NCBI GenBank assembly: GCA_001577635.1
Contig: LSBP01000003.1
Location: 105,267 to 169,266 of the forward strand
Direction of reading: 5' to 3'
DNA from: Halomonadaceae bacterium T82-2
GTDB taxonomy: Bacteria; Pseudomonadota; Gammaproteobacteria; Pseudomonadales; Halomonadaceae
Length of the DNA stretch: 64,000 nt
Shown: piece after piece, positions 1 through 64,000 of the stretch
Layout of the letters: every line of letters begins with the position of its first letter
Numbering within the stretch: position 1 is the first letter of the stretch
Position numbers and translations under genes: made by a program
Notes under the pieces: model-generated
What the model saw: only the letters and a program-made list of their open reading frames with translations
Told to the model about the DNA's origin: nothing
Databases searched by the model: none

Positions 1-420
1 GACTACGACCCCGAGCTGTGGGAGCGCGTCATGCAGGTCAACTTCAACGGCCCGATCTGGATGACCCGGGCCCTGTTGCCGCTGCTCGAGGCCTCGCCGG
101 ATGCGTCGGTGATCTTCACCTCATCCGGCGTGGGGCGCACGGGTCGCGCGCTCTGGGGCGCCTATTCGGTGTCCAAGTTCGCTACCGAGGGGTTCGTGCA
201 GGTGCTGGCCGCCGAGCTCGAGGCCGAGACGGCCATCCGCGTCAACAGTCTCAACCCGGGGCGCACGCGCACCGCCATGCGCGCTGCGGCGGCGCCGGAC
301 GAGGATCCCGCGACGCTGCGCACTCCAGAGGCGATCATGCCCACCTACCTGTGGCTGATGGGGCCGGACAGTCGCGGCCACACCGGCGAGCGTTTCGACG
401 CTCAGCCCCCCGCCCGGTGA
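1..420 (+). CDS. yciK: YciK-type short-chain dehydrogenase (5' end missing)
   Basis: The window opens inside this gene; 139 residues and the stop are visible. The fragment holds the second half of a Rossmann-fold short-chain dehydrogenase: the catalytic serine in FTSSGVG, the YxxxK pair in YSVSKFATEG, and the family's NPGRTRTAMRA and IMPTYLWLMG stretches, which match Escherichia coli YciK closely as I remember it. YciK is a predicted NAD(P)-dependent oxidoreductase of unsettled substrate. In Pseudomonas yciK lies beside mupP and ubiG. Here the same neighbours are present, but yciK converges on mupP instead of following it on the same strand. Family assignment is firm; the substrate is unknown. 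Confidence 0.85.
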   Translation, partial: DYDPELWERVMQVNFNGPIWMTRALLPLLEASPDASVIFTSSGVGRTGRALWGAYSVSKFATEGFVQVLAAELEAETAIRVNSLNPGRTRTAMRAAAAPDEDPATLRTPEAIMPTYLWLMGPDSRGHTGERFDAQPPAR

Positions 421-442
421 GGCGCCAGGGCGTCGGCCGGCC

Positions 443-1114
443 TCAGTCCAGCAGCGCCGACGCCAGGGCCGCCGGGGTCTCGAACCAGTAGTCGGCCCGC
501 CAGCTCTCGCGATCCTCGGTTTCATCGAGGTAGCCGTAACCCACGGCCACTGCGGTCATCCCGGCGGCACGCGCCGCCTGCATGTCACGGGCATGGTCGC
601 CGATGTACCAGCAGGTCTCGGCACCCAGGCCCAGCTGATGTGCCGCGGTATGCAACGGTGCCGGGTCGGGTTTCTTGACCGGCAGGTCGTCCGCGCACAG
701 CAACGCGCCGGGTTTCAGACCCAGAGCGTCGATCAACGGCGCTGCATAGGCGCGGGGCTTGTTGGTGACGATGCCCCAGGCGAGTGCTGGTCGCGACCAG
801 GCGTCCAGTACGGCCTCCAGCCCGGGAAAGACGCGGCTGTCCACGGCGACGGCCTCGGCATAGCGGTCGAGCAGGAACCGGCGTGCCTCGGCATGCCCCG
901 GGTGGGCCGCCTCGAGCCCCAGCGCCAGCTGCACCAACGCACTGCCGCCGTTGGACACCTGGGCGCGAATCACGCCATAGGGCAGCTCGGGCAGCCCGTG
1001 ATAGGTGCGCAGGGCGTTGGTGGCCCGCGCCAGGTCGGGGGCCGTGTCGACCAGGGTGCCGTCGAGATCGAACAGCAGCCCTGCGGGACTGCCGGGGCGC
1101 CGTGAGCCGCTCAT
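443..1114 (-). CDS. mupP: HAD-family phosphatase, MupP/phosphoglycolate phosphatase type
   Basis: A 223-residue HAD hydrolase. All four motifs are visible: [15 protein letters not shown] near the N-terminus (nucleophile Asp and acid/base Asp), VTNKP, the lysine of VKKPDP, and [11 protein letters not shown]. The start was chosen because its ATG overlaps the ubiG stop in an ATGA junction; the frame stays open upstream but that part lies inside ubiG. Gph-like phosphatases of this type act on phosphoglycolate. The ubiG-adjacent copy in Pseudomonas is MupP, the N-acetylmuramate 6-phosphate phosphatase of peptidoglycan recycling. The conserved neighbourhood favours MupP, but sequence alone does not exclude phosphoglycolate phosphatase. 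Confidence 0.8.
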
Positions 1115-1842
1115 GGCGTGTCCATCGTGCAGTGCATCAGGTAGTTGACCGAGACGTCGCGCGGCGCCAGCCGATAGCGGCGCGTTATCGGATTGTAGGT
1201 CAGCCCGCTTTGCTCGCGGACCCGCAGGCCGGTGGCACGACACCAGTTCGACAGCTCCGAGGGGCGGATGAACTTGCGGTACTCGTGGGTGCCCTTGGGC
1301 AACAGGCCCAGCACGTACTCGGCCCCCAGGATGGCGAAGGCATAGGCCTTGGGGTTGCGGTTGATGGTGGAGAAGAAGACATGACCGCCCGGGCGGACCA
1401 GGGTGGCGCAGGCGCGTACCACCGCCGCCGGGTCCGGCACGTGCTCGAGCATCTCCAGGCAGGTGACGATATCGAAGGCGCCGGGGTGGGCCTGGGCCAT
1501 CTCCTCGGCGCTGGCGTGACGGTAGTCGACCTCGACGCCGCTTTCCTGCTGATGCAGGCGGGCGACCGCCAGCGGTGCCTCGCCGAGGTCGATGCCGGTC
1601 ACGGTGGCGCCGCGATGTGCCATGGCTTCGCTGAGGATGCCGCCGCCGCAGCCGACGTCGATGGCCGTCTTGCCGGCCAGGCCGGCGCGCGCGTCGATGA
1701 AGTCCAGACGCAGTGGGTTGATCTCGTGCAGTGGCTTGAACTCGCTGTCCGGATCCCACCAGCGACTGGCCAGTGCCTCGAACTTGGCGATTTCCTGATG
1801 GTCGACATTGTGACGGTGCGGGTCGGTCTGCCCCTGGGTCAT
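1111..1842 (-). CDS. ubiG: Ubiquinone biosynthesis O-methyltransferase UbiG
   Basis: A 243-residue SAM-dependent methyltransferase that carries out both O-methylations of the ubiquinone ring. The glycine-rich SAM motif [14 protein letters not shown] follows the family signature [12 protein letters not shown], and the post-I motif TGIDLGEAP and [12 protein letters not shown] are also typical. Length matches the usual 235-245 residues. The ATG at 1842 was chosen over longer options because a GGGAGAGG ribosome site precedes it and the family N-terminus begins here. It is translationally coupled to the downstream phosphatase by a 4-bp overlap, an arrangement known from Pseudomonas. Confidence 0.93.
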
Positions 1843-2184
1843 TGCGCCTCTCCCGGTTGGCTGGTGACGGCCTGGATGCCTGGCGGGCCGGGGCGTGAGT
1901 TGCCGGATCCCGGAGCGCCATGCAGAATGCGGTGCGCAGGCAGGCATCGTCTGCCATTGCGGGCCGCCTGCGTTGCGTGCCCGCATTCTACTCGTTATCG
2001 ACCGGCTTTGGGGATGCCGGGTGGCGAATGAGGCTGCCCATCCCCATCCGGGCGCAACGATGTTATCGTTCGTGAACGAAGCGCGACGGGGTTACGCCCG
2101 TGCGCTTCCCGCGGCTCTTGCAGGACGCAGCGAGCTGCATGCCGCTCTGGCATAATCGCTATTGATATCCATGAGGAGGGACCC
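1843..2184. other. Divergent intergenic region ubiG/galU (342 bp)
   Basis: No convincing gene is seen. It must hold the promoters for ubiG (leftward) and galU (rightward). A short inverted repeat, TTCGT-GA-ACGAA, lies at 2069-2080. A CATAAT element at 2151-2156 could be a galU -10 box, but no well-spaced -35 was found. The galU ribosome site GAGGAGGG ends just before its ATG. Confidence 0.4.
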
Positions 2185-3072
2185 ATGATCCGCAAGGCAG
2201 TTCTCCCCGTCGCCGGTCTCGGCACCCGTTGTCTCCCGGCCTCCAAGGCCATCCCCAAGGAAATGATCACCATCGTCGACAAGCCGGTGATCCAGTACGT
2301 CGTCGAGGAGGCGGTCAAGGCCGGCATCAAGGAGATCGTCCTGGTGACGCACTCCAGCAAGGGGGCGATCGAGAACCACTTCGACAAGCACTTCGAGCTG
2401 GAGTCGATGCTCGAGGCCAAGGGCAAGGACGAGCTCCTGGCCGAGGTGCGTGCCATCGTGCCGGACGACGTGAGCATCATCGCCGTTCGTCAGCCCGAGG
2501 CGCTGGGGCTGGGCCATGCCGTGCTGTGTGCCCGTCCGGTAATCGGCGACGAGCCGTTTGCGGTCCTGTTGCCCGACGTGCTGGTGGACGACGAGGGCAT
2601 GGCGCGCAACGACCTGGCCGGCATGATCGACGCCTACGAGAGCAGCGGTGCCGCCCAGATCATGGTCGAGAACGTGCCCCGCGACATGACCCACAAGTAC
2701 GGCATCGTGGCGCTCGATGGCGACGCCCCGGCCCCGGGCGCCAGCGGGCCGATCACCGGCATGGTGGAAAAGCCCAGTGTCGAGGAGGCGCCCTCCACGC
2801 TGGCGGTCATCGGCCGCTACCTGCTGCCCGGCGATATCTTTGCGCTGCTGGCCGAAACGCCGCCCGGCGCCGGCAACGAGATCCAGCTGACCGACGCCAT
2901 CGACCGCCTGCGCGAGTCTCAGCCCGTGGCCGCCTACCGTATGCAGGGCGCCACCTACGACTGCGGACACCAGCTCGGGTATCTCGAGGCGACGCTGGTG
3001 TTCGCCAAGCGCCACCCCAAGTTCGGAGAGGGGTTCCGGGCGCTGCTCACGCGCTACGCCGGCGAGGAGTAA
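2185..3072 (+). CDS. galU: UTP-glucose-1-phosphate uridylyltransferase GalU
   Basis: A 295-residue nucleotidyltransferase that makes UDP-glucose from UTP and glucose 1-phosphate, feeding cell-surface and periplasmic glucans. The N-terminal signature reads PVAGLGTRCLPASKAIPKEM, with the Arg and Lys expected to bind the UTP phosphates. VEKP (about residue 193) and GAGNEIQLTDAI are typical of bacterial GalU. A strong GAGGAGGG site precedes the ATG. The next gene, a UDP-glucose dehydrogenase relative, starts 3 bp after the stop, so the two are almost certainly co-transcribed. Confidence 0.96.
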   Translation: MIRKAVLPVAGLGTRCLPASKAIPKEMITIVDKPVIQYVVEEAVKAGIKEIVLVTHSSKGAIENHFDKHFELESMLEAKGKDELLAEVRAIVPDDVSIIAVRQPEALGLGHAVLCARPVIGDEPFAVLLPDVLVDDEGMARNDLAGMIDAYESSGAAQIMVENVPRDMTHKYGIVALDGDAPAPGASGPITGMVEKPSVEEAPSTLAVIGRYLLPGDIFALLAETPPGAGNEIQLTDAIDRLRESQPVAAYRMQGATYDCGHQLGYLEATLVFAKRHPKFGEGFRALLTRYAGEE

Positions 3073-3075
3073 GCC

Positions 3076-4362
3076 ATGCGAATCCTTCTGCACGGAAGCG
3101 AACTCGCCGCGGCCACCGCCGCCGCGGCACTCTCCTCGGTGGGTCATCAGGTCACCTGGTTGCCGCATCCGGATGCTCCCTGGCAGCAGCTGGCCGAAGC
3201 CGACTGGCTGGCCCGCGAGCCCCAGGTGGGCGAGCAGCTGGAGATCAGCCGCCGATCGGGAGCGCTGCGCGTGGTCGAGATGCTGCCGGCCGAGGAAGAG
3301 GTGGATATCGTCTGGCTGGCCCTGGCCCCGGATCAGCGCGAGGCGGCCGAACGCTTCGTCGATACCGTGGCCGGCCAGCAGCCTGCGCCGCTGGTGGTGA
3401 TCAACAACTCCACCTTCCCGGTCGGCCAGACCGAGTCGCTCGAGGGGCTGTTGCGTCATGCCTCGCAGGTGGCGGTGGTGCTGCCCGACATGCTCGAGGA
3501 AGGGCGGGCCTGGCAGGTCTTCACGCGTCCCACGCGCTGGTTGCTCGGCTGTGAGGACGACTGGGCGGGCGACCAGGTCCGCGAGCTGCTGCGGGCCTTC
3601 AATCGCCGTGCCGAGGTGTTCCAGCGCATGCCGCGCCGCGCCGCCGAACTGACCAAGTTGGCGATCAACGGCATGCTGGCGACGCGCATCAGTTACATGA
3701 ACGAGGTTGCCGGTCTGGCCGATTCGCTGGGCGTGGACGTGGAACATGTTCGTCAGGGCATGGGGGCGGACACGCGTATCGGCTACGAGTATCTTTATCC
3801 GGGCTGCGGCTTCGGCGGGCCCAACTTCTCGCGCGACCTGATGCGTCTGGCGGATGTCCAGCACGAGACGGGACGTGAATCCCAGCTGCTCGAGCAGGTG
3901 CTCGATATCAACGAGCACAAGAAGGAGACGCTGTTCCGCAAGCTGTGGACCCACTTTCACGGCCAGTTGCAGGGTCGCACCGTGGCGATCTGGGGGGCGG
4001 CGTTCAAGCCGGGCACCACCCGTATCGATCACGCACCGGTACTGACCCTGCTGCGGGCATTGTGGGCCCAGGGCGTGCACGTGCGTCTGCATGACCCGGC
4101 GGCTCTGCCGGCATTGCGTCAGGTGGTCGGCGATCATCCGCTGCTGACCCTGCTCGATCAGGACCCCTACGAGGCCTGTGAGGGCGCCGACGCGCTGATG
4201 CTGGTCACGGAGTGGAAGTGCTACTGGAATCCGGACTGGCGGCGGCTCGGCGAGACGCTATCGGCAAAGCTGGTGCTCGATGGGCGCAACATCTATGACC
4301 CGGTCTATGTGGCCGCACGCGGCCTCGTCTATCGGGGAATCGGCCGACGTGCCGATCCGTGA
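3076..4362 (+). CDS. UDP-glucose/GDP-mannose dehydrogenase-family protein lacking the catalytic cysteine
   Basis: 428 residues with the overall layout of UDP-glucose 6-dehydrogenase: N-terminal NAD domain, central dimerisation helix and C-terminal UDP-binding domain. The central signature ELTKLAINGMLATRISYMNE keeps the catalytic Lys (194) and Asn (198). The active-site loop, normally GFGGSCFPKD, reads GFGGPNFSRD here: the nucleophilic Cys is Asn (250), while the following Asp is kept. The N-terminal GxGxxG is degraded (HGSELAA keeps only the first Gly). A nearby Cys (244) lies six residues upstream of the normal position. Full four-electron oxidation of UDP-glucose to UDP-glucuronate is therefore doubtful. 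Linkage to galU implies a UDP-glucose-related role, perhaps regulatory or two-electron chemistry. Confidence 0.75.
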   Translation: MRILLHGSELAAATAAAALSSVGHQVTWLPHPDAPWQQLAEADWLAREPQVGEQLEISRRSGALRVVEMLPAEEEVDIVWLALAPDQREAAERFVDTVAGQQPAPLVVINNSTFPVGQTESLEGLLRHASQVAVVLPDMLEEGRAWQVFTRPTRWLLGCEDDWAGDQVRELLRAFNRRAEVFQRMPRRAAELTKLAINGMLATRISYMNEVAGLADSLGVDVEHVRQGMGADTRIGYEYLYPGCGFGGPNFSRDLMRLADVQHETGRESQLLEQVLDINEHKKETLFRKLWTHFHGQLQGRTVAIWGAAFKPGTTRIDHAPVLTLLRALWAQGVHVRLHDPAALPALRQVVGDHPLLTLLDQDPYEACEGADALMLVTEWKCYWNPDWRRLGETLSAKLVLDGRNIYDPVYVAARGLVYRGIGRRADP

Positions 4363-4392
4363 AGCGAGCCGGCCACCGAACGCCCCAACGAA

Positions 4393-4417
4393 CAGCGCCC
4401 CGCATTGCGGGGCGCTG
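4393..4417. terminator. Hairpin terminator between the galU operon and sodB
   Basis: Perfect 11-bp stem CAGCGCCCCGC / GCGGGGCGCTG with an ATT loop, lying 30 bp after the dehydrogenase stop. It is followed on the plus strand by CTGGTTT. Likely ends the galU operon. Confidence 0.75.
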
Positions 4418-4428
4418 CTGGTTTCGGG

Positions 4429-4449
4429 GCCCGGCCGCGATGGCCGGGC
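4429..4449. terminator. Second hairpin, downstream of sodB
   Basis: Perfect 8-bp stem GCCCGGCC / GGCCGGGC with loop GCGAT, 18 bp past the sodB stop in the direction of sodB transcription. It lacks a clear U-tract, so it may act together with the neighbouring hairpin as a two-way terminator. Confidence 0.5.
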
Positions 4450-4467
4450 GGGGCCGATGCGTCGTGA

Positions 4468-5046
4468 TCAGCCGAAGTTCTGGGCGACGAAGTCCCAGTT
4501 GAGGATGTTCCACACGGCGTCGAGGTACTTCGGACGCGCGTTGCGGTAGTCGATGTAGTAGGCGTGCTCCCAGACATCGATGGTCAGCAGCGGCGTCTGG
4601 CCGTGGGCGATCGGGGTGTCGGCGTCGTCGGTGTTGACGATGTCGACACCGCCGTCGGCGGTCTTGATCAGCCAAGTCCAGCCGGAACCGAAGTTGCCGG
4701 CCGCCTTGGTGTTGAACGCTTCCTTGAACTTGTCGAAGGAGCCGAACTTGGCGTTGATGGCCTCGGCCAGGGCGCCGCTCGGCTCACCGCCGCCGTTTGG
4801 AGACAGGCAGTGCCAGTAGAAGGTGTGGTTCCACACCTGGGCCGCCTGGTTGAACAGACCGCCGGAGGCAGACTTGACGATCTCCTCGAGCGACTTGTTC
4901 TCGTCATCGGTGCCCTTGGTCATGTCGTTCAGCTTGGTGACATAGGCCTGATGGTGCTTGCCGTAGTGGTACTCGAGGGTTTCCGCGGAGATGTGCGGTT
5001 CCAGCGCGTTCTTCTCGTAAGGCAGAGCGGGAAGTTCGAATGCCAT
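4468..5046 (-). CDS. sodB: Superoxide dismutase (Fe type)
   Basis: 192 residues, the usual length for bacterial Fe-superoxide dismutase, which converts superoxide to oxygen and hydrogen peroxide in the cytoplasm. The four metal ligands lie in [10 protein letters not shown] (first His), [10 protein letters not shown] (second His), and [10 protein letters not shown] (Asp and His). The N-terminus [19 protein letters not shown] is classic SodB. The ATG at 5046 was preferred to a TTG two codons upstream because AAGGAG lies at the right distance. The protein is monocistronic, between a terminator and an AT-rich promoter region. The choice of Fe over Mn rests on overall similarity. Confidence 0.93.
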
Positions 5047-5241
5047 GGTCAACTCCTTTCTTGAATCACCGTGGAATACAGACCTTGATAAAAAACCTTA
5101 CAATACCAAGCATCTGCGTTAAGTGTTGTCGCATCATATTAGCAGCCTGGGGTATGCTCGCCAATTCCGATGACGCCACTCGGGATTGACGGACACCGGC
5201 GCCGGCCATGGTGGCGCGCCCCCAACCGACGAGGAGACCGC

Positions 5242-6033
5242 ATGGCGGATCATGATCAAGAACCCCGTCTGACCGCCCCCATCGTGCCGGGTCCGGAAGA
5301 TGAGCTCAGCCCCCGTCATCGCGCCGCCGTCGGCCGCCGGGCCCGGACCTGGCCGTTGTGGCTGCTGTGCCTGCTGCTGCTGGTCGGGCTGGCGGCCCTG
5401 GCCGGCCGCTACTGGCTGGATCGTCAGGCCTGGCAGGCGAGTCAGCGTGAACTGGGCGGCCAGGTGTCCAATCTGCATGCGCGCCTCGACAGCCTCGATG
5501 ACAGTCAGGGCGTGTCCACTGCCACCTTCGAGAAACGCATGGCATCGATCGACGACGGGCGCGCCAAGCTGCGTGACCGGCTGGATGAAATGACGTCGAC
5601 CCTGAAGAGTCTAGATGAACGCACGCCGGACCGCGCTTCTCTGGACGCCGTGAACCGGCGTCTCGACGACGCCGACCAGCAGCGCGCGACGCTGGCCGAT
5701 ACCCTGAATGCCGTGCAGCGCTCGATGACCGCGCTGGAACAGCAGAGCGGCACCGCGCGCCAGGCCCTGGCCACACGGCTGTCCAGCCTGGAGACGGCAC
5801 GCCAGACCGTGGCCGAGCGCCTGGACACCCTGAAGCGCTCCCAGGACAGCGCCGCGGGCCGGCTCGATACCCTGGCCGGGCGCCTGGATTCGCTGGCCCA
5901 GTCGGCACAGGCCCGGCAATCCCGGCTCGACAAGCTGGCCTCGCAGATGGATGACCTGCGTGCTTCCTTGACCGAGCTGCGCCAGAATCAGGTGGCCCTG
6001 AGTGCCTCGCTCGAGGCATTGCGTGGTGGTTGA
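5242..6033 (+). CDS. Membrane-anchored coiled-coil protein upstream of tamAB
   Basis: 263 residues; I do not recognise a named family. A short basic/acidic N-terminus is followed by one transmembrane helix at about 30-52 (a run of Leu/Ala after RTWPLWLL), then about 200 residues of heptad-patterned, Ala/Leu/Asp/Arg/Gln-rich sequence predicted to form long coiled coil, with recurring RLDSL/LDTL units. It would be a type II inner-membrane protein with a periplasmic rod. The start follows a GAGGAG site; an upstream in-frame ATG has no such site. It lies 56 bp before tamA on the same strand, so a role with the translocation and assembly module is possible but unproven. Confidence 0.7.
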   Translation: MADHDQEPRLTAPIVPGPEDELSPRHRAAVGRRARTWPLWLLCLLLLVGLAALAGRYWLDRQAWQASQRELGGQVSNLHARLDSLDDSQGVSTATFEKRMASIDDGRAKLRDRLDEMTSTLKSLDERTPDRASLDAVNRRLDDADQQRATLADTLNAVQRSMTALEQQSGTARQALATRLSSLETARQTVAERLDTLKRSQDSAAGRLDTLAGRLDSLAQSAQARQSRLDKLASQMDDLRASLTELRQNQVALSASLEALRGG

Positions 6034-6089
6034 TGCGTCGTTCGTCCCGGGGCAGGATGACCGGTCGCCGGCAAGGGAGGCCTGATCTC

Positions 6090-7946
6090 ATGCGCTATCC
6101 GCGACTGGCCCTGTACGGGGCGGCCGTGGCGCTCGTCTGGAGCACCTCGGTCCTGGCGCTGGATGCCCGGGTGACGGGCATCGACGGGGAGCCGGCCGAC
6201 AACATTCGTCACTACCTGGCGTCCATGACCGCGGGCGACTACAGCCGGGATCGCCTGAGCCACGATATCAAGCAGCGTGCTGCCAAGGCGCTCAAGGCCT
6301 ATGGCTACTATTCACCGTCCTTTCAGGTGATCCTGGAGGGCAAGCCCGACGTGGAACGCGCCCGCATCGAGGTTTCCCCCGGCAAGCCGGTGATCATCCA
6401 GCATCTCGAGGTGTCGATCACCGGCGACGCCCGCAACGACAAGGCCTTCACCCAGGCGCTCGAGGCGTTTCCGCTGCATGAAGGGGACCCGTTGCGCCAT
6501 GCGCCCTACGAGGGACTGCGCAGCCGCCTGTCGACCCTGGCGCTGCAGCGGGGCTATTTCGATGCCACCTTCACCCGCCATCGCATCGAGGTGCGGCCCT
6601 GGCAGCACAGTGCTCGCATCTACCTGACCTTCGACAGCGGGTCCCGCTACCGTTTCGGCGACATCCGCTTCAGCGGCAGCCAGATCGGCCAGGAGCGGCT
6701 GATCAACCTGCTGCCCTTCGCCACCGGCGAGCCGTACCTGGCGGACAGCCTGGCCGAATACAACCAGCGCCTGGGGCAGACGGGGTGGTTTCGCAGCATC
6801 GGTGTGCGCCCGCAGATCGAGCGCGCCCAGCCCGTGGCGCTGGCCCATCGCGGCTGGTGGGAGGCCGTGGATCACCGGTCGGTTGATGGCGAGGCCGAGG
6901 CGTCCGGCAGCGAACCGCTGCTGTCGGCCGGTGCCATCGTCGCGGCGCGTGGCGTGGGCACCGAGGGACCGCCGCGGGTGCCGGTCGATGTCAACGTGAT
7001 TCCGGCCGATCGCCATCAGTTCGAGATCGGGATCGGCTATGCGACCGATGTCGGGCCGCGCACACAGTTCTCCTGGAAGCAGCCGTGGATCAACGCGGAC
7101 GGCGACAGTCTCGATCACGCGCTTTACCTGTCGGCTCCCGAGCAGACCTTCAGCGGCACCTACACCATGCCGCTGGAGGATCCGCGGCGTGACAGCTACG
7201 AGCTGCAGTACGGCCTGAAGAACATGGACAACCAGGACACCCGGAGCCTGGAGGCGTCCGTGGAGCTGGCGCGGCGCTGGACCTTCGACAACGACTGGAC
7301 CCAGCGGGTCTTCGTGCACGCCACCTACGAGGACTTCCGCCAGGCCAACCAGAAGAATCAGGTGCTGCTCTACTATCCCGGGGTGAGCTGGAGTCGTACA
7401 CGGACCCGCAACCCGCGTTTTCCCACCTGGGGCGATCGGCAACGGTTGTCGCTGGCGGCATCCAACACCGCCTGGGGGTCGGATGCCAGCTTCCTGCGTG
7501 CGACCCTCGACTCCCAGTGGATCCGCTCGCTGGGCAGTGACTATCGCTTCATCGGACGCACCAGCCTGGGTGCCATGAGCACCCCGGACTTCGACAAGAT
7601 TCCGCCGTCGCTGCGCTTCTTCACCGGCGGTGATCGCAGCGTGCGGGGCTATGCCTACGAGAGCCTGGCGCCGACCAACGCCGACGGCGACCTGGTGGGG
7701 GGGCAGCAGCTGTTCGTGGCCAGCGTCGAGGCGCAGCGCCGCCTGACCGGCAACTGGTGGGGCGCCGCCTTCGTCGATACCGGCAATGCCTTCGACACCT
7801 GGTGGCCGCAGGATCTCGCCACCGGGGCGGGGCTGGGAATCCGCTGGGTGTCCCCGGTCGGGCCGATCCGCCTGGATATCGCTCACCCCTTCGATGACAA
7901 GGAGTCTTCGTGGCGTCTGCACTTCGCCATCGGGCCCGAGTTCTGA
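6090..7946 (+). CDS. tamA: Translocation and assembly module outer-membrane protein TamA
   Basis: 618 residues, Omp85/BamA family. A signal peptide (hydrophobic segment about 6-24, cleavage near SVLA-LD) precedes POTRA-like repeats to about residue 260 and a C-terminal 16-strand barrel. The barrel loop-6 signature is visible as GGDRSVRGYAYES, and the protein ends in a phenylalanine (IGPEF) as expected for an outer-membrane protein. The start was placed at an ATG preceded by GGGAGG; longer in-frame starts overlap the previous gene and would spoil the signal peptide. TamA works with TamB in moving lipids or proteins across the periplasm. Its 3' end overlaps tamB by 37 bp. Confidence 0.92.
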   Translation: MRYPRLALYGAAVALVWSTSVLALDARVTGIDGEPADNIRHYLASMTAGDYSRDRLSHDIKQRAAKALKAYGYYSPSFQVILEGKPDVERARIEVSPGKPVIIQHLEVSITGDARNDKAFTQALEAFPLHEGDPLRHAPYEGLRSRLSTLALQRGYFDATFTRHRIEVRPWQHSARIYLTFDSGSRYRFGDIRFSGSQIGQERLINLLPFATGEPYLADSLAEYNQRLGQTGWFRSIGVRPQIERAQPVALAHRGWWEAVDHRSVDGEAEASGSEPLLSAGAIVAARGVGTEGPPRVPVDVNVIPADRHQFEIGIGYATDVGPRTQFSWKQPWINADGDSLDHALYLSAPEQTFSGTYTMPLEDPRRDSYELQYGLKNMDNQDTRSLEASVELARRWTFDNDWTQRVFVHATYEDFRQANQKNQVLLYYPGVSWSRTRTRNPRFPTWGDRQRLSLAASNTAWGSDASFLRATLDSQWIRSLGSDYRFIGRTSLGAMSTPDFDKIPPSLRFFTGGDRSVRGYAYESLAPTNADGDLVGGQQLFVASVEAQRRLTGNWWGAAFVDTGNAFDTWWPQDLATGAGLGIRWVSPVGPIRLDIAHPFDDKESSWRLHFAIGPEF

Positions 7947-10900
7947 CGGGCCTGCTGCGCCTGCTGGTCTGGTTGCCGCTGTGGTTGCTGGGACTGCTGT
8001 TGCTGCTGCTGGGTCTGGCGCTGTCGCCCTGGGGCACGGCATGGCTGCTCGATCAGGGCCAGCAGCGTGACTGGCTGAGCTACGACTCCGTCACCGGTGC
8101 GCCGCTGGACGATTTCACCCTGCGCGGCCTGCACCTGACGGCCGGTCCGGCGAATGTCGCCATCCAGCGCCTGCATCTGGCCTGGGCCGATGACTGCCTG
8201 CTGAAGGGCCAGCTGTGCCTCGACACCCTGCAGATCGAGGGGGCCGACATCCGGCTGCAGCCCGGCGAGGCGGCGCCACCGCCGGCGGCCTCCGGCTCCG
8301 GTGGCCTGCCGCCGATCGTGGTGCCGTTTCCCGTCGAGGTGCGCGAGCTGGCCCTGGATGACGTCGCCCTGCAGCTGGCGGATGGAACCCATCTGAGCTG
8401 GCAGCAGCTTCATACCGGAGCGCGGCTCGACCGGCAGGCCCTGACACTGAAGCCCACCGAGCTGGCCGGGGCGCGCCTGCGCCTGCCCAGCGCGGGCAAG
8501 GCCAGCGTGCCGCCGGCCGGCACCCGGAGCGGTGGCGCCCTGTCCCCGGCGGCCGTCGAGGCGAGCCGGGCACTGTCCATCTCCCGGGCCGAGGTGGCGT
8601 CGTCCACGCCGGACGCATCCACGCCGGACGCAAGGGCGCCCGAGACTCGGGAGGCGGGGGGAAGCGACGTTGCCAGCGGCACGTCCGTCGCGGTTTCCGG
8701 CAACGGGCCCGCCAGTGCCGATAAGCCACAGTCGCGCAAGCTGCCGGACATCCAGCTGCCACTGCCGATCCGCATCCCCGAACTGGTCGTGCGCGACTTC
8801 CGGCTCGAGGGCGCCGAACCGCGGCGTATCGATCGCCTGTCACTCAGCCTGGAAGGCCAGGAGCATCGAGTGACTCTCGAGCATCTGACGCTGAAGGCTC
8901 CGCAGGCCGATGCCGAGTTGACGGCGCAGGTCCGGCTGCAGGGCGACTATCCGCTGAATGCGCACCTGACAGGCACGCTGCATCAGGCGCCGCTGACCGG
9001 GCAGCATGTCGAGCTCCAGGCACGGGGGTCGCTGAGTGCCCTGAAGGCGACACTCGCCGCCGACGGCCCGGTCTCGGCCCGGCTCGAGGCCGCCGCCAAT
9101 GTGCTGGCGCCCGAGCTGCCCTTCGATGCCACCCTGACGGCGTCTTCGCTGGCCTGGCCCCTGCCGGATGCCGCCGCGGACAAGAGCCCGGCGCCGCAGT
9201 ATCGGGTGCGTGATCTGACCCTCAAGGCCGCGGGGCAGCTCAGTGACTACCGGGTGGCACTCCAGGGCCAGGTGTCCGGCCGCGACCTGCCGGACACCGT
9301 CCAGGTCGGCTTGACCGGCCATGGCGACAGCGAGCGGTTCAACTGGCTGCCGCTGTCGCTGGCCGCCAACGGCGGCTCGCTGGTCAGTCGGGGCGAGGTG
9401 CGCTGGTCGCCGGCGCTGGACGTGACGGCCCGGCTCGATCTGAGTCGCTTCAACCCGGGGCTGCTGACTCCGGCGGTCGAGGGCTCCCTGAACGGCCAGG
9501 CGCAGGCACACTTCGCCATGGCGGACGGGGGGTGGTCCCTGACGGTGCCGAAGCTGGCCGTGGACGGCAGCCTGCAGCAGCGTCCCTTGTCGCTCCAGGC
9601 CGTACTGCAGGGCGACAGCGGGATGCACTGGCGCATCGACACCCTGGATCTGCGCCAGGGCCGGAATCGCCTGACTGCCGAGGGGACCATCGCCGATACC
9701 CTGGATCTGCAGGGCCGGCTGGACGCACCGGCGCTGGAGTCCCTGCTGCCGAGTCTGGGGGGGCAGGCCAGCGGCCAGCTGTCCCTGGGGGGCACGATGA
9801 AGAAGCCCCAAGTCGATGCAACGCTGACCGGCAACGGCCTGCGCTTCGCCGACAATCGAATCGCCGAGCTGTCGCTGGACGCCCGGGTCAGCGGCGTCGA
9901 GGACCCCGACATGGATGTGGCCCTTCGGGTATCCGATGTGCGTGCGGCGGGGCAGCAATTGACCCAAGCCGAGGCCAGCCTGAAGGGACGGCTTTCCGAT
10001 CATCGCCTGGCAGTGACCGTGAACGCCGCCCCGGGCATGCCGATGTCCCGGGCGCAGCTGGCGCTCACCGGCGGGCTCAACGCCGCCCGCGATGCCTATC
10101 GCGGTCGGCTCGAGGCCCTGAGTCTCGAAACCGACCAGGCCAATCTGCAGCTGGCGCAAGCCACGGCGCTGAGCGTCGATCTCAACGCGCAAAAGGTGCA
10201 GCTGCAGCCCTTCTGCCTCTCGCGCCGGGAGGGCGGACGGCTGTGTGCCACGCGTCCCGTGGAGGCCGGCGCCAGCGACGGGCGGGTGGCACTCTCCCTG
10301 CAGGCCCTGCCGCTGGATATGGCCAATGCGGCGCTGCCCGATGGCTGGGCGACCGGCGGTCAGCTGGATGGCACGCTGGGGCTCGCCTGGTCTCGGGGCG
10401 GTCAGCAATGGAATGCCGACGCGGACCTGGACGGCCGGGTGAGCCTGGACGGCCAGAATGCCTACGGCCAGCCCTGGTCCCTGCCGTCCACGGAACTGGC
10501 CCTGTCGCTATCGGCATCGCCAGCGACTGCGGATGTGACTCTGAAAGGTAATGTCGGCGAGGCAGGACGGCTCGACCTGCAGGCTCGCATCACCGACCCG
10601 GCCGGCGAGGCCGCGCTTTCCGGGAAGCTGGCGCTGGATGGCTGGCGGCTGGCACCTTACCAGCCGCTGGTCACCAGCCTCCAGGCACTCGAGGGGCGCC
10701 TCGATGGGCAGCTGGCGTTGTCGGGGGCGCTGGCCAACCCATCACTGGACGGCCAGTTGACGCTCGCCGATCTCCGGGCCAGCGGGCGCAATCTGCCGCT
10801 GAGCGTGACGGACGGCCGAGTCGGAGTGCGCGTTTCCGGGCACACGGCCGATCTGGACGGCTTCGTGGCGGGGGACAAGGGGCGGCTGACGCTGTCCGGC

Positions 10901-11977
10901 CAGGTGGGCTGGCCGAGTCTGGATCAATGGCGTGCCGATGTCTCGCTGAGTGCCGTGAAGGCGCCGCTGCGGCTGGCGATGCCGGAGTTCGGGCGGCTGG
11001 ATGTCGCGCCGGACCTGCGAATCCAGGCGACCCCGCAACGTCTGCAGGTGCGGGGCGATGTCACCATCCCTTGGGCACGCCTGGAGGTCGGCAAGATTCC
11101 GCCCTCGGCCGTCTCGCCGAGCAGCGACGAGGTGGTCATCACCCGCGAGGACGATGCCCGGGCTCGGGAGCAGGCACGCCGGGCCGCACGAAAGGGAGCC
11201 GATGCCGCCAGCGAGGCGACCGCCCAGGCCCTTTCCCGGGTCGGCATGCAGCTGGACGTTCGGGTGGACCTGCATATCGGCCCGGATGTGAAGCTCGAAG
11301 CCTATGGGCTCACGGCCTCGCTGCGTGGTGATTTACAGGTTCGCCAGGGTAATGGGCCGGTACAGTTGTTCGGAGACGTCAATCTGCTGGACGGGCGCTA
11401 CAGCGCCTTCGGCCAGGATCTGGTGATTCGTCAGGGGAAGGTGCTGTTCAGCGGCCCGGCCTCGGAGCCCCGGCTGCAGTTCGAGGCGATCCGCAACCCC
11501 GACACCACCCAGGATGGCGTGATCGCCGGGCTGCGGGTCACCGGCCCGGCCGCGCAACCGGACCTGAGTGTGTTCTCGGAGCCGGCGATGGCGGAGAGCC
11601 GGGCGCTTTCCTACCTGCTGCGCGGGCGTGCCCCCGACGACACGGGAGGCGGGGACGGTGCCCTGACCTCGGCGCTGATCGGTCTGTCGCTGTCGCGTAC
11701 CGGTGGGGCCATCGGGCAGCTGGGCCAGGCCTTCGGCGTGCAGGACCTGAGCGTGGACACGGCCGGAAGTGGCGAGGACAGCCAGGTTGTGGTCAGCGGC
11801 TATCTGTTCGATAACCTGGAGGTCAGTTATGGTGTGGGCATCTTTTCGCCGATCGCCGAACTGACACTGCGTTACCAGTTGTGGCAGAACCTGTATGTGG
11901 AGGCGGTTTCCGGGGCGGCCCAGGCGGTGGACCTGATCTACTCCTTCAGTCTCGGGCGCAGCAACGCTTCGCCTTGA
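7910..11977 (+). CDS. tamB: Translocation and assembly module inner-membrane protein TamB
   Basis: 1355 residues. An N-terminal transmembrane anchor (about 14-40, a dense Leu run) is followed by a very long beta-rich region of AsmA/TamB type and the conserved C-terminal TamB (DUF490) domain, where LFGDVNLLDGRYSAFGQDL and DLSVDTAGSGEDSQV are diagnostic. It spans the periplasm and partners TamA in the outer membrane. The GTG start overlaps tamA and has AAGGAG upstream, indicating coupled translation. A disordered Ser/Thr/Pro/Ala-rich segment at about residues 200-270 includes a perfect 15-bp tandem duplication (STPDA twice). The 3' end overlaps convergent ychJ by 32 bp. Confidence 0.92.
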   Translation: MASALRHRARVLTGLLRLLVWLPLWLLGLLLLLLGLALSPWGTAWLLDQGQQRDWLSYDSVTGAPLDDFTLRGLHLTAGPANVAIQRLHLAWADDCLLKGQLCLDTLQIEGADIRLQPGEAAPPPAASGSGGLPPIVVPFPVEVRELALDDVALQLADGTHLSWQQLHTGARLDRQALTLKPTELAGARLRLPSAGKASVPPAGTRSGGALSPAAVEASRALSISRAEVASSTPDASTPDARAPETREAGGSDVASGTSVAVSGNGPASADKPQSRKLPDIQLPLPIRIPELVVRDFRLEGAEPRRIDRLSLSLEGQEHRVTLEHLTLKAPQADAELTAQVRLQGDYPLNAHLTGTLHQAPLTGQHVELQARGSLSALKATLAADGPVSARLEAAANVLAPELPFDATLTASSLAWPLPDAAADKSPAPQYRVRDLTLKAAGQLSDYRVALQGQVSGRDLPDTVQVGLTGHGDSERFNWLPLSLAANGGSLVSRGEVRWSPALDVTARLDLSRFNPGLLTPAVEGSLNGQAQAHFAMADGGWSLTVPKLAVDGSLQQRPLSLQAVLQGDSGMHWRIDTLDLRQGRNRLTAEGTIADTLDLQGRLDAPALESLLPSLGGQASGQLSLGGTMKKPQVDATLTGNGLRFADNRIAELSLDARVSGVEDPDMDVALRVSDVRAAGQQLTQAEASLKGRLSDHRLAVTVNAAPGMPMSRAQLALTGGLNAARDAYRGRLEALSLETDQANLQLAQATALSVDLNAQKVQLQPFCLSRREGGRLCATRPVEAGASDGRVALSLQALPLDMANAALPDGWATGGQLDGTLGLAWSRGGQQWNADADLDGRVSLDGQNAYGQPWSLPSTELALSLSASPATADVTLKGNVGEAGRLDLQARITDPAGEAALSGKLALDGWRLAPYQPLVTSLQALEGRLDGQLALSGALANPSLDGQLTLADLRASGRNLPLSVTDGRVGVRVSGHTADLDGFVAGDKGRLTLSGQVGWPSLDQWRADVSLSAVKAPLRLAMPEFGRLDVAPDLRIQATPQRLQVRGDVTIPWARLEVGKIPPSAVSPSSDEVVITREDDARAREQARRAARKGADAASEATAQALSRVGMQLDVRVDLHIGPDVKLEAYGLTASLRGDLQVRQGNGPVQLFGDVNLLDGRYSAFGQDLVIRQGKVLFSGPASEPRLQFEAIRNPDTTQDGVIAGLRVTGPAAQPDLSVFSEPAMAESRALSYLLRGRAPDDTGGGDGALTSALIGLSLSRTGGAIGQLGQAFGVQDLSVDTAGSGEDSQVVVSGYLFDNLEVSYGVGIFSPIAELTLRYQLWQNLYVEAVSGAAQAVDLIYSFSLGRSNASP
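8603..8632 (+). repeat. 15-bp tandem duplication inside tamB
   Basis: The unit TCCACGCCGGACGCA occurs twice back to back and encodes STPDA twice, in a low-complexity linker that is probably disordered. In-frame slippage is the simple explanation. Confidence 0.85.
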
Positions 11978-12425
11978 GGCCGCTGCCGCAGGGGCAGGGG
12001 GCGTTGCGGCCTGTGTCGAGCCGCTGCCAGGTCGCGTCGCCGTCCACGTAGAGCCAGTGCGCGCAGGCGGCGTCGAAGCGGAAGCGGCTGGCCTCGCTCA
12101 GGGTGAAGAAGTGGCCCGACTCCCGACCGAGTGCGGTGAAACGCACTTCACCCTGGCCGCCCTCGGCATGGCTGTGCGCCACGTCGAGGCGGCACCAGCG
12201 GGGGCCGGGTTCGCCCAGCGTGGCTCGTGCCGGCCGCTGTGCGGGGTCCCAGGTCGCATGCAGGAAATCGGCGTCGCCCGTGACGAAGCCGCAGAAGCGG
12301 GCACGCATCAGGGCTTCCGGATGATCGGCGCGGCGCGGGTCATCCAGTATCGGGGCGCAGCAGTCGCCGAACGAGCGCCGGCTTCCGCAGGGGCAGGCCG
12401 AAGAACGAGCAACATTCGATAGCAA
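11946..12425 (-). CDS. ychJ: YchJ-family protein with two SEC-C zinc motifs
   Basis: 159 residues matching the UPF0225/YchJ layout: one SEC-C motif at each end ([13 protein letters not shown] near residue 11 and [13 protein letters not shown] at the C-terminus) flanking a central NTF2-like domain with [15 protein letters not shown]. The SEC-C motif binds zinc and is shared with the SecA C-terminus; the cellular function of YchJ is unknown. The most plausible start is a TTG with GGAG about 10 bases upstream, just before the divergent msrA start. The 3' end runs 32 bp into convergent tamB. Confidence 0.8.
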
Positions 12426-12439
12426 GAGAGACAGACTCC

Positions 12440-13075
12440 ATGTGGATGAGTGACAAACAGCGCATGCCGACGCCCGACGAGGCGCTGCCCGGACGCGACG
12501 AGCCGCTCTCGATCAGCGGCGTGCATTATGTCAACGGCCGCTCGATGCTACCGCCTTTTCCGGAAGGGCTCGAGGAGATCGTGCTGGGCCTGGGGTGTTT
12601 CTGGGGAGCGGAGCGCCTGTTCTGGGAATTGCCCGGTGTGTATGTCACGGCGGCGGGTTACGCCGGTGGCTATACGCCCAACCCGACCTACGAGGAAACC
12701 TGTACGGGCCGGACCGGGCATGCGGAAGTCGTGCGCGTGGTCTTCGACCCTACCGAAATCGGCCTGCCCGAGCTGCTACAGGTCTTCTGGGAAGCCCACG
12801 ACCCGACTCAGGGGATGCGTCAGGGCAATGACGTGGGTAGCCAGTATCGCTCTGCGATTTATACCGTTACCTCTCTTCAAAAAAATATCGTGAGAGATAG
12901 TTGCAACCGATACCAGGCAGCATTGGAAGGAGCTCGAATGGCGCCAATTACTACTGAAGTTGCACCGTTGGAGCACTTTTATTACGCCGAGGAATACCAC
13001 CAACAATATCTGGCCAAGAATCCGGGCGGCTATTGCGGCCTCAAGGGAACAGGGGTCAGCTGCCCGATCGGCTGA
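12440..13075 (+). CDS. msrA: Peptide-methionine (S)-S-oxide reductase MsrA
   Basis: 211 residues. Catalytic motif [11 protein letters not shown] (Cys about 53), then the family stretches [31 protein letters not shown] and [10 protein letters not shown]-terminal recycling cysteines lie in [16 protein letters not shown]. It repairs oxidised methionine in proteins using thioredoxin. Oddity: about 12845-12990 drops sharply in GC and uses AT-rich codons (a run of six A at 12879-12884, ATA and TTT codons) unlike either flank, while the protein stays in frame and conserved. This suggests a recombined patch. The last 20 bp overlap the convergent hydrolase gene. Confidence 0.93.
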
Positions 13076-14123
13076 TGCTTTCCGCGTCAGCCGTCGATTG
13101 CGGCACGCCGGCCCAGACGCTCAGCTGGCGCGCCACCCGGCGCGTCAGCCAGGTACCCATACGCCACCGGTGCGTCTCGACGAAACCCACATGCCCGCCA
13201 TGACGGGCAATCTCGACACGCACGGCGTCACTGGGTGACGGCAGGCGTTCGAACAGGTCCGGCGGCATGAAGGGGTCGTCGGCCGCGTGCAGCACCAGCA
13301 ACGGCAGTTCGACGTCGCCCAGCAATCTGCCGGCCGAAGCACGGCGATAATAATCGCTGGCCGAGCTGAAACCGTGCAGCGGGGCGGTAACCTCGTTGTC
13401 GTAGGCCCAGAACGTATCCAGCTGGCGAAGCTGAGCTGCCGTCATGCTCGGTAACAGACCGGTAGCCATCTTGAGCGTGACCTTGCGTTTCAAGGCATCC
13501 AGCAGGTGACGCTGGTAGATACGTGAGAAGCCGCGATTGAGCGCATCGGCACTGGCCGCCAGGTCGAGCGGGGCGCTGATGGCGATGGCACCGGCGAGGT
13601 CGAGGCCGTCACCGCCTTGCTCGGCCACCAGTTTGACCAGCATATTGCCACCCAACGAGACACCGGCCGCGATCTTGACGGCCTGCGGGTAGCGCTTTGC
13701 CAGCTGGCCGATCACCCAGTAGGCATCCGCCGTGTCGCCACTGTGATAGGCCCGTGCCAGCCGATTGGGCGCCTGGCCGCAGCCGCGGAAGTGCATCATC
13801 ACTGCGCGGTGTCCCAGCCGGCTGGCGGTGGCGAGCAGGTCGCGGGCATAGGGCGAATCGAAGGAACCTTCAAGGCCATGGAACAGCAGAAAGATCGGCG
13901 CATCCGGCCGGGCCGGCGCCGGTTGCACCCAGGCCAGCTCGACGAAGTCGCCGTCGGGCAGATCGACGATTTCGGTGTCCCGTTCGAGGCGCATCAGGGG
14001 CCGGCAGCGTGGCAGCAGGGTCTGCACGTGCCGGTTGCGCAGCCCAGGGGCGGCCACGAAGTCGGCCGGTACGATGTTGCGTGGCATGACTGTCTCGGCA
14101 GGCGGTTTTCTTTTTACCAGCAT
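13056..14123 (-). CDS. YheT-type alpha/beta hydrolase
   Basis: Up to 355 residues, alpha/beta-hydrolase fold of the YheT/EMB8 family. Markers: [13 protein letters not shown] near the N-terminus, [16 protein letters not shown] (oxyanion region), GVSLGGNML (nucleophile elbow, catalytic Ser), HAADDPFMP (catalytic Asp) and [10 protein letters not shown] (catalytic His). The natural substrate is unknown; esterase activity is likely. The start is uncertain: an ATG 12 codons downstream (14087) gives MPRNIVPAD, closer to relatives, but neither start has a clear ribosome site. Confidence 0.82.
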
Positions 14124-14157
14124 ATTCTGCCGCGGGAGGCTGACAAGTGCATGGCGG

Positions 14158-15468
14158 TCATGTTTCCCGCGTGAGGTTGTCGGTACCGGTCGCGGTCACG
14201 ACCACGTTGTCCTCGATGCGGATACCGCCATGCGCACAGAGACTGGCGACGGCATCCCAGTCGATATCGCGCCCGGCGGTCGTTTCCCGCAAGGGTTCCA
14301 GCAGCATGGGAATGCCGTAGAGGCCGGGTTCCACGGTCACGACCATGCCGGCTTCCAGGGGGCGGGTCAGTCGCAGAGCCGGGTCCTGGTCGGGCGGCGG
14401 AAGGTAACGTCCGTTCGCATCGCGGCGCCCGCCCACGTCATGCACCTGCAGGCCGAGAGAGTGCCCCAGTCCGTGCGGGCAGAAGGCGCGGGTGATGCCG
14501 CGCTCGACGGCGGAGGCGGCACTGCAGTGCACCAGCCCTTGATCGGCGAGCAATTCACCCAGAAGCTCATGCATGCGCTGATGCAGGTCGGGAAAGGCGA
14601 TACCGGGGGCGATCGCACCCATCAGGGACTGCTGCAGGTGCGTGACGCCCTCGATCAGCGCCGCGAAGCGCGAGTCGGCATCACGGCCGGCCCAGGTGCG
14701 GGTGATGTCGGCGCAGTAGCCGGCGTCGCGGCGCCCGGCATCCACCAGCAGGCTGAGCTGTCGCGTCGGCGGCTCGAGATCGTAATGCTGGTAGTGGAGG
14801 ACGCCGGCATGCGCGTTGATGCCGACGATGTTCTGGTAGGGCACGTCGGACTCCCGCTGGCGGCTGGCCGCGAGATAGGCGAGCTGGATATCCAGTTCGG
14901 CGCCGCCGGCCTCGAAGGCGTCCCGCGCCGCCCGGTGACCGGCCAGCGCCAGCCGGTTGGCATCGCGCAAGCGATCGATCTCGTAGGGGCTCTTGCGCAG
15001 ACGTAGCTCGTCGAGGGCGGCGAGCAGGGCGGGCGGGTTGAGCTCGGCGCCGAGTTCGCGGGCCAGCGAGGGCTCCACCTCGCCGAGCAGGGCGATCCGC
15101 CCGCCACCGGTAGCCGGCGGCGCCGTCTCGGCCGTCGGCTCGATGGCAAAGTGCTGCGTCCAGGCCGCTGTGGGCGGCTCGGGGGCGAGATGCCAGAAGT
15201 CCTTCGGTGCGTGAAAGCGCAGGAGCGGTGTATCGCCGGGGCGTATCCGCAGCCAGCTGTGCTGGATGCCGGGCAGTGGCACCCAGTGCAGGAAGTGGCC
15301 GAAGGTGGCGAAACTGGCCTGTTGGTCGTCGGCGAAGAAAGTGTGCGGATGGCCGCTGTAGAGCAGTACAGCGTCATAGCCGTGGCCGGCCAGAATATCG
15401 GCATAGGCGCGCTCGAGGGCATCGAGATGGGCCGCGTGGCGGTCGTTACGCACTGGGGTTCGGGTCAT
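14158..15468 (-). CDS. pepQ: Xaa-Pro dipeptidase PepQ
   Basis: 436 residues, M24 metallopeptidase with the pita-bread fold; cleaves X-Pro dipeptides in the cytoplasm. The di-manganese ligands are visible: Asp in LLVDAGRRDAGYCADITRTW, His in HGLGHSLGLQVHDVG, Glu in VTVEPGLYGIP and Glu in IRIEDNVVV. Length matches Escherichia coli PepQ (443). The 5' end overlaps the 3' end of the LysR gene by 23 bp, so the two are one transcript. A peptide transporter operon sits just upstream on the same strand, which fits peptide uptake followed by hydrolysis. Confidence 0.93.
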   Translation of the reverse strand: MTRTPVRNDRHAAHLDALERAYADILAGHGYDAVLLYSGHPHTFFADDQQASFATFGHFLHWVPLPGIQHSWLRIRPGDTPLLRFHAPKDFWHLAPEPPTAAWTQHFAIEPTAETAPPATGGGRIALLGEVEPSLARELGAELNPPALLAALDELRLRKSPYEIDRLRDANRLALAGHRAARDAFEAGGAELDIQLAYLAASRQRESDVPYQNIVGINAHAGVLHYQHYDLEPPTRQLSLLVDAGRRDAGYCADITRTWAGRDADSRFAALIEGVTHLQQSLMGAIAPGIAFPDLHQRMHELLGELLADQGLVHCSAASAVERGITRAFCPHGLGHSLGLQVHDVGGRRDANGRYLPPPDQDPALRLTRPLEAGMVVTVEPGLYGIPMLLEPLRETTAGRDIDWDAVASLCAHGGIRIEDNVVVTATGTDNLTRET

Positions 15469-16375
15469 GGCGGGTCTCCTGTAACTGGTGCCAGAGGGCG
15501 TCGAGGCCGGGATGCGTGTTATGGCGATTGCGAAAGAGGCGAATCGTCAGCGGTACGTCCCAGCGCTCGTCGCCGGCGCGCACCAGCTCGCCGCTTTCCA
15601 GCGAGCGTCGGGCGGCGCGCCAGGGAAGCCAGCCGAGGCCATAGCCGAGGGCGACCAGTTCCTTGATGTTGGCGGTTTGCACGTTTTCGTTGAGCGTGAC
15701 CAGGTGAGCGGCCTGGGAAAGCCGCGTCAGATGGGCCTCGATCACGCGATGAATCAGCCCCCGGGGGTGATAGGCGATGCACGGCAGCGGGTGGCGACGC
15801 TGCCCCGGCAGCGCAAAGCGCGGAAAACCGGTGTCGTCGGGCGCGCAGACGGGCACCAGGGTTTCCGTGCCGATTTCCAGGTGCTCGTGGCCATTGAGGT
15901 CGATGTCCAGCGCCACCCGATCCCGGGGCCAGTAGCAGAGCGCCAGATCACACTCATCGCGTTCCAGTGCCTGGAAGTAATCCACCAGCAGCCAGCTGGT
16001 GGCACGCAGGTAAGGCTCCACGCGCCGGGTCAGGTCGTGGTGCGCCAGCCACTCGGGCAGCACGTAGGACAGCAGGCTCTGGGGTGCGGCCACGACGATA
16101 CGGCGTGCCTGGTCGTCGGCGATCTGCTGGATGCGCTCGCGCGATAGACGCACCCGCTCGGTGATCTGTTCGCAAAGGCGCAGGAACTCCTCGCCGGCGG
16201 GAGTCAGTGACAGGGGCAGTGTCTGGCGGTTGACCAGGGTGGTGCCCATCTCTTCCTCGAGCAGCTTGATCCGGCGCGAGAAGGTCGGCTGAGTGACGTT
16301 CTGCGCTTCGGCGGCCCGCGAAAAGTGCCGGGTATGCGCCAGCGCGATGAAGTCCTCCAACCAGCGAATCTCCAT
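15446..16375 (-). CDS. LysR-family transcriptional regulator
   Basis: 309 residues. N-terminal winged helix-turn-helix (about 1-60): WLEDFIALAHTRHFSRAAEA, then TQPTFSRRIKLLEEEMG, then a linker helix and a periplasmic-binding-like effector domain to about residue 300. It resembles the HypT-like branch of LysR regulators, but the ligand cannot be told from sequence. It overlaps pepQ and stands downstream of the dpp-type operon, separated by a strong hairpin, so pepQ and possibly the transporter are candidate targets. The start has no strong ribosome site. Confidence 0.88.
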   Translation of the reverse strand: MEIRWLEDFIALAHTRHFSRAAEAQNVTQPTFSRRIKLLEEEMGTTLVNRQTLPLSLTPAGEEFLRLCEQITERVRLSRERIQQIADDQARRIVVAAPQSLLSYVLPEWLAHHDLTRRVEPYLRATSWLLVDYFQALERDECDLALCYWPRDRVALDIDLNGHEHLEIGTETLVPVCAPDDTGFPRFALPGQRRHPLPCIAYHPRGLIHRVIEAHLTRLSQAAHLVTLNENVQTANIKELVALGYGLGWLPWRAARRSLESGELVRAGDERWDVPLTIRLFRNRHNTHPGLDALWHQLQETRHDPNPSA

Positions 16376-16428
16376 CCAGTACCTCGTCTACCGGTGATCC
16401 TCGGGCGTCGACGACGGCGTATCCGGCC

Positions 16429-16468
16429 ATGCCGACGCCACCCCGGAAGCTCGGGGTGGCGTCGGCAT
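16429..16468. terminator. 17-bp perfect hairpin after the dipeptide transporter operon
   Basis: Left arm ATGCCGACGCCACCCCG and right arm CGGGGTGGCGTCGGCAT are exact reverse complements around a 6-base loop (GAAGCT). It lies 37 bp past the dppF-like stop and 53 bp before the LysR start on the same strand. There is no U-tract on the minus strand, so it could terminate, stabilise the upstream mRNA 3' end, or act as an operator. Confidence 0.7.
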
Positions 16469-16505
16469 TGTGGCATGCACCGGGAACCGTGCCATCAACG
16501 CGTCG

Positions 16506-17561
16506 TCAGAGCCGTCCCTCCTCGACGGCATGACAGGCGACCTGGGTGCTTTCGGCCGCGATGAGCTGGGGCACCTCGCGGCGGCAGCGCTCGTTGGCAT
16601 GCGGACAGCGGCCGTGGAAGACGCAGCCGGAAGGGAGGTTGACCGGTGTGGGCACTTCACCCTCGAGGCGGATGTAGTCCGGACGGTCGTCCTCCAGGCG
16701 GGGAATGGCCGACAGCAGGGCCTGGGTGTAGGGATGGCGGGGCGTCGAGAACAGCGTGCGGGTTTCGGCGACCTCGCAGACCCGGCCCAGGTACATCACC
16801 ACCACCCGCGTGCCGAAGTGCTCGACCACCGCCAGGTCGTGGGTGATGAACAGGTAGGTGAGGTGATGGGTCTCCTGGGCGTCCATCAGCAGGTTGAGGA
16901 CCTGTGCCTGGATCGACACGTCGAGCGCCGAGATGGGTTCGTCGGCGACGATGAACTCGGGATCGACGGCCAGGGCACGAGCGATGGCGATGCGTTGACG
17001 CTGGCCGCCGGAGAACTCGTGGCCGAAGCGTTTGCCCCATTCGGGGTCGATGCCCACCGAATCCATGACCTCGGCGACCTTGTCGCGAATCTGCGGTGTC
17101 TTCCAGTCCGGGTGATGAAAGCGCAGCGGCTCCTCCAGCGTCTGCTGGATGGTCATGCGCGGGTTCAGCGATGCGTACGGATTCTGGAAGATCATCTGCA
17201 TACGCCGCCGATAGGGCAGCAACTGGCGCGGCGAGAGGTTGTCGATGCGTTGACCGTCATAGCGGATCTCGCCGCCGGTGGGGTGCAAAAGCCCCATCAC
17301 CATGCGTGCTACCGTCGACTTGCCGCAGCCGGATTCACCCACCACGCACAGCGACTCGCCGCGCCGGACGTCGATGTCGACGCCGTTGATGGCGTGGACG
17401 AATTCCTGGCGGCGCACCAGCTTGCCGCCCTTGAAGCGCAGTTGTTCGAGGAAGTCGCCGGACAGCGGAAAGTGCTTCTCGAGGTCGCGGATCTCGACGA
17501 GCGTGTCGCCCGCCTGCGCCGAGGTGGCCTGCGGCGCGGTCTTGGCCATCACCTGAGTCAT
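16506..17561 (-). CDS. dppF: Dipeptide/oligopeptide ABC transporter ATPase (DppF type)
   Basis: 351 residues. Walker [10 protein letters not shown], signature [14 protein letters not shown], Walker B EFIVADEP, and the C-terminal oligopeptide-transporter extension with its cysteine cluster ([16 protein letters not shown]), which in this family can hold an iron-sulfur cluster. It powers peptide import with its partner ATPase. The ATG was chosen because it overlaps the upstream ATPase stop (ATGA) and has CCAGGAGG before it; a longer frame exists but lies inside the neighbour. Last gene of a five-gene operon. Confidence 0.92.
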
Positions 17562-18592
17562 GGGGCCTCCTGGAATTCGACGGGGTCTCGGGCGTCCGAA
17601 TTGTTCTCGACCAGATCGCGGACCATGTGGCAAGCCACGTCGCAGTTGCCCGAGCGAACGAAGCCCGGGATCACTTCCCGGCAGTCCCGGCGCGGCGAAC
17701 CGTCATCGTTGAACGCGAAGCTGCAGCGTGGATGGAAGGCGCAGCCGGAAGGAATCCGCGACAGTGTCGGCATTGCGCCGGGAATCTGATTGAGCCGGCT
17801 GCCCGGTGTGGCCATCTGGGGCAGAGCGTTGATCAACCCCTGGGTATAGGGATGCTGGGCATCGTTGATGATCTCGCGGGTCGGGCCCTGCTCGATCACT
17901 CGGCCGGCGTACATCACCAGGGTGCGCTGGGTCACCTGGCTGACCACCCCCAGGTCGTGGGTGATCAGCACTAGCGCCACGTTGTGCTTCTCGCACAGTT
18001 CCAGCAGCAGCGACATGATCTCCGCCTGGATGGTCACGTCCAGCGCCGTGGTCGGCTCGTCGGCGACGATGATGTCCGGGTCGAGCAACAGCGCGATGGC
18101 AATGATGATGCGCTGACGCATGCCGCCGGAGAGTTCGTGCGGGTACTGATCGAGGCGCTTTTCCGGCGAGGGGATGGGCACCTGGCGCAGCTTGTTGAGC
18201 GCGATCTCGCGAGCGGCCCGGGTGCGGATGCGCCGGTGTGCCTTGAGGCACTCGACCATCTGCTCGCCGATAGTCAGCACCGGGTTGAGCGTCATCATCG
18301 GGTCCTGGAAGATCATCGAGATCTTGTTGCCGCGAATCTGCTGAAGCTGGCGGGGCTTCATGGTGGTCAGCTCCTGGCCGTCGAAACGGATGCTGCCACC
18401 GGCGATGTAGCCCGGCTTGGCGATCAGGTTGAGCAGGGTGAAGGCGGCCACCGACTTGCCGGCGCCGGATTCGCCCACGATGCCCAGGCGCTCGCCGCGG
18501 TCCAGGGTGAAGCTGACGTCGCGTAGCGCCTTGACCTCGCCCTGACGCAGGGCGAAGCGCACGTCGAGATTGGAAACATCGAGTAAAGCCAT
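17558..18592 (-). CDS. dppD: Dipeptide/oligopeptide ABC transporter ATPase (DppD type)
   Basis: 344 residues. Walker A GESGAGKSV, signature ELSGGMRQRIIIAIAL, Walker B DIIVADEPTTALD, and a C-terminal Cys-containing extension (SGCAFHPRCSFAF) as in DppD/OppD. It forms the heterodimeric motor with the DppF-type subunit whose start overlaps its stop by 4 bp. It begins 5 bp after the permease gene. Substrate (dipeptides or longer peptides) is inferred from the family and from the neighbouring pepQ. Confidence 0.92.
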   Translation of the reverse strand: MALLDVSNLDVRFALRQGEVKALRDVSFTLDRGERLGIVGESGAGKSVAAFTLLNLIAKPGYIAGGSIRFDGQELTTMKPRQLQQIRGNKISMIFQDPMMTLNPVLTIGEQMVECLKAHRRIRTRAAREIALNKLRQVPIPSPEKRLDQYPHELSGGMRQRIIIAIALLLDPDIIVADEPTTALDVTIQAEIMSLLLELCEKHNVALVLITHDLGVVSQVTQRTLVMYAGRVIEQGPTREIINDAQHPYTQGLINALPQMATPGSRLNQIPGAMPTLSRIPSGCAFHPRCSFAFNDDGSPRRDCREVIPGFVRSGNCDVACHMVRDLVENNSDARDPVEFQEAP

Positions 18593-18597
18593 GCGGT

Positions 18598-19539
18598 TCA
18601 GCCCTTGTAGAGTCTCGGGTTCATGACGTCACGCAGCCAGTCACCCAGCAGGTTGATGACCAGCACCAGCACCACCAGCACCGCGCCGGGAATCAGGGTG
18701 ATCCACCAGGAGCCGGATTGCAGGTAGTCGAAGCCCGACTTGATCAGCGAGCCCAGCGAGGGCTGGGTCTCCGGCATGCCCAGGCCGAGGAATGACAGCG
18801 CGGCCTCGGAGATGATGGCGTTGGCGATCTGCACGGTGGAGATGACGAAGATCGGCGACAGGGTGTTGGGCAGGATGTGTCGGAACATGATCCGTTTGGC
18901 GCGAAAGCCCATCACCCGCGCGGCATCGACGTATTCCTTGCTGCGCTCGGCGAGCACCGAGGCGCGCACGGTACGCGCGTACTGCGGCCATTCGGCCAGG
19001 CCGATGATCAACACCAGGATGATTACTGCATACTCGCTGTAGATGGCCCCGCCGAAGGTGGCCTTGATCACCGCGCCGACGATGATCGCCACCATCAGGG
19101 TGGAGAACGACAGCTGGATGTCCGCCAGGCGCATCAGGAAAGCATCCACGCGGCCGCCGAGGTAGCCGGCGAGCAACCCGAAGGTGACGCCCAGCATTGC
19201 CTGGAGGATGACCGCGCCGAAGCCGATGACCAGCGACACGCGGGCGCCGTAGAGGATCGTCGATAGCAGGTCACGGCCCTGGGCGTCGGTACCCAGCACG
19301 TAGGTGGGGTCGCTGCCGTCGATCCAGAACGGCGGCAGTTCGGAGGCGAGGATGTCGATCTGGGCCAGGTCGTAGGGATTCATCGGCGCCAGCCAGGGCG
19401 CCAGCACGGCGGCCAGCACCATGCCCAGGAAGGTCACCAGGCAGACTTGGGCGATCAGGTCACGCTTGAAGCTGTAGACCAGATAGGAGTCACGGAAGCG
19501 CGCCCAGCGCGAGGGCGCCGCGGAAGCAGAAGTCGTCAT
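18598..19539 (-). CDS. dppC: Dipeptide ABC transporter permease (DppC type)
   Basis: 313 residues with about six transmembrane helices and an N-terminal cytoplasmic extension (SYLVYSFKRDLIAQ). The EAA loop that contacts the ATPases is visible as EYVDAARVMGFRAKRIMFRH. The motif YVLGTDAQGRDLLS is characteristic of DppC/OppC proteins. Start overlaps the dppB-type stop by 4 bp, so translation is coupled. Confidence 0.92.
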   Translation of the reverse strand: MTTSASAAPSRWARFRDSYLVYSFKRDLIAQVCLVTFLGMVLAAVLAPWLAPMNPYDLAQIDILASELPPFWIDGSDPTYVLGTDAQGRDLLSTILYGARVSLVIGFGAVILQAMLGVTFGLLAGYLGGRVDAFLMRLADIQLSFSTLMVAIIVGAVIKATFGGAIYSEYAVIILVLIIGLAEWPQYARTVRASVLAERSKEYVDAARVMGFRAKRIMFRHILPNTLSPIFVISTVQIANAIISEAALSFLGLGMPETQPSLGSLIKSGFDYLQSGSWWITLIPGAVLVVLVLVINLLGDWLRDVMNPRLYKG

Positions 19540-20582
19540 GCGGGCTTACCTGTGAGTTTCACGGTGGGGTTGACGAGACCGTAGATCAGGTCGACGACCG
19601 TGTTGGTGATGACGAAGATCAGGCCGACCACCATCAGATAGGTGACGATCAGTGGAATGTCGGAGCGCTGGATGGCGTCGAGGAACATCAGTCCCACGCC
19701 CGGCCACTGGAAGACCGTTTCGGTGAGAATGGTGTAGGCGACCAGCGTGCCGATCTGCACGCCGCCGACGGTGATCACCGGTAGCATGGTGTTCTTCAGG
19801 GCGTGCAGGAAGTAGATGCGCCGCATGCTGATGCCCTTGGCCTTGGCGAACTTGATGTATTCGGACTGCAGGACCTCCATCATCTCGGCGCGGATCAGCC
19901 GGATGAACAGCGGCAGCATGATCGAGGCCAGCGAGATCGCCGGCAGCACCAGGTAGGTGAGCCCGTTAAGCGAGGCGAAGTTGGTATCCCAGGTGCCGAA
20001 GACATGGGTCACGTCGCCCCGGCCGTAGGCGGGCATGCCCCCGCTGGTGGACAGCAGGCCGTTGAGCCAGGCGCCCCAGGCGGTGTCGGCCGGAAACAGC
20101 GAAACGTGAATGCCGATGGCGAATATCTGGATCAGCACGATGGCGGTGAGGAACACCGGTATGGAAATGCCGACGATCGACACCCCCATGAACAGTCGCG
20201 ACAGCCAGGACCGTGGTCGGATGGCGCTGTAGACCCCGATCGGCACCGACAGCAGGATGATCAGCAGGGTGGTCGCGAAGACCAGCTCCAGCGTGGCGGG
20301 CAGGTGACGCATGATCACGTCGGTGGTCGGCTCGTTGTAGAAGTACGAATAGCCGAAGTCGAAGTGCAGGGCGTTCTCGGCGAAGCGCAGGTACTGCACC
20401 AGGAAGGGGTCGTTGAGACCCAGTTCCTCGCGCAGTTCAGCGCGCTCGCTCTCGGGCACCGACTGCCCGACCATCTGCTGGATGGGATCGCCCAGGTTGT
20501 CCTGAATGGCAAAGCTGACCACGCTGATGACGAACATCACCAGCAGGGCGTGAAAGAGTCGCTTGATCAGAAAGGCAATCAT
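19536..20582 (-). CDS. dppB: Dipeptide ABC transporter permease (DppB type)
   Basis: 348 residues. Typical DppB/OppB N-terminus (MIAFLIKRLFHALLVMFVIS) and the GDP motif as LGDPIQQM. The EAA loop reads EYIKFAKAKGISMRRIYFLH, and FQWPGVGLMFLDAIQRSD closes the family pattern. It is preceded, between it and the binding-protein gene, by a 9-bp hairpin with a UUCG loop that may lower expression of the permease relative to the binding protein. Confidence 0.92.
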   Translation of the reverse strand: MIAFLIKRLFHALLVMFVISVVSFAIQDNLGDPIQQMVGQSVPESERAELREELGLNDPFLVQYLRFAENALHFDFGYSYFYNEPTTDVIMRHLPATLELVFATTLLIILLSVPIGVYSAIRPRSWLSRLFMGVSIVGISIPVFLTAIVLIQIFAIGIHVSLFPADTAWGAWLNGLLSTSGGMPAYGRGDVTHVFGTWDTNFASLNGLTYLVLPAISLASIMLPLFIRLIRAEMMEVLQSEYIKFAKAKGISMRRIYFLHALKNTMLPVITVGGVQIGTLVAYTILTETVFQWPGVGLMFLDAIQRSDIPLIVTYLMVVGLIFVITNTVVDLIYGLVNPTVKLTGKPA

Positions 20583-20616
20583 GGATTGCGGCCCTGTTGG
20601 ATACGAAAGCCGCCAT

Positions 20617-20638
20617 CGACACCCCCGAAGGGGTGTCG
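20617..20638 (-). promoter_or_regulatory. Intercistronic UUCG hairpin between dppA and dppB
   Basis: Perfect 9-bp stem; on the transcribed (minus) strand it reads CGACACCCC, loop TTCG, GGGGTGTCG, an extra-stable C(UUCG)G tetraloop. Lying 34 bp before the permease start with no U-tract, it fits a processing or attenuation element giving more binding protein than membrane subunits. Confidence 0.7.
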
Positions 20639-20713
20639 AGACGCTTTCCGTGGCTTTGGAAACGGGTGGCCGGCGACGGCGGGCTCAAGCCACACCGTCG
20701 CCGCGGTCGCGCG

Positions 20714-22303
20714 TCAGTTCTGCTCGACGACCACATCACCCAGGTAGGGGAAGTTCATGACATTGAGCACCGGCTCGATCTGCACCTTGTTCTTGGCGGC
20801 CCAGGCCAGATCCTGCCAGTGCAGCGGAATGAAGGCGGCATCATCGTAGAGCCCCTTTTCCACGGCCTGCAGCATCTTGGCGCGCTTGTCGCGATCGGTC
20901 TCGAGGTTGGCCTTCTCGACCAGCTTGTCGAGTTCCGGGTTGCAGTAGTTGCCGCTGTTGTACTGGCCGGCCCCGGTATCGGGGTTCGGGCACTCGGTCA
21001 GGTACTGGTAGAAGTTGGCCGAGTCCTCGGTGTCGGCGTGCCAGCCAATCATCATGATGTCCGCGGCACGATCGTCGAACTCGCCCCAGTACTGGGCCTT
21101 GGGCAGGGTCTTGAGATCGACCTTGATGTTGATGCGCGCCAGCATGGCCGCCACCGCCTGGGCGATCTGGGCGTCGTTCACGTAGCGGTTGTTGGGCGCC
21201 ATCATGGTGATGCTGAAGCCGTCTTCGTAGCCGGCTTCCTTCATCAGCTGCTTGGCCTTTTCCAGGTCATAGCGCGGCTTGAGGTCCGGGTTGTGGCCCG
21301 AGTAGCCCTTGGGCGAGAGCTGGGCGGCCGGAGTGGCAAAGCCCTTCATCAGGCGGTCGGCGATCGCCTCCTGGTTGACGGCGTAGGCGATGGCCTTCCT
21401 GACTCGGGCATCCTTGAAGGCGTCGACGCGCTTCTGGTTCATCTGCAGGGTGATGATCCGCGTGCCGGACATGGTGACCAGCTTGACGTTCTTGTCGGCG
21501 CGCACCCGCTCCAGATCGTTGGGCGGCACCGGGGCGATGAAGTCGACATCGCCGGAGAGCAGCGCGGCCACACGGGTAGCGTTCTCGCTGATCGGTGTCA
21601 TGACGATGTGATCGACGTTGCCCGGGGAATCCTTGTCCCAGTAGTCGTCGAAGCGCTCGAACTCGACCTTCACGCCCTGCTGCCGGGCGGTGACCCGATA
21701 CGGCCCGGTGCCGGACTCGTGCCGCGAGGCGAAGGAGTTGCCGTTCTTGACGATCTCGCCCTTGTCCTTGCCGTTTTCCGTGGTGCCGGAGTAGAACTCG
21801 CTGTCCATCGGGAAAATGTAGGTGGAAAGGTTGAGCAGCAGCGGGTAGGGGCGCTTGGTGTGAATGTCGACGGTGTAGTCGTCGACGGCGTCGACGCTTT
21901 CGATGGGCTCGAAGATCGCCTTGAAGTCCGGGCTGCGCTTGAGGCGATTCACCGTCCAGACGACATCCTTGGCGGTGAAGGGGTTGCCGCTGTGGAACGT
22001 GACGCCCTGTCGCAGATGCAGGCGCATGGTGGTGTCGTCGATCTGTTTCCAGTCAGTGGCCAGGCGCGGTTCGAAGGTAAAGTCCTGGGTCCAGCGGACC
22101 AGCGGGTCGAAGACCAGGTGTGACAGTTGCAGGATGCCGCCGGACAACTGCTCGTGGATGTCCAGCGATACCGGGTCGGCATCGTAGGCGACGCGCAGGT
22201 TGACGTCTTTGCCGTCGCCAGTGACGTCCTGGGCGAGGGCGGCCATCGGCAGCGTCAGCGAGGCGCCGATCAGGGTGGCAAGCAGCGTTTTCTTGAATGT
22301 CAT
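20714..22303 (-). CDS. dppA: Peptide-binding protein of the dipeptide ABC transporter (DppA type)
   Basis: 529 residues, extracytoplasmic solute-binding family 5. Signal peptide MTFKKTLLATLIGASLTLPM with cleavage near ALA-QD. Markers of the family are LVFDPLVRWTQDF, the LRQGVTFHSGNPFTAKDV motif, and DVDFIAPVPPND in the middle lobe. It captures peptides in the periplasm and hands them to the permease. A start four codons upstream (22315) is also possible. First gene of the five-gene minus-strand operon. Specificity for di- rather than oligopeptides is inferred from operon layout only. Confidence 0.92.
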   Translation of the reverse strand: MTFKKTLLATLIGASLTLPMAALAQDVTGDGKDVNLRVAYDADPVSLDIHEQLSGGILQLSHLVFDPLVRWTQDFTFEPRLATDWKQIDDTTMRLHLRQGVTFHSGNPFTAKDVVWTVNRLKRSPDFKAIFEPIESVDAVDDYTVDIHTKRPYPLLLNLSTYIFPMDSEFYSGTTENGKDKGEIVKNGNSFASRHESGTGPYRVTARQQGVKVEFERFDDYWDKDSPGNVDHIVMTPISENATRVAALLSGDVDFIAPVPPNDLERVRADKNVKLVTMSGTRIITLQMNQKRVDAFKDARVRKAIAYAVNQEAIADRLMKGFATPAAQLSPKGYSGHNPDLKPRYDLEKAKQLMKEAGYEDGFSITMMAPNNRYVNDAQIAQAVAAMLARINIKVDLKTLPKAQYWGEFDDRAADIMMIGWHADTEDSANFYQYLTECPNPDTGAGQYNSGNYCNPELDKLVEKANLETDRDKRAKMLQAVEKGLYDDAAFIPLHWQDLAWAAKNKVQIEPVLNVMNFPYLGDVVVEQN

Positions 22304-22475
22304 GTAGTAACCCATGAATGGCTGATTGTTTGTTGTTTGACCCTTGGGTCCATCATCCAACATAGGGAGGCCGGGCGTCGGGCACAATCGAAAAACTGAC
22401 AGGTCTCATGCGCGGGGCGTATATGCGCCGTCCCGGCCGGAGAAATTCAGGGGAGAATCGGGAAGGGGGGATACG

Positions 22476-22512
22476 CAAACGGGCCATCGCGATTGCCGCG
22501 ACGCCCCGTTTG
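22476..22512 (-). terminator. Probable terminator after the carbonic anhydrase gene
   Basis: Outer arms CAAACGGG / CCCGTTTG with inner arms TCGCG / CGCGA form an extended hairpin 24 bp past the stop. There is no U-tract on the minus strand, so the call is tentative. Confidence 0.4.
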
Positions 22513-22536
22513 TCTTGCCGTTGTTCGGGATGAGAC

Positions 22537-23193
22537 TCAGTCGTCGCTGGGCAGCGGCTCGACCCGGTCGACGCGGTACAGCTGCTCGACCTGGTCGAGC
22601 CCCTCGATGGTGCAGTCGAGATCGGTGACGCGGCCGTCGCTCAGGCCGTAGACCCAGCCGTGGACGGCCAGCCGCTGGCCGCGCAGCCAGGCACGCTGGA
22701 TGATCTTGGTCTGGCAGAGGTTGGCAACCTGCGCCTGGACGTTGAGTTCACACATGCGGTCGACCTGTTCCTCGAGCGGCAGGTCCTGCAGGGCCTCGCG
22801 ATGCTGGCTGTAGAGGGCGCGGATCGGGTGCAGCCAGTAGTCGACAATGCCGAACTCGCCGCCGGTGATCGAGGCCTTGACGCCGCCGCAGCCGTAGTGG
22901 CCGACGACCATGATGTGCTTGACTTCGAGCACGTCGACGGCGAACTGCACCACCGACAGCGCGTTCATGTCGCTGTGATTGAGGACGTTGCCGACGTTGC
23001 GGTGGACGAAGACCTCACCCGGGGGAAGGTCGATAATCTGGTTGGCAGGCACACGGCTATCGGAGCAGCCGATCCACAGATAGTCCGGGTTCTGCTGCTG
23101 TGACAGGCGGGCAAAGAAATCCGGATCCTGCTGACGGACATTCTCGGCCCACTCACGGTTGCGCTCCAGCAGGCGTTTCATTTCGTTCTTCAT
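22537..23193 (-). CDS. can: Beta-class carbonic anhydrase
   Basis: 218 residues; hydrates carbon dioxide to bicarbonate in the cytoplasm. Zinc ligands and catalytic dyad are visible: Cys and Asp-Arg in IGCSDSRVPANQI (Cys about 43, Asp 45, Arg 47), and His and Cys in VVGHYGCGGVKA. VHRNVGNVL is the third family block. Closest in layout to Escherichia coli Can. Divergent from gor, with an AT-rich stretch between. The ribosome site AAGGAG lies just before the ATG. Confidence 0.94.
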   Translation of the reverse strand: MKNEMKRLLERNREWAENVRQQDPDFFARLSQQQNPDYLWIGCSDSRVPANQIIDLPPGEVFVHRNVGNVLNHSDMNALSVVQFAVDVLEVKHIMVVGHYGCGGVKASITGGEFGIVDYWLHPIRALYSQHREALQDLPLEEQVDRMCELNVQAQVANLCQTKIIQRAWLRGQRLAVHGWVYGLSDGRVTDLDCTIEGLDQVEQLYRVDRVEPLPSDD

Positions 23194-23335
23194 ATAGGGA
23201 ACTCCTTATGGTCAGGCCGCACGACAGATAGCATTTTTTATCAACGGCATAGAAGGGGTCAATGGAGCAGGCCTCCCGAGTGGTCGGCACGGCTGTTATC
23301 ATCGCCTGCATTGCAGACAGGAGAGAGACATCAAC

Positions 23336-24697
23336 GTGGCTGAATTCGATTACGATCTGTTCGTCATCGGTGCCGGGTCAGGCGGTGTGCGTGCAGCGCG
23401 CACGGCCGCGGCTACCGGCGCTCGTGTTGCCATCGCCGAGGATCGCTACCTCGGCGGGACCTGCGTCAACGTCGGGTGCGTCCCCAAGAAACTCTATTCC
23501 TACGCGGCACACTTTCATGATGCCTTCGAGGAGAGTGCCGGTTTCGGCTGGCAGCTGCCGGAAGCCCCGCGTTTCGAATGGGCGACCCTGCGTGACAACA
23601 AGATCGAGGAGATCAAGCGCCTCAACGGCATTTACGGGCGTCTGCTCGACAACGCCGGGGTGCGCCTGATCAATGGTCGCGCCCGAGTGGTCGGCGAGCA
23701 CGCCGTCGAGATCAACGGCGAGACCCTCACTGCCGAGAAGATCCTGGTGGCCGTGGGCGGCTGGCCGTGGATCCCCGATTTCCCCGGCAACGAGCATGTG
23801 CTCGACTCCAACCGCGTCTTCGATCTCGAGGAATTCCCCAGGCGTTTTCTGGTGCTGGGCGGGGGTTACATCGCCGTCGAGTTCGCCAGCATCTTCAACG
23901 GCCTGGGTAGCGACACCCATCTGGTCTACCGGGGCGAACTCTTCCTGCGCGGCTTCGACCACGAGGTGCGCGAGTTCACCCGCGACGAGATGACCAAGAA
24001 AGGTGTCAACCTGCACTTCGAGACCACCATCGAGACGGTCGAAAAGCAGGGCGACGAGCTGGCCGTGACCCTGACCAACGGCGAGACGCTGATCGTCGAT
24101 GCCGTGCTGTCGGCGACCGGCCGCCGGCCGCACCTGGCCGGGCTGGGGCTGGATGCCTTCGATATCGCGCTCAACCCCGACGGCACCCTCAAGGTCAATG
24201 AGCGATACGAGACGTCTGTACCCTCGATTCTCGCCCTGGGCGATGTCACCGGCGGGCCGGAGCTGACGCCGGTGGCGCTGGCCGAGGCAATGCACATGGT
24301 GCAGCATCACTTCACGACCGAGCCGCCGGGCCCTCTCAATTACCACAACATCGCCACGGCGGTGTTCTGTCATCCCAATATCGGCACCGTGGGGCTCAGC
24401 GAAGAAGCCGCGCGTGCCGAATGCGGCGAAATCCGCGTCTACACCGCCGACTTCCGCCCCATGAAGCATACGTTGTCGGGCAGCGAGGAGCGGTGCCTGA
24501 TGAAGCTGGTGGTGGATGATGCCAGCGATCGGGTGGTCGGCGCCCACATGGTCGGCGAGGAGGCCGGCGAAGTGATCCAGGGCATCGCCATCGCCGTGCG
24601 TGCCGGTCTGAGCAAGACCGACTTCGACGCCACCGTAGGGATTCACCCGACCGGGGCCGAGGAGTTCGTGACCATGCGCACCCCGACGCGTCGCTGA
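23336..24697 (+). CDS. gor: Glutathione-disulfide reductase
   Basis: 453 residues, FAD- and NADPH-dependent, regenerates reduced glutathione. FAD motif VIGAGSGGVRAAR, redox-active disulfide GGTCVNVGCVPKKL, second nucleotide motif VLGGGYIAVEFA, ALGDVTGG for FAD ribityl binding, and the catalytic C-terminal His in GIHPTGAEEFVTMR. These distinguish it from dihydrolipoamide dehydrogenase. GTG start with AGGAGAGAG upstream. A strong terminator follows. Confidence 0.93.
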   Translation: MAEFDYDLFVIGAGSGGVRAARTAAATGARVAIAEDRYLGGTCVNVGCVPKKLYSYAAHFHDAFEESAGFGWQLPEAPRFEWATLRDNKIEEIKRLNGIYGRLLDNAGVRLINGRARVVGEHAVEINGETLTAEKILVAVGGWPWIPDFPGNEHVLDSNRVFDLEEFPRRFLVLGGGYIAVEFASIFNGLGSDTHLVYRGELFLRGFDHEVREFTRDEMTKKGVNLHFETTIETVEKQGDELAVTLTNGETLIVDAVLSATGRRPHLAGLGLDAFDIALNPDGTLKVNERYETSVPSILALGDVTGGPELTPVALAEAMHMVQHHFTTEPPGPLNYHNIATAVFCHPNIGTVGLSEEAARAECGEIRVYTADFRPMKHTLSGSEERCLMKLVVDDASDRVVGAHMVGEEAGEVIQGIAIAVRAGLSKTDFDATVGIHPTGAEEFVTMRTPTRR

Positions 24698-24720
24698 TAC
24701 TGCCATCGTTCCTGCCTTTC

Positions 24721-24751
24721 AAGGCCGCCCTCGAGGCGGCCTTGTCATTTT
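24721..24751 (+). terminator. Rho-independent terminator after gor
   Basis: 9-bp perfect stem AAGGCCGCC / GGCGGCCTT with a 5-base loop (CTCGA), followed by GTCATTTT. Confidence 0.85.
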
Positions 24752-24948
24752 CAGCGTCCCGAATTAGCACGGCTGCGTATCGCCGCCTAAACTCAAGAGG
24801 ATCCTCTAACGTCGCCTGCGGCGATTTCATCGTCGCGCGTGCACATAACCAACCTTTATGGACTTAGCGCAAAGCAATAACCGTTTCTTTGATTTATCCA
24901 TAAACGCCTGTTAAGGTTGAAAACAAATTCGCAACGGCGAACCGTTCC
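24752..24948 (+). promoter_or_regulatory. Promoter region of the ectoine operon
   Basis: AT-rich leader between the gor terminator and ectA, the most AT-rich part being about 24845-24930. In Halomonas elongata ectA is known to be driven by vegetative and general-stress (sigma-38) promoters that respond to osmolarity. I see -35-like TTGATT at 24889-24894 and weak -10 candidates after it, but cannot assign a start point. No clear ribosome site precedes ectA. Confidence 0.5.
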
Positions 24949-25527
24949 ATGACCATGACAACGCAATCCTTCACGCCTTCGGCGGAACTGGCCAAGCCCA
25001 GTGTCGCGGATGCCGTGGTCGGCAGTCAGCAGACGCCACTCTTCATCCGCAAGCCGACAACCGACGATGGCTGGGGCATCTACGAACTGGTCAAGTCCTG
25101 CCCGCCCCTTGATGTCAACTCCGCCTACGCCTACCTGCTGCTGGCCACGCAGTTCCGTGACAGCTGTGCCGTGGCCACGAACGAGGAAGGCGAGATCGTC
25201 GGCTTCGTCTCCGGTTATCCCAAGCGCAATTCGCCGGAAACCTACTTTCTCTGGCAGGTGGCCGTCGGCGAGAAAGCCCGGGGCACCGGTCTCGCGCGGC
25301 GGCTGGTGGAAGCCGTGATGCGGCGTCCCGAAATGGCTCACGTGCGTCATCTGGAAACCACCATCACGCCCGACAATCAGGCGTCCTGGGGGCTTTTCCA
25401 GCGTCTGTCCGATCGCTGGCAGGCGCCTCTCAACAGCCGGGAATACTTCTCCACCGACCAGTTGGGTGGCGAGCACGATCCCGAAAACCTGGTGCGCATC
25501 GGCCCCTTCGATCCCGAGCGCATCTGA
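24949..25527 (+). CDS. ectA: L-2,4-diaminobutyrate N-gamma-acetyltransferase EctA
   Basis: 192 residues; acetylates diaminobutyrate with acetyl-CoA, the second step from aspartate semialdehyde to ectoine. GNAT fold with the acetyl-CoA motif GEKARGTGLARRLVEAVM. DDGWGIYELVKSCPPLDVNS and AYAYLLLATQFRDSCAVA are nearly identical to Halomonas elongata EctA as I remember it. Two ATG codons lie two codons apart; the first was used. First gene of ectABC, 90 bp before ectB. Confidence 0.96.
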   Translation: MTMTTQSFTPSAELAKPSVADAVVGSQQTPLFIRKPTTDDGWGIYELVKSCPPLDVNSAYAYLLLATQFRDSCAVATNEEGEIVGFVSGYPKRNSPETYFLWQVAVGEKARGTGLARRLVEAVMRRPEMAHVRHLETTITPDNQASWGLFQRLSDRWQAPLNSREYFSTDQLGGEHDPENLVRIGPFDPERI

Positions 25528-26883
<1,356 letters not shown>

Positions 26884-26911
26884 CACACTGCGCCTGACGG
26901 CCGAATTCCCG

Positions 26912-26932
26912 GGCGGCCTTCTGCGGGCCGCC
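26912..26932 (+). promoter_or_regulatory. Intercistronic hairpin between ectB and ectC
   Basis: Perfect 7-bp stem GGCGGCC / GGCCGCC with a 7-base loop, followed by TTGTT, 28 bp after ectB. It may terminate part of the transcripts or protect the ectAB message. I saw no sigma-54 signature here. Confidence 0.55.
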
Positions 26933-26963
26933 TTGTTCATCGCTTGTCACAAGGGACACCACC

Positions 26964-27359
26964 ATGATCGTTCGCAATCTCGAAGAAGCCCGCAAGACGG
27001 ATCGCCTGGTTACCGCCGCCAACGGCAACTGGGACAGCACACGTCTGAGCCTGGCCGATGACGGCGGCAACTGCTCGTTCCACATCACGCGGATCTTTGC
27101 CAATACCGAGACCCATATCCACTACAAGCATCACTTCGAGGCGGTCTACTGCATCGAGGGCAAGGGTGAGGTGGAGACCCTGGCCGACGGCAAGATCTGG
27201 CCCATCGGTCCGGGCGACATCTACATCCTCGACCAGCATGACGACCATCTGTTGCGTGCCTCGGAGACCCTGGTGCTGGCCTGCGTCTTCACCCCGGGGC
27301 TGACCGGCAAGGAAGACCACCGCGAGGACGGCTCCTACGCACCGTCGGAAGAGCTCTGA
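26964..27359 (+). CDS. ectC: L-ectoine synthase EctC
   Basis: 131 residues, cupin-fold enzyme that cyclises N-gamma-acetyldiaminobutyrate to ectoine. The N-terminus [16 protein letters not shown], the metal/active-site region [20 protein letters not shown], and [18 protein letters not shown] are signature EctC. Length is usual (about 130). No ectD (hydroxylase), ask or ectR follows: a strong terminator ends the operon. Confidence 0.97.
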
Positions 27360-27388
27360 GCCGGCCTCCCCGAAAAGCCGTACATGAT

Positions 27389-27420
27389 CGCCCCCGCGTG
27401 CCAGCGGGGGCGTTTTTGTT
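27389..27420 (+). terminator. Rho-independent terminator of ectABC
   Basis: 9-bp perfect GC stem CGCCCCCGC / GCGGGGGCG with a 6-base loop, directly followed by TTTTTGTT. Confidence 0.93.
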
Positions 27421-27466
27421 GGCGCCGGGAAAGCGAGGACCGCCGTGGCCGGGAAGATGGATAGCC

Positions 27467-27487
27467 AGGTAATGATTGGCATTACCT
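27467..27487. promoter_or_regulatory. Palindromic operator candidate upstream of the pyruvate dehydrogenase operon
   Basis: Perfect 8-bp arms AGGTAATG / CATTACCT with spacer ATTGG, 88 bp before the E1alpha start. The size and symmetry suit a dimeric regulator of GntR or MarR type; which one is not known. Confidence 0.6.
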
Positions 27488-27519
27488 CGGCAGGGTTTCT
27501 ACAGTCACTAGACGTTCAA

Positions 27520-27538
27520 GGCCGCATGGAGTGCGGCC
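27520..27538 (+). promoter_or_regulatory. Leader hairpin before the pyruvate dehydrogenase operon
   Basis: Perfect 7-bp stem GGCCGCA / TGCGGCC with loop TGGAG, 36 bp before the E1alpha ATG. Could be a leader structure or a second operator. Confidence 0.45.
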
Positions 27539-27574
27539 GAGACCCGGAACCCATGGAATCCGCGGAGGAACGTC

Positions 27575-28663
27575 ATGCCGAGGAAGCGAGTCAGGCTGGA
27601 ACACGCCGTCGAGTACCTCTCGATACTCGACGAGAAAGGGCGGGTCGATGACAAGCTCGAGCCGGACATCAGCAAGCAGACACTGCTCGACATTCACCGC
27701 ATGATGCTGCTTAGCCGACGGCTCGACGAGCGGATGCTCACCCTGCAGCGCCAGGGACGCATCGGCACCTTCGCTCCAGCCAAGGGCCAGGAAGCCTCAC
27801 AGATCGCTGCCATGGCGGCTCTTTCCGGTGATGACTGGTTCGTGCCGGCCTTCCGGGAAACCGCGGCCATGCTGTGGCGTGGCATCCCGCCGGAAAACCT
27901 GCTGCTCTACAACGCGGGCTACAGCGAAGGCGGCGCGATCGAGGAGGGCAGCCACGACCTCCCCATCTCCATTCCCGTGGCCTCCCAGATCCCTCATGCC
28001 GTGGGTATCGGCTACGCCTCCGGCCTGCGTGGGCTCGATGAGGTCACCATCACGTTCTTCGGTGACGGTGCAACATCCGAGGGTGACTTCCACGAGGCGC
28101 TGAACTTCGCCAGTGTGCTCAAGACCCCGGTGATCTTTCTGTGCCAGAACAACCACTGGGCGATCTCGATGCCGCGCGGGCGCCAGAGCGAATCCAGGAC
28201 ACTTGCCCAGAAGGGGCTGGCCTACGCGATTCCCTCGCTGCAGGTCGACGGCAACGATGTGCTGGCCGTCTATGCCGCCGTCCAGGAGGCTGCCCAGCGG
28301 GCCCGCGACGGCGAGGGGCCAACGCTCATCGAGTGCGTCACCTACCGGCTGACGGTGCATACCACCGCGGACGATCCCAGCAAGTATCGCGACGAGGAAG
28401 AGGTGGAGAAGTGGCAGGGGCGTGAGCCGATCGCCCGCCTGCAGACCTACCTCAAGAAGAAGCGCTGGCTCAGCGACAAGCAGATCGACAAGCTCGAGAA
28501 GGAGATCGAGGGGCAGGTTGACAAAGCCTGGGAGAGCGCCCACGAGCGTATCGAATCGCTGAGCGATTCGCAGGTGATCTTCGATCACGTCTACGCAGAA
28601 ACCCCCGAGTATCTCGAATCGCAACGGCAATCGTTCGCCGATCGACTCAAGGAAGGAGAGTGA
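27575..28663 (+). CDS. pdhA: Pyruvate dehydrogenase E1 component, alpha subunit
   Basis: 362 residues of the heterotetrameric (alpha2beta2) E1 type, as in Bacillus PdhA, not the single-chain AceE. The thiamine-diphosphate motif begins FFGDGATSEGDFHEALNFAS and ends at CQNN. TFAPAKGQEASQIA and FVPAFRETAAMLWRG match PdhA-type proteins. It decarboxylates the 2-oxo acid with the beta subunit and transfers the acyl group to E2. A CGGAGGAA site precedes the ATG. Branched-chain 2-oxo acid or acetoin dehydrogenase remain possible, but similarity to PdhA favours pyruvate. Confidence 0.88.
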   Translation: MPRKRVRLEHAVEYLSILDEKGRVDDKLEPDISKQTLLDIHRMMLLSRRLDERMLTLQRQGRIGTFAPAKGQEASQIAAMAALSGDDWFVPAFRETAAMLWRGIPPENLLLYNAGYSEGGAIEEGSHDLPISIPVASQIPHAVGIGYASGLRGLDEVTITFFGDGATSEGDFHEALNFASVLKTPVIFLCQNNHWAISMPRGRQSESRTLAQKGLAYAIPSLQVDGNDVLAVYAAVQEAAQRARDGEGPTLIECVTYRLTVHTTADDPSKYRDEEEVEKWQGREPIARLQTYLKKKRWLSDKQIDKLEKEIEGQVDKAWESAHERIESLSDSQVIFDHVYAETPEYLESQRQSFADRLKEGE

Positions 28664-28666
28664 CCG

Positions 28667-29647
28667 ATGGCCGAACTGAACATGGCGGATGCGCTCAACC
28701 TGGCGCTGACCCAGGAAATGGAAAAGGATGACTCCGTGGTCGTGCTCGGCGAAGACGTCGGCGTCGATGGCGGGGTCTTTCGTATTACCGATGGCTTGCT
28801 GGAGCGTTACGGCGAGCGGCGAGTGATCGATTCGCCGGTGGCGGAGACCGCGTTGACCGGCGTCTCGGTGGGGCTGGCAATCAACGGGCTCAAGCCGGTC
28901 TGCGAAATGCAGTTTTCGGGGTTCAGCTATCAGGGTTTTCACCAGATGGAAGCCCATGCCGCGCGCATGCGCTGGCGGACCCGTGGTGGACATACCGTGC
29001 CCATGGTCCTGCGCATGCCCTACGGGGCCGGGGTTCACGCCCTGGAGCACCACTCCGAGAGCAAGGAAGTCTTCTATGCCCACACCCCGGGGCTGAAGAT
29101 GGTCGTCCCCTCGACACCACGCAATGCCCGCGCGCTTCTGGTCAGTGCCATCCGCGACCCGGACCCGGTGGTGTTCTTCGAGCCCAAGGCCGTCTACCGC
29201 GCCTTTCGTGAGGAGGTGCCCGACGAGGAAGAGACCCTGCCACTGGGCGAATCGCGGGTAGCCCGTGAGGGCGATGACCTGACCCTGATCAGCTATGGCG
29301 CGATGCTGCATCGGGCCCTGGAAGCCGCCGACACCCTGGCCGAGGAGGACGGCGTTGAGGCCGAGGTGATCGATCTGCTGAGTCTGTCGCCGCTCGATCA
29401 CTCACGATTCGCCGAATCCGCACGACGTACCGGCCGGGTGGTGATCGTTCACGAAGCCCATCGCACCTTCGGCCCGGCGGGCGAAATCATGGCTCGGCTG
29501 ACCGAGGAGGCTTTCTATTATCTCGAAGCACCCGTGCGTCGCGTTACCGGCTTCGACACCATCGTACCGCTGTTCGCCCGGGAGCAGGATTATCTGCCGG
29601 ATCAGGAGCGCATCCTGGCAGCCGCCCGCGGCGTGTTGAACGATTGA
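28667..29647 (+). CDS. pdhB: Pyruvate dehydrogenase E1 component, beta subunit
   Basis: 326 residues, transketolase pyrimidine domain followed by a transketolase C-terminal domain. N-terminal ADALNLALTQEMEKDDSVVV and VLGEDVGVDGGVFRIT are typical, as are RMPYGAGVHALEHHSES (active-site region) and VVIVHEAHRTFGPAGEI. It pairs with the alpha subunit encoded 3 bp upstream, with GGAAGGAG as ribosome site. Confidence 0.9.
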   Translation: MAELNMADALNLALTQEMEKDDSVVVLGEDVGVDGGVFRITDGLLERYGERRVIDSPVAETALTGVSVGLAINGLKPVCEMQFSGFSYQGFHQMEAHAARMRWRTRGGHTVPMVLRMPYGAGVHALEHHSESKEVFYAHTPGLKMVVPSTPRNARALLVSAIRDPDPVVFFEPKAVYRAFREEVPDEEETLPLGESRVAREGDDLTLISYGAMLHRALEAADTLAEEDGVEAEVIDLLSLSPLDHSRFAESARRTGRVVIVHEAHRTFGPAGEIMARLTEEAFYYLEAPVRRVTGFDTIVPLFAREQDYLPDQERILAAARGVLND

Positions 29648-29660
29648 GGAACAAGGGACC

Positions 29661-31064
29661 ATGAGCGAAACGTTCAGATTTTCCGACCCCGGCGAGGGGC
29701 TCGAGGAAGCGGAAGTTCTCGAGATTCACGTCAGTGAGGGCGACCACGTCAACGACGGCGACACCGTGCTCACCGTGGAGACCGACAAGGCGGCCACTGA
29801 TATCCCCGCGCCGTTTACCGGTACCGTCGAGACCGTTCATCCCAGTACCGGCGATCGTGTCCGGGTCGATGATCTGCTGATCACCTACCAGCCCGACGAC
29901 GGGTCGGATGGCGGCGAGGAGCAACAGGAGGCCGAGCCGGACGAGTCTCAGGATGAAGCGTCCCGGGAAGATGCATCGCAGGAGAAGGGCAAGGACGGCG
30001 ACGAGGAGCAGGAAGCCGACAGCGAGGCCGCGGAGAACGACGACGAGGAAAGCGTTCAGAAGGAGAGTTCCCGGAAGGCGCAGGGGGCTCGAAAAGAGGA
30101 CGATACCCGCGGCGGCAGGCAGGCCGATCGTCGCCAGCCGGTGCCGGCGGCGCCCAGTACCCGGCGAATCGCTCGCGAGAAGGGTGTGGACCTGCACGAT
30201 GTCGAGCCCAGCGGCCCGCAGGGCCGGGTGACGGCGGAAGATGTCGAGGCCGCGGCGAAGGGAGAGCAGGGCGAAGCCTCTCGGGAGACGGCGTCAGCCG
30301 AGCAGGAATCGCAGCAACAAGCCAGTGGTCTGCCGGACTTCTCGCGCTGGGGCGAGACCGAGCGCGAAGCGATGCGTTCGATTCGTCGCGCCACCGCTAA
30401 GCGAATGTCTCAGTCCTGGCGGGATATCCCGCACGTTTATCATCAGGACGTGGCTGACATCACGGCGCTCGAGCGGTTCCGGCGCGATTACGAGCCCAGC
30501 GCCGAGACCAACGGCGGCAAGTTCACCATGACCGTGTTGATGCTCAAGGCGATGGTCTATGCCTTGAAGCAGTTTCCGCGCTTCAACGCCAGTCTGGATA
30601 ACGAGAACGACGAGATCGTTCTCAAGCGCTATTTCCATATCGGCGTGGCCGTCGCCACCGAGCAGGGCCTGCTGGTGCCGGTGATTCGTGATGTCGATCG
30701 CAAGAACCTGATCGATTTGACTGCCGAGTTGAAGGAGACCACCGACAAGGCCAAGGCCGGCGAGCTGGGGCGCGAGGACATGGAAGGTGGCTGCATGACC
30801 CTGACCAACCCAGGCCCCATGGGCGGCACCTCGTTGTCGCCGCTGATCAACCCGCCCGAAGTTGCCATCCTGGGCATGGGCCAGGCCCGCCTCGAGCCCG
30901 TGGTACATGGCGATCTCGATGACTACGAGGTCAAGCCGCGGCTGATGCTGCCGTTGTCGCTCGGGTTCGATCATCGTGCCAACGACGGGGCGGATGCCGC
31001 CAGCTTCGTGACGACGCTGATCGGTGCCCTCGAGGATCCGCATTCGCTGCTGCTCAAGATCTGA
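29661..31064 (+). CDS. pdhC: Dihydrolipoamide acetyltransferase (E2) with a long acidic linker
   Basis: 467 residues. One lipoyl domain (about 1-75, lipoyl Lys 43 in ETDKAATD), a very acidic, Glu/Asp-rich linker at about 80-155, an E3-binding domain (about 160-198: STRRIAREKGVDL and GPQGRVTAEDV), then the catalytic acetyltransferase domain from about 235 with the active-site HRANDG near 438. E2 forms the core of the complex and passes the acetyl group to CoA. The acid-rich linker replaces the usual Ala/Pro linker and suits a salt-rich cytoplasm. Starts 13 bp after the beta gene. Confidence 0.9.
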   Translation: MSETFRFSDPGEGLEEAEVLEIHVSEGDHVNDGDTVLTVETDKAATDIPAPFTGTVETVHPSTGDRVRVDDLLITYQPDDGSDGGEEQQEAEPDESQDEASREDASQEKGKDGDEEQEADSEAAENDDEESVQKESSRKAQGARKEDDTRGGRQADRRQPVPAAPSTRRIAREKGVDLHDVEPSGPQGRVTAEDVEAAAKGEQGEASRETASAEQESQQQASGLPDFSRWGETEREAMRSIRRATAKRMSQSWRDIPHVYHQDVADITALERFRRDYEPSAETNGGKFTMTVLMLKAMVYALKQFPRFNASLDNENDEIVLKRYFHIGVAVATEQGLLVPVIRDVDRKNLIDLTAELKETTDKAKAGELGREDMEGGCMTLTNPGPMGGTSLSPLINPPEVAILGMGQARLEPVVHGDLDDYEVKPRLMLPLSLGFDHRANDGADAASFVTTLIGALEDPHSLLLKI

Positions 31065-31092
31065 TCAATGCTGCCGGAGGTAATGGACGACC

Positions 31093-32520
31093 ATGGCAAG
31101 AAAGGACGAATCATCCAAGCTGCCCGACAGCACACAACTGGCCGTGATCGGTGGCGGGCCGGGCGGTTATGCCGCGGCCTTCGAGGCGGTCAAGCAGGGC
31201 TTGGACGTGACGCTGATCAACGACGAGGCGCCGGTCGGTGGCGTTTGCCTGCTGCGCGGCTGTATTCCTTCGAAGACGCTCCTCGAGGTCACCGAGCTGA
31301 TTCACACCAGCGAATCGGCGGAGACCATGGGCTTGCGCTTCGCCAGGCCCGAGATCGATGTCGATGCGCTCCGTCAGTGGAAGCAGAAGGTGGTGAAGAC
31401 GCTAACGGATGGCCTGGAAGGGCTGTGTCGTCAGCGCGGCGTGCGACTGGTCAGGGCTCGTGCGCGCTTCGCCGACGATCAGAACCTGACGGTCGAAGGT
31501 GACGACGTCTCGGGCACGTTGCGCTTCGAGCAGGCGATCATCGCTAGCGGATCGCGCCCGGTCGCCTTGCCGGGCGTGGATTTCGCCGAGAGCCGCCGAA
31601 TCATGGATTCCACCGGTGCTCTGGAACTCGAGGAGATCCCCGAGTCGTTGCTGGTCATCGGCGGTGGCTACGTGGGTCTGGAAATGGGCATGGTCTATCA
31701 GTCACTGGGCAGTCAGGTGACCGTGGTGGAAATGGCCGAGCGATTGATGCCCAACGCGGACGAGGATCTGGTCAAGCCGCTCGCCAGGACGCTGGAGTCG
31801 CGTTTCAAGGCCGTGCACCTCAAGACCCAGGTCTCCGGGCTGCATGAAACGCAGCGACAGGTAACGGTCACGCTGGAAGACGAGAACGGCTCGCGCGATC
31901 ACCGGTTCAGCCGCGTGCTGGTCGCGGTAGGCCGGCGTCCCAACAGCGAGGGGCTGGATCTCGACAAGGCCGGGGTGAGCTGTGATGACGCCGGTTTCAT
32001 CGAGATCGATGCTCAGTGTCGCACCAGCGTGTCGCATATTCATGCGATCGGCGACGTCGCCGGCGGCATGTTGCTGGCTCATGAGGCCATGCACCAGGGC
32101 AAGGTGGCGGCACGCACGGCGGCCGGCCAATCGGCGGCTTTCGATGCGCGCGCGGTACCGGCCGTCGTGTACACCGTGCCGCAGCTCGCCTGGTGCGGGC
32201 TGACCGAAGCCCAGGCTCGGGACGAGGATCGCGAGATCCAGGTTCTCAAGTTTCCCTGGCAGGCGGCCGGGCGCGCCTTGTCGCTGCAGGCCGATTACGG
32301 CCTGAGCAAGCTGATCGTCGAGCCGGACAGCGGGCGCTTGCTGGGTGCCGGGATCGTCGGGCCTCAGGCGGAGTCACTGATCGGCGAGGCAGTGCTGGCC
32401 ATCGAGATGGGCGCCGTCGCCGAGGATCTGGCCTTGACCGTGCACCCGCATCCGACACTCACCGAAACCCTCGGCGAGGCCGGTGAGCTGTTTCTCGGTG
32501 GCTCGACGCATTACGGTTAA
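31093..32520 (+). CDS. lpdA: Dihydrolipoamide dehydrogenase (E3)
   Basis: 475 residues, FAD disulfide oxidoreductase reoxidising E2 lipoamide with NAD. FAD motif VIGGGPGGYAAAFEA, redox cysteines in GGVCLLRGCIPSKTLLE (about 52 and 57), second nucleotide motif VIGGGYVGLEMGMV, HAIGDVAGGMLLAHEAMHQG, and the catalytic His-Glu in TVHPHPTLTETLGE near the C-terminus. There is no N-terminal lipoyl domain. Last gene of the four-gene operon. Confidence 0.92.
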   Translation: MARKDESSKLPDSTQLAVIGGGPGGYAAAFEAVKQGLDVTLINDEAPVGGVCLLRGCIPSKTLLEVTELIHTSESAETMGLRFARPEIDVDALRQWKQKVVKTLTDGLEGLCRQRGVRLVRARARFADDQNLTVEGDDVSGTLRFEQAIIASGSRPVALPGVDFAESRRIMDSTGALELEEIPESLLVIGGGYVGLEMGMVYQSLGSQVTVVEMAERLMPNADEDLVKPLARTLESRFKAVHLKTQVSGLHETQRQVTVTLEDENGSRDHRFSRVLVAVGRRPNSEGLDLDKAGVSCDDAGFIEIDAQCRTSVSHIHAIGDVAGGMLLAHEAMHQGKVAARTAAGQSAAFDARAVPAVVYTVPQLAWCGLTEAQARDEDREIQVLKFPWQAAGRALSLQADYGLSKLIVEPDSGRLLGAGIVGPQAESLIGEAVLAIEMGAVAEDLALTVHPHPTLTETLGEAGELFLGGSTHYG

Positions 32521-32536
32521 ATAAAGGGAGGGAGGT

Positions 32537-32580
32537 TGCCTGGATCGGGCCAGGGCACGACTATGGTACTGATCCAGGCA
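32537..32580. repeat. Inverted repeat between lpdA and dif
   Basis: Perfect 10-bp arms TGCCTGGATC / GATCCAGGCA separated by 24 bases, 17 bp after lpdA. It could form the 3' end hairpin of the pdh operon, though no U-tract follows. Confidence 0.55.
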
Positions 32581-32641
32581 CATCGTTCAGGAAAAGGGTC
32601 TGAAGAGTCGCCATGGGCGCGTAAATCGATACAGTCTGTTT

Positions 32642-32669
32642 ATTTCGCATAATGTATATTATGTTAAAT
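32642..32669 (+). other. dif: dif chromosome-dimer resolution site (XerCD target)
   Basis: 28 bp with exact XerCD architecture: XerC arm ATTTCGCATAA, 6-bp central region TGTATA, XerD arm TTATGTTAAAT. The XerD arm, the centre and the last eight bases of the XerC arm are identical to Escherichia coli dif; the TTCGCATAA form matches the Pseudomonas-type site. It lies in an AT-rich intergenic stretch between lpdA and opgG. dif is where XerC/XerD, activated by FtsK, resolve chromosome dimers, so this marks the replication terminus. The function is inferred from sequence identity; a silent copy or an element-borne site is the alternative. Confidence 0.93.
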
Positions 32670-32767
32670 AAGGTCAGTATTTGTATCTCCAGGAAATTCA
32701 TACTTCTGTCGCGGCTCTCGTGACGATAGGCTTGCGTTGACCGGAAATGGCTGCAAAGGAATGAACC

Positions 32768-34354
32768 GTGGACCGGAAGAACGTCATGGCTTCGTGCCCC
32801 GCCCCTCAGGATAACCGCCCTCGCCGCTTCGCGATGCTGGGTCTGCTGGGAATTGCCCTCGCCCTGGCTGCCCCCGCCAGTTTCGGCTTCGGCTTCGAGG
32901 ATGTCGCCAAACGGGCGAAGACACTGGCCGACAAGCCCTATCAACCGCCGGAAACCAACACGACACCGCGGCTGCGCAATCTGGAGTACGAGCAATACGC
33001 GCAGATCCAGTACCGCATGGACCATGCCGTGTGGCGGGATGAAGGCCTGCCGTTCAATCTCAGCTTCTTTCATGAAGGCATGCACTATACCAGCAGCGTG
33101 CAGATGAACATCGTCGATGGCGATCAGGTGCAGCGCATCGAGTTTGATCCCGACGATTTCTACTATGGAGATCTCAAGCTGGACAAGGCGGATCTCGACC
33201 AGCTCGGTTTCGCCGGGCTCAAGATCCACTTTCCCATCAACGACCCCGACAACATTGATGACGAGATCATGGTGTTTCAGGGTGCCAGCTACTTTCGCGT
33301 GATTGGGCGCGATCAGATCTATGGGCTGTCGGGACGCGGTCTGGCCATCGATACCGAGACGCCATCCGGCGAGGAGTTTCCGGACTTCCGCGAGTTCTGG
33401 ATCGAGAAGCCGGCGGCGGACGCCGACTCGCTGACGATCCATGCCCTGCTCGATTCGCCCAGCGCCACCGGGGCCTATCGCTTCGTGCTCACGCCGGGCG
33501 ACGATTCGGTGGTGGACGTGAAATCCCGCGTCTACCTGCGCAAGCCGGTCGTCAAGCTGGGCATCGCCCCGTTGACCAGCATGTTTTTCTACGGACCGTC
33601 CCAGCCGGCCAAGCAGGTCAACTTTCGCCCGGCTATCCACGACTCGAATGGCCTGCTGATGCATGGTGCCGAATCCGGCTGGACCTGGCGGCCACTGGTC
33701 AATCCGGCCGGTGTCGAGGTCAACGACTATGCTGTTCAGTCGCTCGAAGGGTTCGGGCTGCTACAGCGCTCCCATGATTTTCGGGATTACGAGGATCTCG
33801 TCGATCGCTATGATCGGCGGCCGAGCGCCTGGGTGGAACCGACCAACGACTGGGGCCCCGGTTCCGTGGAACTGCTGGAGCTTCACACACCCAATGAGAC
33901 CTACGACAACATCGCCGCTTTCTGGCGGCCGGATGACGTGGCTAGCCCCGGCAAGCCGATGGAGTTCGACTACCGGATCCACTGGACCCGCCAGGAGTCG
34001 AAGCTGCTCGATCCGCAGCTGGCCTGGGTGGACCAGACGCGGCGCTATCCGGGCGAAGTACGCCGGGACGACCTGGTCCGCCAGCCGGATGGCTCGATCG
34101 GCTTCGTCGTCGACTTCAAGGGCGGCGCTGCGGCTGCTGGCACCGCTCCGCAGCCCTGGATCCAGGTCGGTGACAATGGCAAGCTGATCGAGAGTCAGCT
34201 CATGCAGAATACGGCCGCGGGCGGCTGGCGGTTGAAACTGCGCGTCAAGCGGAACGACGAGGCGCGCCCGCTGGAAGTGCGTGCCCGACTGCAGGCCGAG
34301 GATGGCAAGCGGCTGTCCGAGACCTGGTTCTACCGGCTGCCGTCCGACGGCTGA
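32768..34354 (+). CDS. opgG: Periplasmic glucan biosynthesis protein OpgG (MdoG)
   Basis: 528 residues. An N-terminal export signal (RRFAMLGLLGIALALAAPAS) is followed by the OpgG domain: FGFEDVAKRAKTLADKPYQ, RMDHAVWRD, FFHEGMHYTSSV, FQGASYFRVIGRDQIYGLSG and GAESGWTWRPLVNP are all classic. OpgG shapes or modifies the beta-glucan backbone in the periplasm. The GTG start is set by AAAGGA eight bases upstream. In most gammaproteobacteria opgG is followed by the membrane glucosyltransferase opgH; here an acyltransferase gene takes that place. Confidence 0.93.
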   Translation: MDRKNVMASCPAPQDNRPRRFAMLGLLGIALALAAPASFGFGFEDVAKRAKTLADKPYQPPETNTTPRLRNLEYEQYAQIQYRMDHAVWRDEGLPFNLSFFHEGMHYTSSVQMNIVDGDQVQRIEFDPDDFYYGDLKLDKADLDQLGFAGLKIHFPINDPDNIDDEIMVFQGASYFRVIGRDQIYGLSGRGLAIDTETPSGEEFPDFREFWIEKPAADADSLTIHALLDSPSATGAYRFVLTPGDDSVVDVKSRVYLRKPVVKLGIAPLTSMFFYGPSQPAKQVNFRPAIHDSNGLLMHGAESGWTWRPLVNPAGVEVNDYAVQSLEGFGLLQRSHDFRDYEDLVDRYDRRPSAWVEPTNDWGPGSVELLELHTPNETYDNIAAFWRPDDVASPGKPMEFDYRIHWTRQESKLLDPQLAWVDQTRRYPGEVRRDDLVRQPDGSIGFVVDFKGGAAAAGTAPQPWIQVGDNGKLIESQLMQNTAAGGWRLKLRVKRNDEARPLEVRARLQAEDGKRLSETWFYRLPSDG

Positions 34355-34425
34355 CCGAACCAGGCCGTCGTCAGGGATTGTCGACGGCCTTCTCCCCTGT
34401 CACGGTTTCCACGGTGATTCACGTC

Positions 34426-35688
34426 ATGGATGATTCACGTTCTTCCGCGGCTCCGCGCACGCAGCGCTTCTATGGACTGGAGTGGCTGCGCTTCCTGCTG
34501 GGGCTTTATATCGTCATATTCCACACCCTGCACACCTACCCGTCGATCAGTGACTGGTCCGGGTACGTGACGAACGTCGGGTTCTTTTCCACCAGTGCCT
34601 TCTTCTTGCTCTCCGGCTTCCTGCTGACGCATGTCTATTTCGGCGCCACGGGCACTATGCGCGAACCGGCGCGCAGCTTCTGGGTCAAGCGCTTCTCCAA
34701 CCTCTATCCGTTGCATATCGGCTCGGTGTTGCTGGCCATGGCGATTTCCACGCTGGTGGGTTATCTGGCCATTACCGAGCAGGACGCCGGCGCTTCGATC
34801 CGTTTCGTGCTTTATGACGTCAATGACGGCTCCAGCATGGCGAGCATCACCCACTACATGAGCAATCCCGAGCTGGTGATCAACATCCTGCTCAATCTCA
34901 CCCTGCTGCATGCCTGGAATCCCTTCTACCTGACCTTCAATCCGGTCACCTGGTCGATTTCCACCCTGTTCTTCTTCTACCTGGTGTTTCCCTGGATCGC
35001 CCCTCGCCTGCTGAAGATCACCGCGCTGCGCCGGGCTCTGGCGGTCACCAATCTGATCTATCTGATACCGCCGTTGCTGGTGATCGCCCTGACCGACTTC
35101 GGCACGCCGGAAACCGGCCTGCTGCACCGCAACCCGATCATACGCTTGCCGGAATTCGTTGCCGGGATCCTGCTGTATGCGCTGTACCGGCAGCGCAGCC
35201 GCGAGGGTCGGCTGCTGAGCCCCGCGCAGCAGGCCCTGCTGCTGGGCGGTGTGGCCGTGGCGGTCGTGATCGGCTCCTGGCTTTTGCAGCATGGCGCGCA
35301 TGCCTGGTATTACCTGTTGCACAATGGCCTTTTCCTGCCGGCGCAGCTGGCACTGATCTACGTCGTGGCCCATTGGCCCTCGCCCGACAGCGCCCGAGTG
35401 AAACGCCTGGCCATCCGCCTCGGTGGCGCGTCGTTGCCGATGTTCGCCCTGCATGTGCCCTTGTTCGTGATCTTCACGCGGGCCGAGCGTGTCCTGGCGG
35501 GCGAGCCGTCGCTGTGCCTGACCGACTTTTCACGCTGCATAGACGCCGCCGGCTCGGCCTCGCTATGGGCGTATCCTGTCTTCCTGGCCGTGACCGTGGT
35601 GTTCTGCATGCTGTTTCAGGAGCGCGCCGTGGTGCGGGTGCGTCACTGGCTGCAACGCCGGCTGCTGCCGCTGGTGCGTAACGAATAG
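34426..35688 (+). CDS. Acyltransferase-3 family membrane protein, OpgC-like
   Basis: About 420 residues with some ten transmembrane helices. The acyltransferase-3 pattern is visible: YGLEWLRFLLGLYIVIFHTL near the N-terminus with the family His, FFSTSAFFLLSGFLLTHVYF, then FWVKRFSNLYPLHIG (the R-x10-H type motif). Such proteins acylate sugars at the membrane. OpgC proteins, which add succinyl groups to periplasmic glucans, belong to this superfamily, and the adjacent opgG makes that role attractive. The start is uncertain (a GTG at 34414 is also possible). Substrate is inference only. Confidence 0.75.
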   Translation: MDDSRSSAAPRTQRFYGLEWLRFLLGLYIVIFHTLHTYPSISDWSGYVTNVGFFSTSAFFLLSGFLLTHVYFGATGTMREPARSFWVKRFSNLYPLHIGSVLLAMAISTLVGYLAITEQDAGASIRFVLYDVNDGSSMASITHYMSNPELVINILLNLTLLHAWNPFYLTFNPVTWSISTLFFFYLVFPWIAPRLLKITALRRALAVTNLIYLIPPLLVIALTDFGTPETGLLHRNPIIRLPEFVAGILLYALYRQRSREGRLLSPAQQALLLGGVAVAVVIGSWLLQHGAHAWYYLLHNGLFLPAQLALIYVVAHWPSPDSARVKRLAIRLGGASLPMFALHVPLFVIFTRAERVLAGEPSLCLTDFSRCIDAAGSASLWAYPVFLAVTVVFCMLFQERAVVRVRHWLQRRLLPLVRNE

Positions 35689-35785
35689 CCGCGCCCTTAA
35701 GGAGTTACTCGGCAAAAGGTGGTTGTCTGGTCCGTGACGGGCCGGGCGCGTAGAATGAGCGTCCCTGCAGCCGACACATGCCGAC

Positions 35786-36241
35786 ATGCCCGATATCCAG
35801 ACATTGACCCGACAGGCCGAGCGCCAGTGCCAGCAGCGCGGCGTGCGCTTCACGCCGATTCGCCGCCGGGTGCTGGAGCTGATTGCCGGCTCGTCCGGTG
35901 GGCTCAAGGCCTACGACCTGCTCGATCGCCTGGCTGTCGAACACGGTGCCGCCCGGCCACCGACGGTCTATCGGGCCCTCGACTTTCTGATCGAACAGGG
36001 GCTGGTGCATCGCATCGAGTCGCTCAACGCCTACGTGGCCTGCCCCTGCCCCGAACATCATCACGGCTTCCAGCTGCTCATCTGTCGGCATTGCGGGCGT
36101 GTCGAGGAACTGCACCTGGATGACGTCAATGCCCAGCTCAGTGCCCGGGCGGCCGCGCTGGGGTTTGCGGTGGACCGCCAGACCATCGAGCTGCTCGGTA
36201 CCTGCGATGCCTGCCGGGCCTCGGCGGCCGGCGGCGCCTGA
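35786..36241 (+). CDS. zur: Fur-family zinc uptake regulator Zur
   Basis: 151 residues. Winged-helix DNA-binding half (RGVRFTPIRRRVLELIAGS, then RPPTVYRALDFLIEQGLVHR) and a dimerisation half with structural zinc cysteines ICRHCGR and GTCDACR. The sequence CPCPEHHHGFQLLICRHCG is the Zur-like version of the metal-sensor region. Zur represses zinc uptake and zinc-sparing genes when zinc is plentiful. No Zur-type palindrome is apparent immediately upstream. hisI and yidD follow closely on the same strand. Confidence 0.88.
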   Translation: MPDIQTLTRQAERQCQQRGVRFTPIRRRVLELIAGSSGGLKAYDLLDRLAVEHGAARPPTVYRALDFLIEQGLVHRIESLNAYVACPCPEHHHGFQLLICRHCGRVEELHLDDVNAQLSARAAALGFAVDRQTIELLGTCDACRASAAGGA

Positions 36242-36277
36242 CCATTCCTTCGGATCCGCGATATACAGGCCTCTCCC

Positions 36278-36721
36278 ATGAGTGAACTCTTCAAGACCCT
36301 GGAAACCGCCGAACGCGGTGACACCCGCCCTGCCGAGGCCCTGCTGGCCGCCATGCGCTGGAACGCCGAGGGGCTGGTGCCGGCGATCGCCCAGCAGCAC
36401 GATACCGGCGAGGTGCTGATGATGGCCTGGATGAACCGTCAGGCCCTGGAGGAAACCCTCCGGACGGGGCGGGTCTGCTACTGGTCCCGCTCGCGCGGCA
36501 AGTTGTGGCGCAAGGGCGAGTCGTCCGGACAGGTACAGCAGCTCAAGCGCGCCTATCTGGACTGCGACGGTGATACGTTGCTGCTGGCGGTCGATCAGGC
36601 GGGGCCAGCCTGTCACTCCGGGCGGCGCAGCTGCTTCTATGTGGCGCTGGACGATGAGCACGGCGAAGTCGTCAGTGATCCGCTGATCGACCCTGCGACG
36701 CTGTATGGCGCCTCGCACTGA
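36278..36721 (+). CDS. hisI: Phosphoribosyl-AMP cyclohydrolase HisI
   Basis: 147 residues, HisI only (no HisE fusion); opens the purine ring of phosphoribosyl-AMP in histidine synthesis. The magnesium/zinc signature is intact: [13 protein letters not shown], then [12 protein letters not shown], with the three zinc-ligand cysteines at the canonical spacing of 16 and 7 residues. [14 protein letters not shown] and [15 protein letters not shown] are family blocks. It sits 36 bp after zur, an unusual place for a histidine gene; HisI paralogues in zinc regulons are known. The 3' end overlaps yidD by 17 bp. Confidence 0.92.
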
Positions 36722-37064
36722 AGCCCGCGCCGGCCGCTGGCTGGCCTGGCCGCTGATCGGCCTGATCAAGGGCTATCAGTGGCTGATCAGCCCCCTGCTC
36801 GGCCCCCGGTGCCGTTTCTGGCCGAGCTGTTCCCACTACGCCATCGAGGCCCTGCGTACCCACGGGCCATTTCGGGGCAGCGTCCTTGCGGGGCGGCGCA
36901 TCCTGCGCTGCCACCCCGCTTCGGCGGGCGGTATTGATCCGGTGCCGGGCGGGCCCAGCGAGAAGCTATGTCGTGACGATCCGGAGCTCGATGCTGGATT
37001 CCGCCCCCGGGACGCATCCGAAGGCTCGGCAACTCGGCGGAACGTTTCGGGCGGCGAAAGCTAG
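36705..37064 (+). CDS. yidD: YidD-family membrane-insertion efficiency factor
   Basis: 119 residues. Core YidD domain (about 10-85): [49 protein letters not shown] and GGIDPVP, with the three conserved cysteines. It has an amphipathic N-terminal helix and acts at the inner membrane. The last 30 or so residues are a non-conserved tail, making it longer than the usual 70-90. YidD is normally encoded between rnpA and yidC; here it overlaps hisI in the zur cluster. Confidence 0.88.
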
Positions 37065-37071
37065 TCTGGGC

Positions 37072-37485
37072 TCAGGCAGCTTCCTGCTCGGCGACGGCAA
37101 AGATGCGCTTGAGCATCGCGTGCAGCCCGTTGGAACGGGTCGGTGACAGATGCTTGTCGAGGCCGAGTTCCTCGAGGAAGGACGGTGGCGTCGCGACAAT
37201 CTCCGCGGGGGAGCGGTCGTTGTAGATGCGCATCAGCACGGCGATCAGCCCGGAGACGATGGCGGCATCGGAGGTCGCCTGGAAATGCAGCTGGTCGCCC
37301 TGGCGCTCGTGGTGAATCCAGACATTCGACTGACAGCCCTGGATCTTGTTTTCCGGCGTTTTCAGGGTCTCGGGAAAGGCCGGCAACTGCTTGCCCATGT
37401 CGATGATGTACTGGTAGCGGTCCATCCAGTTGTCGAAGAAACCGAATTCCTCGACCAGTTCCGCCTGGGCTTGCTGGGCACTCAT
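37072..37485 (-). CDS. sufE: SufE-family cysteine desulfurase activator
   Basis: 137 residues. The sulfur-accepting cysteine is visible in NKIQGCQSNVWIHH; DNWMDRYQYIIDMGKQLPAFP and GLIAVLMRIYNDRSPAEI are typical SufE/CsdE blocks. It accepts sulfane sulfur from a SufS/CsdA-type desulfurase for iron-sulfur cluster assembly. The ATG has a perfect AGGAGGAG site; the open frame upstream is spurious. No sufS or csdA is next to it, so it could equally be CsdE. Converges with yidD, 7 bp apart. Confidence 0.88.
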   Translation of the reverse strand: MSAQQAQAELVEEFGFFDNWMDRYQYIIDMGKQLPAFPETLKTPENKIQGCQSNVWIHHERQGDQLHFQATSDAAIVSGLIAVLMRIYNDRSPAEIVATPPSFLEELGLDKHLSPTRSNGLHAMLKRIFAVAEQEAA

Positions 37486-37547
37486 GATCTCTCCTCCTGA
37501 TTCGTCGGCGGCATTATAACGGCTCGGCGGCGAGGCGTCGTCCGTCC

Positions 37548-38714
37548 TTAGGGCGTGTCGGTCAGCCGATGCGCACCGATCTGACGATGCCACTCCTCGG
37601 CTTCGGCGTGCAGGTAACGGGCCGTGGTGTCGAGCCGCGAGTGGCGTGCGGTTCGGGCCAGGTAGCGCAGCTCCACACCGGCCTGGGCCTGATGGGTGAT
37701 CGCCGTGTGGCGCAGCCAGTGCGGCGTGGCCTCGGCAAGCCGGCCGGCCAGACGGATCACCGCATCCGGCGCGTCAGGGTCCGCGGCCAGAGCCTTGGCC
37801 GCACGGATGAAGGTGCGCTTGATCAGCCGGTAGAGCTGGTTGTCGCCGACGCCGCGCTCGCCGTCCAGCGCCCGGATGACCGGCGCGTCCTCCCCGGCGT
37901 CGGGTCTTTCGGGCAGGCCCAGATGTGCCCGCCATCCGCCGAGCAGCACCATCATGTCCTCGGGTACCGGGATGCGCGCGAGCTTGCCGCCCTTCCCCAC
38001 CACCTGCCACCACCACTGCCCTTCCCGGAACTGAAAGTCCGCCATGCGGGCGTCGGCCATCTCGCGGATGCGGGGGGCCAGCAGGTAACCAAAACCGAAG
38101 ACCAGTCGGTCGCGCTGCCACAACCGCCACTCGCGGGGCGTGGCATCCCCGGCAAGCGGCCGGTTCAGCCAGTTCCAGAACCAGTTCCAGAGCGGGCGCT
38201 CGAGATAGCGCTCGATGCCGGGCTGACGGTTGTCCAGGCGGCGGCGCTTGTCGCGCATCAGGCGAAACGGGTTATGGTCGATCCACCCCGCCTCCACCAG
38301 CCAGCTGCACAGCCCCTGCAGGATCGTCAGGCTCTGCCGCCGACTGGCGGCGGACAGCGGGCCGCGAAACGGCCGCCACTGAGGATGGGTGCGCCCACGC
38401 GGCGGACCGATCCAGCGTGACGCCGGCTGCGGGTCGGCCAGGAAGGCCTCGAAGGCCTGCAGTGCCTGGCGATCGATATCGGCCAGTCGCATCCCGCGCT
38501 CGGCGAGCCACAGAAGAAGCCGCTCGCTCTCCTTGCGATAGGCGCGGAAGGTCTGCGGCGTCGCCCGGTACTCTTCGAGCCAGCACCCCACGGCCTCGGC
38601 ATCCGTGGTCGCCGCGATGCGAGAGACCCGCGCCGCCACCTCGCCCTGCTGCGCGGCCGGCGGTGCTTCGCCCCGGGCCGTGATGGCGCGTGGCCCTGTC
38701 TCGCTCTCTGCCAT
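37548..38714 (-). CDS. Tyrosine site-specific recombinase (integrase family)
   Basis: 388 residues. N-terminal SAM-like core-binding domain (about 40-150: TPQTFRAYRKESERLLLWL) and C-terminal catalytic domain. Catalytic residues are complete: Arg 215 in APRIREM, Lys in GKGGKLARIPV (about 241-244), His-x2-Arg in PHWLRHTAITH (332, 335), His 358 in ARHSRLDTT and nucleophile Tyr 367 in ARYLH. Divergent from a KfrA-like gene, with no excisionase, no tRNA and no phage genes nearby, so it looks like a resident chromosomal recombinase and not the remnant of an island. It is neither XerC nor XerD by length or layout. A GTG four codons upstream is an alternative start. Confidence 0.85.
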   Translation of the reverse strand: MAESETGPRAITARGEAPPAAQQGEVAARVSRIAATTDAEAVGCWLEEYRATPQTFRAYRKESERLLLWLAERGMRLADIDRQALQAFEAFLADPQPASRWIGPPRGRTHPQWRPFRGPLSAASRRQSLTILQGLCSWLVEAGWIDHNPFRLMRDKRRRLDNRQPGIERYLERPLWNWFWNWLNRPLAGDATPREWRLWQRDRLVFGFGYLLAPRIREMADARMADFQFREGQWWWQVVGKGGKLARIPVPEDMMVLLGGWRAHLGLPERPDAGEDAPVIRALDGERGVGDNQLYRLIKRTFIRAAKALAADPDAPDAVIRLAGRLAEATPHWLRHTAITHQAQAGVELRYLARTARHSRLDTTARYLHAEAEEWHRQIGAHRLTDTP

Positions 38715-38784
38715 GTCCTTTCCCACCCTTCCCCTGCCTCGTGGCTTTCCAGGAGGCCCAGTGTCGCCAATACGGTACCTGATA

Positions 38785-38808
38785 TCAAGATAAGCCGCGT
38801 AATCTTGA
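38785..38808. repeat. Inverted repeat in the recombinase/KfrA intergenic region
   Basis: Perfect 7-bp arms TCAAGAT / ATCTTGA around a 10-bp spacer. The size resembles a tyrosine-recombinase core site or a dimer operator; it lies 71 bp upstream of the recombinase start. Confidence 0.5.
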
Positions 38809-38826
38809 ATTTTCAGTGAGCATCAT

Positions 38827-38860
38827 ATGTAAAATATGTAATTACATAATACGTAAAATA
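38827..38860. promoter_or_regulatory. Palindrome flanked by direct repeats, probable KfrA-type operator
   Basis: A perfect 14-bp palindrome TATGTAATTACATA (38835-38848) is flanked by near-identical direct repeats ATGTAAAATA (38827-38836) and ACGTAAAATA (38851-38860), 24 bp apart. The block is extremely AT-rich against the surroundings and lies 74 bp before the KfrA-like gene. KfrA proteins of plasmids bind their own promoter, so an autoregulatory operator is likely. Confidence 0.65.
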
Positions 38861-38933
38861 GCGACACGTCTGCCACGTTTGCAGTAGACTGCGTTGCAAC
38901 GCTGGGGGCGCAAATCGTTCAGGAGGAATAGGC

Positions 38934-39899
38934 ATGGCACGCAGCGGTGTGCAGTACGCGGATGTTCGGCAGGCCATCGAGGTGCTGCTCAAGCGCGGCG
39001 AAACGCCGGGAGTTCAGAAGATCCGTGACGTGCTGGGCACGGGCAGCTTCACCACCATCAGCGAACACCTTCGGGAGTGGCGCACCCGCTGCGAGGAGAA
39101 TCGCGACGAGCCCGCAGCCAGCGAGATACCCGACGCCATCACGGCGCTGATGCAGACACTCTGGGAACAGGCACAAGCAGCGGCGGCCGACGAACTCGCC
39201 CATTACCGCGAGGCGGCCGACAAGGCCGTGGCCTCTGCCCGTGAGGAATCGGTACAAGCGCGTCGCGAGGCGGAAGATGCCCGCGAGCGGGAGAAGGCGC
39301 TCAACGAGCACCTGACTCAGGCACAGCAGCAGTTGCAGACGCAGAGTGCGGAGCTGGCAAGGCAGCAGGCGGCCCGCGAGGCTGCGGAACGACACGGCGA
39401 ACAGCTCGCCGAGCGCTGCGCGCAGCAGCAGGCCGAGCTGGCCGACGAACAGGTGCGCCGGGAGCGCCTTGCCGAGACGCACCAGGCCGCCCTGGCGGAA
39501 CAGCAGGCCGAGTGGCGCAAGCGGCTGGATCAGGAAGAAAAACGCAACGAGGCGGCCGAGGGCCGGCTCATGACCCTGCTCGATGAGGCGCGCCAGGAAC
39601 ACCAGCGCAGCGAAAAGCAGCTTCAGCAGCGCCTGTCGTCGCTGGAAGCGCGGCTACGGGAGGCGGACGAGGCGTTGCGCGAGACGCGGCGGGAACAGGC
39701 GGAAGCCCAGGCCGCACAGCGCGAGACGCAGTGGGCGCTGCAGCAGGCCGAAGCCGCGTTGCAGGAGGCAAGGCGTCGGGAGGAGGCTCTGGAAGCGGAC
39801 GCCGAAGGCTATAAGCAGGAGCGGGACGAGGCGCGCACGAAACTGCGCGAGGCCGAGGCGCGACTGGCTCGCCTGCCGTTGCCGCCCTTCGTCTACTGA
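38934..39899 (+). CDS. KfrA-like DNA-binding coiled-coil protein
   Basis: 321 residues. Residues about 5-60 match the KfrA N-terminal DNA-binding domain (VQYADVRQAIEVLLKRG, then VLGTGSFTTISEHLREWR). Residues about 70-310 are an uninterrupted Ala/Glu/Gln/Arg-rich coiled coil. Plasmid KfrA is an autorepressor with a long alpha-helical tail linked to segregation. Chromosomal copies have no settled role. An AGGAGGAATAGG site gives the start. It is divergent from the recombinase gene across a 219-bp AT-rich region with palindromes. Ends in a hairpin shared with nfuA. Confidence 0.87.
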   Translation: MARSGVQYADVRQAIEVLLKRGETPGVQKIRDVLGTGSFTTISEHLREWRTRCEENRDEPAASEIPDAITALMQTLWEQAQAAAADELAHYREAADKAVASAREESVQARREAEDAREREKALNEHLTQAQQQLQTQSAELARQQAAREAAERHGEQLAERCAQQQAELADEQVRRERLAETHQAALAEQQAEWRKRLDQEEKRNEAAEGRLMTLLDEARQEHQRSEKQLQQRLSSLEARLREADEALRETRREQAEAQAAQRETQWALQQAEAALQEARRREEALEADAEGYKQERDEARTKLREAEARLARLPLPPFVY

Positions 39900-39904
39900 C
39901 ACGC

Positions 39905-39930
39905 GCATGACCGCCGGCCGGCGGTCATGC
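39905..39930. terminator. Shared hairpin between the KfrA-like gene and nfuA
   Basis: A perfect 26-bp palindrome (arms GCATGACCGCCG / CGGCGGTCATGC) sits between two convergent genes. No U-tract, but its position suits a two-way terminator. Confidence 0.65.
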
Positions 39931-39946
39931 CACGCAGTTCAGCGCA

Positions 39947-40537
39947 TCAGCGATAGTAGGCGTTGGTGTTGTCGGTGTGGTCGGTCACGTCACGGATACC
40001 GGACAGTTCGGGAATGCGCTCCAGCAGGGTCTTCTCGACGCCCTCCTTGAGGGTCAGGTCGACGGCCGCGCAGCCCTGGCAGCCCCCGCCGAACTGCAGC
40101 ACGGCGTAGTTCTCGTCGGTGAGCTGGATCAGGCGGATCTCGCCGCCGTGGGCCGCCAGTCCGGGATTGATCTCGCTGTAGAGGATATAGTTGATGCGAT
40201 CCTCCAGCGGGCTGTCGGCATTGACCTTGGGCATCTTGGCGTTGGGCGCCTTGATGGTCAGCTGCCCCCCCATGCGGTCGGCGTTGAAATCGACCACGGC
40301 CTCTTCAAGGAACGGCACGCTGTGGGTATCGACGAAGACGGTGATCTTCTCCAGCGTCATCTTCTCGTCGCTCGGCTCTTCCTCGCCGGGGCGGCAGTAG
40401 GCCAGGCAGGTTTCGGCATAGGGCGTGCCCGGCTGGGTGATGAAGATGCGCACTGCGATCCCTTCGACGTTCTGCTTGGCGAGCAGTTCGGCGAGGTAGT
40501 CCTGGGCGCTGTCGGTAATCTGGATGCTTTCGCTCAT
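39947..40537 (-). CDS. nfuA: Iron-sulfur cluster carrier NfuA
   Basis: 196 residues. The N-terminal A-type-like domain ([19 protein letters not shown]) is the degenerate targeting module, and the C-terminal Nfu domain carries the cluster-binding CxxC in [19 protein letters not shown]. It binds a [4Fe-4S] cluster and delivers it to target proteins, especially under stress. Length matches Escherichia coli NfuA (191). The same reading frame stays open for 2.7 kb upstream across metH, which is a composition artefact. The start lacks a strong ribosome site. Confidence 0.92.
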
Positions 40538-40747
40538 CAGTCGGGTCCCGTCAGGGTTGAAGATTTTCCTGACATGGTAAGAAAAAACCCCGGCAGGCAC
40601 AATCCTGACTGAAATACTGGGTTTTAGGCATCGAGTCCCGCCGCTGTCACGAGTCTGGTAGGATATTGCCCCTGACAGAACCGGCGCAGGCGCCCCGTTG
40701 CCGCCCTTGCGACAGGACATACCGAAAAACGACGCTGCTGGAGACAC

Positions 40748-44487
<3,740 letters not shown>

Positions 44488-44491
<4 letters not shown>

Positions 44492-45810
44492 TCGACGCCG
44501 CACGCAGCCAGGTGATTCTTCGCCTGGCGCTGCCGATCATCGGCGGCATGCTCTCGCAGAGCCTGCTCAACCTGGTGGACGCCGCCTTCGTCGGCGCGCT
44601 GGGCGAAGTGCCGCTGGCCGGTGTGGGGCTGGGCGGTTATGCCATGTTCCTGATCACCGCGGTGGTGTTCGGGCTGTCCTCGGGGGTGCAGTCCCAGACT
44701 GCCCGCCGCCATGGCGAAGCCGCCTATGCGCGCCGCGCCCAGCCTCTCGAGGCCGGGTTGCTGATCGCCCTGGCGGTCGCCCTGCCGCTGACCGCGCTCT
44801 GCCTCTGGCAGGCGCCGCGGCTGATCGGGCTGCTGACCGGTCAGCCGGATGTCGCGGCGGTGGCCGTGGCCTATCTGCGCTGGCGCCTGGTGGGGCTGGT
44901 GCCGATCGCCCTGATCTTCTGCTTTCGCGGCTACTGGAACGGCATCCAGCAGACGCGCATCTATCTGGGCATCATGCTGGTCACCCATGCCCTCAACGTG
45001 GCGGTCAGCGCCGGGTTGATCTTCGGCCTGGCGGGGCTGCCCGAACTTGGTGCAGCGGGCGCCGGGGCCGGGACCACCGTGGCCCTGACGGTGGCCCTGC
45101 TGCTGTGGGGAATCAGCAGCTGGCGCCACACGCAGCGCACCCGCGAACGCTGGCGATGGCCTCGTCTCGCCGTGATGCGCCGCACGCTGGCCCTGGCCGC
45201 CCCCCACTCCTTCCAGCAGATGTGGTTCGCCGGCGGCTATGCCGCGCTGTTCTGGATTCTCGGCCAGATCGGGACCGCCAGCGTTGCCGTGGGGCATGTG
45301 CTGGTCAACCTGTCGCTGCTGCTGATTCTCCCCGGGGTCGGCCTGGGACTGGCGGCCATGAGCCTGGTGGGTCAGGCGCTGGGCCGCGACACCCCGCATG
45401 ACGCCCATCGCTGGGGCTGGGACGTGGTGCGCGTGGCCTGGATCTGCCTGTCGGTGCTGGCCCTGCCGATGCTGATCTTCCCCGATCGGGTATTGAGCGT
45501 TTTCCTGCCCGCAGACCTCATCCCGCTCGGCCGCCTGCCGCTGCAGCTGACGGCGCTGATGATCGTGCTCGACGCCGCCGCCATCGTGCTCGGCCAGGCC
45601 CTGCTGGGAGCCGGTGCCAACCGGACCGTCATGGTGCTGACCCTGGCCCTGCAGTGGCTGGTGTTCCTGCCGATGGCCTGGTGGGTCGGTGTCCACCAGG
45701 GAGCCGGGCTGCTCGGTGTCTGGTGGGCGCAGCTCGGCTATCGGGGGCTCAACTCGCTGTCGTTCGCGATGGTCTGGCAGCGCCGCCGCTGGCAGCAGGT
45801 TGTCGTGTAG
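44488..45810 (+). CDS. MATE-family efflux protein, DinF type
   Basis: 440 residues, about twelve transmembrane helices in two pseudo-repeats typical of MATE exporters: [20 protein letters not shown] then [20 protein letters not shown] at the start, and a second half opening near [20 protein letters not shown]. These proteins use sodium or proton gradients to expel cationic drugs or metabolites. The start chosen overlaps the metH stop (ATGA); the longer frame lies inside metH. Substrate unknown. Confidence 0.9.
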
Positions 45811-45819
45811 CGGCGGTGC

Positions 45820-45836
45820 AAGGCCGGCTTGGCCTT
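45820..45836 (+). terminator. Weak hairpin after the MATE gene
   Basis: 6-bp stem AAGGCC / GGCCTT with loop GGCTT, followed by TGTCCTT, 9 bp past the stop. A modest terminator candidate. Confidence 0.45.
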
Positions 45837-45885
45837 TGTCCTTGGCGTAAGGCGTTTAATAACCATAAAGACAGAAAGTATGATT

Positions 45886-45908
45886 ATTTATTCTTTCATA
45901 GAATAAAT
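45886..45908. promoter_or_regulatory. LysR-type box (CysB-like candidate) in the cysI promoter
   Basis: Perfect 9-bp arms ATTTATTCT / AGAATAAAT with spacer TTCAT, containing the LysR-type ATTC-N7-GAAT pattern (T-N11-A). A -10-like TATGAT (45879-45884) abuts it. It lies 66 bp before the sulfite reductase start. CysB, the LysR regulator of cysteine synthesis, is the natural candidate. Confidence 0.6.
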
Positions 45909-45974
45909 CCGGCGGAGTATGGTCGGGGCATGGCATGGATCCCATTTCGCCCTGACTAGCAGGACAACTCCGGT

Positions 45975-47627
45975 ATGTATCGGTACGACTCTTACGACCA
46001 GACACTTGTCGACGAGCGCGTCGCCCAGTTCCGCGATCAGATGCGTCGCTATCTCGAAGGCAAGATCAGCGACGAGGAATTTCTGCCGCTGCGCGTGCAG
46101 AACGGCCTCTACGTCCAGCGTCATGCGCCGATGCTGCGCATCGCCATCCCCTACGGCATGCTGGCGTCCTACCAGCTGCGCAAGCTGGGGGAAATCGCGG
46201 CGCGTTACGACCGCGGCTACGGCCACTTCACCACGCGTACCAACCTGCAGTTGAATTGGCCGAAGATGGAAGACGTGCCGGATATCCTGGCGGAGCTGGC
46301 CAGCGTGCAGATGCACGCCATCCAGACCAGCGGCAACGATATCCGCAACACCACCACCGACCAGTTCTCGGGTATCGCCGCTGATGAAGAGGTCGACCCG
46401 CGTCCGTGGTGCGAGCTGATCCGCCAGTGGTCCACCTTCCACCCGGAATTTGCCTATCTGCCGCGCAAGTTCAAGATCGCGGTGACCGGCGCCGCCGAGG
46501 ACCGTGCCGCCATCCAGGTGCACGACGTGGGCCTGCGCCTGTGGCGCGACGACAACGGTGAGGTCCGCGTGCGCGTGCTGGCCGGTGGCGGCCTCGGCCG
46601 CACACCGATGATCGGCGACGTGGTGCGCGAGGATCTTCCCTGGCAGCACCTGCTGACCTATCTCGAGGCCATCCTGCGGGTCTACAACCAGTTCGGCCGC
46701 CGCGACAACAAGTTCAAGGCGCGCATCAAGATTCTGGTCAAGGCCCTGGGCATCGAGGAGTTCAGCCGCCGTGTGGACGCCGAATGGGCCCATCTCAAGG
46801 ATGGTCCCCAGACGCTGACCGACGAGGCGGTCGCCGCCGTCGCCGCGCACTTCGTCGACCCCGAGCGCCGCGCGGTCTCCGATGACGCCATCGCCGCCTT
46901 CGAGCAGCTGCGCCAGGACAACCGGGCCTTCGCACGCTTCGTCAGCAACAACGTCACCGACCACAAGGTACCGGGCTACAAGGCCGTGACGCTGTCGCTG
47001 AAGCGGCGCGCCCATTCGCCGGGGGACGTCACCTCCGAGCAGATGGCCGCCATCGCCGACCTGGCCGACGAGTTCGGGTATGGCGAGCTGCGTGTGACCC
47101 ACGAGCAGAACCTGGTGTTCACCGACGTCCCGGTGGACCGGCTGGAAGACCTCTGGCAACGCCTCGATGCGCTGGGCATGGCCAACCCCACGGTGGGTAC
47201 TCTGGCCGACCTGATCTGCTGCCCGGGCGGTGACTACTGCTCGCTGGCCAATGCCAAGTCGATCCCCGTCGCCCAGGCCATCCAGGAGCGTTTCGAGGAT
47301 CTGGACTTCCTCTACGACCTGGGGCCGCTGGAGCTCAACATCTCCGGCTGCATGAACGCCTGCGGCCATCACCATGTCGGCCACATCGGCATCCTGGGGG
47401 TCGACAAGAAGGGCGAGGAGTACTACCAGGTGTCGCTGGGCGGCAGCCAGGGCAACGCCTCCTCGCTGGGCAAGATCCTCGGCCCCTCCTTCTATCGCGA
47501 GGACGTGCCGGCCGTCATCGACAAGCTGCTGCAGGTCTATGTCGGCGAGCGTACGCCGGAGGAAACCTTCCTCGACACCTACCGTCGCATCGGTATCAAA
47601 CCCTTCAAGGAGCGTGTCTATGCCTGA
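45975..47627 (+). CDS. cysI: Sulfite/nitrite reductase hemoprotein (CysI type)
   Basis: 550 residues, siroheme and [4Fe-4S] enzyme with the duplicated sulfite/nitrite reductase fold. The cluster/siroheme cysteines lie in LICCPGGDYCSLAN (about 413-420) and ISGCMNACGHHHVGHIG (about 456-460). TRTNLQLNWPKMEDV and QTSGNDIRNTTTDQFSG are family blocks. This is the Pseudomonas-type assimilatory sulfite reductase that pairs with a small DUF934 protein instead of the CysJ flavoprotein. Sulfide made here feeds cysteine synthesis. A nitrite reductase role is less likely given the partner. Confidence 0.88.
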   Translation: MYRYDSYDQTLVDERVAQFRDQMRRYLEGKISDEEFLPLRVQNGLYVQRHAPMLRIAIPYGMLASYQLRKLGEIAARYDRGYGHFTTRTNLQLNWPKMEDVPDILAELASVQMHAIQTSGNDIRNTTTDQFSGIAADEEVDPRPWCELIRQWSTFHPEFAYLPRKFKIAVTGAAEDRAAIQVHDVGLRLWRDDNGEVRVRVLAGGGLGRTPMIGDVVREDLPWQHLLTYLEAILRVYNQFGRRDNKFKARIKILVKALGIEEFSRRVDAEWAHLKDGPQTLTDEAVAAVAAHFVDPERRAVSDDAIAAFEQLRQDNRAFARFVSNNVTDHKVPGYKAVTLSLKRRAHSPGDVTSEQMAAIADLADEFGYGELRVTHEQNLVFTDVPVDRLEDLWQRLDALGMANPTVGTLADLICCPGGDYCSLANAKSIPVAQAIQERFEDLDFLYDLGPLELNISGCMNACGHHHVGHIGILGVDKKGEEYYQVSLGGSQGNASSLGKILGPSFYREDVPAVIDKLLQVYVGERTPEETFLDTYRRIGIKPFKERVYA

Positions 47628-48150
47628 GTCACAGACCGATCGTCCGCTGATTCTCGATCGCCGCATCGCCACCGATGCCTGGACCCTGTGCGAGAGCCTG
47701 GCCGACCGCCCTGCCGGCCGGCCGGCGATCGTGCCGCTGGAGGAGTGGCTGGCTGCCGACGAGCGTGCCGAACTGGCGCCTTGGCTGCCGAGCGATACCG
47801 AGGTGACACCGGCGCTCGCCGAGAGCCTGCGTTCGGCGCCGCTGGTGGCCATCGATTTCCCGAAGTTCACCGACGGTCGGGGCTACAGCATCGCCCGGCT
47901 GCTGCGCGAGCGCTTCGGCTATCTGGGCGAGATTCGTGCCGTGGGCGACGTGCTGATCGACCAGCTGTTCTACATGAGCCGCTGCGGGTTCAACGCCTTC
48001 TCGCTGCGTCCCGACCAGGTCGTCGAGGATGCCCTGGCGGCGCTCAACACCTTCAGCCTGAGCTACCAGCCGGGAACCGACACTAGCGAACCGCTGTTCC
48101 GGCGCCGGCTGCGCGACCGCGCCAGGCACGCGGAAGCCGCACTCGCCTGA
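47620..48150 (+). CDS. DUF934 protein, sulfite reductase partner
   Basis: 176 residues of the DUF934 family: LVAIDFPKFTDGRGYSIARL, then LRERFGYLGEIRAVGDVLID and FYMSRCGFNAFSLRP are hallmark stretches. Members are almost always encoded just after a CysI-type reductase and are needed for sulfite reduction in some species; the biochemical role is unclear. The start overlaps cysI by 8 bp and has AAGGAG upstream; an earlier ATG in frame lies inside cysI. A strong terminator follows. Confidence 0.9.
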   Translation: MPESQTDRPLILDRRIATDAWTLCESLADRPAGRPAIVPLEEWLAADERAELAPWLPSDTEVTPALAESLRSAPLVAIDFPKFTDGRGYSIARLLRERFGYLGEIRAVGDVLIDQLFYMSRCGFNAFSLRPDQVVEDALAALNTFSLSYQPGTDTSEPLFRRRLRDRARHAEAALA

Positions 48151-48158
48151 AATCTCAC

Positions 48159-48190
48159 GAGCGGCCCCGGAGGGGCCGCTCGCTTCTTTT
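48159..48190 (+). terminator. Rho-independent terminator after the sulfite reductase operon
   Basis: 10-bp perfect stem GAGCGGCCCC / GGGGCCGCTC with loop GGA, followed by GCTTCTTTT. It may also serve the convergent Smr gene, whose stop lies a few bases beyond. Confidence 0.9.
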
Positions 48191-48193
48191 GGG

Positions 48194-48787
48194 CTAGCCG
48201 CGGCGCTTCTGCTGGCGTTCGCGATTGGCGGCTCGCGCCCGTTCCGACTTGCGCAGCATCACATAGGTGGCACCCAGCCCGCCGTGAAACGGCTGGGCGG
48301 AGACGTACGCCTGCACCGTCTCGAACTGGGCAAGCCATTTGGCCATGTAGGAGCGCACCACGTTGGCATGACTGTTCTCTGCCTTGCCGCGGCCGTGGAC
48401 CACCAGCAGGCAACGCAGGTCGTTCTCGTTACCCTCCTGAATGAAACGAAACAGCGCCTGACGGCATTCTCGCACCGGGCGTCCGATCAGGTGCAGCCGT
48501 GCCTCCGGGGCATACCCGCCCTGCCGCAGTCGGTCGGCGACGCCGGTCTGCACGCCGGGCCGGCGATACTCGACGGGGTCGTCCTTCGGCAGCAGGTCGA
48601 CGAACTCGTCGCTGAGAAAGTTGGCGGCCTCCTCCTCGGCCTGGGCGCTGGCGCGCCGGGCCAGCTGGGCCTCGTCGGGTTCCGGTGCGGGCGCCGACAC
48701 ATCCGCCCTGTCGCGCCCCTTGGTCAACGGGCGCACCTTGCCGCCCATCAGGGCCGTGAAGTCCGCATCCTGGTGATGCTGCTGCAT
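48194..48787 (-). CDS. smrA: Smr-domain protein (SmrA type)
   Basis: 197 residues. Residues about 1-95 are an acidic N-terminal extension (GGKVRPLTKGRDRADV, then VDLLPKDDPVEYRRPGVQ). The Smr domain follows (about 95-180): RLHLIGRPVRECRQALFRFI, CLLVVHGRGK and AQPFHGGLGATYVMLRK. Smr domains are nucleases or RNA-binding modules; SmrA-type proteins cut DNA or RNA in vitro. The usual DLHG reads RLHLIG, as in other DUF-type SmrA proteins. It converges with the sulfite reductase operon. Confidence 0.87.
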   Translation of the reverse strand: MQQHHQDADFTALMGGKVRPLTKGRDRADVSAPAPEPDEAQLARRASAQAEEEAANFLSDEFVDLLPKDDPVEYRRPGVQTGVADRLRQGGYAPEARLHLIGRPVRECRQALFRFIQEGNENDLRCLLVVHGRGKAENSHANVVRSYMAKWLAQFETVQAYVSAQPFHGGLGATYVMLRKSERARAANRERQQKRRG

Positions 48788-48949
48788 GGCGACACCCTCC
48801 CTCTTGGTCCGAATCTCGATGTTAGCAAAGGAACGAGGCCAGCCTAAGCCTCGGTAAGGCTGTCGTTATTGTCGATAGCCAGGCTCCGGGGCTGGGAAGG
48901 TGAGCGTTGCTGTGGCAGGGTCCGGATAACGACCGACAAGGAGGCGCGC

Positions 48950-49378
48950 TTGAAACAATGGCTGCTCACGGCGTTGGTGGGGCTGCTGGCTCTTGGCGGG
49001 CTGACGGCGGGTTATGCCTGGTACACCTTCGTCAGCCCCTGGGGCTATACGCGCCCGGCCGAACTCGAAACGATCTCGCCGGGCAAGCACCGCCTCTTCG
49101 TCTATGGCACCCTGCGCTATGGCCTGGTGCGCTGGCTGGTCTACGGTGACTGGGACGCGCCCGATCCGGCGACCCTGACGGGGTACGTTCGCGATGAACT
49201 GGATATCGTGCCGCAACCCGGTGGGCGCGTGCCGGGGGCGCTGCTCGAGGTCGATGCCCGTGAGCTGGCCCGCCTCGACCGCTATGAGCGGCTGGGTGTG
49301 CGCTACCGGCGGGTGCGTATCACCCTGGCGGATGGCCGACAGGCCTGGGTCTATGACCGCCTCGAGTCCGACCGCTGA
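48950..49378 (+). CDS. Membrane-tethered gamma-glutamylcyclotransferase-like protein
   Basis: 142 residues. A TTG start with AAGGAGG upstream gives an N-terminal hydrophobic helix (about 4-24) that would anchor or export the protein. The rest is the GGCT/AIG2 fold: FVYGTLRYGLVRWLV (substrate loop), GYVRDELDIVPQPGGRVPGAL, and the catalytic Glu in RYERLGVRYRRV. Soluble relatives release 5-oxoproline from gamma-glutamyl peptides. A periplasmic or membrane-bound version is unusual and its substrate is unknown. Confidence 0.75.
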   Translation: MKQWLLTALVGLLALGGLTAGYAWYTFVSPWGYTRPAELETISPGKHRLFVYGTLRYGLVRWLVYGDWDAPDPATLTGYVRDELDIVPQPGGRVPGALLEVDARELARLDRYERLGVRYRRVRITLADGRQAWVYDRLESDR

Positions 49379-49458
49379 AGGCACCGGTTCTCCCGGTTCC
49401 CGGCACATGGGGTTAGAATGACGCTTCGATCCATCACGCAGACAAGGACTTACGAGTG

Positions 49459-49809
49459 ATGACCCTGACTCTCCTGCACAATCCGCGCTGCTCCAAGTCC
49501 CGTGAGGCGCTCGCCCTGCTCGAGTCGCGCGGCGTCGATGTCACGGTACGGCGCTACCTCGATGACCCGCTCAATCGCGAGGAACTGCAGGCCCTGGCCG
49601 CCCGCCTCGATGCGCCGGTCGAGACCTTGCTGCGCCGCAACGAGGCGGAATGGAAGGCGCTCGCCCTCGAGACGCCCTCCGTGGCGCAGATACTCGAGGC
49701 GCTTGCCGAGCATCCGCGCCTGCTGCAGCGCCCGATCCTCGATCGCGGCGACAGGGCCGTGATCGGCCGTCCGCCGGAAGCGATCCTGGCCCTGCTCGAG
49801 ACCGACTAG
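49459..49809 (+). CDS. arsC: Arsenate reductase, glutaredoxin-dependent ArsC family
   Basis: 116 residues, thioredoxin-fold ArsC. Active-site motif LLHNPRCSKSREALALLE with the nucleophilic Cys, then YLDDPLNREELQAL and RPILDRGDRAVIGRPPEAIL, matching glutaredoxin-linked arsenate reductases such as YfgD. A GTG one codon earlier is an equally possible start. No arsenite pump gene follows; the neighbours are wrbA and DUF2069, as in Pseudomonas, so it may serve a general thiol role. Confidence 0.9.
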   Translation: MTLTLLHNPRCSKSREALALLESRGVDVTVRRYLDDPLNREELQALAARLDAPVETLLRRNEAEWKALALETPSVAQILEALAEHPRLLQRPILDRGDRAVIGRPPEAILALLETD

Positions 49810-49840
49810 CGCCTCTCGCCTTCCCTTCTTTGCCCGCTGA

Positions 49841-50830
<990 letters not shown>

Positions 50831-50843
<13 letters not shown>

Positions 50844-52108
50844 GGCCTTCCAGCGCGCTGATCCTGGCGATGCTCGGGCTGAGCATCGTCGCCAGCCTGC
50901 TGCACTGGCCATTGTGGCCGCCCGCCATTCTCGGCTGGCTGGCCACGCTGCGCCTGGCCCGCCAGCTGCCGAAGGCCTCGCGACGCCAGGCGCTGTGGCT
51001 GGGCGGCGCCGGCGCGGCCTTCTGGGTGGTGGCCCTGTGGCGCGATACCCCCGCCCCCCTGCTGCAGGCCCTGGCCATCAACCAGACGCTGCTGATGATG
51101 TTTGCCGGCGTGAGCTTCCTGTCGATGGCGGCGCCGCGGTCGCAGCCGGCCACTTCCCGGCGCGACGGCGCCCGGCACGACGGCAGCCTGCCGGGCACGC
51201 TGGTGGGCGTTCACCTGTTCGGGGCCGTGATCAACCTGTCGGCGCTGTTCCTGTTCGCCGATCGCATGCAGTTCGACCGCGGGCTGTCCCGTCGCCAGGC
51301 CATGGTGCTGGGCCGGGCCTTTCCGGCCGCGGCCGCCTGGTCGCCCTTCTTCGTGGCAATGGGGGTGGCGCTGACCTATGCCCCGGGGCTGGAGTTCACC
51401 GCACTGCTGCCCTGGGGGCTGGCCTGCGCAGGGATACTGCTGGGCCTGACGGCCCTGGATGTCCTGCGCGTCAAGGGGCCGTTCCAGGGCTATCCGCTGT
51501 CGCCGGGGACCCTGCTGCTGCCGGGCGTGCTGGCGCTGGCCGTGCTGCTCTGGCACAGCTGGCGGCCGGAGATGGGCATTCCGCTGATCATCAGCGTGGT
51601 GGCGCCCGTCGCCGCCTTGCTGCTGGCGCCACGGGGCGAGCGGCAAGCCCGCCTGCGACAGCAGCTTGATCACGGCCTGGCCCGCCTGATGCCGCAGTTC
51701 GCGCTGTTTCTGGCGGCGGGTGTGCTCTCCAGCGGGCTGAGCGCGCTGCTGGCCAGCTGGCCGCACGGGCCGGTGCTGCCCTTTGCGCATTTCGGGCATC
51801 TGCAGGCCTGGCTGACGCTGGGGGTCATCGTGTCGCTGGCCTTCGTCGGCATCCACCCGCTGGTGGGCGTGACCACGCTGGCGCCCCTGCTGGCCTCCCT
51901 GCACCCCGAGCCGACGCTGCTGGGCATGGTGTTCCTGATGGGCTGGGCGCTGGGCACCGGCAGCAGTCCGCTGTCGGGCAGCAATCTGGTGCTGTGCTCA
52001 CGCTACGGGGTCTCCCCCCGGGAAATGCTGCGCTGGAACCTGCCCTACGCGGTGCTCGGCTGGCTGGCCTGCGGGGGAATCCTGGCGGTGCGCGCCTGGC
52101 TCGGCTGA
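50831..52108 (+). CDS. Polytopic membrane protein, possible ion/anion transporter
   Basis: 425 residues from a GTG start inside the previous gene's 3' end. About eleven hydrophobic segments. The last third carries a conserved-looking re-entrant type region: FVGIHPLVGVTTLAPLL and then FLMGWALGTGSSPLSGSNLVL, with Gly/Ser/Asn-rich turns reminiscent of the ion-transporter superfamily (ArsB, CitM, gluconate permeases). I cannot name the family. Coupling with the arsC-wrbA-DUF2069 cluster is by overlap only. Confidence 0.65.
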
Positions 52109-52186
52109 GCAGCCTCATCCCGACTCGCCTATGGTAAGAGCGAAGCCCGCCGACGCGGGTTGTCGGCAAGCGACTTGGAGGCGAGC

Positions 52187-52633
52187 ATGAAAGGACTGCG
52201 GATCCTGTGGCCCGTGCTGGGCCTGGTCGGGCTACCCGCCACGGCCGGCGCCGACCCCATCGATGATGCCATCACCTACCGTCAGGCCGCCATGGAGGTC
52301 ATGGCCTGGCAGCTGCAGCCCATGGCCGACATGGCCAGGGGCGAGACCCCCTATGATGCCGAGACCTTCGCCGAACGCGCCCGGCATCTCGAGGCGCTGG
52401 CTCCCCTGCCCTGGGAAGGGTTCATCGAGGGCTCCTATTCACGCGGGGGTACGGCGGCCTCCGCGACGATTGCCGCGCAGCCGGAGGCGTTTCGCGGCAA
52501 GGCCGAGGCCTTCGAGACGGCCGTTCGTGAACTGAGCCGGGCCGCCGGTGACGGCAGCTTCGATGCGGCGAGAGCGGCCCTGGTGGACGTGGCGCGCTCC
52601 TGCAAGGCCTGCCACGACGCCTATCGTGAATAG
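52187..52633 (+). CDS. Cytochrome c' family protein
   Basis: 148 residues: signal peptide (about 1-23, cleavage near AGA-DP), a four-helix-bundle domain, and the C-terminal heme motif CKACH in VDVARSCKACHDAYRE, exactly where cytochrome c'/c-556 proteins carry it. RQAAMEVMAWQLQPMADM is the typical first helix with the sixth-position Met region. Periplasmic electron carrier or nitric-oxide binder. TTGGAGG precedes the ATG. Convergent with a cytochrome b561 gene 11 bp away. Confidence 0.9.
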   Translation: MKGLRILWPVLGLVGLPATAGADPIDDAITYRQAAMEVMAWQLQPMADMARGETPYDAETFAERARHLEALAPLPWEGFIEGSYSRGGTAASATIAAQPEAFRGKAEAFETAVRELSRAAGDGSFDAARAALVDVARSCKACHDAYRE

Positions 52634-52644
52634 ACCTGATCCGG

Positions 52645-53316
52645 TTACAGCCACTCCAGGATGGCGGTCAGCAACAGCACGGCGATCGACGCGCTGGCCC
52701 AGGCTCGCCAGCCCGATACCGGCTGATCATCGCCGTCCCGCGCCGGCCGGGCCAGGCGCTTGCGGCCGCTGAACATGGCGCCGACCAGGGCCTCGCCGCG
52801 CAGGCGATGCAGCAGGATCGCCAGCAGATGGATTCCCACCAGCACGAACAGCAGATTGCCGTTGACATGGTGCAGGGTCACCAGCCAGGCGATGGCATCG
52901 GCCTCGAAGCGCCTGGCCAGCGGCGCGGAGAACAGGAGGCCGTCGCTCATGAACAGACCGGAGGTCGCCTGGAAAGTCAGCGATACCAGCAGCAGCAGGG
53001 TCATCCAGCCGCCGAGCGGATTGTGCCCGACGTAGAGGTCGGGCCGGCGGCGGAACCAGCTTGCGGTGTAGCGCCAGACCGTCCGCGGCGAGCGGCAGAG
53101 TTCCCGCAGCCGGGCGTGGCGGCTGCCGACGAGGCTCCACAGCCAGCGAAAGATCAGCAGCGCCAGGATGGTGTAACCGGCCCGCGCGTGCCATTCGACC
53201 GGAAAGGCCAGCGGCCGGCCACTGGTCTTGATGGTGTACCAGGACACCAGGATCGTGGCCACCAGCGACCAGTGAAACAGGCGGACGGGAAGGTCCCAGG
53301 CCTTGTATACCTTCAT
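52645..53316 (-). CDS. Cytochrome b561-type membrane protein
   Basis: 223 residues with four or five transmembrane helices and the histidine pattern of bacterial b561/NiFe-hydrogenase b-type cytochromes: WDLPVRLFHWSLVATILVSW, EWHARAGYTILALLIFRWLW, and VTLHHVNGNLLFVLVGIHLL. It passes electrons between quinol and a periplasmic acceptor; the neighbouring cytochrome c' is a natural partner, as such pairs are common. AAGGAGC precedes the ATG. Heme ligands are assigned by pattern only. Confidence 0.88.
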   Translation of the reverse strand: MKVYKAWDLPVRLFHWSLVATILVSWYTIKTSGRPLAFPVEWHARAGYTILALLIFRWLWSLVGSRHARLRELCRSPRTVWRYTASWFRRRPDLYVGHNPLGGWMTLLLLVSLTFQATSGLFMSDGLLFSAPLARRFEADAIAWLVTLHHVNGNLLFVLVGIHLLAILLHRLRGEALVGAMFSGRKRLARPARDGDDQPVSGWRAWASASIAVLLLTAILEWL

Positions 53317-53420
53317 GGGGGCTCCTTCTTGGTAGCCAGATGGCGCTTTAATCAGCAAAATACAATGCAGCGCGCCCGTGCGGCGCCGATGATGACCCAT
53401 GGACTGAATGGAGTATAGGC

Positions 53421-54131
53421 GTGTCACCTGCGTTGCATTCCTGGCGGCATGCCGCGATCCAGACCCTTCCGGTGATGTTCGGTTATCTGCCCCTGGGGGC
53501 CGCGTTCGGGGTGCTGTACATGCAGCTCGGCCTGCCCTGGTGGGGGGCGCCGCTGATGTCGCTGTTCATCTACGCCGGCGCCGGCCAGTTCCTGGCCGTG
53601 ACCCTGCTGGCCAATCATGCCGGTCTGGTCGAGGTCGCGGTCGCGTCGTTCATGCTCAACTCGCGGCACCTGTTCTACGGTCTGTCGCTGCTCAAGCGGT
53701 TTCGCGGGGCCGGCTGGCGCAAGCCCTACATGATCTTCTCGCTGACCGACGAGACCTATTCGCTGCTGACCAGCCAGGCTCGCCCACAGGATGCCGGCGT
53801 GGAAACGCATCGGCTGGCGGCCCGCATCGGCGCCCTCAACCAGCTGTGGTGGGTGCTGGGCACGCTGCTGGGCACCCTGGCCGGTGCCACCCTGAACATC
53901 GACGGTCGGGGACTGGATTTCGCGCTGACGGCCCTGTTCATCGTGCTCACCCTGGAACAGGCCGCGCGACTGCGCCAGGCCCTGCCCTTCCTGATTGCGC
54001 TGGCCACCGGCCTGGGCGCCATCCTGCTGCTGCCGGAGCGGCACCTGCTGCTGGGCGCGATCGGTGCCGCCAGCCTGCTGCTGCTGGTGCATTACCGGTT
54101 GCACCGTCAGCCCCAGGAGGCGCGGACATGA
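53421..54131 (+). CDS. azlC: Branched-chain amino acid exporter subunit AzlC
   Basis: 236 residues, AzlC/YgaZ family, about seven transmembrane segments. Family blocks include FGYLPLGAAFGVLYMQLGLP, IYAGAGQFLAVTLL, NSRHLFYGLSLL and FSLTDETYSLL. With its small partner AzlD it exports branched-chain amino acids. GTG start with GGAG upstream. Overlaps azlD by 4 bp (ATGA). Confidence 0.92.
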   Translation: MSPALHSWRHAAIQTLPVMFGYLPLGAAFGVLYMQLGLPWWGAPLMSLFIYAGAGQFLAVTLLANHAGLVEVAVASFMLNSRHLFYGLSLLKRFRGAGWRKPYMIFSLTDETYSLLTSQARPQDAGVETHRLAARIGALNQLWWVLGTLLGTLAGATLNIDGRGLDFALTALFIVLTLEQAARLRQALPFLIALATGLGAILLLPERHLLLGAIGAASLLLLVHYRLHRQPQEART

Positions 54132-54472
54132 GCGATCTCGAGTTGCTGATCTTCATCGGGGTCTGCACCCTGGCCACCTTCCTGACCCGGGTCCTGCCCT
54201 TCGTGGCGCTGTCACGCCAGGCCGATCATCCGTTGATCCTGCACCTGGGGCGCTACCTGCCGCCGGCGGTCATGGCGATTCTGGTGATCTACGCCCTGCG
54301 CGACCTGACGCCCTGGAGCGCGGGACAGCTGAATGTGTCAGCGCAGGGCGTGCCGCTGATCCTGGCGTCACTGGCCGTCGTGTTCCTGCACCTGTGGCGA
54401 CGCAATGCCCTGCTGTCGATCGTCGGAGGAACCGGCCTGTACATGGTGCTGATCCAGCTGGTCTGGCCGTGA
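54128..54472 (+). CDS. azlD: Branched-chain amino acid exporter subunit AzlD
   Basis: 114 residues, four predicted helices, AzlD/YgaH family: FIGVCTLATFLTRVLPFVAL, YLPPAVMAILVIYALRD and GGTGLYMVLIQLVWP. The start overlaps azlC by 4 bp and is preceded by CAGGAGG. The start choice rests on that coupling; the frame is open further upstream inside azlC. Confidence 0.92.
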   Translation: MSDLELLIFIGVCTLATFLTRVLPFVALSRQADHPLILHLGRYLPPAVMAILVIYALRDLTPWSAGQLNVSAQGVPLILASLAVVFLHLWRRNALLSIVGGTGLYMVLIQLVWP

Positions 54473-54601
54473 GGCGGCGGTTGTCGTGCATGCATCCTGA
54501 GCCAGATCACGGTCGGGCCACAACGATGCCGATGAGCCGCTTTTCGGGTTGAGCCCGCCAGCATCACGGGCGATGATGAAGGGAAACTTCAGGAGAGCAC
54601 C

Positions 54602-55243
54602 ATGACTACCGACATTGCCGACGTGCGTCGCAACTATACCGGAGATCATCTCGATATCCGGAACACCCCCGACTCGCCGGTCACGTTGTTCGAGGACTGG
54701 CTTGCCCAGGCGTTGAAACAGGAAAACGACGACGCCAATGCCATGACGCTGGCCACCGTCGACAGCCTGGGCATGCCGCATGCCCGCATCGTGCTGCTCA
54801 AGGGTCTCGACGAGCGTGGCCTCGTCTTCTACACCAGCTACCAGAGCCACAAGGGCGCGGAACTGGCCAATGTGCCGCATGCCGCCCTGGTCTTCTGGTG
54901 GCCGGTCCTGCAACGCCAGGTGCGCGTCGAGGGGCGCGTCGTTCAGGTTGCGGACGGCGAGTCGGATCGCTACTTCCAGAGTCGTCCGCGGGCCAGTCAG
55001 CTGAGTGCCTGGATCTCCCAGCAGGGCGTGGAGATTCCCGATCGCGAATGGCTGGAGGAACGGCGGCACCGCTTCGAGCAGCTCTATACCGATCAGTCGA
55101 TCGACCGGCCGCCCCACTGGGGAGGCTATCGGGTCGAGCCGGAGGTGTTCGAATTCTGGCAGGGGCAGTCCGATCGACTGCATGACCGGCTGCGCTATCG
55201 TCGCCATGACAACGACTGGATCAAGGTTCGCCTGGCGCCGTGA
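54602..55243 (+). CDS. pdxH: Pyridoxamine/pyridoxine 5'-phosphate oxidase PdxH
   Basis: 213 residues, FMN-dependent, makes pyridoxal phosphate. Blocks: ADVRRNYTGDHLDI near the start, AMTLATVDSLGMPHARIVLL, FYTSYQSHKGAELANVPHAA, RPRASQLSAWISQQGVEI and the C-terminal RRHDNDWIKVRLAP, nearly textbook. GGAGAGCACC precedes the ATG. Monocistronic, ended by a strong hairpin. Confidence 0.96.
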   Translation: MTTDIADVRRNYTGDHLDIRNTPDSPVTLFEDWLAQALKQENDDANAMTLATVDSLGMPHARIVLLKGLDERGLVFYTSYQSHKGAELANVPHAALVFWWPVLQRQVRVEGRVVQVADGESDRYFQSRPRASQLSAWISQQGVEIPDREWLEERRHRFEQLYTDQSIDRPPHWGGYRVEPEVFEFWQGQSDRLHDRLRYRRHDNDWIKVRLAP

Positions 55244-55308
55244 ACCCGCTGGCCCGTCGCCAGGCGGGCCATTGCCCCCCACTCAGATCTGCGCCCCTCG
55301 CCCCATGA

Positions 55309-55338
55309 GAAACGCCCGGCCATTCGGCCGGGCGTTTC
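55309..55338. terminator. Bidirectional terminator between pdxH and the betaine transporter
   Basis: 13-bp perfect stem GAAACGCCCGGCC / GGCCGGGCGTTTC with loop ATTC, between convergent transcripts. The A/T ends of the stem serve as short U-tracts in both directions. Confidence 0.85.
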
Positions 55339-55365
55339 GCGCTAGGCGGATCGTGCAGGTGGCGA

Positions 55366-56262
55366 TCAGCTGTCGATGCCCTGCGTCCACTGCTTGACCA
55401 CATCCGGGTGCTCGTCGACCCACTTCTGGGCGTTTTCGTAGGGGTCGGAATCTTCCTTCTGGTTCATCAGCATGACCTGCCCCATCTGCTCCGGGGTCCA
55501 GTGGAAGTTGTCGAGCAGCTGGTAGACCGCCGGCATGTCTTCCTTCAGGCCCTTGCGCGCGATGCTGTGAATCTCCTCGGCGTCACCATAGACGTTCTTG
55601 GGATCGTCGAGATACTTGAGATCCCAGCGCGCGAACATCCAGTGCGGCGTCCAGCCGGTCACCACGATGTCGTCGTGGTTCTTGATGGCGGCCTGCAGGG
55701 CGGCGGTCATGGTCGCGCCGCTGCCGCTCTGCAGATCGATGGTGTCGTCGAGGCCGTAGGCGTCGATGGCATCCTCGGTCAGCCCCATCAGGCCGGCACC
55801 CGGGTCGATGCCCACGATCTCGTCATCGACCATGTCCGCCTTCTCGGGCTTGGCCAGCTGGTCGATGGAATCGATGTCGGTGTAGGCCGGCACGACCAGG
55901 CCCAGCTTGGTGCCCTCGAGGTTGGCGCCGAGGTCCACCAGCTTGTTCTTGGTCTGCTCGTAGTAGTTCTTGTGGGTCGTCGGCAGCCAGGCGGCGACCA
56001 TGCCGTCGGCGTCGCCGTAGGCGACGGCCTGCCACATGGCGGCGGCCGACAATGACGACAGCTTGACGTTGTAGCCCATGTCCTCGAGCACGGCGCGCAC
56101 CACATTGGTGGAGGCGACTTCGGATGCCCATTCGACATAGGCCAGGGTGACATCCCCCTTGCTGCCTTCCTGTGCCTGGGCCAGCCCGCTCACGCCGAGG
56201 CCGGCGATCATCATGAGCGAACCGAAACGAACGGCACGGGACATGGTATTGACGGTCTTCAT
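55366..56262 (-). CDS. proX: Glycine betaine/proline ABC transporter substrate-binding protein (ProX type)
   Basis: 298 residues, OpuAC family. Signal peptide about 1-30 (cleavage near AQA-QE). TLAYVEWASEVASTNVVRAV and AAAMWQAVAYGDADGMVAAWLP supply Trp residues typical of the betaine cage, as does VVTGWTPHWMFARWDLKYLDDP. It captures compatible solutes in the periplasm. The ATG follows AAGGGGAAAG. Last gene of the operon, 95 bp after the permease; higher expression from processed transcripts is possible. Confidence 0.92.
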   Translation of the reverse strand: MKTVNTMSRAVRFGSLMMIAGLGVSGLAQAQEGSKGDVTLAYVEWASEVASTNVVRAVLEDMGYNVKLSSLSAAAMWQAVAYGDADGMVAAWLPTTHKNYYEQTKNKLVDLGANLEGTKLGLVVPAYTDIDSIDQLAKPEKADMVDDEIVGIDPGAGLMGLTEDAIDAYGLDDTIDLQSGSGATMTAALQAAIKNHDDIVVTGWTPHWMFARWDLKYLDDPKNVYGDAEEIHSIARKGLKEDMPAVYQLLDNFHWTPEQMGQVMLMNQKEDSDPYENAQKWVDEHPDVVKQWTQGIDS

Positions 56263-56357
56263 CACTTTCCCCTTCTTGTGGTCTTGAGAATGACGACGGC
56301 CCCGGCCGGCGGAGCCGCCTCGTGGCCGATCGGAGGATCGGCCACGAACATGGCGTC

Positions 56358-57200
56358 TTACTGCGCCTTCTTGGTCTTGCGGAAAGATTGGGTCAGCCGG
56401 TCCAGAACCATGGCCAGGATGACCACGGCGATGCCCGCCTCGAAGCCGTCGCCCGGACGCAGGCGCTGGATCGCCTTCCAGACCTCGTTGCCCAGGCCGT
56501 CGGCGCCGATCATGGCGGCGATGACCACCATCGACAGGGCCAGCATGATGGTCTGGTTGATGCCGGCCATGATGGTCGGCAGCGACAGTGGCAGCTGAAC
56601 CTTGACGAGCTTCTGGCTACGGGTCGAGCCGAAGGCGTCGGCGGCCTCGATCAGCTCCTTGGGCACCTGGCGAATCCCCAGCGTGGTGAAGCGGATCGCC
56701 GGCGGCATGGAGAAGATCACCGTGGCAAAGATGGCCGACACCGAGCCGATGCCGAAGAACGGGATCGCCGGGATCAGGTAGACGAAGGCCGGCATGGTCT
56801 GCATGAAGTCCAGCACCGGCATGATGATGGCGTAGAAGCGGTTGGAAATCGCCGCCAGAATGCCCAGCGGGAGCGCGATGACCACGGCCACCAGGGTGGC
56901 GATGACCACCAGCGTCAGCGACTCGATCATCGGGTCCCAGAGCCCCAGATTCCAGATCAGCGCCAGGCCGAGTGCCGAGCCGACGGCCAGGCGAACGCTG
57001 GACATTCGCCAGCACAGCAGCGCGATCAGCGCGATCAGCGACCAGGCCGGCATCCACATCAGCGCATCGTTGAGCGAGTTGATGCCGCCCTGCGTGACAT
57101 GGGAGATGCCGCGTGTCACCGCGGAGAATTGGGTCGTCAGGTAGTCCAGTCCGCCCTCGATCCAGTCGCCGAGCGGAAGACGGGGGATATCGATAGCCAT
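56358..57200 (-). CDS. proW: Glycine betaine/proline ABC transporter permease (ProW type)
   Basis: 280 residues, six or more transmembrane helices. Betaine-permease marks: IPRLPLGDWIEGGLDYLTTQ at the N-terminus, VLDFMQTMPAFVYLIPAIPF and the EAA loop ELIEAADAFGSTRSQKLVKV. It overlaps the ATPase gene by one base (TGATG), so translation is coupled. It forms the membrane channel of the osmolyte importer. Confidence 0.94.
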   Translation of the reverse strand: MAIDIPRLPLGDWIEGGLDYLTTQFSAVTRGISHVTQGGINSLNDALMWMPAWSLIALIALLCWRMSSVRLAVGSALGLALIWNLGLWDPMIESLTLVVIATLVAVVIALPLGILAAISNRFYAIIMPVLDFMQTMPAFVYLIPAIPFFGIGSVSAIFATVIFSMPPAIRFTTLGIRQVPKELIEAADAFGSTRSQKLVKVQLPLSLPTIMAGINQTIMLALSMVVIAAMIGADGLGNEVWKAIQRLRPGDGFEAGIAVVILAMVLDRLTQSFRKTKKAQ

Positions 57201-58402
57201 CAGCGTTCTCCAGATTCAGCCAGTTCCGCCAGCACGGCGCCCTTCACCACCACGCCCAGCAGGCGCTGATTCTCGTCGACCACGGCGATGGGGCGGCTCT
57301 TTTCATTGAACATCGCGAACAGGTTGTTCAACGGTTCATCGGGGCCGACACGCGGAAAGTCGTCGTGCAGGATCGCCTTGATGGACTGCTCCCCGTCCTT
57401 GGCGGCCTGGTCGGCGGCATCCGCGTCCACGAGGCCGAGCAGCTTGCGCTCGCGTGTCGTGACATAGATGGAGTCGAGCCCGTTTTCGCTGAGCTTGCGC
57501 AGCACCGTGCGCGGGCCGTCGTCCTCGCGCGCCGTGGCACGGACCGGGCGCATGGCATGCCGCGCGGTCAGAATGCGCGACATGTCGACCCCCTCGATGA
57601 AGCGAGCCACGTACTCGTCGGCCGGGTTGGTGAGGATATCCTCGGGCGTGCCGATCTGCACGATCTCGCCATCCTTGAGCAGGATGATGCGGTCGCCGAT
57701 GTTCAGGGCCTCGTCGAGATCGTGGGTGATGAAGATGGTGGTCTTCTTCATCCGGTGCTGCAGCTCCAGCAGCTCCTGCTGCATGTCCTTGCGGATCAGC
57801 GGGTCGAGGGCCGAGAAGGCCTCGTCCATCAGCAGCACGCTGGAATCGTTGGCCAGCGCGCGGGCCAGACCGACGCGCTGCTGCATGCCGCCGGACAGCT
57901 GGCTCGGCATGGCGTCTTCCCAGCCATCCAGCCCCACCTGCTTCAGGGCGTCACGGGCCTTCTGGGTACGTTCGGCCTTGTCGACCCCGCGGATCTCCAG
58001 GCCGTACTCGGCGTTGTTCTGCACCGTGCGATGCGGAAACAGCGCGAAATTCTGGAAGACCATGGAGAAGTGCCTGCGGCGACACTGCAGCAGCTCCTTC
58101 TCGTTGAGCTTGGGGATGTTTTCCCCATCGATGATGATGTCGCCTTCGGTGGGCTCGATCAGCCGGTTGAGACAGCGGATCAGGGTGGACTTGCCGGAGC
58201 CCGACAGCCCCATGATCACCAGCAGCTCGCCCTCCTTGACGTCGAAGCTGATGTTGGAAAGGCCCAGGGTCTGGCCGGTCTTCTCGAGGATCTCGGGCCG
58301 CTTCAGGCCCTGGTCGCGCAACTCGAGTGCCTTCTTCGGCTGGCTGCCGAAGACCTTGCTCAGGCCGCGTACCTGGATCTTGGTCGTTTGGGATTCGCTC
58401 AT
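57200..58402 (-). CDS. proV: Glycine betaine/proline ABC transporter ATPase (ProV type)
   Basis: 400 residues. Walker A MGLSGSGKST, Q-loop MVFQNFALFPHRT, signature QLSGGMQQRVGLARALA, Walker B VLLMDEAFSALDPLIRKDM, then two CBS-type domains (about 280-395) that in this family sense ionic strength. The N-terminal extension KALELRDQGLKRPEILEKTG is typical of ProV. The ATG at 58402 was chosen by family alignment; the longer frame upstream has no support. First gene of a proV-proW-proX operon with a long inverted repeat in its leader. Confidence 0.94.
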   Translation of the reverse strand: MSESQTTKIQVRGLSKVFGSQPKKALELRDQGLKRPEILEKTGQTLGLSNISFDVKEGELLVIMGLSGSGKSTLIRCLNRLIEPTEGDIIIDGENIPKLNEKELLQCRRRHFSMVFQNFALFPHRTVQNNAEYGLEIRGVDKAERTQKARDALKQVGLDGWEDAMPSQLSGGMQQRVGLARALANDSSVLLMDEAFSALDPLIRKDMQQELLELQHRMKKTTIFITHDLDEALNIGDRIILLKDGEIVQIGTPEDILTNPADEYVARFIEGVDMSRILTARHAMRPVRATAREDDGPRTVLRKLSENGLDSIYVTTRERKLLGLVDADAADQAAKDGEQSIKAILHDDFPRVGPDEPLNNLFAMFNEKSRPIAVVDENQRLLGVVVKGAVLAELAESGER

Positions 58403-58439
58403 CGACTTCGCCTGTTTTCGTCGTGACCTGTCTCGTCGC

Positions 58440-58484
58440 GGGATAGGCGATGGCAATGGATTCTGCATTGCAATCGCTTATCCC
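58440..58484. promoter_or_regulatory. 19-bp imperfect inverted repeat upstream of proV
   Basis: Left arm GGGATAGGCGATGGCAATG (58440-58458) and right arm CATTGCAATCGCTTATCCC (58466-58484) are complementary at 17 of 19 positions, with a 7-base centre. It lies 37 bp upstream of the proV start. It fits an operator or leader hairpin for the osmolyte importer. Confidence 0.65.
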
Positions 58485-58624
58485 TGCTCTCATAACGATT
58501 ACTTATAATTTACGGCGCATCATACATTCTTATTGAAAGGGCTTCAAATCAGAATAGCTGATGATTGATCAACGGTTCAAAAAAACACTGGCTCAACCAT
58601 GCGCCTGTGCGACGAGCGAGGTCC

Positions 58625-61372
58625 TCAGACCCTTGGGTTTTCCAGACGGTGGCGTTGCCAGTCGCTGGTGGGTTCGTTGAGTCGCAGGGCAGCGTCGACC
58701 ACCTGCTCCTCCATGTTGTAGCGGCAGGTGAAGCCGAGTTGCTTCATCAGGGCGCGCATCGGGCCGTTGTCTATCATGATCTTGCCGATCATTTCCAGGG
58801 TGCCGAGCCCCCGGCAGTAGCGGATCATCTTCTCCATCAGCAGCCGCCCCAGCCCGTGGCCGTGCAGGTCGTCGCGGATGATGATCGAGAACTCGGTGCG
58901 AATGTTGTCCGGGTCGTTCCAGACCCGGACGACCCCCAGCATCTCCTTGCTGCCGTCATCGCGCTGATGCTCGGCGATGAAGGCCATCTGGCGGTCGTAG
59001 TTGATCTGGGCCAGGCGTGACAGGTCGCGCTGGGTCAGGTCGGCCTTGTTGTGGAAGTAGCGATAGCGAATGCTCTCCTCGGAAAGCTGGGCGTGGAAGC
59101 TGGTGATCAGGGGGGCATCCTCGCCGCGGATCGGACGGATCTCGACCGGCATGCCGTCGTTGAGGGTGACCCACTCTCGCAGCTCCTCGGGATAAGGCAT
59201 GATGGCATGGCGCGCCGGCCTGCCGAGGTCCATGGCGAAGTCGACGGCCACCAGGCCATCGCGGTTGAGCAGCAGCGGGTTGAGCTCGAGACCACGCAGT
59301 TCCGGCAGGTCGGAGGCCATCTGCGAGAGCTTGACCAGCAGCTGGCAGAGCCGGTCGATATCGCGCTCGGGGTCGCGGGAATGCTCATGGATCAGGCGTG
59401 CGGCGTGGGTGCGCTGGATGAGCTCGTCGGCCAGGGTCATGTTCAGTGGCGGCAGCGCGACATGGCGGTCGGCGAGCACGTTGACCTTGTAGCCGCCGAT
59501 CCCGAACACGATGACCGGACCGAAGGTCGCGTCCCGGGTGATGCCCGCGCAGAGCTGCATGGAGTGCTTGCCGCGCTGCATGCTCTGCAGGCAATACTCG
59601 TGGATACGGCTTTCCGGAAACTTCTCGCGAACCTTGTCGCCGAGACGGCGGATGCCGTCGGCCACCTGCTCCGGGCTCTCCAGGTCCTGCAGCAGGCCGG
59701 CGGAGAGCTTGTGGGGATGACTGCGATAGCGAAACGGCACGCAGTTGTGGTCGTGTACCACCTTCAGGGCCATGCGGCCGTCCAGCTGGGCCGCGGCTTC
59801 GGCCCCCTCCTCGGGGGTTGCGATGTAGCGGCTCGGCGCCGCGGGGATGCCGTAGGCCGCCAGCACCTCCGCGGTCTCCCGATGGGTCAGGCGATCGCGG
59901 TTGCCGGCCTTGGCTTCCTCGATCAGGCGATGGCAGCGGGTTCGGATGTCCGGTGTGGTCGTGAACGGCAGGCTCGGCGGTGTTTCCTGCAGCAGCGCCT
60001 GCACACGCTGGTAGTCGACCATGTGCATGAAGGCCTTGATGGCCTTCTCGGGCGAAATGTACGTCGGGATCCCCGCCAGGTTGCATTCGTGGCGGGCGCT
60101 CAGCGCTTCCTCGAGGCCCATCCAGCTGGTCAGCAGATTGCGCTTGAAGCGCCGGCGATTGGCGACCAGGGCCTGGGCGGTGGTGCGCGACGGGGCCAGT
60201 CGCGTGGGGGCATGGACCACCAGCACGGCATCGGTATTGGCGTCGGCGGCGACGATTTCCAGCGCCTCGACGAAGCGCTCGGGGGTCGCATGCCCGCCCA
60301 GGTCCACCGGGTTGCGCCCCGGCAGGCTGAGGTCGAACTCTCCGGCGGTGAGCGCCTCGCGTGTTTCCGCCGTGAAATCGGCCAGACGCCCGCCGGCACT
60401 GACCAGCTTGTCGATGGCCAGCAGGGCCGGCCCCAGCCCGTTGGCGACGATGGCCAGACGGTCGCCGCGCAGCGGCTTCATCCGGGTCAGCGTCTCGAGA
60501 GCGTCGAACAGCGCGTCGGAATCGTCCACCCGGACCACCCCGGCCCGCGACAGGGCGGCATCGATGATCACATCGCGGTTGGCCACGCCCGGTGTCGGCG
60601 CGACCGCGGCGAGATCGGACTGCGGCGTGCGGCCGCTCTTGATCGCCAGCACCAGGCGGTTGCGCGACGTGTCGCGCAGCGCGGTCATGAAATGCTGGGC
60701 ATCGTGGATGCGCTCGAGGTGCAGCAGCATGGCCTGGCAGGGCGAGTACTGATTGATGTAGTCGATCAGGTCGGGGAGCATCACGTCGACGCTGTCGCCG
60801 AGCGTCACCAGGTGCGAAAAGCCGATGCCCCGCCCCGCCGCCCAGTCGATCATGGCGTTGCCGAGCATCCCGGACTGGCCCAGGTAGGCCACGCGCCCGC
60901 GCTTGATCGGCTGACTGGCATAGCTGGCGTTGAGCCGGCGTCCCGGAACGATCATGCCCATGCACTCCGGGCCCAGCACGCGAATGCCCGAGCGCCGCGC
61001 CGCGGCCAGCATGCGTTCGCGAATCGAGCCGCCGTCGCGTCCGGCATCATCCAGGTAGGCGCCGCCCGAGAGCACCATGGCCGCCCTGACGCCGAAGCGG
61101 CCCAGCTGCTCGATCAGCTGCGGCACGGTATCGACCGGCGAGCAGATCACCGCCAGGTCGGGCACCTCGGGCAGGTCGGCGACATGCCTGACGCAGGTGC
61201 GGCCGTGAACGGACGCATACCCCTTGGGGTTGACCGCCCAGATCGTGCCGGGGAACTGGCTTTCGGTCAGGTTGCCGATCACCAGCCCCCCCATCGAGTG
61301 GGTCTTTTCCGATGCACCGATGACCGCGATGGAGCGCGGTTCGAAGAAATACCGCAAGAAGCGCGTGCTCAC
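58625..61372 (-). CDS. Pat/PatZ-type protein acetyltransferase (acyl-CoA synthetase-like plus GNAT)
   Basis: 915 residues from a GTG start with AGGGAG upstream. Domains in order: CoA-binding (about 10-140, SIAVIGASEKTHSMGG), two succinyl-CoA-ligase-like domains (about 150-450), ATP-grasp (about 480-700, EVLAAYGIPAAPSRYIATP), and a C-terminal GNAT acetyltransferase (about 730-890, DDLHGHGLGRLLMEKMI). The phosphohistidine block of true ADP-forming synthetases (SHTG) reads APTPG here, so the synthetase part is probably a sensor. Relatives (Salmonella Pat, Escherichia coli PatZ) acetylate lysines of acetyl-CoA synthetase and other enzymes. Divergent from a deacetylase-family gene. Confidence 0.9.
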   Translation of the reverse strand: MSTRFLRYFFEPRSIAVIGASEKTHSMGGLVIGNLTESQFPGTIWAVNPKGYASVHGRTCVRHVADLPEVPDLAVICSPVDTVPQLIEQLGRFGVRAAMVLSGGAYLDDAGRDGGSIRERMLAAARRSGIRVLGPECMGMIVPGRRLNASYASQPIKRGRVAYLGQSGMLGNAMIDWAAGRGIGFSHLVTLGDSVDVMLPDLIDYINQYSPCQAMLLHLERIHDAQHFMTALRDTSRNRLVLAIKSGRTPQSDLAAVAPTPGVANRDVIIDAALSRAGVVRVDDSDALFDALETLTRMKPLRGDRLAIVANGLGPALLAIDKLVSAGGRLADFTAETREALTAGEFDLSLPGRNPVDLGGHATPERFVEALEIVAADANTDAVLVVHAPTRLAPSRTTAQALVANRRRFKRNLLTSWMGLEEALSARHECNLAGIPTYISPEKAIKAFMHMVDYQRVQALLQETPPSLPFTTTPDIRTRCHRLIEEAKAGNRDRLTHRETAEVLAAYGIPAAPSRYIATPEEGAEAAAQLDGRMALKVVHDHNCVPFRYRSHPHKLSAGLLQDLESPEQVADGIRRLGDKVREKFPESRIHEYCLQSMQRGKHSMQLCAGITRDATFGPVIVFGIGGYKVNVLADRHVALPPLNMTLADELIQRTHAARLIHEHSRDPERDIDRLCQLLVKLSQMASDLPELRGLELNPLLLNRDGLVAVDFAMDLGRPARHAIMPYPEELREWVTLNDGMPVEIRPIRGEDAPLITSFHAQLSEESIRYRYFHNKADLTQRDLSRLAQINYDRQMAFIAEHQRDDGSKEMLGVVRVWNDPDNIRTEFSIIIRDDLHGHGLGRLLMEKMIRYCRGLGTLEMIGKIMIDNGPMRALMKQLGFTCRYNMEEQVVDAALRLNEPTSDWQRHRLENPRV

Positions 61373-61478
61373 GAGTGTCTCCCTTGCCCCGAGGTTGTTC
61401 CCTGTGTACGACTTATTGACAGTGTCGTGCAAGCCTCGCCGACCATTACCTTGTTATGGCCTTCAGCCGGAGACCCCC

Positions 61479-62417
61479 ATGATCACTGCCTTCATCACGC
61501 ATTCGCACTGTGATCTGCATCACATGGGGCCGGAACATCCGGAAAGTCCCAAGCGCCTGGAAAGCATTCGTGCCCACATGGCGCTGGCCGGCGTGCTCCA
61601 GCAGACCATGCAGTCCGAGGCCCGCCCCGCCACCGACGAACAGATCACGCGCATCCATCCGGCGCGTCATCTGCAGGCCCTGAAACGCTGCGTCCCGGAG
61701 CAGGGGCTGATCAACCTCGACAACGACACCTTCATGAACCCCGACAGCCTCGAGGCGGCCCGGTTCGCTGCCGGCGCGGCCATCACCGGGGTCGATCGGG
61801 TGATGCGCCACCAGGCCGACAACGTCTTCTGCGCCGTGCGCCCGCCGGGCCACCATGCCGAGATCAGCGAGGCGATGGGCTTCTGCTTCTTCAACAATGT
61901 CGCCGTGGCCGCCGCCCACGCCCGGGCGCGCTACGGTATCCGCCGGGTGGCCATCATCGATTTCGACGTCCACCAATGTAACGGCACGATCGACATCTTC
62001 GGCGGTGATCCCGACACCCTTGTGTGCACCAGCTATCAGTATCCCTTCTATCCCTGGCGGTACCTGCGTGCCAGTTTCGACAACGTCATTGACACGCCGC
62101 TCGAGCCCGGGTGCGATGGTCCGGCGTTCCGGCGGCTGGTGGAACGCGACTGGCTGCCCGCCTTGCAGGCCCATCGCCCCGAGCTGATTCTCGTCTCGGC
62201 CGGCTTCGACGCGCATCGCGACGATCCCCTGGCGGACATCTGCCTGGACGATGTCGATTACCACTGGATCACCACGCTGATCATGGATGTCGCTCGTGTC
62301 CACGCGCAGAACCGCCTCGTCTCGGTGCTCGAGGGCGGTTACTCGCTCGAGGCGCTGGGTCGCAGCGCCACATCGCATGTCCGTGCCCTGCTGGGCCAGC
62401 CTTTCACGCAGGGGTGA
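61479..62417 (+). CDS. Histone deacetylase-family (AcuC/APAH-like) zinc amidohydrolase
   Basis: 312 residues, class-II-like deacetylase fold. Active-site pieces: RPPGHHAE (tandem His), IIDFDVHQCNGT (zinc Asp and His), SAGFDAHRDDPLAD (second zinc Asp), and the Gly-Tyr of VLEGGYSLEALG. The substrate may be acetyl-lysine proteins or acetylpolyamines. The gene diverges from a Pat-type acetyltransferase across 106 bp, so reversal of protein acetylation is an appealing role. Start chosen by the family N-terminus ITAFITHSHCDLHHMG; the frame is open upstream. Confidence 0.9.
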   Translation: MITAFITHSHCDLHHMGPEHPESPKRLESIRAHMALAGVLQQTMQSEARPATDEQITRIHPARHLQALKRCVPEQGLINLDNDTFMNPDSLEAARFAAGAAITGVDRVMRHQADNVFCAVRPPGHHAEISEAMGFCFFNNVAVAAAHARARYGIRRVAIIDFDVHQCNGTIDIFGGDPDTLVCTSYQYPFYPWRYLRASFDNVIDTPLEPGCDGPAFRRLVERDWLPALQAHRPELILVSAGFDAHRDDPLADICLDDVDYHWITTLIMDVARVHAQNRLVSVLEGGYSLEALGRSATSHVRALLGQPFTQG

Positions 62418-62420
62418 ATT

Positions 62421-62446
62421 GGCGTTTCCCGAAATCGGGAAACGCC
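62421..62446. promoter_or_regulatory. 26-bp perfect palindrome between the deacetylase gene and the regulator
   Basis: Arms GGCGTTTCCCGA / TCGGGAAACGCC around AA, three bases after the deacetylase stop. No U-tract follows. It may end the upstream transcript or be an operator, since it shares TTTCC/GGAAA elements with the palindrome nearer the regulator. Confidence 0.65.
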
Positions 62447-62522
62447 GAGGCGCCATGGTCGTTCGTGGTCATGCCAATAGCGGGATTCGGCAGCGAATGG
62501 GTGCCGGGCTGTGGTAGCATCG

Positions 62523-62539
62523 AGGAAACTAAGTTTCCT
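62523..62539. promoter_or_regulatory. 17-bp palindrome before the XRE-cupin gene
   Basis: AGGAAACTAAGTTTCCT is a perfect palindrome about one base and ends 16 bp before the start codon. It is well placed for autorepression by the XRE-cupin protein it precedes. Confidence 0.65.
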
Positions 62540-62555
62540 ATCGTGAACAGCCACC

Positions 62556-63185
62556 ATGTCAAACACCGATCAGGATGCCGCACTGCGCATCGCTTCCGGG
62601 CGCAAGCCCTTCGTCGAACCCCTGCAGCTGGGCGAGCGGCTCAAGGAGATTCGTCTGGCCAATCAATGGACGCTGGAGGATGTCAGCCAGCGAACCGGGC
62701 TGGCACGCTCGACCCTCTCGAAGATCGAGAACCACCAGATCTCTCCGACCTTCACGGCCGTGCAGAAGATGATTCGCGGTCTGGACATCGACCTGCCGCA
62801 GCTGCTCAGCGCGCCCCGGGCCCAGACCCGCACCATGGGGCGCCGGGACCTGACGCGCGGCGGCGACGGGCAGCGTCACCCCACCCCCACCTACGAGCAC
62901 GAGCTGCTCTCCCATCAGCTGGCGCAGAAGCGCATGATTCCCTTCAAGACCATCGTCCGGGCCCGCGACTTCGCGGCGTTCAGCGAGTGGGTCCGTCACG
63001 ACGGCGAGGAATTCCTGATCGTGCTCGATGGCAGCATCATGCTCTACACCGAGTTCTATGAACCCGTGCGCCTCGACCAGGGTGACAGCATCTATTTCGA
63101 CAGCGACATGGGGCATGCTCTCGTTTCGTTGAGCGAACAGGATGCCACGGTGCTCTCGGTCTGCACGCGAGCCGACGGCACCTGA
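62556..63185 (+). CDS. XRE-family regulator with C-terminal cupin domain
   Basis: 209 residues. Helix-turn-helix at about 26-82 (LGERLKEIRLANQWTLEDVS, then RTGLARSTLSKIENHQISPT) and a cupin sensor at about 120-200 (FSEWVRHDGEEFLIVLDGSI, then LDQGDSIYFDSDMGHALVSL). XRE-cupin proteins respond to small metabolites such as polyamines, amino acids or their acetyl forms. The effector is unknown. The upstream deacetylase-family gene on the same strand could be a target. Two palindromes lie in the 138-bp gap before it. Confidence 0.9.
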   Translation: MSNTDQDAALRIASGRKPFVEPLQLGERLKEIRLANQWTLEDVSQRTGLARSTLSKIENHQISPTFTAVQKMIRGLDIDLPQLLSAPRAQTRTMGRRDLTRGGDGQRHPTPTYEHELLSHQLAQKRMIPFKTIVRARDFAAFSEWVRHDGEEFLIVLDGSIMLYTEFYEPVRLDQGDSIYFDSDMGHALVSLSEQDATVLSVCTRADGT

Positions 63186-63210
63186 CCCACCGGCTGTCGC
63201 GCTTGTCGCT

Positions 63211-63759
63211 TCAGACGGCGAGCGTTTGTGTCAGCGCCGGCCAGAGTTCGGCGAAATCGCGCTCGAGCCGCGCGTAATCGGCCTCGATCCACTCCGCCAG
63301 CTCGACCATCCGGTTCGGCCCGCGGAGACGGTTGCCGATTCCCTGCAGGGCCCGACAGGTGAAGTGAAGATCGGCGTAACGCGACAGCCAGTCCTCGGCG
63401 ATCATGACGGGCACCATGCCCGCCAGTCTGTCCGGTGCGGGGCGTTGCTCCAGCACCCGATAGCAACGTTCGATCAGCGCCGGGTCGGCGATATCACGAG
63501 CCAGAAAGTGATCCCAGACCATGTCGAGCGCAATGCCGGCATAGCGTCGCCCGTCACGCGGTGCACGAGCCCGCGCTTGGTGCACCACCGGATGCTGGTC
63601 GACGCCGGCGTCGACCCGACGGTGATGGCGGATGCCTGCGGCGACGGGGGTATCCCAGGCCTGCAGATCGCTTCCCTTGACGCCGTCGGCGATCAGGTTG
63701 CCATAGAGGAAGTCGTCCGAACCGCCCCGGGCCAGCCAGCCATGCGCCAGGAAATTCAT
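63211..63759 (-). CDS. acpH: Acyl carrier protein phosphodiesterase AcpH-like
   Basis: 182 residues. The N-terminal MNFLAHGWLARG and FLYGNLIADGVKG, the HHRRVDAGVDQHPVV block, and ALDMVWDHFLAR are AcpH signatures (HD-like metal site). AcpH removes phosphopantetheine from acyl carrier protein. Length is close to Escherichia coli AcpH (193). It begins 4 bp after the tusE-like gene on the same strand. Confidence 0.88.
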   Translation of the reverse strand: MNFLAHGWLARGGSDDFLYGNLIADGVKGSDLQAWDTPVAAGIRHHRRVDAGVDQHPVVHQARARAPRDGRRYAGIALDMVWDHFLARDIADPALIERCYRVLEQRPAPDRLAGMVPVMIAEDWLSRYADLHFTCRALQGIGNRLRGPNRMVELAEWIEADYARLERDFAELWPALTQTLAV

Positions 63760-63763
63760 GATC

Positions 63764-64000
63764 CTAGAGGCAGTTGGTGGGCTTGGGCAATCCGGCGAGC
63801 CGAGCCGCCACCTTGGCGGGGCTTTCCGGGAACAGCCGCATCAGATGCAGTGAGCGGCCCTTTTCCGGCCCGAGCTGCTGTCCAGCCGCCTTGACCAGCG
63901 GACGCATGGCCGGGGCCATCTCGTAGCGTCGATAGAACTCGCGCAGCAGGTCGAGAATCTCCCAGTGCTCGGCGGTGAGCGTGCGGCCTTCCTCGGCAGC
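63764..64000 (-). CDS. tusE: TusE/DsrC-family sulfur relay protein (5' end missing)
   Basis: 78 C-terminal residues are visible; the gene runs off the window. They match the DsrC/TusE family: TLTAEHWEILDLLREFYRRY, APAMRPLVKAAGQQLGPEKG, and the C-terminal GLPKPTNCL, with the essential cysteine next to last. TusE accepts persulfide sulfur from TusBCD for 2-thiouridine tRNA modification; DsrC proper serves dissimilatory sulfur oxidation. The upstream GxxCxxC-type second cysteine of true DsrC is absent in the visible tail, favouring TusE. Confidence 0.88.
   Translation of the reverse strand, partial: AAEEGRTLTAEHWEILDLLREFYRRYEMAPAMRPLVKAAGQQLGPEKGRSLHLMRLFPESPAKVAARLAGLPKPTNCL

Follow-up and report, generated by a model that had tools for sequence, protein, structure and literature searches.

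The window, i.e., the 64,000-nucleotide stretch of DNA analyzed here, carries the chromosomal dif site and, beside it, a plasmid-type module built around a single tyrosine recombinase, which probably represents a second dimer-resolution system and the sole one in some relatives that have lost XerCD/dif. As deduced from sequence comparisons, this reading is assigned a probability of approximately 0.7. XerCD/dif is present in most bacteria, where FtsK travels along its polar motifs (KOPS) to dif and activates XerCD, by which chromosome dimers are converted into monomers. To our knowledge, the way in which single-recombinase systems replaced XerCD/dif is poorly understood. In the group studied here, which has many cultured members, the two systems lie a few kb apart in most genomes, and some relatives show an apparently replaced state, so that the replacement of XerCD/dif becomes testable.

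The dif site and the polarity of its surroundings

The dif site (32642-32669, forward strand) is 28 bp long with an 11-6-11 geometry and consists of the XerC arm ATTTCGCATAA, the centre TGTATA, and the XerD arm TTATGTTAAAT. As proposed in the initial annotation, it is located between an lpdA-type gene for a dihydrolipoamide dehydrogenase-like protein (31093-32520) and an opgG-like gene for MdoG/OpgG (32768-34354). The window corresponds to C16:105267-169266 of a 3.42-Mb draft genome of 55 contigs, the contig bearing dif being 213.5 kb long. The site was the sole match at ≤3 mismatches within the window (0 in 100 shuffles), and the recommended search of the whole 3.42-Mb draft also recovered no second match at this threshold (reversed control: 0). 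Furthermore, the near-identity to the Escherichia coli and Pseudomonas sites was reproduced, with 3 out of 28 positions differing from the E. coli dif. Compared to the dif of P. aeruginosa PAO1, 2 out of 28 positions differ, and Haemophilus influenzae has the same XerC arm (PMC2731167). The genome of the window encodes XerD (363 bits to the XerD model, over the curated cut-off) and a second protein (251 bits to the same model), which was taken as XerC, both on contigs other than that of dif; an FtsK_gamma domain was also detected over its cut-off. In total, 94 out of 117 genomes, the one studied here included, contain a dif match, 93 of them one each and G106 three. A megablast search of the dif region against plasmids returned no match. 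In the 23 dif-less genomes, most matches to relaxed dif patterns were noise, no more frequent than with the reversed control; one convincing site was recovered in G034, 8.75 kb from the recombinase gene and in the usual arrangement.

The polarity around dif was analyzed using the KOPS motif GGGNAGGG, its degenerate form GNGNAGGG, and the backwards-read motif GGGANGGG as a control. On the 213.5-kb contig, 16 forward and 3 reverse copies of GGGNAGGG were counted left of dif, and 2 forward and 17 reverse copies right of it. The best switch interval of GGGNAGGG (127726-141310) contains dif at contig position 137908, as does the narrower interval of GNGNAGGG (135926-138710). The best switch of the control GGGANGGG likewise fell around dif (17/23 consistent), so part of the signal represents general G-richness of the strand. 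The GC skew changes across dif from +0.053 to -0.018, with the maximum of the cumulative skew lying 28 kb right of dif on a nearly flat curve. In the window itself, four forward KOPS (11992, 21101, 21843, and 22460; span 11992-22467) point toward dif from the left and six reverse ones (36044, 37990, 38019, 38726, 52404, and 53980; span 36044-53987) from the right, accompanied by one opposed forward motif at 52413, right of dif. Four of the six reverse motifs are placed between dif and the near-palindrome described below.

The identity of the site is supported by its uniqueness and conservation, by KOPS convergence and the change in GC skew, and by the genes for XerD, an XerC-like protein, and FtsK-gamma, and the plots of GC skew and FtsK polar motifs suggested along with the annotation show the change of polarity at dif. 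In its site architecture, single copy, proteins, and polarity switch, it corresponds to the XerCD/dif system of the E. coli type, sharing with it the 28-bp 11-6-11 site, XerD/XerC-like/FtsK-gamma, and KOPS convergence, and differing in the outer bases of the XerC arm, which is nothing important. The sequence at 32642-32669 is thus a genuine chromosomal dif, on its own an ordinary one, and would be the working site of an ordinary XerCD/FtsK system. The initial observation and its interpretation were thereby upheld. A P. aeruginosa strain whose chromosome arms are unequal terminates replication and segregation at separate positions (PMC6199493), and dif is for this reason better named the segregation terminus. 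The distance between dif and dnaA, measured the shorter way, amounts to 44-50% of the genome in 10 out of 12 one-contig relatives (fractions worked out by hand, with some genome lengths rounded). Compared to these ten, dif is unusually near dnaA in G035 (~20%) and G100 (~8%), which reflects either strongly unequal arms or assembly faults.

Some variation of the site itself was also observed. Within the best 80 named loci of a genome scan with the recombinase, dif was found in the flanking sequence of 67, five of which have a changed XerC arm (CGCAGAA or CGTAGAA; L149, L157, L173, L183, and L146); four of these five (Halomonas almeriensis, elongata, halmophila, and eurihalina) additionally have dif in the opposite orientation with respect to the recombinase gene. 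In the order-level relative G106, the canonical dif lies on the large one of contigs C1, C3, and C4, and identical dif-like sites with the altered centre TTCGCATAAACTATCTTATGTTAAAT lie on the two others. These two contigs and C2 also bear KfrA-like matches; the extra contigs are perhaps secondary replicons using XerCD.

The recombinase, its putative target site and the KfrA-type gene

The expectation that a dif site would make any recombinase nearby more interesting proved justified: a tyrosine recombinase gene (37548-38726, reverse strand; 392 aa; PF00589, E 3e-11) was identified 5-6 kb away. With 59 and 40 bits to TIGR02224 and TIGR02225, compared to cut-offs of 335 and 330, its product was ruled out as XerC or XerD, which are encoded elsewhere in the genome. 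The residues R219, K245, H336, R339, H362, and Y371, presumably those of the active site, show no substitution in any of the 22 aligned homologues, as would be expected of a working enzyme. XerH is among its profile and fold matches. The predicted structure, parts of which are good (mean pLDDT 84, pTM 0.60, low confidence around residues 363-372), gave poor whole-chain Foldseek superpositions (TM to query 0.29-0.36, rmsd >10 Å for nearly all matches listed), so the model points to the fold class only.

At E ≤ 1e-20, a homologue was found in 64 out of 73 family genomes, represented by a fragment in G006, by two pieces in G046, and by a gene with one in-frame stop in G004. The nine family genomes without a match at this threshold comprise eight with XerC/D matches and G036, which has none. 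The fragment in G006 (C1:1528128-1528283) is a 52-residue remnant adjoining a full-length KfrA match, apparently a recent loss within the genus of the window itself. Among the best 80 named loci of the scan, the closest match was that of Modicisalibacter tunisiensis (88% identity), which makes the source of the window a relative of Modicisalibacter (Halomonadaceae). A dif match is also present in 58 of the 64 recombinase genomes, in all 58 on the same contig at a distance of ≤18.2 kb, and in 55 in the same orientation. To place this linkage in context, 22 dif regions (±20 kb) from 21 genera were compared, the contig of the window being outside this set. Matches to hisI, yidD, and sufE were found in 22/22 regions each and to metH in 20; the recombinase was matched in 19 regions, as was KfrA. 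Linkage to dif alone proves nothing, because hisI, yidD, and sufE are at least as tightly linked; closeness to dif was ruled out as a sign of function in itself, the block hisI-yidD-sufE-recombinase-KfrA-metH being conserved as a whole. The tabulated matches include one of the three dif sites of G106 and the first of the two recombinase pieces of G046; the KfrA table is without second matches of G001, G003, and G047 and three matches of G106, and that for metH without G074, G088, G090, G094, G098, G103, G104, G116, and the second pieces of G003 and G066.

Divergently from the recombinase gene, a KfrA-type gene (38934-39899, forward strand; 321 aa; PF11740, E 4e-24) was detected, its product carrying KfrA_N over the cut-off and SMC matches far below theirs, which were taken as coiled coil. 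The KfrA proteins of low-copy plasmids (PMC7783346) share the KfrA_N domain and the coiled coil; the gene of the window differs in being chromosomal, near dif, and divergent from a recombinase gene. The region between the two genes contains a 28-bp near-palindrome of 11-6-11 geometry with three arm mismatches (38783-38810), the proposed target site of the recombinase, and an element rich in A+T that contains repeats of the TACGTA/ATTACATAA type (38824-38859), a candidate KfrA operator to judge from its sequence.

Palindromes of the 28-bp 11-6-11 type were first met in the dif-less genomes G109 and G115, within 20 kb around distant recombinase homologues, where the arms extend to 16 and 18 bp and the palindrome lies 8.3 kb (G109) and 0.7 kb (G115) from the recombinase gene. 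No KfrA match was found within these 20-kb stretches; in G109, one is located 54 kb away. Four recombinase-positive genomes outside the family were examined for the palindrome (G077, G101, G109, and G115), and no similar palindrome was found in 20 kb in G077 and G101. Perfect palindromes (ATTCATGATAA-N6-TTATCATGAAT) occupy the recombinase-KfrA intergenic region in G034 and in G015, G038, G053, and G064, the last four representing a single genus (g3) and hence non-independent cases. A family pattern, drawn from such loci themselves and from genus g3, matched the 213.5-kb contig only at 38783-38810 (≤5 mismatches). In 79 of the best 80 loci, this dif-like site with two similar arms adjoins the recombinase gene exactly once at ≤4 mismatches (77 loci at ≤3), compared to one match of the reversed pattern in the same 1.66 Mb; these loci overlap with the 117-genome set, and the two sets are not independent. 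In L175, the locus without the palindrome, 151 bp of sequence precede the recombinase match. In 77 of the 79 loci, the palindrome is 41-266 bp ahead of the point where the recombinase BLAST match starts, and in the other two 1.0 and 3.0 kb ahead of it.

In G016 and G030, KfrA was kept and the recombinase was not found; upstream of KfrA, no palindrome was detected and the TACGTA-type element was retained. This pattern suggests that the palindrome goes with the recombinase and the TACGTA element with KfrA. No TACGTA was found upstream of KfrA in G025 and G032, and no palindrome upstream of the recombinase gene in G029 and G031, which keep it apart from KfrA. From these sequence comparisons, the palindrome seems to follow the recombinase and not KfrA.

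Plasmid and phage records were searched at 1e-10. Recombinase homologues were detected in 1454 out of 72,556 plasmid records, none of them reaching 60% identity, and in 1 out of 50,697 phage records. Among the 40 plasmid loci listed, ten were examined (H1, H2, H3, H12, H16, H20, H28, H31, H34, and H39). A gene annotated as 'DNA-binding protein' lies within ~3 kb of the recombinase in seven of these ten, the record of H16 being unannotated, and all five such neighbors tested contain KfrA_N. At lax settings, a palindrome was found upstream of the recombinase in six of the ten plasmid loci (L272, L275, L276, L279, L280, and L281; that of L275 with a 7-bp centre) and none in L273, L274, L277, and L278. 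At strict settings, it was recovered in two of the first six (shuffle mean 0.008 per 5 kb). The plasmid of Halioglobus pacificus carries a perfect palindrome (ATTCATGATTA-N6-TAATCATGAAT) ending ~160 bp before the recombinase match. Plasmid homologues, KfrA_N neighbors, and upstream palindromes together mark the module as plasmid-like.

The segment 37548-39899 may thus be described as a second, self-contained module of a kind known from large plasmids, comprising one tyrosine recombinase, a 28-bp near-palindrome, and a KfrA-type protein. Two copies of the recombinase would bind the near-palindrome and exchange strands, and KfrA would bind the TACGTA element as its own operator.

KOPS polarity and the loss of XerC and XerD

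The presence of XerC/D was assessed in the 117 genomes using the XerD model (E ≤ 1e-35), by which XerC is recognized as well. No match was obtained in 15 genomes, and G064 has only matches below the cut-off. Among the XerCD-negative family genomes, G015, G038, and G053 (all g3) as well as G040 carry the recombinase and G036 does not. G040 lacks both XerC/D and dif matches, compared to three other genomes of its genus (g5), which have both; a recent loss of XerCD/dif or a gap in the draft is possible. Outside the family, 44 genomes were included, one per family. Recombinase homologues were present in 6 out of 10 XerCD-negative genomes (G077, G090, G101, G104, G109, and G115) versus 0 out of 34 positive ones (hypergeometric p ~3e-5, calculated by hand and ignoring phylogeny). 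Five of these 34 (G074, G079, G087, G095, and G098) have only sub-cut-off XerC/D matches; with the curated cut-off as the dividing line, the ratio becomes 6/15 versus 0/29 (p ~7e-4). None of the six carriers has a dif match at ≤3 mismatches. The XerCD-negative genomes G036, G083, G088, G093, and G105 yielded no recombinase homologue at E ≤ 1e-20; the last four are from outside the family, and G083 is 81% complete.

The KOPS orientation between the two sites was compared in 17 of the 22 dif regions, the other five (G016, G029, G030, G031, and G033) having no palindrome within 20 kb. All 43 copies of GGGNAGGG between dif and the palindrome point at dif, as do 92 copies of the degenerate motif GNGNAGGG versus 28; the contig of the window, outside the 22, adds four more motifs of the same sense. 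A different picture emerged for seven recombinase carriers with absent or weak XerC/XerD and no dif match, since the KOPS were found to converge on the palindrome in six of them. In G064 (394 kb), the palindrome at 762462 falls within the switch intervals of GGGNAGGG (761549-768686) and GNGNAGGG (761549-762579), with the skew maximum 22 kb away. In G053 (350 kb), the palindrome at 237620 lies within 235973-240341 (GGGNAGGG) and 235973-238546 (GNGNAGGG, tied with a 54-bp interval elsewhere); here the skew peaks at 240072, 2.5 kb from the palindrome. For G109 (359 kb), the switch was placed at 207722-215338 by GGGNAGGG and at 210666-215338 by GNGNAGGG, both of which include the palindrome at 212069 and not the recombinase at 220540; the skew maximum is 47 kb left of the palindrome. 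In G064 and G053, the control GGGANGGG has its best switch elsewhere than at the palindrome; of its three tied best intervals in G109, one covers the palindrome. For G015, G038, and G115, only 20-40 kb were available, in which 8/9, 11/11, and 5/5 copies of GGGNAGGG, respectively, are consistent with a switch at the palindrome. In the same stretches, GNGNAGGG agrees in G115, gives five tied intervals in G015, one of them containing the site, and gives a best interval in G038 that stops 0.8 kb short of the palindrome. No support came from G034, with few KOPS, or from G040, whose palindrome is poor (3 mismatches) and whose 20 kb contain one copy of GGGNAGGG. Where the sequence sufficed, KOPS converge on dif in the presence of XerCD and on the palindrome in its absence.

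A single-recombinase system is expected to show a full active site distinct from XerC/XerD, an adjoining dif-like site with two similar arms, the absence of XerC/XerD, and a location of its site at the polarity switch. The first two features were found for the module; in the genome of the window, XerC/D are present and the switch lies at dif, so the module is proposed to work like such a system and not to be the resolver of the chromosome here. Since the KOPS are directed at dif and not at the palindrome as long as XerCD/dif is present, the module probably acts as an auxiliary resolver in such genomes, that of the window included. In several lineages in which XerC, XerD, and dif were not detected, the retention of the module and the convergence of KOPS on its palindrome suggest that it probably turned into an FtsK-directed resolution system, to judge from position and from presence and absence. 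The course of events that appears somewhat favored is that the module settled by dif early in the family as a second dimer resolver and took over after the loss of XerC/XerD/dif, the KOPS polarity shifting by a few kb from dif to the palindrome. If this is true, the family preserves both the two-system and the replaced state, representing a natural series for the exchange of a core segregation system.

Three other explanations were weighed against the two-system reading. In the one deserving most attention, though unlikely, only dif matters: the recombinase and KfrA would descend from a plasmid, having been domesticated and then retained by synteny, and the palindrome would be an operator of divergent promoters. 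The synteny of the whole block around dif, with hisI/yidD/sufE in 22/22 regions, the location of the palindrome between divergent promoters, and the absence of the recombinase from 9 out of 73 family genomes agree with such a remnant. An operator would, however, hardly account for KOPS converging on it in six of the seven genomes examined that have no or only weak XerC/XerD, for its sharing the geometry of dif, or for its position in G109, 8.3 kb from the recombinase gene and away from the promoter of the latter. Furthermore, palindrome and recombinase are missing together in G016 and G030, which have KfrA, and outside the family the recombinase homologues were found only in XerCD-negative genomes.

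It is far less probable that the palindrome represents a second XerCD site, i.e., a duplicate of dif or the scar of an XerCD-using element, unconnected with the recombinase. Its right arm TTATCTTGAAT does equal the XerD arm TTATGTTAAAT at 9 out of 11 positions, but the palindrome is perfect in the g3 genomes, in which XerC/XerD are absent or weak, it was not found in G016 and G030, which keep XerC/D matches and have no recombinase, and similar palindromes adjoin some of the plasmid homologues. Least probable of all is that an ordinary integrase, of a phage or an island, came to lie near dif by chance. The recombinase has the tyrosine-recombinase fold, it matches an integrase family best among the PHROGs, and a phage integrase ranks first in Foldseek, although at a TM of only ~0.35; against this stand its occurrence as one copy (in G046 as two pieces) in a fixed neighborhood across genera, the invariant active site in the 22 aligned homologues, and the contrast between plasmid and phage records reported above, in view of which a phage integrase was rejected as a likely identity.

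Known resolution systems and gene content around dif

The two-system reading places the module beside XerS/difSL and XerH/difH, in which one recombinase gene likewise lies next to its own dif-like site (PMC5357621). XerS and XerH are presented there as the alternative to XerCD within their groups, whereas the module coexists with XerCD/dif in most family genomes and additionally has a KfrA partner, a 28-bp site, and a 6-bp centre. XerL of the Legionellales is a gammaproteobacterial single recombinase with a palindromic site near the skew switch, for which no XerCD was found; its orthologues were sought within the Legionellales (PMC9765430). Compared by description only, the module adds the coexistence with XerCD, the KfrA partner, and the plasmid relatives. 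For plasmid R27, a self-encoded tyrosine recombinase (Y-rec) and an FtsK-dependent XerCD site are described in PMC11724359, where their redundancy was shown. Both R27 and the replicon of the window thus combine a tyrosine recombinase with an XerCD site; in contrast to R27, again by description only, the two systems of the window are both chromosomal. In the same paper, non-XerCD systems were suggested not to acquire FtsK control easily (PMC11724359). The module bears on whether plasmid-type resolution can come under FtsK control, and the KOPS switch to the palindrome would be a counter-example to that suggestion. No report of a chromosomal recombinase/KfrA module was found among the 8-20 top-ranked papers of each literature search, most subscription papers being outside its scope.

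The gene content directly beside dif appears to vary between lineages. None of the 22 regions contains a close match to the lipoamide dehydrogenase gene on the left side of dif (segment 27575-35688), and the genes before it look like other pyruvate dehydrogenase genes. Right of dif, opgG and an acyltransferase gene have a match in 1/22 regions each, and the genes on both sides of dif are apparently lineage-specific insertions. Considering the best row of each of the 30 best-scoring family genomes, opgG is located within 20 kb of dif in 7, and it lies on the dif contig in 17 and on another contig in 13. Farther to the left, an aminotransferase gene and its two neighbors (24949-27359), which resemble an ectoine synthesis cluster, have matches within ~14 kb of dif in 18 out of 22 regions.
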